Below, in pieces: positions 1-46,495 of a stretch of DNA of 46,495 nt (positions are counted from its first letter, which is position 1; every line of letters begins with the position of its first letter). This stretch comes from an uncultured Pseudomonadota bacterium (GTDB taxonomy: Bacteria > Myxococcota_A > UBA796 > SXON01). A program made the translations under genes and the position numbers. The DNA lies in the NCBI GenBank assembly GCA_903959175.1, contig CAJBVW010000249.1:1-46495 (forward strand), given 5' to 3'. The notes below the pieces were generated by a model, which saw only the letters and a program-made list of their open reading frames with translations, was not told where the DNA came from and did no database searches.

Positions 1-470
1 AGGAGCACGACCGCGGCGAGGGCGCACGCGGCCACGGCGGCGAGCACACCGACGCGACGGGCGGTGGCGCCCGTGCGGCTCGGGGTCGCGACGCTGCGCG
101 CGGGGGCGGCGACGGGGCGGGCCTCGGTGAGGAGGCGGTCGAGGAAGGCGGCCCGGCCGGAGGTGGACGACGGGGCGCGGGCGAGCGCGCGGCTGCGGAT
201 CGGGTGCGAGGGGCGGAGGAGGTCCGCGTCGGGGAAGGCGGCCGCGAAGGCGCCGTCGAGGTCGGGCGCGTCGAACGTCATGCGGGAGAGGCGGGCGGTC
301 AGCGCGGGCGGCGGCGCGTCGAGCGAGAGCCCGCCGAGCAGGCCGGGGAGCGCGGACATCTCCGCCCAGGCGCGGGAGTGCGCGGGGTCGGCGGCGATGC
401 GGGCGCGGAGGGCGGCCTCGGAGGGGGCGTCGAGGTCGCCGGCGAGGAGCCGGGAGAGTTCCTGGTACAT
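1..470 (-). CDS. Putative anti-sigma factor (partial, 3' end outside window)
   Basis: The reading frame begins with ATG at 470 and overlaps the sigma-factor stop by one base (TGATG). It stays open to the window edge, giving about 156 residues. The N-terminus (MYQELSRLLAGDLDAPSEAA...) resembles the short helical start of anti-sigma factors, which typically reads as a small acidic count of residues followed by an ARIAADP-like segment. It lacks the HxxxCxxC zinc-binding motif of ZAS-type anti-sigma factors. After a Pro/Arg/Ala-rich stretch, a hydrophobic segment starts at about residue 142 (VGVLAAVAACALAAVVLL) and runs off the window, probably a membrane helix. The inferred role is to hold the adjacent ECF sigma factor at the membrane. 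Position and coupling support this more than any recognisable motif. Confidence 0.65.
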   Translation of the reverse strand, partial: MYQELSRLLAGDLDAPSEAALRARIAADPAHSRAWAEMSALPGLLGGLSLDAPPPALTARLSRMTFDAPDLDGAFAAAFPDADLLRPSHPIRSRALARAPSSTSGRAAFLDRLLTEARPVAAPARSVATPSRTGATARRVGVLAAVAACALAAVVL

Positions 471-979
471 CACGGGCCTCCCAGCAGTTCCATCAGGCGC
501 GCGCGCGCTCGGTGGAGCCGAGACTTGACCGTCCCCACGGGGACGCCCTCCTCTTCGGCGATGTCCTCGAGGGCGACCCCGTGGACGTGGTGAAGGATGA
601 CGACGCGCCGCTGCACGTCCGGGATCTGCGCCAGCGCGCCCTCGAGCTTGCCGAGCTCCGGCCGCGGCGTGACGCTCACGAAGAGCTCCTCGTCGGCGTC
701 CACCGAGATGCCGCGCACCTTGCGGCGGCGGTGGCGGTCGACCAGGTGGCGGTGCGTGATGCGGGCCACCCACGTCTTCACCGAGGCGGGGCCGTCCGGA
801 TCGAAGCGGGGGAGGGCGCGGAGCACCTTCTCCCAGATCTCCTGGCAAGCGTCTTCCGGGTCGGGGTCGAGCTGGCGGCTGATGGACCACACCACCGGCG
901 AGAGGTGCTCGATCAGCGCGCGCCGGGCGTCCGGGTCGCCTCCGATGGCCATCGTCAGCATGGTGTGGTGGGTGAGCAT
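470..979 (-). CDS. ECF-type RNA polymerase sigma factor
   Basis: A 169-residue protein of normal ECF (sigma-70 family) length. Region 2 covers the N-terminal half, with the region 2.2-2.4 pattern DACQEIWEKVLRALPRFDP followed by the basic helix THRHLVDRHRRRK. Region 4 covers the C-terminal third, with a helix-turn-helix of the usual form (LEDIAEEEGVPVGTVKSRLHRARARL). It should direct core polymerase to a small regulon. The ATG at 979 is chosen; an in-frame GTG at 1012 and an ATG at 961 are alternatives, and none has a strong Shine-Dalgarno sequence. The next gene downstream starts inside its stop codon and looks like a membrane anti-sigma factor. The gene lies 102 bases downstream of the MopE-type lipoprotein on the same strand, so the two may share transcripts. 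Confidence 0.9.
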   Translation of the reverse strand: MLTHHTMLTMAIGGDPDARRALIEHLSPVVWSISRQLDPDPEDACQEIWEKVLRALPRFDPDGPASVKTWVARITHRHLVDRHRRRKVRGISVDADEELFVSVTPRPELGKLEGALAQIPDVQRRVVILHHVHGVALEDIAEEEGVPVGTVKSRLHRARARLMELLGGP

Positions 980-1081
980 GGGCTTCGTCACCGTACACGC
1001 AGACGGGCCCACCCGCGTTCCGGAAGGATGTGACCTTTTCGTGGAGGCGGCGCCGGCGTCCGTCGGGGTGGGGGGGCCGAG

Positions 1082-4933
<3,852 letters not shown>

Positions 4934-5098
4934 CGGGATCCCAGGTCGGCTGCCCGGCATCGGCCACGACCGCCGACGGTTGAGCGCGGTCTGCGGAATT
5001 GATCGATCGAAACCCGGATCCGGCGGCGCCGGCGGAGGGCGGGGCTCGGAGGCTGCCCTGCGCGGCGGGGCGGGCTACGTGGGGGCCCGGAGGGGGGG

Positions 5099-6013
5099 AT
5101 GGGCGTCCGGATGGAGCACGACGGTCCGATCACGAGGGTGATCCTCGACCGCGCGCCCTACCGCCGCACCCACGCCGACGCGCTCGTCGCCTTCGCTGGC
5201 GCCAACCCGCCGAGCCCGCTCCTCGCCCTCCCCGCGCGCCGCATCCTCGTGTCGCTCGCGCCGCCGGAGGGCGTGTTCGACCTCGCGCGGGACGGCCGCC
5301 GGTGCTTCGTCGCCGCCGTGGTCGACCGCTGCGACAACCTCCACGACGCCGCGCTCCTCGAGGTCCTCGGGTGGGACCGCGACGTGCCGCTGGACACCCT
5401 CCTCGCCGAGGTCACCCCCGACGCCCTCGAGGTCGGCCGCGCCGCCGGGCGCGCGCTCCTCTCGCTCTCGCTCCCGGCCGGGGTGGGCGGCGATCTTGCG
5501 GCCGCCGGGTGGGCCGTCGCGGAGGGCAGCTACATCCTCGAGCGCGACCGCTCGCCGTGGGACACGCCGCCGCTCCCGCCCGGCGCGCGCTGGGAAGACC
5601 TCGATCGGCGCGGCGTCGCGGAGCACTACGCGGTGCTGCGGGCCGCCTTTGCGGACGATCCCGCCATGATGGTGCCCGACCTCGCCACCTTCTCCGCGGT
5701 GTCACTCGGGGCGCCGCTCCCGGTACGCGTGTTGCGACGCGACGGGTGCGAGCTGGCTTTTTCCCGTGTCACCGTCGAGGATGGGCGGGTGGGCTACGTG
5801 GCGAGCATCGGGCGGGCGCCGGAATGGCGGGGGCGGGGCCTGGGTTGTGTCGCCCTGGCCGAGGCCCTGCGCCAGCTCGCGACGCAGCCCGTGGGGCGCT
5901 TCCGCCTCGGCGTGACCGCCACCAACACCGCGGCCGTCGCGCTCTACCTGCGCGCCGGGTTCCGCGTACTCGAGACCTGGCAGACCTGGCGACGCCCCCT
6001 GGAGAGCGCATGA
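5099..6013 (+). CDS. GNAT family N-acetyltransferase
   Basis: A 304-residue protein. The C-terminal half (about 165-300) is a GNAT fold: an RRDGCELAFSRVTVEDGRVGYVASIG strand pair is followed by the acetyl-CoA pyrophosphate-binding loop EWRGRGLG (the Q/RxxGxG/A motif), and by TNTAAVALYLRAGFRVLETW, the standard C-terminal GNAT signature. The N-terminal half has no recognisable fold; it may be a degenerate second GNAT domain, as in other tandem GNATs. The start ATG at 5099 has GGAGG at 5089-5093, five bases upstream. Its stop overlaps the start of the reductase gene by four bases (ATGA), so the two are co-translated. The acetyl acceptor cannot be told from sequence. Confidence 0.85.
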   Translation: MGVRMEHDGPITRVILDRAPYRRTHADALVAFAGANPPSPLLALPARRILVSLAPPEGVFDLARDGRRCFVAAVVDRCDNLHDAALLEVLGWDRDVPLDTLLAEVTPDALEVGRAAGRALLSLSLPAGVGGDLAAAGWAVAEGSYILERDRSPWDTPPLPPGARWEDLDRRGVAEHYAVLRAAFADDPAMMVPDLATFSAVSLGAPLPVRVLRRDGCELAFSRVTVEDGRVGYVASIGRAPEWRGRGLGCVALAEALRQLATQPVGRFRLGVTATNTAAVALYLRAGFRVLETWQTWRRPLESA

Positions 6014-6795
6014 CGGAGATCCTCGGCGCCCGCATCGTGGAGAACCGCGAGGTCGCCCGCGCTACACGCTGGCTCGTCATCGAGACCGACGAGCCCCCGG
6101 AGATGGCCTACGTGCCCGGCCACATCGTGGCGCTGTACGTGCCGAGCCCGGGTGAGAAGTGGGTGCGCCACCCCTACACCGTGTCGTGGGCCGAGGGCGC
6201 GCGCATCGGCGTGCTCTACCGCGTCGTCCGCGGCGGCCGCACCAGCCCCTTCATGGCGACGATGACCGCCGGCGACACCCTCCGCCTCGGCGGGCGCTTC
6301 GGCGAGGCCGTCTCCACCCTCGTCGACCCCGAGGCCGCCGCCATCGTCGGCGTGTCTACCGGCTCCGGCGTCGGCCCCCTCCACGGCTTCGCCGCGCGCG
6401 CCCTCCCGAACGACCCGCGCCCGATCACCCTCCTCGCCGGCTTCCGTGACGCCGCAGACGCCGCGCTCGTCCCCGAGCTCGACGCCCTGGCCGCCGCGCA
6501 CCCCCACTTCTCCTGGCGCGCCGCCCTCTCCCGCCCGGACGCCGGCGCCCTCGCCGGCCGCGCCCTCGCCGGCCGCGTCACCGCCCACGTCGGCACCCTC
6601 CGCGCGCTCGGTGTCTCCCCGCTCGCTACGCACTGGCACCTCATCGGGAACGGCGCGATGGCGATCGACCTGCGCGCGGGCCTGCTCGCCGGGGGCGTCT
6701 CCCGCGAGCGGGTCACCTTCGAGACCTACCACAACCGCGGCACGAGCCCCGATCTCGCCGTCGTGGCAGCGATCGCGGCGGCCCTCGCCCGGTAG
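6010..6795 (+). CDS. Ferredoxin-NADP reductase-like FAD/NAD(P)-binding oxidoreductase
   Basis: A 261-residue protein with the two-domain plan of the ferredoxin-NADP+ reductase superfamily. The FAD-binding beta-barrel carries the R-x-Y-[ST] motif as RHPYTVS (53-59). The NAD(P)-binding domain has GVSTGSGVGPLHGF (about 114-127), matching the usual G-T-G-x-[AG]-P loop, and ends with an aromatic-containing segment (TFETYHN). It probably moves electrons between NAD(P)H and a partner through FAD. There is no [2Fe-2S] domain. Start ATG 6010 overlaps the upstream acetyltransferase stop (ATGA); the frame is open further upstream but that extension is antisense-like Arg/Pro-rich sequence and is not coding. 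Redox partner unknown. Confidence 0.85.
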   Translation: MTEILGARIVENREVARATRWLVIETDEPPEMAYVPGHIVALYVPSPGEKWVRHPYTVSWAEGARIGVLYRVVRGGRTSPFMATMTAGDTLRLGGRFGEAVSTLVDPEAAAIVGVSTGSGVGPLHGFAARALPNDPRPITLLAGFRDAADAALVPELDALAAAHPHFSWRAALSRPDAGALAGRALAGRVTAHVGTLRALGVSPLATHWHLIGNGAMAIDLRAGLLAGGVSRERVTFETYHNRGTSPDLAVVAAIAAALAR

Positions 6796-6822
6796 GGTAC
6801 GCGCCCCCGCCCGGCCGAGGGC

Positions 6823-11949
<5,127 letters not shown>

Positions 11950-12043
11950 GGGGATCTCCAACGATCCCCCTTTCGGCCCAGGGCCGATCGATCTTTAACG
12001 GCGGCTCGCGCTTCGTCGGATCTCAGGGCGATTCGCGCCCCGC

Positions 12044-14278
12044 CTACACCCCCTCGGGCACCAGCAACCGCTCGAGCAGCGCCCGCGCCGCCTCGACGCC
12101 GTCCACGCGGTGGCGCGCCGGCAGCGGCACGTCGCCGACCTGCACGGTGTGCGCGTCCGCGGGGAGCGCCGCGAACAGGTCGATGTCGGTCGTGTCGTCC
12201 CCGAGCGCGAGCACGACGCCCTCAAGCTCGCCGCGCTCCCGCATCGCCGTCGCGATCGAGCCTTTGCTCGTCCCGCGCGCGCGCAGCTCCAGCACACGGT
12301 TCCCGGGGAGCACGTCGACGGGCAGCCACCGGGCGTACTCGTCCGCGGCGCGGCGCAGCTCCTCGGGGGCCTCCAGGAGGCCCGACTCGCGGTAGTGGAA
12401 GGCGAGCGAGGCGGTCTTCTCCTCGATGGCGGTGCCTGGCACGCGCTCGGTCCACGCCTCCAAGGTGGGGCGGACGAGGGCCTTCCAGTCGTCGGGCGGC
12501 ACGGGGCGCATGACCCACGCGGTCTGCCCGGGCCAGCGCGACCACAGCCCGTGTTCGGCGTGGAGGCCGAGGGGGAGGTGGCCGAACCAGCGCTCGAGGT
12601 CGGCGCGGCGCCGCCCGCTGACGAGGTGGACGGCGGTGCCGGGCAGGATCGCGAGACGATGCAGGAGCGAGAGCAGGGCTGCGTCGGGCGCGGCGAGGGA
12701 GGGGCGCGGCGCGAAGGGGACGAGGGTGCCGTCGTAGTCGAGCAGGAGCACGCGGCGGGGCGCGGCGCGGAGGGTGGCGAGCACGTCGTCGATACGACGC
12801 ACGGGGGTGGGGGAGGCCGGTCCGATGCGGGCGAGCGGCGCGGTCAGGTGGCCGAGGAAGCGGGCGGCCCAGGCGTGGACGTCGCCGACCTCGACGCGGG
12901 CGCGCAGGGCGGTCATGCGGGCGCGGCGCTCGAGGGCGGGCATCGTGAGGGCGCGGGCCATGGCGGTGGCGGTGCCGGAGATGTCGTAGGGGTTCACGAG
13001 CACGGCGGCGTCGAGCTCGTCGGCGGCGCCGGCCAGCTCGGAGAGGAGCAGCACGCCGTCGAGGTCCCCGCGGGCGGCCACGAACTCCTTGGCGACGAGG
13101 TTCATGCCGTCGCGCAGCGGGGTGACGAGCATGACCTGCGCGGCGCGGTAGTGGGCCACCACCTGCTCCTCGGTGAGCGCGCGGTACACGTAGTGGATCG
13201 GCACGATGGCGCCGTACGTGTGGAGGCCGTTGATGCGCCCGACGAGCTCTTCCACCTGACGACGCATCTGGCGGTATGCGTCGAGGCGCTCCCGGCTCGG
13301 CACGGCGACCTGGAGCAAGCGCGTGGTGCCGCGCAGGGCGGGCTCGCGCTCGAGGAGGCGCTCGAAGGCCAGCATGCGGCGGGGGATGCCCTTGGTGTAG
13401 TCGAGCCGGTCGATGCCGAGGAGCAGGTGCGTGCCCGGCTCCCGCAAGGCGGTGGCCTCGGCGTTGACCCCCACGCTCTCCGCGCTCGCGTGGAGGCCGG
13501 CGAAGTCGACCCCCATCGGCGCGACGACGAGGCGCACGCACCGGCCGCCCACCCGGAGCTCCTGGGCCCCCTCCGCGTCGGGAGCGGCGCTACGCTCGAC
13601 CCGGTGCCCGAGCACGAGGGAGACGGCGTCTGCGAAGTGGCGACGGTAGGCCGCGGTGTGGAAGCCGATCACGTCCGCGCCGAGCAGGCCCTCGAGGATC
13701 GCCTCGCGCATCGCGAGCGTGCGGAACACCTCCGCGGAGGGGAACGGGATGTGGAGGAAGTAGCCGATCCGCAGCCCCGGGCGGCGCTGGCGGAGGAGCG
13801 CGGGGACGAGGCAGAGCTGGTAGTCGTGCACCCAGGCGATGTCGCCGGCGCGGGCCTCCTCGGCGGTGATGTCCGCGAAGCGGGTGTTCACGCGGACGTA
13901 GGCGTCCCATGAGGTGGCCTCCAGCGGCACGCGGTCGAGGAGGTAGTGGAAGAGCGGCCAGAGCACGCCGTTGGCGAAGCCGTCGTAGTAGGCGGTGACC
14001 TCGGCGGGGGAGAGCGGCACCGAGCGCACCCGCATCGCGTCGAGGTGGCGCCCGAGCTCGGCGCGCTGGCCCGGTGTGAGGCGGGAGGTGTCGCCGGGCC
14101 AGCCGATCCACAGGCTGTCGGGGTCGGCGTGGACGCCGCGGAGCCCCGTGGCGAGGCCGCCGGCGCTGCGCTCGGCGGCCACTTGGCCGCGTTCGAGCCG
14201 CACCGTGATGGGCAGGCGGTTCGACACGAGGAGGAGACGCGGGATCGGGAGCTCCTCGATCGCCCTGGATCTAAGCAC
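12044..14278 (-). CDS. otsAB: Fused trehalose-6-phosphate synthase / trehalose-6-phosphate phosphatase
   Basis: A 744-residue two-domain enzyme. The N-terminal GT20 domain (about 1-470) makes trehalose-6-phosphate from a nucleotide-glucose and glucose-6-phosphate. It carries VSNRLP near the N-terminus, the AGGLATGL loop, [19 protein letters not shown], the RLDYTKGIP phosphate/nucleotide site and [13 protein letters not shown]. The C-terminal HAD phosphatase domain (about 495-744) has [11 protein letters not shown] (nucleophile Asp), SGRR, GLHAEHG and [12 protein letters not shown], so the trehalose-6-phosphate would be dephosphorylated by the same chain. Start is GTG 14278; no ATG precedes the conserved VSNRLP. 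The product is cytoplasmic and gives an osmoprotectant. The fusion order OtsA-OtsB is common in plants and yeast and found in some bacteria. Confidence 0.95.
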
Positions 14279-14378
14279 GTCGACGGGGGCCCCGCGGTCC
14301 GGTGTCCTTCGGTGCCCCGGTGCGGGCGCCGCCGGAGGGTGCGCGGGCGCCGCCGCGCCACGAGGTTACCCACCGGCC

Positions 14379-15191
14379 ATGCACAGCGTGTTCGTGACCG
14401 GCCTCCTGCCGTGGATCGACGCCCGGCGGCTCCTCGGCCCCGGCGAGTGGACGTTCGAAGCCCGCACCGCGCGCACCGAGCTGGTCACCCACGCCGCGGC
14501 CGATCTCGCGGCGCGCCTCCACAACGTCGCTCTCGGCGGCTCGCCCATCACCGCCGAGTTCCGCCCCGCGCTGCCCCGCCCCGCCGTCCGCGCGGCCCGC
14601 ACCACGGACGCCCGGCGCCGCCGCGACACCTCGCCGGGCTTCACGCGCCCCGGCGTTCGCCTCGACGAGGAGGGCAGGTTCTCCCTCACCCCCGAGGCCC
14701 TCGCGCTCGAACTCGGGCGCCGCTTCTCGGGCCGGCTCGTGGTGGACGCCACCGCCGGCGCCGGCGGCAACAGCATCGGCTTCGCGCGCGGCGGCTGCCG
14801 CGTGGTCGCCATCGAACAGAGCGCCGCCCGCCTCGCCGACGCGCGTCACAACGCGCGCGTGTACGGCGTCGAGGGCGCCATCGAGTTCCTGCACGGAGAC
14901 GCCCTCGCCCTCGCCCCGAAGCGCGCCCACGAGGACGCAATCCTCTTCCTCGACCCCCCCTGGGGCGTGGACTGGCCGCGCGCCGGCCTCGGCGTCGCCG
15001 ACCTGCCGCTCCTCGACGCCGCCCTGCGCGCCGGGATCGACCGCGGCTACCACACGCTCGTGCTCAAGCTCCCGCCCTCCTTCCGCGCCTCCGAGCTCGA
15101 CGGCGGCCGCCCCGAGGCCGTCTACGGCTTCGCCCCCGGGGACACGCGTCGGGTGAAGTTCCTGCTCGTGACGCGGCCCGCTTTGCGGTAG
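14379..15191 (+). CDS. TGS1-like class I SAM methyltransferase
   Basis: A 270-residue protein. The C-terminal 180 residues resemble the catalytic domain of trimethylguanosine synthase (TGS1, RNA cap guanine-N2 methyltransferase). GVRLDEEGRFSLTPEALA (92-109) parallels the human TGS1 stretch with DREGWFSVTPEKIA. The SAM-binding motif I is VVDATAGAGGN (121-131), followed by VVAIEQ; ARHNARVYGV and IEFLHGD match the next TGS1 blocks. Motif IV is LDPPWG (191-196), keeping the PPWG tryptophan that stacks on the cap in TGS1, with Asp in place of the usual Ser. The first 85 residues are unassigned. The target is probably RNA, but bacteria lack m7G caps, so the true substrate is unknown. Start ATG 14379. 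The gene is divergent from otsAB. Confidence 0.8.
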   Translation: MHSVFVTGLLPWIDARRLLGPGEWTFEARTARTELVTHAAADLAARLHNVALGGSPITAEFRPALPRPAVRAARTTDARRRRDTSPGFTRPGVRLDEEGRFSLTPEALALELGRRFSGRLVVDATAGAGGNSIGFARGGCRVVAIEQSAARLADARHNARVYGVEGAIEFLHGDALALAPKRAHEDAILFLDPPWGVDWPRAGLGVADLPLLDAALRAGIDRGYHTLVLKLPPSFRASELDGGRPEAVYGFAPGDTRRVKFLLVTRPALR

Positions 15192-15207
15192 GCCGCCGCC
15201 GCCTACC
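15187..15207. terminator. Possible short hairpin between convergent genes
   Basis: Inverted repeat GGTAGGC (15187-15193) and GCCTACC (15201-15207) with a 7-nt spacer. It overlaps both convergent stop codons. It could end transcription from both sides, but there is no T-run on either strand, so the assignment is weak. Confidence 0.3.
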
Positions 15208-16240
15208 CCACCGCGCCCCCGAACAGCCGCCCCGCGCCCCACGTCGCCGCGCCCGCCGCCGCGCCGATGGCGAGCATGCGGAGCCCGCCCATGACGGCGC
15301 TCCGGCCCGAGAAGAGCGAGAGCGCGGCGCCCACGGCGAAGAGCGCGGCGGAGGCCAGGGCCGCGGAGACGGGCACGGCGTAGGGCAGGGCGAGGGCGAG
15401 CGGGAGGAGGGGGAGGGCGGCGCCGAGGGCGAAGGCGGCGAAGGACGAGATCGCGGCGCCCCAGGGGGAGCCGAGGTCGTCGGGGTCGAGGCCGAGCTCC
15501 TCGCGGGCGAGGGTGGCGAGGGCGCGCTCGGGGTCGGCCACGAGGAGGGTGGCGACGCGGTGGGCCTCCTCCGGGGGGAGGCCGCGCGCGACGTAGATGA
15601 GGGCGAGCTCCTCGGCCTCCGCCTCGGGGTAGCGGCCGAGCTCGTCGCGCTCCTCGGCGATCTGCTTCTCGAACAGCTCGCGCTGGCTCGCCATCGAGAC
15701 CCACTCGCCCGCCGCCATCGAGAACGCGCCCGCGAGCAGGCCCGCGACCCCGGAGAGCAGCACGGTGTCGGGGCTGGCGGAGGCGCCGGCGACTCCGAGG
15801 ATGAGGCTCGTGTTGGACACGAGGCCGTCGTTCACGCCGAAGACCGCCGCGCGGAGGGTGCCGCCCTTGCCGCCGCCGTGGCGCCGGCCGACGTCCTCCA
15901 CCCGCGTGGGGAAGATGTGCCCGGTGAGGGGCGGGAGCGGGGACCAGGCGGACAAGCCGCGGATCTTGAGGGAGGGGAGGACGGAGCGGAGGCGGCGCGG
16001 GCCGACGATGCCGGCGAGCCACGCCACGAAGCGCACGCGCGGGGTCGGGACGAGCGGGGGCACGGTGCCGCCCTTCGCCCGGATGTCGGCGGCGATGAGG
16101 TCGGCCTGCTTCGCGGACGCGGCCTGGAGGCCCTCGAAGAGGGCGCGCAGCCGCGGGTCGGGCTCGGCGGCGACGAGGGCCCCGTAGAGCCAGGTGGACT
16201 GGGCTTCGTCGGTCCAGCGCTCCGCGTCGGACTCGCTCAC
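15203..16240 (-). CDS. Ferritin-like / VIT1-CCC1 family transporter
   Basis: A 345-residue membrane protein. The N-terminal part (about 5-60) is a short rubrerythrin/ferritin-like helical region (TDEAQSTWLYGALVAAEPD). The C-terminal part is the VIT1 (vacuolar iron transporter) domain with its hallmark first helix AAVFGVNDGLVSNTSLILGVAG and second block AGAFSMAAGEWVSM, a hydrophilic helical insert rich in Glu (metal-binding region in plant VIT1), and two or three further helices. VIT1/CCC1 proteins export Fe2+ or Mn2+ from the cytoplasm in exchange for protons, and bacterial forms with a ferritin-like domain are known (MbfA-type). GTG 16240 overlaps the stop of the upstream gene (GTGA), so it is translationally coupled to the membrane SRPBCC protein. 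Substrate metal is inferred. Confidence 0.85.
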   Translation of the reverse strand: MSESDAERWTDEAQSTWLYGALVAAEPDPRLRALFEGLQAASAKQADLIAADIRAKGGTVPPLVPTPRVRFVAWLAGIVGPRRLRSVLPSLKIRGLSAWSPLPPLTGHIFPTRVEDVGRRHGGGKGGTLRAAVFGVNDGLVSNTSLILGVAGASASPDTVLLSGVAGLLAGAFSMAAGEWVSMASQRELFEKQIAEERDELGRYPEAEAEELALIYVARGLPPEEAHRVATLLVADPERALATLAREELGLDPDDLGSPWGAAISSFAAFALGAALPLLPLALALPYAVPVSAALASAALFAVGAALSLFSGRSAVMGGLRMLAIGAAAGAATWGAGRLFGGAVG

Positions 16241-17610
16241 GAGGCGACCGCTTCGGCGGCGATGTGCTCGAGCACCCGTCGATGGATGTCGTGGAGGAGG
16301 GAGTCGCTCCAGAGCGTCCAGTAGAGCTGGGGGCCCATGTCGAGCGTGTACCAGGTGGTGCCCTGGAGGCGCGTGCCGCCGTCGGGGAGCGGGGTGAGGA
16401 GGAATTCGCCGCGGCGGCTCTTGAGCGTGCCCTGGAGGTGGGGCGCGTCCACCACGCGGAAGGGGTTCCACTCCGTCATCACCGGGGGCTGGCCGGTCAC
16501 GTCGAAGCCGAGCCGACCCACGCCGGTGGCGGAGTCCTGGGGCGGCTCCCAGACCGTGATGGGCTCGACGAAGGGGCCGGTGGAGAACTCGCAGTAGCGG
16601 ACGGCGCCGACGCCGGAGCCCTCGATGCGGGCGCGCACCGGGTAGGCGACGCCGTTGTCGAGCCACCAGCTCCCGGTGCCTTGGGCGGCGGTGGGGGCGG
16701 CGATCTCGGGGAAGGCGATGACGAGGCCCCACACGGCCTCGGGCGGGGCGGCTACGTCCACCACGGTCACGACGGGGCGCAGCTCCGGCTCGGAGGGGTC
16801 GAGCACGGTGAGGGCGGGCACGACGGCGAAGGAGGCGACGACGCTACGACCCTCGGCCCGCGCGAGGGCCGCGCCGAGCAGGCCGCCGATCGCCGCGAGA
16901 ACGACGGCGATGGGCGCCGCCATCGCGATGCAGAGGATGCCCTCGAGCGCGAAGAGCAGCATCAGCCCGCCAGTGACCGCCACGGTCAGCGTCGTGACCG
17001 CGAGGGTGGCGAGCGTGCCCTGGGGCCGGCGCAGGTTGAACAGCCAGCTCGCGACGCCGCCCATCAGCACCGGCGCCCCCACGAACAGCCCGGCGCCGTA
17101 CTCCCCGAGCACGTACACCGATAGGACGGTCATCCCGAGGCCCGACGCCACGCCGGCGCCGACGCCCATCATCGCGGCCCAGGTGGCGCGGTCCAGGCCC
17201 TGGAGGGGCGCGGGGACGAGCGCGGTGCCCGGATCCTTGGCGGCGCGGGTGGGCGCGAGGGAGAGGGCGGCGATCGCCACGTAGTTGACGATCGGCACGT
17301 AGAAGAGGAGGCCGAGCGGCGCGGGCAGGCCGGCGTCCTGGGCGCGGCGCACGCTCATGGTGCCGCCGATCCAGGCGAAGGGGAGCGTCCAGAGGAGCAG
17401 GCCGAGCATCACGAGGTCCGACGGCTCCGCGCCGCTGAAGCGGAGCTGGGCGATCGGCAGGAGGTACAGGAGCGGCGAGGCCCACACGCCCGTGTCGAGG
17501 TAGAGGACGCCGGCGTCCACGAGGTACTTGGCGATGCCGAGTGCAAGCCCGGTCACGACGTAGACGCGGCGGGAAACGGGCGCGCGGATGGCGAGGACGG
17601 CGGGGACCAT
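16237..17610 (-). CDS. Multipass membrane protein with C-terminal SRPBCC/START-like domain
   Basis: A 457-residue protein. The first 265 or so residues contain about eight hydrophobic helices; the segment GTMSVRRAQDAGLPAPLGLL followed by FYVPIVNYVAI resembles DUF805 membrane proteins. The last 180 residues look like a SRPBCC/polyketide-cyclase domain: VVDVAAPPEAVWGLVIAFPEI at its start, a series of antiparallel strands ending in GTRLQGTTWYTLDM, and a long C-terminal helix (DIHRRVLEHIA). Such helix-grip folds bind hydrophobic ligands. ATG 17610 has GGAGCT upstream. It is the first gene of a two-gene operon with the VIT1-type transporter, overlapping it by four bases. Ligand and function unknown. 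Confidence 0.75.
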   Translation of the reverse strand: MVPAVLAIRAPVSRRVYVVTGLALGIAKYLVDAGVLYLDTGVWASPLLYLLPIAQLRFSGAEPSDLVMLGLLLWTLPFAWIGGTMSVRRAQDAGLPAPLGLLFYVPIVNYVAIAALSLAPTRAAKDPGTALVPAPLQGLDRATWAAMMGVGAGVASGLGMTVLSVYVLGEYGAGLFVGAPVLMGGVASWLFNLRRPQGTLATLAVTTLTVAVTGGLMLLFALEGILCIAMAAPIAVVLAAIGGLLGAALARAEGRSVVASFAVVPALTVLDPSEPELRPVVTVVDVAAPPEAVWGLVIAFPEIAAPTAAQGTGSWWLDNGVAYPVRARIEGSGVGAVRYCEFSTGPFVEPITVWEPPQDSATGVGRLGFDVTGQPPVMTEWNPFRVVDAPHLQGTLKSRRGEFLLTPLPDGGTRLQGTTWYTLDMGPQLYWTLWSDSLLHDIHRRVLEHIAAEAVAS

Positions 17611-17676
17611 CGGGAGCTCCGGCTCGAGGGGGGCGAGCGAGGCGAGGATAGCGGACTTCCGTCCGTGGCGCCGTCG

Positions 17677-18408
17677 CTACCGCGTCTCCCCGCCCCGTCC
17701 GGAGCGCTCGCGCACTCCCGGGAAGGGTTTCCGCCCGGGGAACGCGTCGCGCAGCGCGTCGACCCCCTCCTGCGGATGGGCGTCCCGGATGAGCGGGCGG
17801 CGCCGCTCCCGGAGCGTGGCGCTGTCGACGCCGAGCCGCGCGTCGCGGGCGTTCACGAGGCGCTCGGGCAGCTCCCCGGCGGCGTTGAAGGACCACCCGA
17901 GGCGCGCCTCCCCCGTCGGCAACGGCGCTCCGGGCCTGCCCGGCGCGCCCATCTCCCAGGTGTGCCAGACCTTCCCGTAGCTGTTCAGGAGCGCCCGCAT
18001 CAGGGCGTCCTCCTGCGCCGCGGGCATCCCCGCCGCCACGAGCGTGCCCGACAGGATCTCGTAGTTGTGGGGGTGCCAGTAGGCCTGCTCGCGGTCGGGC
18101 AGCCCCTCGAACGTCGCCTCCGGGACGATGTACTCCACGCCCACCAGCCGCGCGTCGGGGCGGTCGGAGTCGTAGAGCACGCACTGGATGAGGTCCGCGT
18201 CGCGCTCGTGGCAGAAGTGGTGCACCTCGGCGACGTGCGTGGGGTCGTCCTTCTCGACGTGGAAGGCGTCGAGCCAGGTGTCGATCTCCGCGACGGGCGC
18301 GAGGGGGCGGGGCTCCTCCTCCTCGCCGAGCGGCTCGGCGCCCCGGCCGATCCAGCCGCAGCCCGCTATCGCCAGCATCCAGCCCACGCCTACGGTGCTC
18401 GGGTGCAT
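17677..18408 (-). CDS. OBAP-like (DUF1264) lipoprotein
   Basis: A 243-residue protein whose core matches the DUF1264 / oil-body-associated protein (OBAP) family known from plants, fungi and bacteria: EVHHFCHERDADLIQCVLYD, ARLVGVEYIVPEATFEGLP, YWHPHNYEILSGTLVAAG, a YGKVWHTWE helix and LPERLVNARDARLGVD. The conserved His residues (HHFCH, WHPHNYE) could form a metal or ligand site. ATG 18408 is chosen since AGGAG lies 7 bases upstream and the N-terminus becomes a lipoprotein signal ending in IAGC (Cys17). Export as a lipoprotein is unusual to my knowledge for this family, whose plant members are oil-body associated. The biochemical role of OBAPs is unknown. It may share a promoter region with the divergent EboA-like gene. 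Confidence 0.8.
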   Translation of the reverse strand: MHPSTVGVGWMLAIAGCGWIGRGAEPLGEEEEPRPLAPVAEIDTWLDAFHVEKDDPTHVAEVHHFCHERDADLIQCVLYDSDRPDARLVGVEYIVPEATFEGLPDREQAYWHPHNYEILSGTLVAAGMPAAQEDALMRALLNSYGKVWHTWEMGAPGRPGAPLPTGEARLGWSFNAAGELPERLVNARDARLGVDSATLRERRRPLIRDAHPQEGVDALRDAFPGRKPFPGVRERSGRGGETR

Positions 18409-18518
18409 GTGCGTCTCCTCCGGACCCAAGGTGGCGCCCGGGGGAGGAGGTAGGGGTAACGCCGTGTCTCCGCGGAGGGGCCGTGTGGGACGGTGACGCG
18501 GCCAGGGGCGGAGCAGAT

Positions 18519-18570
18519 GCCGTAAAATATCAAAAAGTAAAGGTTGAACGTAGCTCTACTGAGTATACCT
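18519..18570. promoter_or_regulatory. AT-rich island, probable divergent promoter region
   Basis: About 50 bases that are roughly two-thirds A+T within a genome that is over 70% GC. They lie between the OBAP-like lipoprotein (minus) and the EboA-like gene (plus). Elements such as TTGAAC (18544-18549) and TATACC (18564-18569) are present, but with only 14 bases between them, so no exact promoter is claimed. Confidence 0.35.
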
Positions 18571-18631
18571 CCGTTCGCGCCGGCGCCGACCCCCGACGCC
18601 GCCTTCCGCCCCCCCCCCTCGGAGGAACTTC

Positions 18632-19285
18632 GTGACCGTCCTTCCTGTCCTTCTCGCCCTCATCCGCGCGCGCGTCGCCCACCCCACCTACGACTGGCTC
18701 CGCGACACCGTCGACGAGATCCGGGCGCCCTTCGACGCGCGGGCCTTCCGCACCGCGTGGTCCCGCGTGGGGCGCCGCCTGGGGTCCCAGCTCGTCACGC
18801 CGACCCTCGAGGAGGCGGGCCAGCTCCGGCTCGTCGGGCTCTGGCCCTTCGTCGCGTGGGGCGCCGACGAGTGCGGCCGCGCCGCGCTCCTCCTCCAGGC
18901 CGCGGCGGTGATGCCGTTCGAGGCGCAGGGCCTCCTGATCGACGGGCTCTACCTGCGCGGCACCATCCGGGAGCGCCAGGCCCTCCTGCGCATCCTCGCC
19001 TTCCTGCCCGAGCCGGAGCGCTTCGAGGAGGTCGCCGAGCAGGCGTCGCGCACGCACGTCGTCTCGGTCTTCGAAGCGCTCGCCGTCGGCAACCCCTACC
19101 CGGTGCGCCACCTCTCGCGCGCCCGCTTCGACGAGATGGTCCTCCGCGCGCTCGCGCTCCGCGTCTCCCCCGAGCGGATCGTGGGCCTCTCCGAGCGCCT
19201 CTCCACCGAGCTCACGCGTTCGCGTCCGCCCGCGGGCCCGCGGTGGGGCCCCGAGTCGACGCGCGTGGCGCTCCGGGCGCCGTAG
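18632..19285 (+). CDS. EboA-like protein
   Basis: A 217-residue protein resembling EboA, the first protein of the ebo (eustigmatophyte/bacterial operon) cluster. The decisive segment is in the C-terminal half: VVSVFEALAVGNPYPVRHLS then FDEMVLRALALRVSPERIVGL, matching the EboA pattern of FEAIALxNPYPARHF...FNQMVLKALF. Upstream helices include ADECGRAALLLQAA and RERQALLRILAFLPEPERFEE. Start is GTG 18632, because GGAGGA (18621-18626) sits six bases upstream. EboA has no known biochemical activity; ebo genes have been linked to export or processing of metabolites such as scytonemin precursors in cyanobacteria. None of the usual partners eboB-eboF is adjacent; a histidine kinase follows instead. 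Confidence 0.75.
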   Translation: MTVLPVLLALIRARVAHPTYDWLRDTVDEIRAPFDARAFRTAWSRVGRRLGSQLVTPTLEEAGQLRLVGLWPFVAWGADECGRAALLLQAAAVMPFEAQGLLIDGLYLRGTIRERQALLRILAFLPEPERFEEVAEQASRTHVVSVFEALAVGNPYPVRHLSRARFDEMVLRALALRVSPERIVGLSERLSTELTRSRPPAGPRWGPESTRVALRAP

Positions 19286-19347
19286 GGCGGGACGATCCGT
19301 TTGCGAAACGGGACACGGGGGGCGGGCCGGTCGTGGGTTGGTGGCTC

Positions 19348-19352
19348 GGAGG
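19348..19352 (+). promoter_or_regulatory. Shine-Dalgarno site fixing the histidine kinase start
   Basis: GGAGG six bases before TTG 19359. It favours this start over the earlier in-frame TTG at 19338, which has no such site. Confidence 0.65.
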
Positions 19353-19358
19353 TCCTCG

Positions 19359-20726
19359 TTGCCACGGTCGGTGCCCCGGTTCGGCCCCCGCGCCGTCTCG
19401 CTCGCCTACGTCGCGCTCGGGAGCCTCTGGATCCTGCTGTCTGGGCAGGCTGTCCTGGGCCTCTCCGCGGGGGACGCCTCCCTGCTCGCCGTCCTGGAGG
19501 CCGGGAAGGGGTGGGCCTACGTGCTCGGCAGCGGCGCGCTCCTCTGGGGCCTCGTGCACGGTCGCGACCGCGCGCTCGCCATCAGCGCGAAGCGCTTCTA
19601 CACCCTCGCCCGCCTCGCGCCGGTCGCGATCTTCCGCGCGGACGCCGCGGGCCGGTGCGTCTACGTCAACGAGCGCTTCTGCGCGATCTCGGGGCTGGCG
19701 GCGTCGGCGGCGCTCGGCAACGGGTGGGCCGCCTGCGTCCACCCCGACGATCGCGTCCGCGTGGTGGACGACTGGACGCGCTCCGTCCGGGAGCGCTCGC
19801 CGTTCCGCACCGAGTACCGCGTGCTCGCCGCGGACGGGTCCGTGCAGTGGATGCTCGCCGAGGTGGCCGAGGAGCGCGACGGCGGCGGCCGGATCGTCGG
19901 CTACGTCGGGACCCTCACCGACATCACCGAGCGCAAGCTCGCGGACGACGACACGCGCCGGCTCGCGGACGACCTCGAGACGCGCGTGGCGGAGCGCGCC
20001 GCGCAGCTCGAGGCCACCGTGCGGGAGCTGGACACCTTCAGCTACACCGTCTCCCACGACCTGCGGGCGCCGCTGCGGTCGATCAGCGGGTTCAGCCAGA
20101 TGATCCTGGAGGAGACCGGCGAGACCCTTCCCCCACGCGCCCGCAGCCACCTCGAGCGCGTCATCGCGGCCTCACGGCGCATGTCCGAGATGATCGACGG
20201 CCTCATGGACCTCGCCCGGGTGGCGCGGAGCCCGCTGCGTGGCGAGTGGGTGGACGTGAGCGCCCTCGCGGAGACCGTGTTCGACGAGCTCCGCGCCGAG
20301 GAGCCCGCGCGTGTCGTGGAGACCCGCGTGGCGCCGGGCATCCGGCTCTGGGGGGATCCCACCCTGCTGCGCATCGCGCTCGAGAACCTCCAGCAGAACG
20401 CCTGGAAGTTCACACAGGGCGTCGAGGGCGCCCGCATCGTGGTGGAGCCGGCGACGGAGGGGCCGGGTGTCGCGGTGCGCGACAACGGGGCGGGCTTCGA
20501 CATGGCGTGGCAGGACAAGCTCTTCCGTGCCTTCGAGCGGCTGCACGGGCCGGAGGTGTTCCCGGGGAGCGGCATCGGGCTCGCGACGGTCCACCGCATC
20601 GTGGCGCGGCACGGCGGGCGGGTGTGGGCGAGCGGGCTGGTGGGGGTGGGGGCGAGCTTCGCGTTCTCGGTGCCGCCGGGGCCGGACGCGGCGGTGGGGG
20701 CCGAGGTGGCGGCGCCGCCCCGCTGA
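19359..20726 (+). CDS. PAS-domain sensor histidine kinase
   Basis: A 455-residue membrane sensor kinase. Two N-terminal hydrophobic helices (about 13-35 and 43-66) precede a PAS fold (about 80-190: FYTLARLAPVAIFRADAAG, then VYVNERFC and a PAC end GYVGTLTDITERK). A short coiled coil (about 196-225) leads to the HisKA domain with phospho-acceptor His233 in SYTVSHDLRAPLRS. The HATPase domain has an N-box (ENLQQNAWKF, 342-351), G1 box DNGAGF (375-380) and G2 box GSGIGL (403-408), all intact. There is no receiver domain and no response regulator beside it, so it is an orphan kinase. Start TTG 19359 is chosen from the Shine-Dalgarno site. The signal sensed is unknown. It lies 73 bases after the EboA-like gene and may share its transcript. 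Confidence 0.92.
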   Translation: MPRSVPRFGPRAVSLAYVALGSLWILLSGQAVLGLSAGDASLLAVLEAGKGWAYVLGSGALLWGLVHGRDRALAISAKRFYTLARLAPVAIFRADAAGRCVYVNERFCAISGLAASAALGNGWAACVHPDDRVRVVDDWTRSVRERSPFRTEYRVLAADGSVQWMLAEVAEERDGGGRIVGYVGTLTDITERKLADDDTRRLADDLETRVAERAAQLEATVRELDTFSYTVSHDLRAPLRSISGFSQMILEETGETLPPRARSHLERVIAASRRMSEMIDGLMDLARVARSPLRGEWVDVSALAETVFDELRAEEPARVVETRVAPGIRLWGDPTLLRIALENLQQNAWKFTQGVEGARIVVEPATEGPGVAVRDNGAGFDMAWQDKLFRAFERLHGPEVFPGSGIGLATVHRIVARHGGRVWASGLVGVGASFAFSVPPGPDAAVGAEVAAPPR

Positions 20727-20767
20727 CCCTCGGGCCCGTCGATGCGCCTCGTTGACGCGGCAAGAGT

Positions 20768-20785
20768 GCTAACCGTCAGTTAGCA
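20768..20785. promoter_or_regulatory. Perfect inverted repeat, candidate operator
   Basis: TGCTAAC (20768-20774), CGTCA spacer, GTTAGCA (20779-20785): seven-base arms, perfectly symmetrical, 30 bases upstream of the alpha/beta hydrolase start codon. A TTGACG element lies at 20752-20757. The form, size and position fit a TetR-like or similar dimeric repressor site. A weak terminator for the kinase gene is possible but there is no T-run. Confidence 0.45.
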
Positions 20786-20815
20786 GGGCCGTACTCGCCC
20801 GTTGAGCCGCCGCCC

Positions 20816-21595
20816 ATGCCTGACGCCCTCCCCGCCATCCACGCCAAGACCCTCCCCGGTCCGGCGGGATCGACGCGCGCGATCGTCTTCCTCCACGGCT
20901 GGGGGCAGTCGCACACGTCCATGCTCCCGATGGCCGAGCTCCTCGGCGCCGTCGGCACCCGCTACGTGCTCGACCTCCCCGGCTTCGGCGTCTCTGAGGC
21001 GCCCCCCATCGAGTGGGACACCTTCGCCTACGCAAAACGCATCCGTACATGGCTGGACGAGCAGGGCATCGACAAGGCCGACCTCGTCGGCCACTCCTTC
21101 GGCGGCCGGGTGAGCGTCCAGATGGGCGCCCACTTCCCCGAGCGCGTGCGCTCCATCGTCCTCATCGGCGCGGCCGGCCTCCGCCCCAAGCGCAGCTTCC
21201 GCCAGCGCTTCCGCGTCGCCTTCTCCCGCTGGCTCGGGAAGCTCGCGCGCATGCTGCCGGGGTCCCTGCGGGATCCGCTGCTCCGCTGGCGCGAGGGCAA
21301 GTTCGGTTCCCCCGACTTCCGGAACGCGAAGGAGCCGCTGCGCTCCATCCTCTCCCGGGTGGTGGCCGAGGATCTCCAGGAGCAGGCCCGGCAGGTGCGC
21401 GCGCCGACCTTCCTGCTCTGGGGCCGCGACGACGACCAGACGCCGGTGGACATGGCCGAGCGGTACAAGGGGTTGATCGCCGGCTCCGAGCTCGTCGTGC
21501 TCGACCACCTCGGGCACTTCCCCTTCGCCGGCGTCGGCTCGCACCCGTGCGCGATGCAGCTCAAGCGCTTCTACACCACCCAGGCGGCCTCGTGA
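20816..21595 (+). CDS. Alpha/beta hydrolase in a cell-wall operon
   Basis: A 259-residue soluble alpha/beta-hydrolase. The oxyanion strand is IVFLHGWGQSH; the nucleophile elbow is GHSFGG (92-97, Ser94); the acid is in the stretch LLWGRDDDQTP (about 200-210); the catalytic His is His234 in LDHLGHFPF. All triad members are present, so it should be an active esterase, lipase or peptidase. No signal peptide. It overlaps the MurF-like gene by four bases (GTGA) and is followed by D-Ala-D-Ala ligase, so a role in murein precursor metabolism or recycling is inferred. The substrate is not evident from sequence. Confidence 0.85.
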   Translation: MPDALPAIHAKTLPGPAGSTRAIVFLHGWGQSHTSMLPMAELLGAVGTRYVLDLPGFGVSEAPPIEWDTFAYAKRIRTWLDEQGIDKADLVGHSFGGRVSVQMGAHFPERVRSIVLIGAAGLRPKRSFRQRFRVAFSRWLGKLARMLPGSLRDPLLRWREGKFGSPDFRNAKEPLRSILSRVVAEDLQEQARQVRAPTFLLWGRDDDQTPVDMAERYKGLIAGSELVVLDHLGHFPFAGVGSHPCAMQLKRFYTTQAAS

Positions 21596-23226
21596 ATCCG
21601 ACCGCGCTCCTTGTCCTCCACACGGCCCTCGCGCTCGTCGGCGTCGGCGCTTTCGCGTGGCGCCGCACCCTCCACCTGATGCGGTACTTCCAGCAGGAGG
21701 AGTACGACAGCAAGCGCTTCTGGGCGTGGCTCCAGGACAACAAGGCATTCGACCGCCGTGGCACCGCCGTCGCGCTCACGACGGCCCTCGTCCTGGTCGC
21801 CGCCCAGGCGTGGTGGTTCGTGGTGTTCGGCGTCGCGATCGCCGGCATGGTCGGCCTCCTCGTGATGGCCCAGGGCGAGGTCGACCCGCGCGTCACCGGC
21901 AAGAAGAAGCTGGTGATGACCCAGCGCGCCTCCCGCATCCACCGCCTCGCGCTCGCGCTGTTCGCCGGGTTCTCCGCCCCCTTCCTGGTGATGCTCCTCG
22001 TCGCCGGCGGCGCGATGGGCCCCGCGTTCGCGTGGGGCTGGGTCGTGGTCCTCGTCCAGATCGCCCCGTTCTTCCTGATGCTCTCCGAGCGCATGCTCGC
22101 CCCCGGCGAGAAGCGCATCCAGGACGGCTTCCAGGCCGAGGCGCGGAAGATCCTCGCCGACGTGGCCCCCACCGTCATCGGCATCACCGGCAGCTACGGC
22201 AAGACCTCCACGAAGATGATCCTCGGCGAATTGCTCTCCGCCGACGCCCCGACCTTCTGGACCGCAAAGAGCATCAACACCCCCCTGGGCGTCACCCGCG
22301 AGATCCGCGAGAAGATGAAGGCCCACCACACCTGGGCGGTGATGGAGATGGGCGCCTACAACATCGGCTCCGTGAAGCGCCTCTGCGACTTCACTCCGCC
22401 GAAGGCCGCGATCGTCACGGCGGTCGGCATCATGCACCTCGAGCGCTTCGGTAGCCCCGAGAACGTCTACACGGCCAAGAGCGAGCTCGCCCAGGCCGTC
22501 CCGGCGGACGGCGTCCTCGTCTGCAACGGCGACGACCCCGGCGCCCGACGCATGTCCGTCGAGTACCCGAAGACGACGACGCTCCTCTACGGCTTCGACG
22601 GTGCCGACCTCGCCTGCAAGATGACCGACGTGGAGACCGTCCCCGAGGGCAGCCGCTTCACGTTGCACTGGCAGGGCAAGGCCTACCCCGGGACCACGCC
22701 GCTCCACGGCCGCCCGATGCTCTCCAACCTGATGGCCGCGTTCACGATGGCCGCCGCCCAGGGCGTGCACCCCGACGTGCTCCTCGCCGTCATCCGCACG
22801 CTCAAGCCCGTCGAGAACCGACTCCAGGTCCAGCAGAACGGCGCGGTCACCTGGCTGCACGACGCCTACAACTCCAACCCGGCCGGCTTCACCGCCGCGC
22901 TGGACGTGCTCGCCGCGATGCCCGGCCAGCGCCGCATCCTCGTGACGCCCGGCATGGTCGAGCTCGGCGACCAGCAGGAGGCCCGCAACCGCGAGGTCGC
23001 CGCCAAGGCCGCCACCGTGTGCGATCTGGTGCTCCTCGTCGGCGAGACCAACCGCATCGCGCTCGCGACGGGCCTGAAGGACGGCGGCGCGAAGGACGAG
23101 GCCGTGCGCTGGTACGCCCGCCGCGACGAGGCCTTCGCCGCGCTCCAGAAGGAGCAGGCCCCCGGCGACGTGGTGCTCGTCGAGAACGACCTCCCCGATC
23201 TGTACGAAGGCACCGTCATCCTGTAG
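21592..23226 (+). CDS. Membrane-anchored MurF-like Mur ligase
   Basis: A 544-residue protein. The C-terminal 350 residues are a Mur ligase: P-loop GITGSYGKTST (197-207), MEMGAYNIGSVK, the central-domain HLERFG block, NGDDPGARR, the third-domain LKPVENRLQV and the HDAYNSNPAGF and LGDQQEARNREV motifs typical of MurF. MurF joins D-Ala-D-Ala to UDP-MurNAc-tripeptide with ATP. The usual N-terminal substrate-binding domain is replaced by about 190 residues with roughly four hydrophobic helices (near 4-24, 57-93, 117-137, 141-164), so the ligase is tethered to the membrane. Start GTG 21592 overlaps the hydrolase stop. A D-Ala-D-Ala ligase follows, supporting MurF activity, but a separate canonical MurF elsewhere would argue for a different acceptor. 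Confidence 0.85.
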   Translation: MNPTALLVLHTALALVGVGAFAWRRTLHLMRYFQQEEYDSKRFWAWLQDNKAFDRRGTAVALTTALVLVAAQAWWFVVFGVAIAGMVGLLVMAQGEVDPRVTGKKKLVMTQRASRIHRLALALFAGFSAPFLVMLLVAGGAMGPAFAWGWVVVLVQIAPFFLMLSERMLAPGEKRIQDGFQAEARKILADVAPTVIGITGSYGKTSTKMILGELLSADAPTFWTAKSINTPLGVTREIREKMKAHHTWAVMEMGAYNIGSVKRLCDFTPPKAAIVTAVGIMHLERFGSPENVYTAKSELAQAVPADGVLVCNGDDPGARRMSVEYPKTTTLLYGFDGADLACKMTDVETVPEGSRFTLHWQGKAYPGTTPLHGRPMLSNLMAAFTMAAAQGVHPDVLLAVIRTLKPVENRLQVQQNGAVTWLHDAYNSNPAGFTAALDVLAAMPGQRRILVTPGMVELGDQQEARNREVAAKAATVCDLVLLVGETNRIALATGLKDGGAKDEAVRWYARRDEAFAALQKEQAPGDVVLVENDLPDLYEGTVIL

Positions 23227-23253
23227 GTCCGCCCGCGCGGATAGGAGCGCCCC

Positions 23254-24489
23254 ATGAAGAACGTCGCCATCGTCTACGGGGGTCGCTCCGTCGAGCACGA
23301 GATCTCCGTCATCACCGCGCTCGAGGCCGCCCAGGCCATCGACACGACCCGGTACAAGGTCACCCTCGTCTACATCGACCTCCACGGCCGCTGGTGGACG
23401 GGCGAGAAGCTGCGGGACCGCTCGTTCTACGCCGCGTTCCACGGCCGCACCGAGGGCGCCAAGCTCGAGGTCGAAGAGGTCACCCTCCTCCCCACGCCCG
23501 GCATCGGCGGCCTCGTCCGCGGCAGCAAGGACGGCGTGCTCGCCGCCGTCGCGCGCCTGTTCGGCGGCGGCCCGAAGAAGGACGTCGTGATCCCCGTCGA
23601 CGTGTGGATGCCGCTCCTGCACGGCACCTACGGCGAAGACGGCTGCATCCAGGGCCTCTTCGAGCTCACCGAGCTGCCGTACACGGGCGCGCCCGTCCGC
23701 GCCGCCGCCGTCGGCATGAGCAAGCCCACGACCAAGGCGCTCGCGGCCCAGCGCGGCGTCCCCGTGCTCCCGTGGGTGGTGGTCGAGCAGCACCAGTGGT
23801 CCACCAAGGATCCGGGCCCCGTGCTCGATCGCCTCACGACCGCCCTGTCTCGGGAAGGCGGCGGCGCCTGGCCCCTCTTCGTCAAGCCCGCCAACCTCGG
23901 CTCCAGCGTGGGCGTCGCCAAGGTGGAGGACGCCCCCGGCCTCATCGCGGCGCTGGTGAAGGTCTTCCAGCACGACAGCCAGGCCATCGTGGAGCCGTGC
24001 GTCGTCGATCTGTCCGAGATCAACGTGTCGGTTCGCCGCGTGAACGGCGCGCCCGTCGCCTCCGTCGTCGAGATGCCCGTGCGCCGCTCCAAGTCGGGCG
24101 TGCTCACCTACGAGGACAAGTACGTCGGCTCCGGCGGCAAGAAGAAGGCACCGAGCGCCGGCATGGCGACCATGGCCCGCGTCACCGATCCGCCCGAGCT
24201 TCCCCAGGAATTCAAGGACGCCGCCCGCGCCCACGCCTGCACCGTCTACGACGCCCTCGGCTGCATGGGCGTCTCCCGCATCGACTTCATCCTCGACGGC
24301 GCCGCCGGCCAGCTCTACTTCAACGAGATCAACACCTTGCCGGGCTCCGTGGCCCACTATCTGTGGTCCGCCTCCACCCCGTCGCTCCTGTACACCGAGC
24401 TCCTCGGCGCGATGATCGAGGAGGCCGAGGCGCGCCGCGGCGCAGAGCGGCGGCTGTCGCGGGAGTTCGGGTTCAAGGCGTTGAAGTAG
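23254..24489 (+). CDS. ddl: D-alanine--D-alanine ligase
   Basis: A 411-residue ATP-grasp enzyme that makes the D-Ala-D-Ala dipeptide used by MurF. Seen motifs: VAIVYGGRSVEHEISVIT at the N-terminus (Glu15 binds the first D-Ala), LLHGTYGEDGCIQGLFEL, the first ATP-grasp signature LFVKPANLGSSVGVA, and the C-terminal DFILDGAAGQLYFNEINTLPGS with the Mg2+-binding acidic residues. It is longer than typical Ddl (about 310-360) because of an insertion near residues 70-115 and a Lys-rich loop at about 290-300. The omega-loop region has Tyr (TYEDKY), not the His of VanA-type D-Ala-D-Lac ligases. ATG 23254 follows AGGAG by seven bases. Third gene of the hydrolase-MurF-Ddl operon. Confidence 0.92.
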   Translation: MKNVAIVYGGRSVEHEISVITALEAAQAIDTTRYKVTLVYIDLHGRWWTGEKLRDRSFYAAFHGRTEGAKLEVEEVTLLPTPGIGGLVRGSKDGVLAAVARLFGGGPKKDVVIPVDVWMPLLHGTYGEDGCIQGLFELTELPYTGAPVRAAAVGMSKPTTKALAAQRGVPVLPWVVVEQHQWSTKDPGPVLDRLTTALSREGGGAWPLFVKPANLGSSVGVAKVEDAPGLIAALVKVFQHDSQAIVEPCVVDLSEINVSVRRVNGAPVASVVEMPVRRSKSGVLTYEDKYVGSGGKKKAPSAGMATMARVTDPPELPQEFKDAARAHACTVYDALGCMGVSRIDFILDGAAGQLYFNEINTLPGSVAHYLWSASTPSLLYTELLGAMIEEAEARRGAERRLSREFGFKALK

Positions 24490-24512
24490 GGGTGCAAGGA
24501 GCGGTACGGCAA

Positions 24513-25130
24513 GTGCACGAAGTGACGCCCTGGCCCCTCCCGCCCGCGCTCGACCCTGTTCTCTTGGGCAAGTGTTTCGGCTGCCGCATGCCGCTCGACG
24601 TGTGCTTCTGCGCGGACATCCCCGTGATCCACACGCGCATGCGCGTCGTGATCGTGCGCCACTGCGCGGAGATCAGCCGCAGCTCGAACACCGGGCGCAT
24701 GGTGACGCGTGCCATGCCCAACTCTGTCATCGTCGACCACGGGCTGCCGGGCCCGGGCCTCGACCTCACGGGCCTGCTCGGGCCGGACGCGTGGGTGCTC
24801 GCGCCGGGCTCCGCGCCCGTGGTGGATCCCGTCGTGCGCACGCTCGTGGTGATGGACGGGACATGGTCGCAGGTGCGCGGCATGCGCCGCCGCGTCCCGC
24901 CGCTCCAGGACCTCCCCGCGCTGTCGCTCCCGGCCCCGGCCGTGGCGCCGCTGCGCATCCGGCGCGGCGAGGAGCCCCAGCAGCTCGCCACCATCGAGGC
25001 CGTGGCGGCGGCGCTCGAGGTCGCGGGCGAGCCCGAGCCGGCGGCCCAGCTCCGCGCCGTGTTTGCACGCATGGCGACGTGTATGCGGGACCTTCGCGGC
25101 TTCGACATGCCGGCGAAGGTCCGTCGGTAG
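24513..25130 (+). CDS. DTW-domain tRNA-uridine aminocarboxypropyltransferase
   Basis: A protein of about 205 residues of the DTW family (TapT/YfiP), which transfers the 3-amino-3-carboxypropyl group from SAM to a uridine in tRNA (acp3U47 in E. coli). Seen: the Cys-rich zinc-type motif CFGCRMPLDVCFC at the N-terminus, VVIVRHCAEISRSSNTGRM, the name-giving DxTW motif as MDGTWSQVRGM, and LRIRRGEEPQQLATIEAVAAAL near the C-terminus. The start is uncertain: GTGs at 24492, 24513 and 24522 are in frame. GTG 24513 is preferred, being the first after a GGAG at 24498-24501, though the spacing is long. It follows ddl on the same strand within 23 bases. Confidence 0.88.
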   Translation: MHEVTPWPLPPALDPVLLGKCFGCRMPLDVCFCADIPVIHTRMRVVIVRHCAEISRSSNTGRMVTRAMPNSVIVDHGLPGPGLDLTGLLGPDAWVLAPGSAPVVDPVVRTLVVMDGTWSQVRGMRRRVPPLQDLPALSLPAPAVAPLRIRRGEEPQQLATIEAVAAALEVAGEPEPAAQLRAVFARMATCMRDLRGFDMPAKVRR

Positions 25131-25142
25131 CCGCCTGCGCCC

Positions 25143-25805
25143 TCAGCCCCTGAGCTTGCGGAGCAGGCCGCGGAGCCCGCTGCGGATCCCGGTGGACGGC
25201 GGCGGCGGGGCGGCCTTCGGCGGGGTGGCCTTGGCGGGCGGCTCAAGCGGCGTGGCGGCGGCGGCCTCCACCAGGGCCGCGATCGTGTAGTTGTCCCGGA
25301 TGCCCGTGCCGAACAGCGGGGTCGCGCCGGCCTCCACGGCGTCGGCGCCCGGCACCCACACCCAGTCGGAGGGGTCGAGGCCGGTGAGCACCTCCTCCCT
25401 GTCGAGGGTGCGGCGCACCGGAGCGCTCCCGCGGGCGTCGTAGAAGAGCCGGCTCACGAGCCGCCCCCCCTCGAAGCGCGCGTGCCCGCCGGCGGCGTTG
25501 ACCTCGTCGTAGAAGAGGTACACGGCCTGGCCGTGGGCGCGGGAGAGGGCCTCGCCGAGGAGGCGCTCCAGCTCGTCGGGGCCGAGGGCCTCGTGCTGAT
25601 CGAGGAGGAGGAGCCCGCCGACCTCGAAGAGGCGGAGCGCCACATGCGTGTACGCGCGGCCCTCCCAGGTGCCGTGGCCGACGCGCAGGGCCTCGTCGCC
25701 GCGGAGATCGTCGACGTTGATGCCGGGCGCGCCCCAGAGGAGGCGCCCGATCTCGGCGGCGGGGACGTGCCCCGGGAGGAAGAGGCCGGTGTTGCGGTCG
25801 GACAT
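25143..25805 (-). CDS. Conserved-looking protein of unknown function
   Basis: A 220-residue soluble protein I do not recognise. It has an alpha/beta-like composition in the first 175 residues (for example VALRLFEVGGLLLLDQHEALG, AVYLFYDEVNAAGGHARF), then a Pro/Ala-rich tail (about 186-205) and a short basic end (GIRSGLRGLLRKLRG) that could contact membrane or nucleic acid. No signal peptide, no clear catalytic motif. Its ATG (25805) directly follows the stop codon of the small lipoprotein gene with no base between, and a GAGG lies about 11 bases upstream, so the two are co-translated. It converges on the DTW-domain gene with only 12 bases between stops. Confidence 0.65.
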   Translation of the reverse strand: MSDRNTGLFLPGHVPAAEIGRLLWGAPGINVDDLRGDEALRVGHGTWEGRAYTHVALRLFEVGGLLLLDQHEALGPDELERLLGEALSRAHGQAVYLFYDEVNAAGGHARFEGGRLVSRLFYDARGSAPVRRTLDREEVLTGLDPSDWVWVPGADAVEAGATPLFGTGIRDNYTIAALVEAAAATPLEPPAKATPPKAAPPPPSTGIRSGLRGLLRKLRG

Positions 25806-26066
25806 CTACAGGTCTACCTCGCACCAGTCGTCGGCGTCGATGTCCTCGGTGGCGTCGGCGTAGTCCTCCTGCGCCTGGGCGTAGGCCTGCCACTTTCCGC
25901 AGGCGCCCACCACGTTCGTGAGCAGGATCGAGTCGTAGTCGGAGTCGTCCCAGTGGAACCAGACGGCCGAGGGGGCGCCGCCGAAAGAATCCACCTCGTC
26001 GACCGTGACCGAGCCGGCGCAGCCGACGAGCGCCACGAGGGGAGGGGACTGGGCAAATCGAAGCAT
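25806..26066 (-). CDS. Small acidic lipoprotein of unknown function
   Basis: An 86-residue predicted lipoprotein. ATG 26066 is chosen: GGAGG lies four bases upstream and the N-terminus is a short hydrophobic signal ending in LVGC (Cys16). The mature part is rich in Asp, Glu, Trp and Tyr (FHWDDSDYDSILLTN, EDYADATEDIDADDWCEVDL) and has two more cysteines (in VGACGKW and DDWCEV) that may pair. No family recognised. It is directly upstream of, and coupled to, the 220-residue unknown protein, so the two may work together across the membrane. Confidence 0.6.
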   Translation of the reverse strand: MLRFAQSPPLVALVGCAGSVTVDEVDSFGGAPSAVWFHWDDSDYDSILLTNVVGACGKWQAYAQAQEDYADATEDIDADDWCEVDL

Positions 26067-26298
26067 GGGACCTCCATCCGGAGCGACGACGCAACCCCGT
26101 GCACGGGCGCCAGACCCGCCGGAGCGGCGCTTGCATGTGCCCAACACACACTCCCCAGACGGCGCGTAGGTCGGTTAATCCGCGAAAGCGTGAGAGAAGC
26201 ACCCCGTCCCAGGCATGCGGCCCGGGCCCTTCGGTTGGGCAGGACCTTCGTCGAAGCAGGATGTATTGGGCATGCAAGCCCCGATCCGGGGCGATCCG

Positions 26299-28641
26299 AT
26301 GGCTAAGGTGCGGGGCCCGACCGGCGCGGGCATGGGCTCGGGGGACGCCCTCCGGGACGTCGCACCCCGGCTCGTCGCCGCGCTGTACGCGCTCTGTCCG
26401 CGCGTGGGCCGCGCGCACAGCGCCGCGTGGCTCGATCTCTTCGAGCTCGGACAGGCCGACGCGACGCAGCGCGAGATCCTCACCTGGCGCGGCGAGTCGC
26501 TCGCGCGGATGGTGGGCGCGCCCGTCGTGGGGGAGGATGCCCAACACAACGCCATCCTCTCGGTCCAGACGGCGGTCGCCATCGTCGCGCGCGTCGTCGC
26601 GCTCCGGGTGACCGAGCCCCTCACGCTGGACGGGAGGCCGCTGTTCGCGCTCGGCGCCGGCACCGACGCCGACCTGCGCCACGCCCTCGCCGTCGCCGGC
26701 TACACCCTCGCCGGGCGCGGTGTCGTCGGGCTCCTCGAGGCGGACCCCTTCGGCTGGTACGCCGACCGCTGGATGCTCACGACGGACGCCGCGGCCTCCG
26801 CGGAGCTCGCCGCGGCCCTCCGCGCCGTGATCGCCGTGGTCGCCGCGCTGCCGCTGCCCCACGCCGCGGGCGAGGCCGACCTGTTCACCCCGCTCACCCA
26901 GGCCATCGTGCCCGGCCCCGTCCGCCACGCCCTCGGCGAGTTCTACACCCCCGGGTGGCTCGCGGACGTCGTGGTGGACGGCGCCCTGGCCCACGCCGGC
27001 TCCCCAGCGGGCTGGCGCGCGCTCGACCCCTGCTGCGGCTCCGGGGCCTTCCTCCTGGCCCTCGCCCGCCGCGTGCTCGAAGAGACCCGCGCGCTCCCCC
27101 CCGCCGAGCGCGTCCGCGCCGTGCTCGACCGCGTCGCCGGCGTGGACCTCCACCCGCTCCCCGTCCTCACCGCGCGGGTGAACCTCCTCGTGGCCCTCGC
27201 GCCGCTCCTCAAGCGGGGAGACCGCGTGACCGTCCACGTCTACCAGGGCGACGCCACGAACCCCGACGATCCGCGCCTCGCCGAGGTGGGGCGCCGCGCC
27301 GTGGTCGTCGGCAACCCGCCGTGGGTGGACTGGAAGCGCATGCCGCCCGCGCAGCGCGCGAGGCTCCGGGACACGGCCACGATCCGGGGGCTCTACTCGG
27401 GGGACGGCTACATGGGCGGCGTGAGCGTGAACGTGTGCGCGCTCATCGCGAGCGTCGCCGCGGACACCTGCCTCGCCCCCGGCGGCGCCCTGGGCTTCCT
27501 CATGCCTCGCTCCCTCGCGGTGCAGGCGAGCTACGCCGGTTTCCGGGCGCTCCGCCGCGCGGACGGCGGCCGGCGCCGGGTCGTCGCGCTGGACGACTGG
27601 GCCGGCGTCGGCCACCCCTTCGCGCCCGTGACCGAGCGCTTCCTCACCTGGTACATCGCGGACGGAGCGCCGAGCGACGTGGTGCCGACCAGCGCGTTCC
27701 GACGGCGCAGCGGGCGGGAGGGGGCACCGCTGGAGCGGCGGAGCGGGGTCGCGGGCACGATCGGCGCGGGGAACGCCTTCACCTGGGCCGCGGATCGCGC
27801 CGAGCTCGAGCGCTTCGCCGGGATCGCCGGCACCTGCGCGTACATCGGCCGCGAAGGCGTCGAGTTCTACCCGCAGGAGGTGTGGCTGTTCGAGGTGCTC
27901 GGGCCCGCCGCCGACGGACGGGTGCGCGTCCGGAACTTCCAAGGGGGGAAGTCGCGGTACCGCGTGCCGCCGCGCGAGCTGGAGCTGGAGGCCGAGTGGC
28001 TCCACCCGCTCGTGAAGGGGGTCGACCTCGGCCGCTTCGGGGTGACGCCCTCCGCGCTCGTGGTGCCCTTCCCCTACGCCCCGGGCGCGCGGTACCCCCT
28101 GCCGATGGCGGAGCTCCGCGAGCGCTCGCCGCACCTCGCCGCGTGGCTCTCCGAGCAGGCGCCGCTCCTCGAGGCCCAGACCCCCTACAACGCCCGCATC
28201 GTGGGCCGCCCCGACGCCGAGCCGCACGCGCTCGCCCGGGTGGGCCGCTACTCCTTCGCGCGGGTGTGGGTCGCGTTCCGGGACAACACGAGCTGGGGCG
28301 CCTCCGTCGTGACCACCGTCGACACGGCGTGGGGCGGCACGCGCGTGCCGCGCTTCCAGAACCACGCCGTCTCCCTCTGCGAGCGCGCGGACGGCGCGCT
28401 GATCGACGAGGACGAGGCCCACTACGTCTGCGCCGTGCTCAACGCGCCGATCGTCGCGCGCTACCTCGGGGCCTCCTCCGACGTGCGCTCGTTCAAGATC
28501 CGCCCGCCGGTGACCGTGCCGCCCTACGACCCCGCCGACCCGCGCCACCGCGCGCTCGGGGCGCTCTCGCGCCGGGGCCACGCCGGCGAGCCCGTGGACG
28601 CCGCGCTCGACGCCGCCTACCTCGCCGCCCTCACGCGGTAG
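26299..28641 (+). CDS. N6-adenine DNA methyltransferase-like protein
   Basis: A protein of about 780 residues resembling the methylase part of type IIG/Eco57I-like and BREX PglX-like enzymes. Seen in order: GEFYTP (about 213, motif X), DPCCGSGAFLL (from about 243, motif I for SAM), NPPW (about 339, catalytic motif IV), and further down a region with repeated hydrophobic/aromatic blocks that would be the target-recognition part, ending with VCAVLNAPIVARYLG as in PglX-type proteins. The N-terminal 200 residues are helical and show no PD-(D/E)xK nuclease signature by eye. No restriction or BREX genes are adjacent, so it is a solitary methylase. The start is uncertain (ATGs at 26215, 26272, 26299, 26332); codon usage becomes typical only after about 26299. 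Confidence 0.82.
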   Translation: MAKVRGPTGAGMGSGDALRDVAPRLVAALYALCPRVGRAHSAAWLDLFELGQADATQREILTWRGESLARMVGAPVVGEDAQHNAILSVQTAVAIVARVVALRVTEPLTLDGRPLFALGAGTDADLRHALAVAGYTLAGRGVVGLLEADPFGWYADRWMLTTDAAASAELAAALRAVIAVVAALPLPHAAGEADLFTPLTQAIVPGPVRHALGEFYTPGWLADVVVDGALAHAGSPAGWRALDPCCGSGAFLLALARRVLEETRALPPAERVRAVLDRVAGVDLHPLPVLTARVNLLVALAPLLKRGDRVTVHVYQGDATNPDDPRLAEVGRRAVVVGNPPWVDWKRMPPAQRARLRDTATIRGLYSGDGYMGGVSVNVCALIASVAADTCLAPGGALGFLMPRSLAVQASYAGFRALRRADGGRRRVVALDDWAGVGHPFAPVTERFLTWYIADGAPSDVVPTSAFRRRSGREGAPLERRSGVAGTIGAGNAFTWAADRAELERFAGIAGTCAYIGREGVEFYPQEVWLFEVLGPAADGRVRVRNFQGGKSRYRVPPRELELEAEWLHPLVKGVDLGRFGVTPSALVVPFPYAPGARYPLPMAELRERSPHLAAWLSEQAPLLEAQTPYNARIVGRPDAEPHALARVGRYSFARVWVAFRDNTSWGASVVTTVDTAWGGTRVPRFQNHAVSLCERADGALIDEDEAHYVCAVLNAPIVARYLGASSDVRSFKIRPPVTVPPYDPADPRHRALGALSRRGHAGEPVDAALDAAYLAALTR

Positions 28642-28701
28642 CCAGGCGGGACCGGGCGCACGATCGTTGTAGATCGCCGGGGTCGGCCCCCCGAGACCCT
28701 C

Positions 28702-28986
28702 ATGCGTACCCTCCCGCTCGTCCTCGTCCTCGCCCTCGCCCTCCTCGCCCTCCTCGCCCTGCTCGCCCTCACCGGCGGCAGCGCCACCGTGAAGGCCAGC
28801 GGCGGCACCGCGACCGTGACGACGTCGGACGGCACGGTCCAGAAGGGCGTGCGCGTCGGCGGCGACAAGGGCGTCGAGGTGAGCGACAAGGGCGTCGAGG
28901 TGAGCGACAAGGGCGTCGAGGTGAGCGGCGAGGGCTTGAGCGTCGGCGGGAAGAAGATCTTCGGGAAGAAGGAGGAGACGAAGTAG
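28702..28986 (+). CDS. Small signal-anchored protein with exact heptapeptide repeats
   Basis: A 94-residue protein of unknown function. Residues 3-24 form a long Leu/Ala hydrophobic segment, either an uncleaved anchor or a signal peptide. The rest is Gly/Thr/Val-rich (GGSATVKASGGTATVTTSDG) and contains three exact copies of DKGVEVS (55-61, 62-68, 69-75) followed by a degenerate fourth (GEGLSVG) and a Lys-rich tail. The alternating pattern suggests short beta strands stacking as a small solenoid. It sits 60 bases after the methylase and 56 before the selenoprotein candidate, same strand. The regular codon usage supports it being real. Confidence 0.6.
   Translation: MRTLPLVLVLALALLALLALLALTGGSATVKASGGTATVTTSDGTVQKGVRVGGDKGVEVSDKGVEVSDKGVEVSGEGLSVGGKKIFGKKEETK
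28864..28926 (+). repeat. Three exact 21-bp tandem repeats
   Basis: Units at 28864-28884, 28885-28905 and 28906-28926 are identical at the DNA level, each encoding Asp-Lys-Gly-Val-Glu-Val-Ser. Identity in synonymous positions points to recent expansion. Confidence 0.95.
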
Positions 28987-29042
28987 CGCGGCGTACGCAC
29001 GCCGACTTCGCGCCGCGGCCGCCCTGGGGCATACTCGGGGCC

Positions 29043-30866
29043 ATGCTGTTGCTCCTGCTCCACGCCTGCGCGGGCCCGACGAAGGGGCCCCCCGTCGTCA
29101 ACGACTCGAACACGGGCGACTCCGGCGGCACGGACACCGACGATCCCGACGACACCGACACCGACGACACCGACCCCGACGACACCGGCGCGCCCCTCGC
29201 GGACGGCGACAACCTCGTCCGCCTCGGCGCCTGGATGGAGGACGAGGAGCGCACCCTCGTCGAGACGACCGGCGTGCTCGCCCTCGACGCCACCACGGTC
29301 GCGATGTGCATGGGCGCCCAGACGCTCGCCACCTTCGACCTCACGGATCCCGCCGCGCCGGTGCGCCTCGCCACCGTCCCCCTCCCGCGCCCCGCCGGCG
29401 GCTTCCGCTGCCAGCACCTCGCCACCACGGGGGACGGCCGCCTCCTCGTCGCCCACCACGGGGACGAGACCGGGCCCTCCTGGCTCGGCCTCGCGGACGT
29501 GCGCGATCCCGCCGCCCCCATCGGCCTCGCCGCGTGGGCCGGCCCGGCGGTCGAGCGCGTGGCCGCCGCGGGAAACACCGCCTGGGTCGCGGCGCACGAG
29601 GACGGGCTCCTCCGCTTCGATCTGTCGGCCGACACCCTCGATCTCCCCGAGCCCGTGCTCGGCGTGACCGGCAACGTGTACGCCGTCGCCCACCGCGCCG
29701 GCCGCGTGGCCGTCGGCACCGTCGAGGGGAGCCTCTTCCTCGTCGACGGCGACGTTGTCACCGGCCCCCTCGCGCTGTCCGGCCCGGTGCGGGACCTCGC
29801 CTGGCTCGACGACGGCGCGCTCGTCGCCGCGTGCGGCAGCGACGGCCTCGACCGCGTCGACGTCGACACGCTCACCGTCACCGCCCACGCCGACACCACC
29901 GGCACCGCGCTCGACGTGGCCGTCCTCTCCGACGGCGCGGTGGCGGTCGCGGGCTGGAGCGCCGTCTTCGTGCACGACGGCGGGTCCCTCGCGCTCCTCG
30001 GCGCGGAGGACCCCCGCACCCGCTCCACCCCCGGCATCGCGCTCGCCGTCGAGGCCTTCGGCGACGCCCTCCTCGTCGGCGAGTGGAACGGCCTGCTCAG
30101 CTACGCCTGGGACCCCACCGTCTCCGCCCCCGAGGTGAGGATCGACGCCACCCGCTTCGACTTCGGCGCGGTCGCCGCCGGCGAAGTGGACGCCCTCACC
30201 GTCGTCCTCCGGAACGACGGCCCCAAGCCGCTCACGATCACCGGCCTCTCCGTCGCGGACACCGCGGTGACCGTCGACCGCGCCGCCTTCACCATCCCCG
30301 CCGGGGGCGCCGACTTCGCGGAGCTGACGTGGTCCTCCACCGGCGGCCCGCTCAGCACCGCCCTGACGTTCGCTACAAACGATCCGGACGAGCCGACGGT
30401 CACCGTCTCCGTCGGCGCGAACCGCGTCGGCACCGGCCTCGGGGAGATGGTCCCCGCCTTCTCGTACACCGCGCTCGACTCCGCCGACGTCTACACCTCG
30501 CAGGCCCTCGGCCAACCGGCGCTGCTCTCGTACTTCGCCACCTATTGACCCGTCTGTAGTCTGGAGTTTCCAGACCTCGAAGCCTCCTTCCACCAGACCT
30601 ACCGCGACCGCGGGCTGCTCGTGCTCGGCCTCTCCGCCGGTGGCATGGCCGACGCGGACGACCTCCGCGCCTTCGCCAGCGCGAGCGGCGTGACCTTCCC
30701 CCTGCTCGAGGACACGGCCCACACGTATGACGAGTACACGCGCGACCCGACGGCTTCCCCGTATCCCATCGACATCGTGCTCGACGCGGACGGCGTCATC
30801 GTCTACTTCTCGCGCGAGTACGATCCGGTGGGCCTGCGCGCGGCGGTGGAGAGCGTGCTGCCTTAG
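29043..30866 (+). CDS. Putative selenoprotein: thioredoxin-fold lipoprotein with in-frame TGA (Sec502)
   Basis: Read through one in-frame TGA (30546-30548), this is a 607-residue protein. Parts: a very short lipoprotein-like N-terminus (Cys9), an Asp/Thr-rich linker (about 20-50), an LVIVD/PQQ-like beta-propeller (about 55-360), an ASPM-SPD2-Hydin type Ig domain (about 365-465) and a redoxin/TlpA-like thioredoxin fold (about 485-607). The TGA falls at the first position of the active-site motif: FATY-TGA-PVC, where relatives have CxxC. Downstream the frame is unbroken and keeps the strand LLVLGLSAGG, the cis-Pro region SPYPIDIVLDADG and the C-terminal helix. A SECIS-like hairpin follows the TGA. 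If Sec is not inserted, a 501-residue protein without redox domain results. Function inferred: extracytoplasmic thiol/disulfide or peroxide chemistry. A sequencing error changing TGC to TGA is the main alternative. Confidence 0.82.
30546..30575 (+). promoter_or_regulatory. Candidate bacterial SECIS element with recoded UGA
   Basis: The UGA (30546-30548) is followed by a perfect hairpin: GTCTGGA (30559-30565), loop GTT (30566-30568), TCCAGAC (30569-30575). The first loop base is G, 18 nt after the UGA. Published bacterial SECIS rules ask for an apical loop of 3-14 nt with G in the first two positions, at about 16-37 nt from the UGA, on a stem of at least 4 bp; all are met. In E. coli fdhF the corresponding GU lies about 20 nt after the UGA. 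SelB would bind here to deliver selenocysteinyl-tRNA. Confidence 0.78.
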
Positions 30867-30867
30867 C

Positions 30868-31389
30868 GTGCTCGTCGCGTGTGGCGATCCGCTCCCGACG
30901 GACACCGCCGCCGACGCCGCCGACACCGCCGACACCGCCGCTGACACCGCCGACACCGCCGCTGACACCGCCCCGCCCGCGTGGACCGGGTCGGACCTGT
31001 CCCTCCAGGACTGCGACGCGACGCCGCGCCCCCTCGCCTCGCTCGTCGGCCCCGCCGGGCTGGTGCTCGCCGTCGGCGCCGCGTGGTGCGGGCCGTGCCA
31101 GGAGGACGCCCCGGTGATGGAGGCGTTCCGCGCGGAGCACCCCGACATCGGCGTCGCGCAGGTGCTCGTCGAGGGGAGCGACGCCCAGCCGATCACCCGC
31201 CTCGAATGTGCGGAGTGGGCCGAGTCCTTCGCGCTCGGCTATCCCGTCCTCGTGGACCCCTTGTTCCTCACCGAGCCGTTGGTGGGCACGGACGGCTTCC
31301 CGGTGCACGTCGTGTTCGCGCCGGACGGGACGGAGGTGCTGCGCGCGCCCGGGGCCTTCGACGGCGCCGCGGTCCTCGCCGCGCTCTGA
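30868..31389 (+). CDS. Thioredoxin-like (redoxin) lipoprotein with CxxC
   Basis: A protein of about 173 residues. After a short Thr/Asp/Ala repeat linker (units of ADTAADT, about 11-35) comes a thioredoxin/TlpA-like fold with an intact active site GAAWCGPC (Cys74, Cys77), DAPVMEAF helix, the cis-Pro strand TDGFPVHVVFAPDGTE and a C-terminal helix. The start is GTG 30868, one base after the TAG of the selenoprotein candidate, which suggests re-initiation. This gives Met-Leu-Val-Ala-Cys, a lipobox-like end without a proper hydrophobic stretch; an earlier ATG at 30727 would add an Arg-rich stretch overlapping the upstream gene and looks non-coding. Secretion is therefore likely but not certain. 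Probably a redox partner or paralogue of its neighbour. Confidence 0.8.
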   Translation: MLVACGDPLPTDTAADAADTADTAADTADTAADTAPPAWTGSDLSLQDCDATPRPLASLVGPAGLVLAVGAAWCGPCQEDAPVMEAFRAEHPDIGVAQVLVEGSDAQPITRLECAEWAESFALGYPVLVDPLFLTEPLVGTDGFPVHVVFAPDGTEVLRAPGAFDGAAVLAAL

Positions 31390-31881
31390 CTACTTCATCC
31401 CGGGGCCGAGGGGCCTCTTCGCCTCGTCCATCATGTTGACGAGCACGGACTCGCCCGAGGCGTCCACCCGGAGCTCCGCGAACTTGGCGGCAGCGAAGGT
31501 CTCGGCCTGCCCCTCCTCGAAGTAGTAGGCGTCGGTGCCGACGCGCACCCGGCCCTCGCGCTTGCGGTAGCGGAGCAGGACCTCGTCCGGGGCGAGGGGC
31601 TCGCCGTCGTGACGGCGCACGAACACGGCGCCGTCTCCGGGGAGGTCGCGCACGACGAGCGTGCCGTCGCGGGGCCAGCCCTCGGTGTCCTCGAGGGCGC
31701 GGTCGAGCGCGTAGTCGAGCCGCATGTAGTCGCCCTGGATGAGCGAGCGGGGGTCGACCGGGGCGAGCGCGAGCAGCACGCCGCGGCCGTCGCGCAGCGT
31801 CTGCTCCTTGTGCGCGACCGACCAACCGAACGCGACGAGGAGCACCGCGAGGTTACCGACGAGGACGAGGTTGCGGATCAC
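31390..31881 (-). CDS. GDYXXLXY domain-containing protein
   Basis: A 163-residue protein with one N-terminal membrane helix (about 2-20) and the name-giving motif of the GDYXXLXY family, here GDYMRLDY, in the extracytoplasmic part. The rest is a beta-rich domain (VVRDLPGDGAVFVRR, VLLRYRKREGRVRVGTDAYYF) ending with a strand containing ELRVDASGESVLV. The molecular role is unknown. GTG 31881 has GGAGG upstream and overlaps the stop of the DUF4401 gene by four bases. It is the third gene of a DUF2157-DUF4401-GDYXXLXY operon, an association seen in many proteobacteria, which suggests a membrane complex. Confidence 0.9.
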   Translation of the reverse strand: MIRNLVLVGNLAVLLVAFGWSVAHKEQTLRDGRGVLLALAPVDPRSLIQGDYMRLDYALDRALEDTEGWPRDGTLVVRDLPGDGAVFVRRHDGEPLAPDEVLLRYRKREGRVRVGTDAYYFEEGQAETFAAAKFAELRVDASGESVLVNMMDEAKRPLGPGMK

Positions 31882-32966
31882 GCGCCCTCCGTGAGGAAGC
31901 GACGGTGGTGGAGCCACGCGCGCACCGCCAGGAGCACAACGCCGCTCCCGACGAGCACGCCCGACTTGGTCCAGAGCGAAAGGTCGAGGTCGTAGTAGAA
32001 GTGGACGCCGAAGCCGACGAGGAACGCCGTGGAGAGGCCGATCGCCACCTTGTCCCGCGCGACGAAGCTCACGAGGAGCGCGAGCAGCGCGCCGAGCAGC
32101 CCGGGGCGGCCCTGACCGAGGGCGCCGAGCAGGACCGTGGTCACGATGGCGAGGGCGCCGGGCTCGGAGGCGAGGCCGCGGCCGTAGGCGGCGAGCACGC
32201 GCCAGTACGCGACGAGCAGCGCCACGCCGAGCACGAGCGGCGCGAGGGAGAAGCGGGGGATGGCGCTGTCGTACAGCTCCCCGAGGACGGCGGCGGCTTC
32301 TCCGCCGAGCGTCGTGAGCAGGAGCGACACGACGAGGCCGAGCCGGAGCGGGGCGCGCATCGCGGAGACGCGCGCGGGGAGGTCGGCCTCGGGGGCGAAG
32401 GTCGCCGCGAGCAGGAGCGCGCAGGTGACGGCGAGGGTGAGCTCTCCGGCCGCGATGGGGAGCGCCTGCTGGAACACGACGCCGAGCGACGAGATCCCGA
32501 CCACGGTGCTGACGAAGCGCTGGACGGGATCGGGGTGGATGAGCACGAGCGCGGTCGAGAGGACCACCCACACGAGCGCGTGGCCGCCGATGGAGAGGGC
32601 GGAGTCGACGAGGCCGCCGCCGATGAGGAGCTGGCCGGCCGCGCCGACGGAGAGGGCGAGCTGGCCGAGGAAGAGCCTGGGCGTCGCGAGCCGCACCGCG
32701 ACGCTGGTGGCGAGGAGGAACAGGCCCGCCGTCGTGACGAGGAGGCTGCCCGGTGCGTCGATGAGGAGCCCGAGGCACATGAGCACGGAGCCGAGGCCGA
32801 AACAGCCGGCGATCCAGGCGCCGATCCCGACCATGACACGCACCATCCACGGCACGGCCGGCGGGTTGCGCGTCGGGTCCCGGAGGGCGCCGGCGGCGGC
32901 CTCGGACGCGGCGGGCGTGAGGTGGCCGGCGGTGACGAGCTCGTCGAGCAGGGTGCGCCAGTTCAC
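31878..32966 (-). CDS. DUF4401 multipass membrane protein
   Basis: A 362-residue integral membrane protein with about ten hydrophobic helices, after a soluble N-terminal helix (NWRTLLDELVTAGHLTPAAS). The arrangement and its neighbours match the DUF4401 family. Near the C-terminus the motif FGVHFYYDLDLSLWTKSG is characteristic and continues into the last helix. GTG 32966 has AGGAGG five bases upstream and overlaps the DUF2157 stop (GTGA). No enzymatic motif is seen. Likely an inner-membrane partner of the DUF2157 and GDYXXLXY proteins; role unknown. Confidence 0.88.
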   Translation of the reverse strand: MNWRTLLDELVTAGHLTPAASEAAAGALRDPTRNPPAVPWMVRVMVGIGAWIAGCFGLGSVLMCLGLLIDAPGSLLVTTAGLFLLATSVAVRLATPRLFLGQLALSVGAAGQLLIGGGLVDSALSIGGHALVWVVLSTALVLIHPDPVQRFVSTVVGISSLGVVFQQALPIAAGELTLAVTCALLLAATFAPEADLPARVSAMRAPLRLGLVVSLLLTTLGGEAAAVLGELYDSAIPRFSLAPLVLGVALLVAYWRVLAAYGRGLASEPGALAIVTTVLLGALGQGRPGLLGALLALLVSFVARDKVAIGLSTAFLVGFGVHFYYDLDLSLWTKSGVLVGSGVVLLAVRAWLHHRRFLTEGA

Positions 32967-33985
32967 GCGGCCTCCTGCGTGTCGCCGACGGGCTGGAGGT
33001 GGGTCAGCCACCACGAGGCGGCGGCGACCTTGGCGGCGACGGTCAGCCCGCACACCGCGAACAGGAACACCATCAGGAACGAGTCTCCGGCGTCGTCCGC
33101 GATCTCCATCGCGACCTTCCCGAGCACCGTGCTGGTGACGACGATTAGCGCGGTGGCGGCCATCGCGAGCAGGCCGCGGTCGAGCAGGAGCCACCGGCCC
33201 ACGGCGTAGGCGGCGACGAGCACGACGAGGAGGAGCGCCGGCCCGAGGGCGTAGTCGGTGTCGAGGTCATCGAGGATCCACACGCAGGTGGTCGACACGA
33301 TGGGGACGAGCGCGCCGAGCAGCAGCGTGCGCGGGGCCCAGCGCCCGGCCATCCACGCCGCGCCCGCCCGCCGGCCGCCCTCCCACACCAGCCACGCCGC
33401 GCCGTTGATGCTCGCCGCGAGCAGGTAGGGGGTCACGCCCCGCTCGAAGAAGGAGTCCGCCACCACCTGCTCCCAGTAGAGCAGGAGCGACACGTTCCAC
33501 AGCACGACCTGCAGGATCCACAGCGCCGGGAGGCGGGCGATCACCGCCCACGCGAGCGTGAGCGCGGACCACGCGAGGAACAGCCCGTAGGGGTCCGCGC
33601 CGGTCTGGTAGGTGGTGCCGAACACGCCGAGCAGCGGCCCCACGAGCACGGTGGCGCCGAGCAGGAGCGCCTGGCCGACCGGGCGGTCCAGCCGGCCCCA
33701 CGCCGCGGCGGCCGCCGCCACGATGGCGACGAGCAGCATCCCCATCTGGAGGAAGCGGCCGAGGGCGTCCCAGTTGTAGGCGAAGAAGTAGACGGCCCCC
33801 GCGAGGACCAGCGCCGCGCCCAGGAAGAGCAGCAGGCGGTCGACGAAGACGGCCCAGGCCGCGGGCTCGGGCGGGGCGTCCAGCTGCGCGGCGCCGTGAC
33901 GGAGCGCCTCGGGGCCGATCAGCCGGTCGTCGTGGAGGCGGTGGAGCACGGCGGCGACCACGGGACCATCGAGCGGGTCGGTCAT
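32963..33985 (-). CDS. DUF2157 membrane protein
   Basis: A 340-residue protein. The N-terminal 45 residues are soluble and helical (VVAAVLHRLHDDRLIGPEAL), as in the DUF2157 domain, followed by about nine membrane helices including the hallmark LFLGAALVLAGAVYFFAYNW. ATG 33985 has no strong Shine-Dalgarno sequence. First gene of the three-gene membrane operon; all joints are four-base GTGA overlaps, so fixed stoichiometry is likely. The family has no established function. Confidence 0.9.
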   Translation of the reverse strand: MTDPLDGPVVAAVLHRLHDDRLIGPEALRHGAAQLDAPPEPAAWAVFVDRLLLFLGAALVLAGAVYFFAYNWDALGRFLQMGMLLVAIVAAAAAAWGRLDRPVGQALLLGATVLVGPLLGVFGTTYQTGADPYGLFLAWSALTLAWAVIARLPALWILQVVLWNVSLLLYWEQVVADSFFERGVTPYLLAASINGAAWLVWEGGRRAGAAWMAGRWAPRTLLLGALVPIVSTTCVWILDDLDTDYALGPALLLVVLVAAYAVGRWLLLDRGLLAMAATALIVVTSTVLGKVAMEIADDAGDSFLMVFLFAVCGLTVAAKVAAASWWLTHLQPVGDTQEAA

Positions 33986-34194
33986 ACGCTGGCTCTAAGC
34001 CGGCGGCGCCGACGGGCGTGGTGTTGGCACGAACCTCACGCCTTCGGGACGTGGCGGCCGCCATGCCGCGCTGCAGCGGGCCGGCGATGGTCACGAGGTC
34101 CGCCGCGGCGGGCCCGAGCCACGCGAGGCCGAGGCCCGGGGAAGCCGAGCCAGCCACGATCCGCAGCCCGTCGCAAATGCGGTACCTTGCGCGG

Positions 34195-34575
34195 ATGTCC
34201 GAACCCTCCCGCAACGTCCTCGGCGGCCCGCTCCTGACCTGCTCGCTCAAGCCCCGCACCGGCTGGCTGCGCGACGGCTGCTGCCGCACCAACGAGCAGG
34301 ACCGCGGCTCCCACGTCGTCTGCGCCCAGATGACGGCCGAGTTCCTCACCTTCTCCCAGGCACGCGGCAACGACCTCTCCACGCCCGTGCCCGCCTACGG
34401 CTTCCCCGGCCTCAAGCCGGGCGACCGCTGGTGCCTCTGCGCCAGCCGCTGGGCCGAGGCCCTCGCCACCGGGAACGCGCCCCGCGTCGTCCTCGCCGCC
34501 ACGCACGAAGCGGCGTTGCGCTACGCGAAGATCGAGGACTACCTCGCGCACGCGGTAGACGCGATCGAGAGCTGA
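34195..34575 (+). CDS. DUF2237 family protein
   Basis: A 126-residue soluble protein closely matching the DUF2237 family throughout: NVLGGPLLTCSLKPRTGWLR, DGCCRTNEQDRGSHVVCAQM, FSQARGNDLSTPVPAYGFPG, LKPGDRWCLCASRWAEAL and VVLAATHEAALRYAKIEDYL. Five or six conserved cysteines (DGCC, VVC, WCLC) suggest a metal site. The family's function is unknown. ATG 34195 is chosen as the start closest to the conserved block; an in-frame ATG at 34177 is possible. It stands alone, divergent from the DUF2157 operon and convergent with the ferritin-like gene. The 209 bases upstream hold no recognisable gene. Confidence 0.9.
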   Translation: MSEPSRNVLGGPLLTCSLKPRTGWLRDGCCRTNEQDRGSHVVCAQMTAEFLTFSQARGNDLSTPVPAYGFPGLKPGDRWCLCASRWAEALATGNAPRVVLAATHEAALRYAKIEDYLAHAVDAIES

Positions 34576-34603
34576 CGACCCCGCTCGGGAGGGGGCGGCC
34601 CCG

Positions 34604-35785
34604 CTACATGAAGTTCCGCGTGTGCAGGCTCGACATCGCCTCAGCCTCCGCCGCGTCGAACCCCAGTAACTTCAGGCGTTGCTGCCGCCCTTCGTCCATG
34701 TCGGCCGCCAGCTTCGTCACGCGCGCGGCGCCCTCCGCGAGCTGGGCGTGCTCCCAGCCACCGGCGGCGAGGAGCAGGAGCGCGTCGTGGACCTCCTCGT
34801 TGAGGCCCGCCGTGCCCGCGAGGGCCTGGTGCCGCCGGGTAACGGCGTTCACGAGGCGCACGCGCAGGTCGGGCTCGGCGGCGAGGTGCGCGCCGAGGTG
34901 GGCGAGGCCGAAGGCGACGTGGCGGGCCTCGTCCGTCGCGGTGGCGCGAGCGATGGCGCGCGTGAGCGGATCCGGGGCGTGCTCCGCCAGGAACCACAGG
35001 AGGGTGAGGAAGCTGCCCTCGCCGAGCACGGAGAGCAGGAAGGTCGACAGCGCGAAGTCGGGCTCCGCGAGAAGCGTCGCGAGCGAGGTCTGCCCGCCTG
35101 ACGTGGAGAGGCCGGGGACGTCGCGCACATGGAGGGCGCGGCGCGCGAACACCTCGATGTGGCGGGCCTCGTCGGCGGCCTGGACGGCGAGCACCTGCAG
35201 CACCTCGCGGAAGTGCGGGTGCACCTGCGCCAGGAAGCGCGCGGGCACGAGCAGCGCCGCGACCTCGTTCTCCACGAGGTAGGTCATCACCTGCACGACG
35301 GCGTCCTCCACCTCGGCCGGGTGGTCGACGACCGTGTCCCACGGGAGCGACGCCGGGTCCCACTGGGCCGCCGCCGCCTTGCGGTACATCCGCGCGGCCT
35401 CGTCGGTCCACACCTCCGCCTTCGTCGCGAGCGGAAAGTGCAGGGCGGGGCTGCCGGCCTCGACCGCGGCGCCCCGGAGAGCCAGGCCCCACCGGGGCGA
35501 GGGGACGTCCACCACCCCGTCCGGCCCGGCGCCGCCCGCGCGCTCGGCCCCGCGCCACCGGCCCTCCGCGGCGGGGGTGCGCACGAGCGTCCGCTCCCCC
35601 TCCACGGGCACGCCCTGCCCCCGCGCCCACGCGCGCAGGTCCAGCGCCAACGTCGGGTCGGTCCCGACGACGGTGAGCCGCGCCCCGTCCGGCAGCGCCC
35701 GCAGCGCGCGGCGCACGAGCAGGTGCCCGCCCGCCGCGAGGGGGAGGGCGCCCACGTCCACCGTAGGGGGCGCGGCGGGGCTCAC
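34604..35785 (-). CDS. TusA-like / ferritin-like fusion protein
   Basis: A 393-residue protein. Residues 1-70 resemble TusA/SirA sulfur-carrier domains (TVDVGALPLAAGGHLLVRRA then LTVVGTDPTLALDLRAWARG), but the catalytic Cys of the CPxP motif is missing. From about 110 it is a ferritin-like helical bundle: VENEVAALLVPARFL, DEARHIEVFARRAL (from 205) and DEARHVAFGLAHLG (from 285) supply ExxH-type ligands for a di-iron site, as in AurF-like N-oxygenases and R2-like enzymes. It would be an oxidase or oxygenase with a degenerate carrier domain. GTG 35785 overlaps the PhnD-like gene's stop by four bases, and an acyl-CoA-dehydrogenase-like gene precedes that. Substrate unknown. Confidence 0.78.
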   Translation of the reverse strand: MSPAAPPTVDVGALPLAAGGHLLVRRALRALPDGARLTVVGTDPTLALDLRAWARGQGVPVEGERTLVRTPAAEGRWRGAERAGGAGPDGVVDVPSPRWGLALRGAAVEAGSPALHFPLATKAEVWTDEAARMYRKAAAAQWDPASLPWDTVVDHPAEVEDAVVQVMTYLVENEVAALLVPARFLAQVHPHFREVLQVLAVQAADEARHIEVFARRALHVRDVPGLSTSGGQTSLATLLAEPDFALSTFLLSVLGEGSFLTLLWFLAEHAPDPLTRAIARATATDEARHVAFGLAHLGAHLAAEPDLRVRLVNAVTRRHQALAGTAGLNEEVHDALLLLAAGGWEHAQLAEGAARVTKLAADMDEGRQQRLKLLGFDAAEAEAMSSLHTRNFM

Positions 35786-36621
35786 CCCACGTCCGCGAGG
35801 AACGCGTCGATCGTGCCGAAGCGCTCGACCGCCGCTTCGAGCGCGACGTAGCCCTCGACGCGCCCGGGCCGCCATTCGCGCAGCCCCTCCATCTCGAGGA
35901 GCGGCCGCACCGCCGGATCGTCCCACGACATCGACATCAGGAGCTCGACGAAGCGCCCCATCTCCGGGTGCCCGTCGCCGAGGACCGTCATGTTGCAGTG
36001 GTCGTAGGCACCGGTCTGGCCGAGCACGCGCACCGCCCCGAGCGGGAAGGTGCCCTCCTTGGTGAACGCGGCGTGGTTGCCGTCGATGAGGCAGCAGGCG
36101 TCGACCTCGCCGCGCATCAGCGCCCGCGCGGCGTCGCGCTCGCCGCCCACGTGGTCGCCGTGCTTGCCGACCAGCACGTCGAAGCGCCGCGCCTCCACCG
36201 TCACGCCCTGCGCCGCGAGCCAGTGCAGCGGCAGGAGCGTGGCCTGGGGCGAGTCTCCGGCGCCCACGCCCACGCGCGCGCCGGCGAGGTCCGCCACGGT
36301 GCGGTAGGGCGAGTCCGCCCGCACGATCACCAGCGAGGTGAGGTCCTGGTCGGTGTCGCGCATCGCGACGGTCTCGCACGCGATCCCGCGCGCGAGCGCC
36401 GCCCGGCGCGCCTCGATCCACGCGAGCGGCGAGTTCCACGCGACGTGGACCTCCCCGTTGAGGTGGGCGGCGACCTGCCGCTCGTAGTTGGAGTACAGCA
36501 CGAAGTCGAAGTCGAGGCCCCGCTCGGCGAACCAGAGGCGGAAGCCCTCCCAGATCGTGACGACCTTGGGATCGTAGGCGACGGCGCCGAGGAGGAGGGT
36601 GTCGGAAGGAGCGCGCAGCAT
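35782..36621 (-). CDS. PhnD-like periplasmic-binding-fold protein without signal peptide
   Basis: A 279-residue protein of the phosphonate/phosphite/sulfonate-binding (PhnD/SsuA-like) fold: LLLGAVAYDPKVVTIWEGFR, VLYSNYERQVAAHLNGEVHV, AWNSPLAWIEA, VIVRADSPYRTVADLAGARV, RRFDVLVGKHGDHVGGERDA and EVDACCLIDGNH. There is no signal peptide or lipobox: ATG 36621 follows AGGAG by five bases and starts directly with the first strand. No ABC permease or ATPase gene is nearby. It may therefore be a cytoplasmic enzyme or sensor built on this fold, as are MqnA/MqnD and Thi5. Coupled to the ferritin-like gene (GTGA overlap) and nine bases after the acyl-CoA-dehydrogenase-like gene. Confidence 0.8.
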   Translation of the reverse strand: MLRAPSDTLLLGAVAYDPKVVTIWEGFRLWFAERGLDFDFVLYSNYERQVAAHLNGEVHVAWNSPLAWIEARRAALARGIACETVAMRDTDQDLTSLVIVRADSPYRTVADLAGARVGVGAGDSPQATLLPLHWLAAQGVTVEARRFDVLVGKHGDHVGGERDAARALMRGEVDACCLIDGNHAAFTKEGTFPLGAVRVLGQTGAYDHCNMTVLGDGHPEMGRFVELLMSMSWDDPAVRPLLEMEGLREWRPGRVEGYVALEAAVERFGTIDAFLADVG

Positions 36622-36629
36622 CGTCACTC

Positions 36630-37772
36630 CTAAAACAACGGAAGGCCGACGAGGGCCTTTCCGATGAAGTCGTAGAGGACGTCCGTGGTGGGGGCCATGA
36701 CGCCGGCGGCCCGGGCGTCGCGGAAGGCGCGGTCCACGCCGACCTCCTTGCGGAAGGCGGCACCGCCGCACACGCGCATCGCGAGCTCGGTGACCTCGAG
36801 CGCGTTCTCGGCGGCGGAGGCGCGCACCTCGAGCACGCGGAGCATCGTGTCGGGGCGACCGGCCTCGATGGCGGCGACCGCGTCGTCGAGCAGGCACTTC
36901 GCCTGGTCCGTACGGATGCGCATCCGCGCGAGGTAGGCGCGGATCGTGGGGAGGTCGGCGAGGTTGGCGCCGAGGTGGGCGAAGCCGGTGCCGGCGCAGT
37001 GGGCGGCCGCCCGGGCCGTCGCGGCCTCCATCAGGCCGACGGATACGCCCGCCGACATGCACGCGAACCACGGCAGGACGGTGCCCATCATCAGGTCGAA
37101 GCCACCGCCGTCCTCCCCGAGCCGCGCGCTCGCGGGGACGCGCACGCCGTCCGCGTTCATCGGGGTGGAGTCGTTGCCGCGCAGGCCCATGCCGTCGAAC
37201 GCGGCGGGCACCGTGAGGCCGGCCGTCGGGTTCGGGACGTGCCAGAGCGTGCTCGGCTTGTCACCGGCGACGGGCTTGGACGACCACACGATCGAGTTCG
37301 CCTGCCGGGCGCTCGTGACCCAGCTCTTCCTCGCGTCGAGGACGATGGAGTCGCCGTCGGCGGTCGCGGTCGAGAGCGGCGCCCAGAAGTGGGAGCGGGA
37401 GCCGGCCTCGGAGAACGCGAGGGTGGTGAGGTGGCGGCCGGCGGCGATCTCCGTGCGGACGGCCTCGGCGCCGAGGGCCTCGATCACCGCGGTGCCGGCG
37501 TAGTGCATGCACGTCACCATGCCGGTGGAGCCGCACTCCCGCGCCACGCGCGAGACGACGGTGACGGCGGCGCGGAGGGACTGGCCGCTCCCGCCGACGG
37601 ACGCGGCGGAGACGACGCCGAGCAGGCCGCTCGCGCCGAGGGCGGCGACGGCTTCGGCGGGGAAGCGCCCGCGGGCGTCGACGTCGGCGGCGTGGGCGGC
37701 CACGACCTCGGTGGCGACGCGGTCGGCGACGGAGGTGACTTCTTCGGGGGCGATCGACGGGGGGTGGGACAA
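36630..37772 (-). CDS. Acyl-CoA dehydrogenase-like flavoprotein
   Basis: A protein of about 380 residues with the acyl-CoA dehydrogenase plan: N-terminal helical domain (RGRFPAEAVAALGASGLLGVV), ECGSTGMVTCMHY helix, beta domain with LTTLAFSEAGSRSHFW and RKSWVTSARQANSIV, and a C-terminal helical bundle (VRASAAENALEVTELAMRVC, GGAAF). Where true acyl-CoA dehydrogenases have the IYEGTxEI region, it has GVMAPTTDVLYDFIGKAL, so it may be a flavin-dependent oxygenase or oxidase of the DszC/DH-like type. TTG 37772 is preferred (GAGG just upstream); GTG 37796 is an alternative. First gene of a three-gene operon with the PhnD-like and ferritin-like genes. Confidence 0.85.
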   Translation of the reverse strand: MSHPPSIAPEEVTSVADRVATEVVAAHAADVDARGRFPAEAVAALGASGLLGVVSAASVGGSGQSLRAAVTVVSRVARECGSTGMVTCMHYAGTAVIEALGAEAVRTEIAAGRHLTTLAFSEAGSRSHFWAPLSTATADGDSIVLDARKSWVTSARQANSIVWSSKPVAGDKPSTLWHVPNPTAGLTVPAAFDGMGLRGNDSTPMNADGVRVPASARLGEDGGGFDLMMGTVLPWFACMSAGVSVGLMEAATARAAAHCAGTGFAHLGANLADLPTIRAYLARMRIRTDQAKCLLDDAVAAIEAGRPDTMLRVLEVRASAAENALEVTELAMRVCGGAAFRKEVGVDRAFRDARAAGVMAPTTDVLYDFIGKALVGLPLF

Positions 37773-37974
37773 GCGGACCTCGGAGGCGTGGCGCACGGCG
37801 CGCCTCCCGGGGGATCCGATCAGCGCGTCGAGCAGCGGGGGGGAGCCGGGCGCCCGTGGACCACGGGCACGCGGGCGATTCAGAGCGTGGGCATGCCGCC
37901 ACGCTGCCACGAGGTCGGCCGCGTTGCAAGCGCGACGCGTTTCCGGCTCCTCTCGGGGGCGTTAGCGGGGCCGG

Positions 37975-40131
37975 ATGTCGCTCCTCGCCCTCGCCCTGCC
38001 GCTCCTCGTCCCCGTCGCCCACGCCGTGGAGGGCATGTGGGAGCCCGACCAGCTCCCCGCGCTCGCCGCCCCGCTCGCGGCCGCCGGCTTCCCCGGGGAC
38101 CCCGCCGCGCTCGCGCGCCTCGACCAGGCCCCGCTCGGCGCCATCGTCTCCCTCGGCGGCTGCACGGCGTCCTTCGTCTCGAACGACGGCCTGCTCGTGA
38201 CGAACCACCACTGCGTCGTCGGCGACCTTCAGCAGGCCCAGCTCCCCGGCGAGGACCTCGTCGCCACCGGCTTCTACGCGCCCACCCGCGCGGACGAGCG
38301 CTCCTCCGGCCCCGGCAAGACGGTCTCGATCACCGAGTCCATCGTGGACGTGACAGGCGCCATCGTCGGCAAGCTCCCCGCGAAGCTCTCCGACCTCGAC
38401 CGCAAAGCCCGCATCGACGACGCGACCAAGAAGACCGTCGCGAGCTGTGAGAAGGCCAACCCGGGCCGTCGCTGCCGCGTCGCGTCCTACTACGAGGGCC
38501 TCCGCTACTCGCTGATCACGCAGGTCGAGCTGCGCGACGTGCGCGTCGTCATGGCGCCGCCCGACAGCGTCGGCAACTACGGCGACGAGATCGACAACTG
38601 GCACTGGCCGCGCCACTCGGGAGACTTCGGCTTCCTGCGCGCCTACGTCGGCCCCGACGGCAAGCCCGCCGACTACGCCGCCGGCAACGTCCCCTACCGC
38701 CCCGCGCACGCCCTCTCGGTGGAGGCCGCCGGCGTCGACCCCGGCGGCTTCGTGATGGTCGCCGGCTACCCCGGCCGCACCGAGCGCTGGCAGACCGGCC
38801 TCGAGCTCGAGCGCAGCGCCACCGTCGGCATGCCGCGCCGCATCGCGCGCTCCGAGTGGCTCCTCGCGTTGTACGCCGACATGGTGAAGCTCGACCCCTC
38901 CGCCGAGCCGCTCCTCAACGTGTCCCGCAGCTACGTCTCCAACGGCCTGTTCAACAACAAGGGCGCGTTGGTCGGCTTCACGCGCTCGGGCGTCGTCCAG
39001 ACCGCCAATGCCCGCGACGCCGCGCTCGACGCGTGGGTGGCCGCCGATCCCGCGCGCACCGCGAAGTACGCCTCCGCCATCGCCGAGCTCCGCACGGTCC
39101 TCACCCGGCGCGACGGCACGCGCGACCGCGACGAGGTCATGGGCTGGCTCGGCCGCTCCGACCTCCTCAACGCGTCCCGCACGATCCTCCGCGTCGCCAA
39201 GGAGCGCGAGAAGCCCGACGCGAAGCGCGAGATCGGCTTCCAGGACCGGGACCTCCCGCGCGTGAAGGCGCGCCTCGTCTCCGTCCAGAAGGGCCTCCAC
39301 GTCGAGACGGAGAAGCGCTACCTCACGAAGCTCCTCCTCGACGCCGCCACGTTGCCCGTCGATCAGCAGGTCCCCGAGCTGATGGCGTGGCTCGGCCTGC
39401 CGACGGCCGGCGCCCCCGAGGCCGCGGTGGACGCCGCCGTCGCCCGCCTCTTCACCGACTCCGCCGTCGACACCGTGACCGAGCGCGAGGCCCTCTTCTC
39501 GGCGAAGACCGCCACGATCACCGCCGCGACGGACGGCTTCCTCTCCCTCGCCACCGCGCTCTGGTCCTACGACGAGGCCCGGCGCACCGACGGCAAGACC
39601 GACGCCGGCGCCATCTCCCGCCTGCGCCCCGTCTACGCGGACGCCCTCCGGCAGCTCGACCCCGCGCGCAGCTACGCCGACGCCAACGGCACCCTCCGCG
39701 TCACCTTCGGCACCGTCCAGGGCTACGACGGCCGCGACGCCGTCCGCTACCTCCCGCAGACGCGCCTCGAGGGCATCGTCGAGAAGGCCGGCGCCTGGCC
39801 CTTCGACGCGCCGCCCGCGCTCCTCGCCGCGATCAACGAGGGGAAGCGCGGCCCCTACGTGGACACGAAGCTCGGCAGCGTCCCCGTCGACTTCCTCTCC
39901 GACCTCGACATCACCGGCGGCAACAGCGGCTCGCCCACCCTCGACGCCAAGGGCCACCTCGTCGGCCTCGCCTTCGACGGCAACTACGAAGGCATCGCGA
40001 GCGACTGGCTGTTCGACCCCGTGATGGCGCGCACCATCCACGTCGACGTCCGCTACGTCCTCTACTACCTGGACGCCGTGGCGAACGCGGACGCGCTGCT
40101 GACGGAGCTCGGCGTCACGCCAGCGTTGTAG
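37975..40131 (+). CDS. S46 family dipeptidyl-peptidase (DPP7/DPP11-like)
   Basis: A 718-residue secreted peptidase that would remove dipeptides from peptide N-termini. A Sec signal peptide (1-17, ending AHA) precedes EGMWEPDQLP, the usual mature start of S46 enzymes. The chymotrypsin-like triad is intact: His in TNHHC (78/79), Asp in NWHWPRHSGDFGF, and Ser651 in GGNSGSP. The specificity residue in LAFDGN is Gly669, as in DPP7 (hydrophobic P1), and not the Arg that gives DPP11 its acidic preference. Length is normal. It probably feeds on protein in the periplasm. Known mainly from Bacteroidetes, Xanthomonadales and Shewanella. The SGNH hydrolase gene starts 8 bases after its stop. Confidence 0.93.
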   Translation: MSLLALALPLLVPVAHAVEGMWEPDQLPALAAPLAAAGFPGDPAALARLDQAPLGAIVSLGGCTASFVSNDGLLVTNHHCVVGDLQQAQLPGEDLVATGFYAPTRADERSSGPGKTVSITESIVDVTGAIVGKLPAKLSDLDRKARIDDATKKTVASCEKANPGRRCRVASYYEGLRYSLITQVELRDVRVVMAPPDSVGNYGDEIDNWHWPRHSGDFGFLRAYVGPDGKPADYAAGNVPYRPAHALSVEAAGVDPGGFVMVAGYPGRTERWQTGLELERSATVGMPRRIARSEWLLALYADMVKLDPSAEPLLNVSRSYVSNGLFNNKGALVGFTRSGVVQTANARDAALDAWVAADPARTAKYASAIAELRTVLTRRDGTRDRDEVMGWLGRSDLLNASRTILRVAKEREKPDAKREIGFQDRDLPRVKARLVSVQKGLHVETEKRYLTKLLLDAATLPVDQQVPELMAWLGLPTAGAPEAAVDAAVARLFTDSAVDTVTEREALFSAKTATITAATDGFLSLATALWSYDEARRTDGKTDAGAISRLRPVYADALRQLDPARSYADANGTLRVTFGTVQGYDGRDAVRYLPQTRLEGIVEKAGAWPFDAPPALLAAINEGKRGPYVDTKLGSVPVDFLSDLDITGGNSGSPTLDAKGHLVGLAFDGNYEGIASDWLFDPVMARTIHVDVRYVLYYLDAVANADALLTELGVTPAL

Positions 40132-40139
40132 GGGGTAGG

Positions 40140-41345
40140 GTGCGCCTCCGCCCACCGCTCCTCCGCGCCGCTGCTGCCGCCCTAATCCTCGTCGGGACAG
40201 CAGCAGTGTTGGAGGGCGCCGCGCGCCTCGCGGGCGCCGAGCTCCCCGAGTGGCGGAGCACGGGCGCCGGCGAGGGGGTGATGGGCGCGCACCCCACCCG
40301 CCTCTGGGCGCTCTCCCCCGGCGCGCGGGCGAACGCGGGTGCCATCGCAACGATCAACACGCTCGGTCTGCGCGGCGATCCGCCCGTGACGCCGAAGCCC
40401 GAGGGGCGGCTCCGCGTGCTCGTGCTCGGCGACAGCACCTTCTTCGGCCACGGCGTCGCGGACGGCGCCACCTTCCCCGCCCAGCTCCAGGCGCGGCTCG
40501 TCGGCGAGGGTCTGGACGTCGAGGTCCTCAACGGCGCGGTGCCCGGCTACTCCACGGAGCAGACGCGCATCGAGCTGGACGAGCTCGGCTGGGCCCTCGC
40601 GCCCGACCTCCTCGTGCTCGGCAACCTGTGGAGCGACAACAACGTCGACTCCTTCCGGGACGCCGACCTCCTCGCCACCGCCCGCATGCGCCGGGAGAAC
40701 CCGCTCTTCGAGAGCCACGCCTTCCGGCTCCTTGTGCGCGGGATCCACGCGCTGCGCGGCGGGGAGTCGGCGCGCTTCGTGACGTGGACGCAGGGGAGCC
40801 GGTGGCCGGAGACGGGCGGGCGCCGGGTGCCCTTGCGTCGGTACGCGGAGAACCTCGACGCGATGGTGCGGGAGGCCGCCGCACGCGGGATCGGCGCGGC
40901 GCTGATGGCCCCGAGCAACGTCGGGATGACCCGCGGGAAGTACGCGCCCGGGGCCTCGTGGGACCCCTACTTCGACGCCCAGCGTCGGGTCGCGGCGCAC
41001 CAAGGCATCCCGCTGATCGAGACGCTGCCTGCGCTGCGGGCGGCCGCCGGCGACGCGCCCCGGGCCCTCTACGTGGACGCGATGCACCCCTCCGCCAAGG
41101 GGCACGCCGCCCTCGCGGAGGCCGCCGACACCGCCCTTCGCGCGGCGGGCTGGCCCGAGGCGCGGCTGCTCGCGGCTGGGGGCGTCTTCGCGGCGGACAT
41201 CCTGGTGGACGGGCACGCCGACGACGTCGAGACCACCGCGGACTCGCCCCAGCGCAGCCTCTTCGACGTGCCCGCGGACGCGGCGGAGCGGGGGAGCGCC
41301 CATCCGAGCCGGAACCCGCGGAACCCGGGGTTCGGGGCGCCGTGA
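40140..41345 (+). CDS. SGNH/GDSL-type hydrolase
   Basis: A 401-residue protein with an N-terminal hydrophobic signal or anchor (about 6-25) and an SGNH fold. Block I is VLVLGDSTFFGHGV (nucleophile Ser), block II lies in NGAVPGYSTEQTRIEL, block III carries the Asn in LGNLWSDNN, and block V has the catalytic Asp-x-x-His as DAMHPSAKGH. All four parts are present, so it should be an active esterase or acyl-sugar deacetylase outside the cytoplasm. The last 75 residues are an extra acidic tail (VDGHADDVETTADSP) with no known domain. GTG 40140 follows a purine-rich AGGGGGTAGG stretch eight bases after the S46 peptidase stop, so the two form an operon. Confidence 0.85.
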   Translation: MRLRPPLLRAAAAALILVGTAAVLEGAARLAGAELPEWRSTGAGEGVMGAHPTRLWALSPGARANAGAIATINTLGLRGDPPVTPKPEGRLRVLVLGDSTFFGHGVADGATFPAQLQARLVGEGLDVEVLNGAVPGYSTEQTRIELDELGWALAPDLLVLGNLWSDNNVDSFRDADLLATARMRRENPLFESHAFRLLVRGIHALRGGESARFVTWTQGSRWPETGGRRVPLRRYAENLDAMVREAAARGIGAALMAPSNVGMTRGKYAPGASWDPYFDAQRRVAAHQGIPLIETLPALRAAAGDAPRALYVDAMHPSAKGHAALAEAADTALRAAGWPEARLLAAGGVFAADILVDGHADDVETTADSPQRSLFDVPADAAERGSAHPSRNPRNPGFGAP

Positions 41346-41360
41346 TCCGACCGCGGCCCC

Positions 41361-42737
41361 CTACGGATCGCGCCCCGGGCGCACGTCCGGGGGGCAGCGC
41401 CCGGGCAGGTTCGCGTCGAGCCACGCCGCGCGCGTGGTGGTGAACGTCGCGACGTACGCGAGCTCGTCCTCCCAGGTGGCACCGACGTAGCTGTTCGGCC
41501 AGATGTCGACGCCCATCGTGCGCCAGATCGCCTGGTCGCGCGCCTCCGCCGCGGCGAGCGGTCGTGCGAGCGTATCGATGGTCGCGACGATGGCGTCGTC
41601 CGCGAGCACGCCGCCCCGCAGCGACTCCCAGCGGCACCGGAGCGGCGCGGTGAAGCGCGGGTCGCGGAGGATCTTCATGTACCAGGCGGGGATCTGGAGG
41701 GTGTCCGAGCACAACTCCTTGGTCTCCCACACGAGCCCGTCGGTGCGGTCACCCGCGCAGAAGTCTGCGTTTCCCCAGGCGAGGTTGTAGTCCCAGGCGG
41801 GCCCGGCGTGGAGGAGGCCGCCGTAGGCGTCGGGCGCCTTGGTGAAGAAGGTGCTGCGCCGGTACGCGTCCACGTTGCGCGAGAGCTCGTTGAGGATGAC
41901 CGCGTCCGCGAAGGAGGTCACGTCGATCCACGTCGCGGGGGCGTCGCCGGCGAGGATGCCGCTCTCGAAGCCGTCCATCCACCGGGTGAGCCAGGCGAGC
42001 TGGGCGTCGGTGATGGCGTCCGCGCTCGGATCCTGGAAGTCGTAGCGCACGCCGTGCGCGCTGCGCCACCCGCCCCCGGTGCCGGCGCCGCCCTCGTATT
42101 TGAACAGGTACGCGCCCGACAGATCCCCCCATTCGCCCGGCGCCGCCTCGGGGAAGGCGACCCGGTGGGGGTCGATCTCCGGCTTCTCGGTGACCTGGTA
42201 GAGGCCTTGCCAGACGCCGCCGAGGGAGAGCTCGGCGAAGCGCACGCGAGGCGCGTAGCCGCCCATGCGGCGCGCGAGGCCGTAGGCGAGGGCGTCCCGG
42301 ATGCCCGTCTTGTCGGTGTAGGGCCCGTAGAGGACCCAGTCCGCCTCCGCCGGCAGGCCGAGGAGCGGCACCGCGCGGTCGGCGCCGAGCGCGTCCTGGA
42401 GCTCCAGGTTGAACGAGTGCTTCGGGAAACCCGACGAGGACGCGCCGCGGATCTCCAGCGTCGCGCGGCTCTCGAGCGCGCGCGGCGTGTCGCCGAGGGC
42501 GTGCAGGCTGCCGTCGTGGGCGGTGATGACGGCGAGCGACGCGCCGACGCGCTCCTCCGGCACGATGGGGCCCTCCGCCTCCGCGAGCAGCAGCGGCAGG
42601 GGGGCGTCGGGGTCCCAGCCGCCGGTGTCGGGCGGGGCGTCCCCGAGCCAGCCCGGCGCGGGGAGGGGGTCGGTGGGGATGCTGAAGCGCGAGGGGGCGG
42701 ACTCGCAGGCGCCGAGGAGGAGGACGAGGAGCGACAT
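41361..42737 (-). CDS. CotH kinase family lipoprotein
   Basis: A 458-residue lipoprotein: signal ending in LLLGAC (Cys11), a Pro/Asp-rich spacer, then the CotH domain. Seen are EIRGASSSGFPKHSFNLEL, LLGLPAEADWVLYGPYTDKT (the usual W-x-L-x-x-x-x-x-D-K-T block), AELSLGGVWQGLYQVTEKPE and HAGPAWDYNLAWGNADF, with DPRFTAPLRCRWESLR further on. CotH proteins are atypical protein kinases known from Bacillus spore coats and Mucorales; extracellular members occur widely in Myxococcota. The kinase residues (Lys/Glu of the VTEKPE strand, DYN-like metal site) appear to be kept. It converges on the SGNH hydrolase gene with 15 bases between, and is divergent from the pyrophosphatase gene. Confidence 0.9.
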   Translation of the reverse strand: MSLLVLLLGACESAPSRFSIPTDPLPAPGWLGDAPPDTGGWDPDAPLPLLLAEAEGPIVPEERVGASLAVITAHDGSLHALGDTPRALESRATLEIRGASSSGFPKHSFNLELQDALGADRAVPLLGLPAEADWVLYGPYTDKTGIRDALAYGLARRMGGYAPRVRFAELSLGGVWQGLYQVTEKPEIDPHRVAFPEAAPGEWGDLSGAYLFKYEGGAGTGGGWRSAHGVRYDFQDPSADAITDAQLAWLTRWMDGFESGILAGDAPATWIDVTSFADAVILNELSRNVDAYRRSTFFTKAPDAYGGLLHAGPAWDYNLAWGNADFCAGDRTDGLVWETKELCSDTLQIPAWYMKILRDPRFTAPLRCRWESLRGGVLADDAIVATIDTLARPLAAAEARDQAIWRTMGVDIWPNSYVGATWEDELAYVATFTTTRAAWLDANLPGRCPPDVRPGRDP

Positions 42738-42910
42738 CCCGAGGAGCTAGTCACCGGAGCCCAGGCGGGACCGGGGCGTGGCGGCGGTGACCGGAGCCGG
42801 CGGGATCTCGTCCGAACGCTTGCGCCGGGGCGCCGAACGTGAAAGAAGGCCGCCACTCGGCCCCTCGTGCTCATCCGACGGGGCTCTCCTCCTTGCACCG
42901 GATCGCGTGA

Positions 42911-45007
42911 ATGGACGCCACTCTCGGATTCTGGATCTACTCTCCGCCGATCGCGGGCGTAATCGCCCTGTTGATCGCGACGTTCTTCTACTTCCGGGTC
43001 AAGAGCCTCCCCGAAGGCAACGAGACCATGCAGCGCATCGCGGGCTACATCCGCGAGGGCTCGATGGCCTTCCTCACGACCGAGTACAAGGTGCTCGCCG
43101 TGTACACGGTCGTCGTGTTCGGCATCCTGACCGCCGCGTTCTCCTGGGTCTCCGGCGCGTGGTTCGTCCTCGGCGCGGTGCTCTCCCTCGGCGCCGGCTT
43201 CGTCGGCATGAAGGCCGCGACCTACGGAAACGTCCGCACCGCCCAGGCGGCGGCGGGCGGCTCCAAGGCCAACGCGCTCCTCACCGCGCTCGACGGCGGC
43301 GCCGTCATGGGCCTCTGCGTCGCGGGCCTCGCGCTCATCGGCCTCTTCGCGGTCTACTACGCCTACCCGATGGGGGACGCCGTCGCGAACGCCAAGCTCG
43401 GCAACGCCCTCCACGCCTTCGCCGTGGGCGCCTCCTCCATCGCGCTCTTCGCGCGCATCGGCGGCGGCATCTACACCAAGGCGGCGGATGTCGGCGCAGA
43501 CATCGCCGGCAAGGTCATCGAGAACATCCCCGAGGACGACCCCCGCAACCCCGGCGTCATCGCCGACAACGTCGGTGACAACGTCGGTGACGTGGCCGGC
43601 ATGGGCGCGGACATCTACGAGTCCCTCGTCGCCGCCGTCGTCGCGACCATGGCCATCGCCCTCACCGCGGATGACGCGGCGCTCGCCACCCTCCTGACGG
43701 ACCCCTCCGTCGGCAACGCCCGCGCGATCGCCGTCGGCCTCCCGCTCATCCTCTCGGGCATCGGCCTCGTGGTGAGCATCGTCGGCATCTTCGTCGCCCG
43801 CGCGATGCGGAACAGCTCGCCCTCCGTGGTGCTCCGCGCCGCGATGGTGCTCCCGCCCATCGTGCTCGTCGGCGTCACCGCCGCCCTGCTCCCGATGTTC
43901 GGCGTGTCCCAGAACGTGACCATCGCCCTCGCGGCGGGCGCCATCGGCGGCGCGGCCATCGGCCTGCTCACCGAGTACTACACGGGCAGCTTCAGCCCGG
44001 TGAAGCGCGTCGCCGAGGCCGCGATGACCGGCGCCGGCACGAACGTCATCCGCGGCATGGCCGTCGGCATGGAGTCGGTGGCCACCTGCCTCCTGCTCGT
44101 CGCCGGCGTCGCCATCGTCGCCAACGTGTTCATGGGCGCCCTCGGCCTCTACGGCATCGCCCTCGCGGCGGTCGGCATGCTCGGCGGCACCGCCATCGTC
44201 ATGACGGTCGACGCCTACGGCCCCATCTCCGACAACGCCGGCGGCATCGCCGAGATGGCGGGCCTCCCCCCCGCCGTCCGCGAGATCACGGACGAGCTCG
44301 ACGCGGTCGGCAACACCACCGCGGCGATCGGCAAGGGCTTCGCGATCGGCTCGGCCACCCTCACCGTCGTGGCGCTCTTCTCGGCCTACAGCCTCGAAGT
44401 GAACCACGCCCGCGAGGCCGCCGGCATGGCCGCGATGAACCTCGCGCTCGACAACCCCGGCATCCTCATCGGCATCCTCGTCGGCGCGGTCATGCCCTTC
44501 ATCGTCAGCGCCTCGACCATGCTCGCGGTCGGCAACGCCGCCGGCGCCATCGTGCTTGAGATCAAGCGGCAGTTCGACACCATCCCGGGCCTCCGGGAGG
44601 GCACGGCCGAGCCGCAGCCCAAGGCCATCGTCGACATCGCGACCTCGGCCGCGCTCTCGCAGATGATCCTCCCCGGCCTCGTGGCCGTGGCGGGCCCGGT
44701 CGTCATCGGCGTCATCGGCGGTCCGGCGGCCCTCGCGGGCGCCCTCGCCGGTGCCCTCGCGGTCGGTGCCTCGATGTCGCTCTTCATGGCCAACGCCGGC
44801 GGCGCCTGGGACAACGCGAAGAAGTTCATCGAGAAGGGCGGCATCCCCGGCCACCCGAAGCGCTCGGACACGCACAAGGCCGCCGTCGTCGGCGACACCG
44901 TCGGCGATCCGTTCAAGGACACCTCCGGCCCCGGCGTCGCGATCCTCATCAAGGTCATGAGCGTCGTGTCCCTCCTCATCGCGCCGCTCATCGCCACGCT
45001 CGGGTAG
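42911..45007 (+). CDS. hppA: Membrane-bound ion-translocating pyrophosphatase
   Basis: A 698-residue membrane pyrophosphatase with about 16 helices, which couples PPi hydrolysis to H+ or Na+ export. Conserved acidic PPi/Mg2+ sites are seen: DVGADIAGKVIENIPEDDPR, NPGVIADNVGDNVGDVAGMG, DAYGPISDNAGGIAEMAG and the C-terminal AGGAWDNAKKFIEKG and GDTVGDPFKDTSGP. The K+-sensitivity region reads NTTAAIGKG (468-476), with Ala471 and Gly474 where K+-independent enzymes have Lys and Thr, so this is a K+-dependent type. ATG 42911 has no strong Shine-Dalgarno site. A strong terminator follows at 45043. The cation pumped cannot be settled by eye. Confidence 0.96.
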   Translation: MDATLGFWIYSPPIAGVIALLIATFFYFRVKSLPEGNETMQRIAGYIREGSMAFLTTEYKVLAVYTVVVFGILTAAFSWVSGAWFVLGAVLSLGAGFVGMKAATYGNVRTAQAAAGGSKANALLTALDGGAVMGLCVAGLALIGLFAVYYAYPMGDAVANAKLGNALHAFAVGASSIALFARIGGGIYTKAADVGADIAGKVIENIPEDDPRNPGVIADNVGDNVGDVAGMGADIYESLVAAVVATMAIALTADDAALATLLTDPSVGNARAIAVGLPLILSGIGLVVSIVGIFVARAMRNSSPSVVLRAAMVLPPIVLVGVTAALLPMFGVSQNVTIALAAGAIGGAAIGLLTEYYTGSFSPVKRVAEAAMTGAGTNVIRGMAVGMESVATCLLLVAGVAIVANVFMGALGLYGIALAAVGMLGGTAIVMTVDAYGPISDNAGGIAEMAGLPPAVREITDELDAVGNTTAAIGKGFAIGSATLTVVALFSAYSLEVNHAREAAGMAAMNLALDNPGILIGILVGAVMPFIVSASTMLAVGNAAGAIVLEIKRQFDTIPGLREGTAEPQPKAIVDIATSAALSQMILPGLVAVAGPVVIGVIGGPAALAGALAGALAVGASMSLFMANAGGAWDNAKKFIEKGGIPGHPKRSDTHKAAVVGDTVGDPFKDTSGPGVAILIKVMSVVSLLIAPLIATLG

Positions 45008-45042
45008 CTCCGCGCTGGTGGCGCCGATCGGGCGCTCGCCCC

Positions 45043-45086
45043 CGAGGGCCGCTCTCCCCACGCGGGAGGGCGGCCCTCGCTGCTTT
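45043..45086 (+). terminator. Rho-independent terminator after hppA
   Basis: A 16-bp stem (left arm 45043-45058, right arm 45064-45079, one T-G wobble) with the 5-nt loop CACGC, followed by CTGCTTTT (45080-45087). It lies 36 bases after the hppA stop and before the next gene, so it ends the hppA transcript. Confidence 0.85.
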
Positions 45087-45138
45087 TCGGCGTCGGCCCG
45101 GGCTTGCTGAGGCCCGGCCCCGGGCCTATCTCCGGTGG

Positions 45139-45717
45139 ATGGACCGAGCGGCGGTAGAGTTCCTCAAGGCGGCCGCGCGGCGGCCCCTCGGTGTAGCGAC
45201 GGTGTTTCCGACCTCCCGGGCCCTGGCCGAGCGGATGGTCGAGGCGGCGGCGAGCAGCCCGACGGACGGCGTGGTCGAGCTCGGCGCGGGGACCGGCGCG
45301 ATCACGCGCCACCTCGTGTCCGGGGCGCGCGGGCGGGTGACGGCGCTGGAGATCGACCCGGAGATGGCGCGCTTCCTGGGCGTGCGCTTCCCCGAGGTGC
45401 AGGTGGTCTGCTCCGGCGCGGAGGACCTCTCGAAGCTGGTCGCGCCGCGCAGCGTGGGCGCGGTGGTCGCCAGCCTGCCGTGGACGATGTTGCCGCTGCT
45501 GACGCAGGAGCGCATCCTCGCGGCGGTGCGCACGGTGCTCGTCCCGGGGGGGATCTTCGCGACCTACCTGTGCCTGAACGCCTACATGCACCCGAAGGCG
45601 CGCACCTTCGGCGGCCGCATGCGCGCGCACTTCACGCGCGTGGAGGAGGGGCCGATCGAGTGGCGGAACCTGCCGCCGGCCGTGCCGTGGTGCGCGTGGA
45701 CGCCGCGGCAGCCCTGA
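45139..45717 (+). CDS. Small class I SAM-dependent methyltransferase (PmtA/KsgA-like)
   Basis: A 192-residue protein. A basic N-terminal helix (EFLKAAARRPLGVATVFPTS) precedes the SAM-binding motif VVELGAGTGAITRHLV, the acidic strand end ALEIDPEMARFL, and motif IV as VVASLPWTML. This pattern is typical of phospholipid N-methyltransferase-like (PmtA) proteins and also of rRNA adenine dimethyltransferases; the S-L-P-W form and short length favour the former. Substrate is therefore tentative: a phosphatidylethanolamine-type lipid. ATG 45139. It is separated from hppA by a terminator and converges on the next gene with seven bases between stops. Confidence 0.85.
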   Translation: MDRAAVEFLKAAARRPLGVATVFPTSRALAERMVEAAASSPTDGVVELGAGTGAITRHLVSGARGRVTALEIDPEMARFLGVRFPEVQVVCSGAEDLSKLVAPRSVGAVVASLPWTMLPLLTQERILAAVRTVLVPGGIFATYLCLNAYMHPKARTFGGRMRAHFTRVEEGPIEWRNLPPAVPWCAWTPRQP

Positions 45718-45724
45718 TCGACGG

Positions 45725-46354
45725 TCAGGGCGCGTCGAAGCCGGCGACGAAGAGCCGCTGGAGCACCACGAGCGACGCCGCGCAGTTCTCGGGGAGCACG
45801 CCGTCGACGCGTTCGGCGCGCACCTCGCGCTTGGGGCTGGTGACACCCGCGCGCGTGGCCGCGTAGGACACCGTCGCCTCGCAGGTGGTCGAGGGGGTGC
45901 CGGGCTTCTGGGCGCCCACGGAGAGGCGCACGAAGCCCTCCAGCACGTCGGCGCCCTCGGTCGCGCAGGCGCCCTTGACCACGGGGTCGGCCATGCCGTC
46001 GAAGGTGCCGCCGGTGTCGAGGTGGGTGAGCGCGTGGTCGCCCGCGGCCCCGACGCAGCCCCAGGCCACGCCCGGGGTGGTGAGGGGGCCGCGGAAGCTC
46101 ACCACGGCGCGGCGGGGCGCCCCGGGGGGCACCGGGGCGGTCACCGTGCGGGGGCCGCCGTCCGCGAGGGCCTTGGCCGCGATGGCGTTGACGCCGCCGG
46201 CCTCGCGGGGCGCGGGCGGGACGACGTCGGCGCTCGGGGCGGTCGCGGGGGCGGGCGGCGCCGGGGCGGGCCGCAGCGCGAGCCAGACGGCGATCGAGGT
46301 CGAGACCAGGGCGATGCCGCCGAACGCGACGGTGAGCTTGCGGGAGGCATCCAT
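45725..46354 (-). CDS. Signal-anchored protein of unknown function
   Basis: A 209-residue protein with one N-terminal membrane segment (about 7-28, LTVAFGGIALVSTSIAVWLAL), a Pro/Ala-rich linker (about 30-55) and an exported domain of about 150 residues. That domain has four cysteines (WGCVG, KGACATE, STTCEATV, PENCAAS), which could make two disulfides, and a beta-rich pattern (RRAVVSFRGPL, GFVRLSVGAQ). No family recognised. ATG 46354 is chosen since it precedes the membrane helix directly; the longer frame to 46432 adds an Arg-rich stretch and is unlikely. Confidence 0.65.
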   Translation of the reverse strand: MDASRKLTVAFGGIALVSTSIAVWLALRPAPAPPAPATAPSADVVPPAPREAGGVNAIAAKALADGGPRTVTAPVPPGAPRRAVVSFRGPLTTPGVAWGCVGAAGDHALTHLDTGGTFDGMADPVVKGACATEGADVLEGFVRLSVGAQKPGTPSTTCEATVSYAATRAGVTSPKREVRAERVDGVLPENCAASLVVLQRLFVAGFDAP

Positions 46355-46392
46355 GCGGGGGCGGTATCGTGCCGCGCGCCCCGGCGCTCGGG

Positions 46393-46495
46393 CTACCCGC
46401 GCGCGGGGTCCGGAAGCCGGTCGGACCACCATGTCAGCAGCGCGTCGTCCCCGCCGCAGGCCCGCACCATCGCCGCGCCGGCCGCGAGCAGCCGC
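46393..46495 (-). CDS. C-terminal end of a gene cut by the window edge
   Basis: On the minus strand the sequence is open from the window end to TAG at 46393-46395, giving 34 residues that read like a normal protein end (LLAAGAAMVRACGGDDALLT, then WWSDRLPDPARG). No function can be told. Its stop lies 38 bases before the start of the neighbouring minus-strand gene. Confidence 0.5.
   Translation of the reverse strand, partial: RLLAAGAAMVRACGGDDALLTWWSDRLPDPARG

Follow-up and report, generated by a model that had tools for sequence, protein, structure and literature searches.

The reading frame at 29043–30866 (+) of the window, by which we mean the whole 46,495-nucleotide stretch of DNA analysed, very probably encodes a 607-residue selenoprotein, as judged by conservation of its single in-frame TGA, by a selected RNA hairpin next to it and by the decoding genes of the source genome. 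The predicted protein joins a β-propeller, a HYDIN-type Ig domain and a UxxC redoxin domain, and represents an apparently undescribed family of extracytoplasmic selenoprotein fusions with several copies in some genomes. Standard gene callers stop at the TGA and drop the catalytic domain, so that such genes would be annotated as inert propeller proteins.

Domain layout and conservation of the in-frame TGA

Translation of the frame gives exactly one in-frame stop, a TGA at codon 502 of 607 (30546–30548), which is followed by 105 coding codons up to the TAG stop at 30864–30866. Judged from its context, LLSYFATY-U-PVCSLEFPDLE, the TGA takes the place of the first redox residue in a thioredoxin fold (FATY-TGA-Pro-Val-Cys). 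The Pfam AhpC-TSA match (PF00578; residues 467–588, 30441–30806) runs across the TGA with an E value of 4e-14 and 53.1 bits against a cut-off of 26, Redoxin is also matched over the TGA-spanning part (E 4e-10), and ResA chains are among the best sequence matches of solved structure. The redoxin domain is kept in all 40 aligned full-length members of the family. Upstream of it lies a HYDIN/CFA65/VesB-like Ig domain (residues 363–458, 30129–30416; PF22544, E 8e-6), which scores barely above the gathering score in the window protein and is matched in 10 of the 40 members. The LVIVD-like β-propeller region (about residues 54–359, 29202–30119) has no Pfam match in the window protein by itself; LVIVD is matched in 29 of the 40 aligned homologues, and a fold search with a model of the window protein gives seven-bladed propellers (top match, target TM-score 0.72), although this AlphaFold model, built from two sequences, has low confidence (mean pLDDT 51.7) and its fold matches are supportive only. 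At the N terminus (29043–29069), translation and the alignment of the 40 homologues suggest a signal peptide with a lipobox, MLLLLLHAC, in which a short hydrophobic stretch leads to the predicted lipidated Cys9 and is followed by an Asp/Thr-rich linker, a lipoprotein-like arrangement. The putative lipobox LLHAC is atypical and Cys9 is almost invariant among the homologues; the product may be a lipid-anchored lipoprotein. An earlier note, made from the DNA letters alone, had placed a single TGA at the first Cys position of a thioredoxin active site and had proposed an architecture of lipoprotein, propeller, HYDIN-type Ig domain and redoxin; the translation and the domain match across the TGA bear out the former, and the Pfam matches, the LVIVD repeats of homologues and the fold match agree with the latter.

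Searches of 142 genomes, comprising the source genome and its relatives, returned dozens of fusion homologues in which the sole internal stop is one TGA. In a profile search that covered 379 genomes from the phylum, the matches listed include fusion genes with a single TGA and scores of at least 260 bits for at least 37 genomes, some of which hold multiple copies. The motif LAYFAT[WF]-U-PVCx[SL]E[VF][SP]D is conserved on either side of the TGA, which mostly lies about 104–113 residues from the C terminus. Across distinct homologous active sites from the same phylum the codon at this site is TGA in 76, TGC in 20 and TGT in three, the resulting set of 23 Cys codons taking in stand-alone generic Cys redoxins. 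Because homologues over the phylum share the TGA at the same codon, its position is, on this comparison, far beyond chance. Among the 12 closest pairs of homologues, pN/pS for the part after the TGA is 0.13–0.62, a range that shows, by this measure, purifying selection on the tails; the same ratio for the window tail against its homologues is near saturation and little informative.

The Sec/Cys label changes seven times on a tree made from 90 redoxin domains; this tree draws on few columns, leaves many forks open and gives the window protein a long branch. One Cys form, at locus L040, falls inside a Sec group, and five others (L128–L131 and L136) are grouped among Sec forms. At L040 (G019:C3) a perfect SECIS-like hairpin is kept beside a TGC codon, which probably marks a recent change from Sec to Cys. 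Loss of the Sec machinery was considered as the cause of the Cys forms and rejected: selA is present in all 10 tested genomes that lack a TGA among the fusion matches listed.

Two observations concern individual homologues. At L143 and L147 (G145, G184) the aligned site of the fusion homologues reads CPMAW, with the resolving Cys missing, and the redox pair seems to have been lost. Tandem fusion genes occur at L024/L063 and L064; at L064 and L063 (G049:C161, G041:C915) every tandem fusion gene has its own TGA and hairpin, a local expansion of the family.

The hairpin downstream of the TGA

Rfam identified no RNA family in the window, and the SECIS was therefore examined by hand and by covariation. 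The candidate hairpin (30559–30575, +) consists of a 7-bp stem, GUCUGGA/UCCAGAC, closed by the loop GUU, which starts 17 nt past the UGA; its calculated energy is −10.5 to −10.7 kcal/mol. The published limits for bSECIS elements are a loop of 3–9 nt, a stem of 4–16 bp, a G in the first two loop positions, a spacing of 16–37 nt and an energy at or below −7.5 (PMC13188914). The window hairpin, with its 3-nt loop opening on G, 7 bp, 17-nt spacing and energy of about −10.5, lies inside every one of them.

Homologues form the hairpin in two registers. In the class with the peptide LE[FV]PD it has seven pairs and a 3-nt loop, and in the class with SEVSD it has six pairs and a GGUC loop. Paired cells make up 97.6–99.1% across the two registers, and pairing is destroyed when the register is slid. 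None of 500 shuffles reached the observed pairing percentage or covariation score, a significance that is overstated owing to the kinship of the homologues; stronger evidence comes from the synonymous swaps. Two Ser codons of the SEVSD class pair through their third bases in all sequences (TCC-TCG, TCG-TCC, TCT-TCA) while the protein is unchanged. In the LE[FV]PD class CTG..CCA is replaced by CAG..CCT twice, and the G-C pair at the base of the stem becomes C-G three times. Synonymous compensation of this kind is an unusually clean demonstration of selection on the RNA, besides that on the peptide.

At sites that encode Cys the hairpin is for the most part missing. Its median energy is −10.0 at Sec sites versus −4.6 at Cys sites, and it is more stable than 95% of synonymous recodings, for which the codon usage of the window was applied to all sites, at 37 of the 76 Sec sites versus 1 of the 23 Cys sites. 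Taken alone, the window hairpin is moderately unusual, with 208 of 5000 synonymous recodings under local codon usage being as stable. Of the 594 stretches of 13 codons in the window gene, the one that starts at codon 501 has the most improbable codon choice, and AGT, TTT and CCA within it each account for at most 1% of their own synonyms.

Decoding machinery and the status of the TGA

The source genome contains a tRNA-Sec (62.9 bits; anticodon TCA according to ARAGORN), selB (284 bits) and selD (272 bits). For selA, two models gave no match in the genome assembly; a selA match, at least partial, is found in 20 of the 21 other genomes of the same taxonomic family. Locus L088, from a genome of the same genus, carries selA at 5695–6963 on the minus strand. 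This region aligns to the source genome up to 5044, which falls almost at the end of contig C22; the alignment resumes at 6878 with the opening bases of contig C511, whose end codes for RRSLPSVDRLLRLVPELPRAAATRAARALV, the SelA N terminus. From this synteny, together with the first SelA codons at the end of C511, we infer that the assembly gap between C22 and C511 falls inside selA, so that SelA, incomplete in the assembly, is probably encoded by the genome. The absence of selA was accordingly dropped as an argument against Sec decoding.

The earlier note had read the frame as a selenoprotein gene and had named the Sec-decoding genes and the homologues as places where this reading could fail. 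It gains from each: the TGA is conserved and its hairpin selected; tRNA-Sec, selB and selD are present, with selA interrupted by a contig end as judged by synteny; residue 502 is Cys in some homologues and TGA in most; and in place of homologues that end at this point without a redox domain, all 40 aligned full-length proteins retain that domain.

If the TGA were instead a genuine stop codon or an error of sequencing, the remainder of the frame would be a decaying pseudogene remnant. The standard code does give a product of 501 residues, and homologue and profile searches recovered no copy of the fusion gene in the two same-genus genomes, but dozens of genomes share the TGA at this codon, the frame past it is conserved and under purifying selection, and the hairpin covaries, all of which makes such decay very improbable. 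Still harder to entertain is reassignment of TGA in the source genome, or its reading as Trp or another amino acid, in favour of which we find nothing beyond the open frame itself. TGA serves as the ordinary stop of selD and of the next gene in the window (31387–31389), the genome has the Sec-specific tRNA and factors listed above, and the alternative codons at the site specify Cys rather than Trp; we regard reassignment as exceedingly improbable.

Predicted chemistry, known relatives and gene neighbourhood

Under the selenoprotein reading, SelB bound to the hairpin right after codon 502 would bring Sec-tRNA to the UGA, and the ribosome would then finish the 607-residue lipoprotein, which would be exported and lipid-anchored in an extracytoplasmic position. 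Its ResA/TlpA-like C-terminal domain would act through Sec502-x-x-Cys505 as a thiol-disulfide oxidoreductase via a selenenylsulfide, and Glu508 would serve as acid/base in the active site. The propeller and the HYDIN-type Ig domain may position the redoxin domain or recognise and bind the substrate. Sec/Cys502, the resolving Cys505 (30555–30557) and Glu508 (30564–30566) are invariant in all 40 aligned members. A Glu at +6 has a role in the ResA active site, and all 40 members have this Glu six residues past the first redox position, as in the ResA/TlpA arrangement. ResA is also the sole NCBIfam model matched by every one of the 40, with a score far under the NCBI cut-off (40.7 versus 170). Peroxiredoxins carry a signature Thr/Ser three residues before the peroxidatic Cys; this is missing here, the window protein having Ala499 and most members shown likewise having Ala. 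The ResA/TlpA spacing, the Glu at +6, the ResA matches and the lack of the peroxiredoxin Thr together lead us to propose a lipid-anchored thiol-disulfide oxidoreductase, and we favour reductase over peroxidase chemistry with moderate confidence.

A selenoprotein whose redoxin domain is instead a peroxiredoxin-like peroxidase, with Sec as the peroxidatic residue, is the rather unlikely alternative. AhpC-TSA, the best Pfam family, includes peroxiredoxins, several members have PrxQ or AhpC matches as well, and Sec is frequent in peroxidases; the site FAT[WYF]-U-xx-C with its Glu, the absent Thr at −3 and the smaller number of members that match peroxiredoxin models than match ResA all speak against it. 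The roles of the domains could also be divided differently, with the propeller as a binder of extracellular targets, matrix proteins or prey for example, and an accessory Sec domain that repairs or folds the propeller. LVIVD repeats are found in choice-of-anchor surface proteins, three of the 40 members match the choice-of-anchor B (LVIVD) model TIGR04312, which describes an LVIVD-type propeller on a surface protein, and the lipobox and Asp/Thr-rich linker suggest surface display. The most conserved residues sit in the redoxin site, though, and we consider this division of roles unlikely; to our knowledge, TIGR04312 proteins are known neither with a redoxin domain nor with Sec. A broader proposal, possible but on balance doubtful, is that this is a phylum-wide expanded and surface-anchored family in which the propeller recognises a defined extracellular or periplasmic partner and the Sec site acts on that partner, the genes sometimes occurring in tandem arrays or with a second Sec/Cys redoxin adjacent; it would then constitute an undescribed selenium-based redox system of the outer envelope.

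Peroxiredoxin-like thiol:disulfide oxidoreductase selenoproteins of PF00578, with UxxC or UxxU motifs, are a predicted family (PMC9312934, PMC13188914), and the Sec redoxin domain is thus already known; what appears undescribed is the propeller–Ig fusion family. These selenoproteins share with the window protein the Pfam domain and Sec as the first residue of the redox motif but are given without a propeller–Ig fusion, and neither review mentions a propeller or Myxococcota (PMC9312934, PMC13188914). The large size and GC richness of the genomes studied here point tentatively to Myxococcota as their phylum. Ocean data include peroxiredoxin-like selenoproteins fused to other domains, and in the accessible part of that study the propeller–Ig–redoxin fusion is not among them (PMC2398784). 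The earlier note had not known this fusion as a described selenoprotein family, and no report of an LVIVD propeller–Ig–redoxin fusion was found in the literature searched, in which subscription journals are thinly covered, so that absence is not proven. ResA, TlpA and DsbE share the window protein's domain, the spacing of its active site and its Glu at +6, but they have CxxC and stand alone, at about 170 residues. WAxxUGC_long (NF041054) is a Sec-type ResA-like redoxin that 21 of the 40 members match weakly; its motif is UGC, unlike that of the window proteins, which come nowhere near its 300-bit cut-off. OS_HP2 (NF041425; DUF1573, UxC or UGC motif), linked to pfam07610 and the motif UxC (PMC2398784), weakly matches the Ig-like region (E 9e-4, 19.6 bits). 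Membership in OS_HP2 was rejected: this score compares with a cut-off of 100 bits, one of the 40 members matches, and Sec here lies in the redoxin domain. Every NCBIfam match of the window protein is far under its cut-off, and no NCBIfam model matched by the 40 members describes the fusion.

A single base separates the stop of the selenoprotein gene from the GTG start of a second small lipoprotein gene (30868–31389, +), which has a Cys-type thioredoxin site, WCGPC (Pfam AhpC-TSA, E 5e-6), and is probably its operon partner. A redoxin gene adjoins the fusion also at L021 (Cys), L054 (Sec, WUSGC) and L150 (Sec, WUGAC). The Sec redoxin gene at L054:400–828 (+; FTEFW-TGA-SGC) is distinct from the fusion gene, lies a short way upstream of it and encodes a second predicted selenoprotein in that cluster; the small redoxin at L150:3223–3501 (+; AFW-TGA-GACQ) has a fusion gene of the Cys type nearby on the other strand. 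At L156, neighbouring TGA redoxin domains with EW-U-PPC and KT-U-TEC occur on the same strand (365–823 and 1031–1453, −). Elsewhere in the window, 28702–28986 (+), just upstream of the selenoprotein gene, encodes a small protein, predicted to be secreted, in which DKGVEVS repeats occur in tandem, and 1082–4960 (−) encodes a large protein of surface type that combines six MopE copper-binding motifs with FG-GAP repeats and Lamin Tail Domains.

Follow-up and report, generated by a model that had tools for sequence, protein, structure and literature searches.

In the bacterial pathway for selenocysteine (Sec), SelB together with Sec-tRNA-Sec binds a hairpin and brings Sec to the UGA codon (PMC13188914). 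The consensus model of these bacterial SECIS (bSECIS) elements, as given in excerpts of that paper, including the legend to its Fig. 2, specifies a loop of 3–9 nt, an upper stem of 4–16 bp and a distance of 16–37 nt between the UGA and the loop, with a G in loop position 1 or 2 that is followed mostly by G or U, and a minimum free energy (MFE) of -7.5 kcal/mol or lower. The same excerpts state that many bSECIS elements are unlike those of E. coli, and already tabulate redoxin-family selenoproteins with a UxxC motif (PF00578, PF08534). In the E. coli fdhF element, according to an excerpted account (PMC8659212), a 17-nt upper stem-loop lies about 11 nt from the UGA, the loop presents a G and then a U, and a bulged U17 is essential in the minimal element.

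The locus described here lies within a window of 46,495 nt (the whole stretch of DNA that was analysed; contig CAJBVW010000249.1 of assembly GCA_903959175.1, from an uncultured bacterium placed by GTDB in Myxococcota_A). From upstream of 29043 to a TAG at 30864–30866, one plus-strand reading frame is interrupted only once, by a TGA at 30546–30548, and when this codon is translated as U there is no stop from 29007 to that TAG. The selenoprotein gene so defined (29043–30866, plus strand) would, if its TGA is decoded, specify 607 residues, and Sec would be number 502. The ATG at 29043 was picked by inspection as the likely start, and the N-terminus that it gives (MLLLLLHACAGP) is lipoprotein-like. 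A HYDIN/ASH-type Ig-like domain (30129–30416; PF22544, 26.4 bits, cut-off 25.5) lies upstream of an AhpC-TSA/redoxin domain with a UPVC active-site motif (30441–30806; PF00578, 53.1 bits, cut-off 26), which also matches PF08534 (40.2 bits). In alignments with the thioredoxin-like structures 2ls5 and 3or5 (ResA chains were matched too) the Sec position coincides with the leading Cys of CxxC, the resolving Cys of UPVC is encoded by the TGT at 30555–30557, and the protein would be expected to act in thiol-disulfide redox reactions at the cell envelope. It shares the PF00578/PF08534 domain, and a UxxC at the CxxC site, with the described Prx-like thiol:disulfide oxidoreductase/redoxin selenoproteins, but here the domain is C-terminal in a protein of about 600 residues, lipoprotein-like and placed behind an Ig-like ASH domain, and there are often several copies per Myxococcota genome. 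The Ig-like part (30147–30416, residues 381–470 of P0001) also gave a weak match to the NCBIfam OS_HP2 family (seleno)protein model (19.5 bits, cut-off 100).

Downstream of the TGA, GTCTGGA (30559–30565) and TCCAGAC (30569–30575) enclose a GTT loop (30566–30568), so that the hairpin occupies nt 11–27 after the TGA on the plus strand (30559–30575) and is exactly the perfect 7-bp stem and loop noted in the initial annotation. That annotation also placed the hairpin within the published bSECIS geometry, and it does agree with all five constraints of the model: the loop has 3 nt, the upper stem consists of seven Watson–Crick pairs, the loop begins with GU, the UGA-to-loop distance is 17 nt (the loop G being nt 18 after the TGA), and the MFE is -8.6 kcal/mol for the 17-nt hairpin and -11.1 kcal/mol for a stretch of 42–45 nt. 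None of the constraints in the excerpted model is broken, and upstream of the hairpin is an in-frame UGA aligned to the Cys of homologues. An Rfam scan of the window returned no match, which is uninformative.

The resemblance to the fdhF element, in the excerpted account cited above, extends to the size of the upper stem-loop (17 nt), its spacing from the UGA, and the loop G followed by U. The elements differ in that the stem is continuous here and has no bulged U17; among 39 distinct class-1 rows (the class of relatives, defined below, to which the window gene belongs), column 17 forms a pair in 38. Recognition by SelB would then presumably depend on the loop and stem alone. The G-U also lies at different positions, 23–24 in fdhF compared with 21–22 in class 1 and 22–23 in class 2, counting the UGA as 1–3. 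By analogy with the E. coli element (PMC8659212, excerpted account), the loop GUU at 30566–30568, with its G first and U second, is the expected site of SelB contact, and the loop G is present in 40/40 class-1 rows.

We consider it very probable (roughly 0.95) that the hairpin at 30559–30575 is a bSECIS element that guides SelB and Sec-tRNA-Sec to insert Sec at the UGA, giving a UPVC redoxin. SelB carrying Sec-tRNA-Sec would bind the apical loop via its C-terminal winged helices and would deliver Sec at UGA 30546–30548, and the predicted outcome is a lipoprotein-type redoxin whose redox centre is UPVC.

Viewed within the single sequence, the hairpin stands above chance only in part. The window contains 60 hairpins that pair perfectly over at least 7 bp and have loops of 3–9 nt; in eight the loop is 3 nt long. 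A 7-bp stem of bSECIS type in the permitted range occurs at 1.6–1.7% of 6634 sampled positions per strand, falling to 0.23–0.24% of sampled positions when the loop is at 16–18 nt, and such a stem follows 7 of 283 TGA trinucleotides on the plus strand and 5 of 295 on the minus strand. Among 20,000 synonymous randomisations, none had seven Watson–Crick pairs in range. The initial annotation had named a folding energy no better than that of shuffles with the same codons as a sign against the element, and for the 42-nt segment this was what was found (an MFE of -11.1 was equalled by 59% of synonymous randomisations), but for the core it was not: the native energy was matched or beaten in a fraction of 0.0000 (21-nt core) and 0.0001 (24-nt core) of 10,000 synonymous shuffles. 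The corresponding fraction for a 30-nt segment was 0.06, the dinucleotide z-score of the 42–45-nt stretch was only -1.08, and class-2 hairpins of relatives, taken singly, did not stand out from their synonymous shuffles (values 0.03 to 0.42). In a gene with 96% GC at third positions, bulk energy discriminates poorly. The case from this sequence is modest, and it is the comparison with relatives that settles the hairpin as a genuine bSECIS.

Codon use gives a sharper local signal in a gene with a GC3 of 0.96. The proposed comparison of codon adaptation with the rest of the gene places the hairpin lowest of all 611 nine-codon windows (start 30555, GC3 0.44), and several codons of the stretch are rare gene-wide, namely AGT (1/30 Ser), TTT (1/19 Phe), CCA (1/42 Pro), TGT (1/5 Cys), TAT (3/12 Tyr) and GAA (2/23 Glu). 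The initial annotation held that codon bias is lost exactly over the hairpin. The minimum is indeed at the hairpin, but 'exactly' slightly overstates the case, since three of the codons it named (TAT, TGT and GAA) fall outside the stem-loop. Nor is TGT preferred among class-1 relatives (TGC 27, TGT 10).

The redoxin domain was found in 354 of the 377 genomes of the phylum, and among the matches listed, at least 63, spread over 40 genomes, contain one in-frame TGA. Of these, 62 were extracted by tblastn (the window gene, L016, included) and form the rows counted below, while L086, a TGA member found by protein search, was read separately and enters only the loop-G count and the enlarged covariation set. 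All 63 have the TGA at the homologous codon. The resolving Cys is present in 62/62 TGA rows (classes 1 and 2 together), and 42 of the 62 are in protein alignment A3. As controls, 25 of the many Cys matches were used, and at the homologous codon these non-TGA rows have Cys in 25/25 cases. Counting G-U pairs, a stem of 6 bp or more whose loop starts with G was present within range in 59/62 TGA rows vs 4/25 Cys rows, and a full stem in the conserved register in 48/62 vs 1/25. The three deviating Sec rows are L057 (4 bp in register), L059 (5 bp) and L071 (a mismatch within the stem). The initial annotation would have been undermined by Sec homologues that lack a conserved stem-loop, but 59 of the 62 carry one, 6 bp or longer and spaced as published.

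These relatives also bear on another explanation, in which the TGA genuinely ends translation, or marks a pseudogene or an error of sequencing, and the hairpin arose by chance or serves as a termination signal. Gene callers would end the gene at the TGA, and the window is, as noted, well stocked with perfect hairpins of this size. The TGA, however, aligns with a catalytic Cys, there is no T-run 3' of the hairpin, and a TGA recurs at this codon, followed by an open, homologous downstream half, in the matches and genomes counted above. We regard this as the least probable of the explanations considered, at the very edge of plausibility.

The bSECIS reading presupposes a decoding apparatus, and most of it was found in the genome: SelB (283.9 bits, above cut-off) with the winged-helix domains SelB-wing_2 and SelB-wing_3, SelD (272.1 bits), and one tRNA-Sec (62.9 bits, anticodon tca). 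Neither the SelA model nor that of SepSecS, the archaeal-type alternative to SelA, matched this draft genome. SelA is present in both same-genus genomes and scored above cut-off in 37 of the 42 genomes searched, and its absence is therefore taken as a gap in the 95%-complete assembly. Across the phylum, a tRNA-Sec score of at least 50 bits does not separate Sec carriers (28/39) from other genomes (31/40), in a tally made by hand with only 46 candidates scored per genome. The 11 carriers that have no good tRNA-Sec match are accounted for only in part by incomplete genomes and the few candidates scored.

An alternative in which the hairpin assists read-through of the UGA by a near-cognate tRNA or by ribosome pausing, and no Sec is inserted, is very improbable. 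In its favour, the identity of the inserted residue is deduced from sequence. Against it are the occurrence of Cys in every non-TGA row, a genome that encodes SelB, SelD and tRNA-Sec, and the fit of the geometry to the bSECIS model.

The 62 TGA rows divide into two hairpin registers, a feature of this family that sets it apart from the consensus model, although each class satisfies that model. In class 1 (37/62 rows) the stem is either 7 bp long and capped by a GUU-type triloop, or 6 bp long with an AGUUN loop. Class 2 (25/62 rows) has a 6-bp stem and a four-base loop (GTCCGA-GGTC-TCGGAC), with a one-base shift on the 5' side. Among the matches listed, both classes occur together in at least five genomes (G082, G198, G214, G287 and G304), so a single SelB may recognise both. 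The class-2 loop, GGUC, resembles that of fdhF.

Covariation of the stem, a check suggested by the initial annotation, was scored for each class, and both scores exceeded those of 500/500 shuffles. In class 1, 94.4% of cells are paired and the covariation score was 0.183 vs 0.076 for shuffled alignments (0/500 as high), also above all slid versions, with pair 14-30 occurring as GC (28), CG (4) and AU (2), and pair 17-27 as UA (27), UG (5) and AU (3). Two measures that count pairs or pair types were unexceptional in this class (75/500 and 97/500 shuffles as high), which cautions against over-reading its covariation. In class 2, 99.2% of cells are paired and the score was 0.119 vs 0.021 (0/500 as high), with pair 15-30 as GC (19) or CG (1) and pair 18-27 as CG (18), GC (2) or UA (1). 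When L086 was added along with L124 and L133, the latter two biased towards the hairpin because a hairpin model had found them (they are in this enlarged set and in the tree but not in the 62), double changes appeared at four pairs and all measures topped 500/500 shuffles. The shuffles ignore the kinship of rows. On a tree built with the hairpin columns masked (123 columns, with many forks open), the pair type changed at least five times at 14-30, counting standard pairs only, and at least four times at 17-27.

Third codon positions tell the same story of constraint at the RNA level. Relative to expectations from each gene's own codon use, class-1 rows have T at the wobble position of codon 4 in 36/37 (3.9 expected), G at codon 5 in 37/37 (20.6 expected), T at codon 7 in 26/37 (3.8 expected) and A at codon 8 in 28/37 (2.9 expected). 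The signal is weaker at codons 2, 6 and 11 and absent at codons 12–14. In class 2, codons 4, 7 and 8 are fixed much as in class 1. In L021, L055 and L083 a Leu to Gln change in the 5' arm (CTG to CAG) is paired with CCA to CCT in the 3' arm, and the base pair is kept. The stem in relatives, the covariation and a wobble constraint centred on the hairpin thus bear out the original suspicion of selection on RNA structure rather than chance.

A third explanation is that the hairpin follows from conservation of the protein motif SLEFPD and plays no part as RNA. Codon 6 does encode Glu invariantly in Sec rows and in 20/25 Cys rows, and being shared by both it shows that part of the conservation is at the protein level. 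That this is the whole explanation is highly unlikely, given that the choice of third base is most extreme at codons 4, 5, 7 and 8, that the stem pairs covary, that class 2 has other residues (PSEVSD) yet still forms a hairpin, and that the Cys form L156 encodes the similar GLDLPD as GGC CTC GAC CTG CCC GAC, which is free of a hairpin.

The two registers can be joined in one account, to which we give slightly better than even odds. There would be a single expanded selenoprotein family in which the SECIS was rebuilt in a second register (7-bp/GUU and 6-bp/GGUC), the hairpin rather than the protein would dictate the residues after Sec (SLE[FLV]PD vs PSEVSD), one SelB could serve both forms, and reversion from Sec to Cys would lift the constraint, leaving codons and residues to drift. 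Both the hairpin and the residues are lost in a Polyangium/Sorangium-type Cys clade that branches within the class-1 Sec rows. The only Cys row in full register is L044 (genome G232), which retains an intact class-2 hairpin and has a near-identical Sec form, L042 (G310), as its close sister; it looks like a recent Sec-to-Cys change. G232 also carries a Sec member, L124.

As a signal, the hairpin is of a known type, a textbook bSECIS by the five constraints and not a new kind. As far as the literature searched shows, what is new is a duplicated branch of redoxin selenoproteins in Myxococcota and its two SECIS registers; a search of one library for selenoproteins of Myxococcota or myxobacteria found no paper on this redoxin family. 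What began as a hunch from one sequence is now a well supported recoding signal, and gene calls made without Sec decoding would cut a repeatedly duplicated Myxococcota selenoprotein family at the UGA. The two registers, together with recent and old losses of Sec to Cys, form a natural series for probing the requirements of SelB, and for seeing how an RNA element within a gene shapes the encoded protein.

The alignment query identified 11 loci in the genome contig collection, all Cys forms and none a Sec form; P0002 found no relatives in the genome contig or viral contig collections; and the five plasmid matches listed were all distant and TlpA/ResA-like. When the window's own genome was scanned with both hairpin models for further selenoprotein genes, the window site alone stood out (the rest had E values of 0.19 or more, and three of these weaker matches, L142–L144, were read as genes). 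In L125 (G100:C132:35632-35667) a hairpin-like stretch (model R1, 22.2 bits, E 0.024) comes after a TGA, and the translation of that frame does not appear thioredoxin-like; this is probably a chance match and possibly another recoded gene.

Several Sec redoxin genes lie close together. Among the matches listed, L055 (G304:C915) and L070 (G287:C161) are tandem Sec paralogues: one 7.5-kb contig bears at least three Sec redoxin genes, and a second contig has at least two, separated by about 1.9 kb. In the window itself, the gene following the Sec redoxin (30868–31386) has a GTG start 1 nt past the TAG, an ADTA-type low-complexity repeat near the N-terminus of its product, and a Cys-type thioredoxin-like domain (AAWCGPCQED; PF00578, 27.0 bits), so that a Sec redoxin gene and a Cys redoxin gene adjoin (29043–30866 and 30868–31386).

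Follow-up and report, generated by a model that had tools for sequence, protein, structure and literature searches.

How aerobic bacteria separate selenium from sulfur and supply SelD is an open question, and a compact three-gene operon in the window (the whole analysed stretch of 46,495 nucleotides of contig CAJBVW010000249.1 from an uncultured bacterium) raises the question of whether its products take part in this supply. The operon is real: three minus-strand open reading frames with the folds and spacing described in the initial annotation were found. Gene A (36630..37796) encodes a predicted flavoprotein of the acyl-CoA-dehydrogenase (ACAD) superfamily resembling Rv1679/FadE16, gene B (35782..36621) a predicted cytosolic protein of the PhnD/PBP-II fold resembling Rv1680, and gene C (34604..35785) a degenerate TusA-like domain followed by a ferritin-like di-iron oxygenase domain. 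The GTGA overlap of B and C was located as described, at 35782-35785, and the gap between A and B, given earlier as 9 bases, comprises 8 bases between the A stop codon TAG (36630-36632) and the B start codon ATG at 36621. The earlier start of A at 37772 is a TTG; sequence inspection and our own gene calling indicated that the GTG at 37796, which is preceded by GGGAGG, is likelier.

For gene A, all three ACAD domains (Pfam PF02771, PF02770 and PF00441) were detected above cut-off, and a score of 409 bits (2.2e-122) was obtained against NCBIfam NF049984, which is below the curated cut-off of 600. The score against NF042439 (97.9 bits, family cut-off 600) was far below threshold. The catalytic glutamate was assessed at the position that it takes in the IYEGTSEI motif of short-chain acyl-CoA dehydrogenase (SCAD). 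In the window this place is taken by Ala360 (TTG-start numbering) of a MAPT motif, with the codon at 36693..36695 on the minus strand, and in the family it is taken by Ala in 43 and Gly in 7 of 50 aligned rows, five loci having been fetched twice (about 45 unique). With the glutamate gone from this position in every row, the altered active site proposed earlier is real and family-wide, and A is predicted not to be an ordinary acyl-CoA dehydrogenase.

Gene B matched Pfam PF12974 with 97.4 bits and NCBIfam NF049985 with 229 bits (8.7e-68), the latter below the curated cut-off of 400. An AlphaFold2 model with a pLDDT of 89 was aligned with VIA to PtxB (5o2k) at a Z score of 22.8. In this model strand 1 begins at residue 9, which leaves no room for a signal peptide, and the homologues likewise start near strand 1, although for some rows the start comes from a tblastn match and is not a called one; the absence of the signal peptide was thus judged by eye and from the structure model. 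A scan of ten neighbouring genes (31390-46354) revealed no ABC transporter gene. Both parts of the earlier proposal, a binding-protein fold without signal peptide and without transporter partner, therefore held within this scope, and B is predicted not to be a transport substrate-binding protein (SBP). The ligand site differs as well. Cys209 of an HCN motif (codon 35995..35997, minus strand) takes the position at which PtxB and PhnD have the Tyr that caps the ligand, a role assigned to this Tyr in PMC5700983. HC stands at this position in 51/51 rows of B (about 46 unique), compared with Tyr in 15/15 transport-type SBP rows (about 13 unique), some loci having been fetched twice. Moreover, the STS oxyanion motif, retained in 15/15 SBP rows, is changed to S-[PGA]-[QH] in the B family, which also carries a KHGD insertion; nine true B rows that a pattern had initially placed with the SBP were returned to the B set because they show KHGD and HC. 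The His ligand of PtxB maps onto B at H154 with HMMER or at E161 with MAFFT.

Gene C scored below the cut-off against both Pfam TusA (23.0 bits, cut-off 28.6) and AurF (26.5 bits, cut-off 29.6). A di-iron oxygenase fold is supported by its AlphaFold2 model (pLDDT 78), for which VIA-align returned Z scores of 21.5 to VlmB (8wvr) and 21.2 to the aldehyde-deformylating oxygenase ADO (4rc5), the match spanning residues 131-390. The two structure models, of B and C, were built on shallow alignments of 15 and 16 sequences. The putative di-iron domain (residues 131-393; 34604..35395, minus strand) contains the ligands E174, E206-x2-H209, E256 and E286-x2-H289. All six are invariant in the 43 rows of the C alignment (about 39 unique; the called start of one row, L104, lies too far upstream), and this complete ligand set together with the fold match upholds the prediction of a di-iron enzyme. 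The N-terminal TusA-like domain (residues 1-75; 35561..35785, minus strand) shows the beta-alpha-beta-alpha-beta order in the model. No Cys occurs among the residues listed for positions 17-20 in the C rows, where the sulfur-carrying Cys of CPxP would be expected, and residue 19 is Gly in all 40 rows with a letter there, three rows being gapped. Since the window's C contains no Cys in the whole protein, the earlier statement that the domain lacks the sulfur Cys was borne out, and a role of C as a genuine sulfur carrier was rejected. The protein ends in the peptide HTRNFM-COOH (34607..34624, minus strand), and HT[RP]N[FL]M forms the C-terminus in 43/43 C rows and in none of seven distant homologues. 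These distant homologues from other Myxococcota (L024-L037), which have no TusA-like domain, end differently in the seven copies aligned and were set aside as a separate family, with no A or B seen alongside.

The order A-B-C on one strand is shared by Myxococcota, Burkholderiales and Actinomycetota, and this conservation across three phyla is far beyond chance. Absence of the triplet from related genomes, raised as an objection in the initial annotation, did not occur in this gene-neighbourhood comparison. With A lacking the catalytic base, B not of the transport type and C a predicted di-iron enzyme, the idea of a dedicated three-protein oxidative module is thereby strengthened. In the Myxococcota loci compared, no conserved neighbours beyond the triplet were seen. 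The initial annotation left out the kinship of A and B to the M. tuberculosis pair FadE16 (Rv1679, NF049984) and Rv1680 (NF049985), to which they are homologous. The Rv1681 family (NF049973) was found in 1 of 30 C-bearing genomes versus 4 of 5 genomes with A and B and without C, and was not matched at 1e-25 in the window's genome; this radical SAM protein, named MoeX in the M. tuberculosis annotation, stands in for C in most C-less genomes. In C-less loci, A and B lie near DoxX-like proteins and relatives of the TIGR04282 glycosyltransferases. Full-text literature searches found no paper joining Rv1679 with Rv1680 or fadE16 with moeX, only passing mentions of Rv1680, no paper combining sel genes with ACAD and SBP terms, and no published description of the triplet. 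YedE, YedF, a LysR-like protein and DUF3343 are the selenium candidates of Lin et al. 2015 (PMC5322559), and the triplet is not among them.

The strongest clue, which the initial annotation also left out, is the connection to selA, selB and selD and to selenium use. In Burkholderiales, selA lies directly upstream of the triplet in 14 of 21 loci, and selB directly downstream in 13 of these 14. Some rows of the alignments of A, B and C and of the locus comparison come from loci fetched twice (L059=L094, L040=L095, L042=L097, L048=L098 and L058=L096). The remaining seven loci, one of which (L047) ends at a contig end, and four further Burkholderiales loci (L127-L130) have no sel linkage. In the Actinomycetota, one locus (L106) carries selD, selA, selB, A, B and C on one strand and the other five of six C-bearing loci lack the linkage. 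In Miltoncostaea, selD-selA-selB is located about 6 kb from A-B. No sel linkage was present in the Myxococcota loci compared, the window's included. Altogether, the linkage represents about three independent events.

Genome-wide co-occurrence points in the same direction. SelD was detected above cut-off in 45/45 C-bearing genomes tested. In three phylum or order samples these were 15/15, 6/6 and 5/5 (26/26), compared with 104/173, 156/240 and 210/295 (60-71%) of the remaining genomes, giving a stratified exact p of 1.1e-5 when relatedness is ignored; the other 19/19 were further C-bearing genomes whose species may overlap with the samples. Because SelD is common in the background, no significant excess remains outside Myxococcota when the samples are taken one at a time (p 0.079 and 0.19). 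The genome of the window itself encodes selB (283.9 bits), selD (272 bits) and tRNA-Sec (62.9 bits). tRNA-Sec was found in 104 of 188 genomes (hand count of rows with at least 59 bits); two of the 15 C-bearing Myxococcota gave no such match. Three genomes (G343, G392 and G420) have A and B but no SelD, and G343 carries genes of the Rv1679-Rv1681 type far above cut-off; the chemistry of A and B therefore needs no selenophosphate. An Ideonella genome (G744) also has A and B and no SelD match, C not being visible at the contig end, and its data are perhaps partial.

The case for a selenium link of the triplet is fairly good. Since A, B and C occur in selenium-using bacteria, and in some of them inside a selenium operon, they probably carry out an oxygen-using step of selenium handling. 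For the fuller statement, that they form a self-contained O2-dependent module for the use of selenium, acting upstream of the selenophosphate and selenocysteine machinery or in parallel with it, we consider the chances to be even. The chemistry that we infer would start with B binding a thiophilic ligand through Cys209, much as AioX holds arsenite; this ligand would be a selenium species or an organic compound of selenium or sulfur. C, docked by means of the TusA domain that lacks Cys and the invariant tail at its C-terminus, would oxidise the B-held ligand with O2, and A would complete the reaction as a base-less flavoenzyme, acting as an oxygenase or as a C-Se or C-S lyase comparable to the desulfinases of the ACAD fold. 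The outcome would be selenium that SelD is able to use. In most C-less relatives, of the Rv1679-Rv1680-Rv1681 type, the radical SAM enzyme would replace C. A bolder and rather speculative version is a so far unknown O2-dependent selenium route, in which B, as a repurposed phosphonate-binding fold, would carry selenium covalently on the cap Cys, the TusA-docked di-iron oxygenase C and the base-less A would convert it, and aerobes would gain either a source of selenium or a novel small molecule containing it; FadE16-Rv1680-Rv1681 would then be the sister pathway, in which a radical SAM enzyme replaces the di-iron one and the probable target is sulfur.

Other explanations have to be weighed against selenium handling. 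The A-B-(C or Rv1681) product might be a cofactor or small molecule unrelated to selenium, the sel linkage being regulatory or historical. The three genomes with A-B and without SelD, the DoxX-like and glycosyltransferase-related neighbours of C-less loci, and the precedent for interchange of a di-iron oxygenase and a radical SAM enzyme in cofactor biosynthesis (for example AcsF and BchE) speak for such a chalcogen-neutral pathway. However, a triplet between selA and selB and a separate selD-selA-selB-A-B-C arrangement in Actinomycetota are hard to ascribe to history alone, and SelD accompanies C in every C-bearing genome tested, so that we regard this pathway as possible though somewhat unlikely. 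The order fdhA-fdhB-fdhC-fdhE-selA-A-B-C-selB in Variovorax-type loci, and the name MoeX borne by Rv1681, could instead indicate that the module is auxiliary to the selenocysteine formate dehydrogenase or to the molybdenum cofactor of this enzyme. Yet tblastn recognised no fdh gene around the L106 triplet, and the annotation of Miltoncostaea shows none close to A-B, both loci lying beside sel genes; the ten neighbours that were scanned in the window likewise include none, and this role appears improbable.

The initial annotation had suggested a pathway modifying a phosphonate, sulfonate or thiamine precursor. The PhnD fold of B, its NMT1/THI5 Pfam match (30.2 bits) and the match of A to SfnB (78.8 bits, far short of the cut-off of 430.9) fit this proposal, which was nevertheless rejected as the main reading because the STS motif and the capping Tyr are gone from B. 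Among the identified neighbours of the triplet, moreover, no genes of such pathways occur except a TIGR04553-type transport SBP, and we now consider such a substrate very unlikely. The same SBP gene bears on the notion that B is, as its family name and fold would have it, a conventional binding protein of ABC transport whose export route went unrecognised: the true transport SBP at the Variovorax locus is this separate TIGR04553 gene, with an N-terminal signal-like stretch. Together with the first strand of B at residue 9 and the missing transporter partner among the neighbours scanned, this led to rejection of the transport reading, to which we assign a barely appreciable probability.

Triplets inside sel operons are direct, testable candidates for selenium delivery, the uncharacterised M. 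tuberculosis families Rv1679 and Rv1680 gain a functional lead, and an exchange between O2-dependent and radical SAM enzymes at one step is suggested. B adds a case of a phosphonate-binding-protein fold that has apparently become cytosolic and Cys-dependent.

Among known systems, M. tuberculosis Rv1679-Rv1680-Rv1681 (NF049984, NF049985, NF049973) is related by the adjacent homologues of A and B in the same order. It differs in its third gene, which encodes a radical SAM protein instead of the TusA/di-iron protein C, in the scores of A and B below the family cut-offs (409/600 and 229/400 bits), and in the selenium linkage, found mainly in the C-bearing branch. The fold of A is shared with 3-sulfinopropionyl-CoA desulfinase and other ACAD-fold enzymes that are not dehydrogenases, and in this desulfinase the fold is put to C-S cleavage (PMC6370202); A lies far below the NF042439 cut-off, however, and no CoA substrate is known for it. 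B shares its fold with PhnD, PtxB, HtxB and AioX (Z 19.3 to AioX, 6esv) but has no signal peptide and no STS motif; it carries the KHGD insertion, and its cap residue is Cys and not Tyr. AioX resembles B in its pocket Cys, Cys106, which binds arsenite (PMC5908839); Cys106 corresponds to Gly65 of E. coli PhnD, apparently another position than Cys209 of B. The azoxy synthase VlmB and ADO have a fold like that of C (rmsd 3.2 and 2.5 over 251 and 215 residues; 24% and 19% identity), whereas the N-terminal TusA-like domain and the invariant C-terminus distinguish C from both. Finally, C shares the occurrence of a TusA-like domain in a selenium gene context with YedF and further selenium proteins that have a TusA/SirA domain (Lin et al. 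2015, PMC5322559); YedF combines TusA/SirA with DsrE and has the CPxP Cys, whereas C is without that Cys and has a di-iron domain fused instead.

The three minus-strand genes of the initial annotation, coding for an acyl-CoA dehydrogenase (ACAD)-like flavoprotein (A, 36630-37796), a PhnD-fold protein (B, 35782-36621) and a TusA-like di-iron protein (C, 34604-35785), are present as described. The GTGA overlap between B and C stands, the distance from the stop of A to the start of B is 8 instead of 9 bases, and A probably starts at the GTG at 37796, behind GGGAGG, rather than at the TTG at 37772. A divergent S46 peptidase gene (37975-40131) borders the operon on one side; the other flank holds a DUF2237 gene in opposite orientation and three overlapping minus-strand genes for DUF2157, DUF4401 and GDYXXLXY membrane proteins (31390-33985). 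Besides A, B and C, no shared neighbour cluster was found in the Myxococcota loci.

The triplet is conserved in other genomes. Full-length C was detected in 15/188 Myxococcota genomes, together with A and B except in G058 (loci L023 and L093), where B and C alone lie on a short contig. Scanning genome contigs for B gave 22 loci: 20 with all three genes, L047, where the contig is cut just after B, and L059, with A, B and the radical SAM family of Mycobacterium tuberculosis Rv1681; in L060, B is split into two pieces. B was found at E 1e-25 or better in 11 of 246 Actinomycetota genomes, with C beside A and B in six (four arranged A-B-C, two C-A-B) and no such C in five. Since the order changes while the gene set stays unchanged, these data speak for a functional unit.

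Selenium genes adjoin the triplet in several lineages. Variovorax-type loci have the order fdhA-fdhB-fdhC-fdhE-selA-A-B-C-selB, with selD and a gene for a TIGR04553 putative selenate-transport substrate-binding protein (SBP) adjoining the operon. Among 21 Burkholderiales loci (L040-L045, L047, L049-L058, L127-L130), the gene immediately upstream is selA in 14, 13 of which also have selB immediately downstream. Actinobacterial locus L106 carries selD-selA-selB-A-B-C on a single strand, three small ORFs being interspersed among the sel genes, and in Miltoncostaea selB-selA-selD lie ~6 kb from A-B on the opposite strand. SelD exceeded the cut-off in every C-bearing genome of Myxococcota (15/15; 119/188 overall), Actinomycetota (6/6; 162/246) and Burkholderiales (5/5; 215/300), giving a stratified exact p of 1.1e-5, uncorrected for relatedness; the bulk of the signal comes from Myxococcota (p 0.0007), the other two samples giving 0.079 and 0.19. 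Of 22 further genomes, 21 have SelD, the miss being Ideonella (G744; single candidate first found, A-B alone visible, data possibly partial); with G744 set aside, along with G189 (no C) and G188 (counted before), SelD was present in 19/19 additional C-bearing genomes. At 59 bits or more, tRNA-Sec was detected in 13/15 C-bearing Myxococcota versus 104/188 overall, and the two negative genomes carry an in-frame TGA in their SelD genes. The window's own genome contains selD, selB and tRNA-Sec. An association of A-B-C with selenium is fairly supported. The SelD of this genome (G000:C56:114881-115780, L131) lies within a 1257-aa open frame and many Myxococcota SelD frames span ~740-860 aa, which suggests fusion to another domain.

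A and B correspond to the adjacent, likewise uncharacterised M. tuberculosis gene pair Rv1679-Rv1680 (numbering as in the model names). Among 30 C-bearing genomes, the Rv1681 family was matched in G293 alone (265 bits, below the cut-off and on another contig), versus 4/5 C-less A-B genomes: three of these matches exceed the cut-off and adjoin A-B, and that of G235 is below it and on another contig. Because C and this family alternate among A-B genomes, the di-iron oxygenase and the radical SAM enzyme appear to carry out a common step in two versions of one pathway. SelD is absent from 3/5 C-less A-B genomes; selenophosphate is therefore dispensable for the C-less version. The C-less loci (L059/L094, L068, L100, L107 and L108) lie near relatives of TIGR04282, an arsenosugar glycosyltransferase family, and most also near genes for DoxX-like membrane proteins, which hints that this branch makes a different product. 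In L059 (1-1348, ~2.5 kb from A), an ArsM-like methyltransferase, a DsrE protein and a free TusA occur together; this TusA keeps its Cys (CGDGL motif) and resembles the Cys-less start of actinobacterial C. In Miltoncostaea (L068:12935-14865), genes for a DUF2515 protein and an uncharacterised radical SAM/SPASM protein come after A-B.

A belongs to the ACAD superfamily (top NCBIfam model Rv1679/FadE16, 409 bits, cut-off 600). Its active site is altered as initially proposed: the catalytic Glu of short-chain acyl-CoA dehydrogenase (SCAD) is Ala or Gly in 50/50 aligned sequences, within an M[AG]PT motif, so ordinary alpha,beta-dehydrogenation using that base is unlikely. For C, Pfam gave only weak matches to TusA and AurF. 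The AlphaFold2 model (pLDDT 78, built on 15 sequences) aligns with the azoxy synthase VlmB at Z 21.5 (rmsd 3.2 over 251 residues) and with aldehyde-deformylating oxygenase at Z 21.2 (rmsd 2.5 over 215 residues), and six di-iron ligands are invariant in 43/43 sequences, in agreement with a di-iron ferritin-like protein. Strands and helices follow each other as in TusA in the N-terminal part, which has no Cys at the TusA Cys position, again as annotated. HT[RP]N[FL]M forms the extreme C-terminus in 43/43 sequences and in 0/7 distant homologues. Such homologues without the TusA domain (L110-L114, L024-L037) belong to a ferritin-like family of other Myxococcota that is poorly annotated, with some tandem pairs beside a small conserved gene (c12) and di-iron ligands lost in some copies.

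Among NCBIfam models, B fits that of the Rv1680 family SBP-like protein best (229 bits against a cut-off of 400). The absence of a signal peptide was confirmed, the first strand beginning directly at the protein start.

The full-text literature search, with subscription papers and preprints mostly outside its reach, found no prior description of the gene set. The accessible text of Lin et al. 2015 names YedE, YedF, a LysR-like protein and DUF3343 as new selenium candidates, A-B-C not being among them (PMC5322559), and a term search of two selenium reviews (PMC9312934, PMC13188914) gave nothing on the set. We infer a scheme, including ligand, reaction order and product, in which B would bind a thiophilic ligand containing selenium or sulfur through Cys209 in the cytosol, C would use O2 to oxidise this ligand, and A, as a flavoenzyme that lacks the dehydrogenase base, would finish the conversion, possibly by cleaving a C-Se or C-S bond. 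ACAD-fold desulfinases are a precedent for C-S cleavage by this fold (PMC6370202). The AlphaFold2 model of B (pLDDT 89) matches PtxB (Z 22.8), PhnD (Z 22.6) and the arsenic-binding AioX (Z 19.3). In PtxB and PhnD the oxyanion is held by an STS motif and a His and capped by a Tyr (PMC5700983). STS-type residues and the Tyr are kept in 15/15 transport-type SBP sequences, whereas in the B family S-[PGA]-[QH] stands in place of STS, KHGD is inserted, and HC is invariant at the cap position (51/51). In AioX, arsenite is linked to a pocket Cys (PMC5908839); the fold is shared with B, but this Cys apparently sits at another position than the cap Cys of B.
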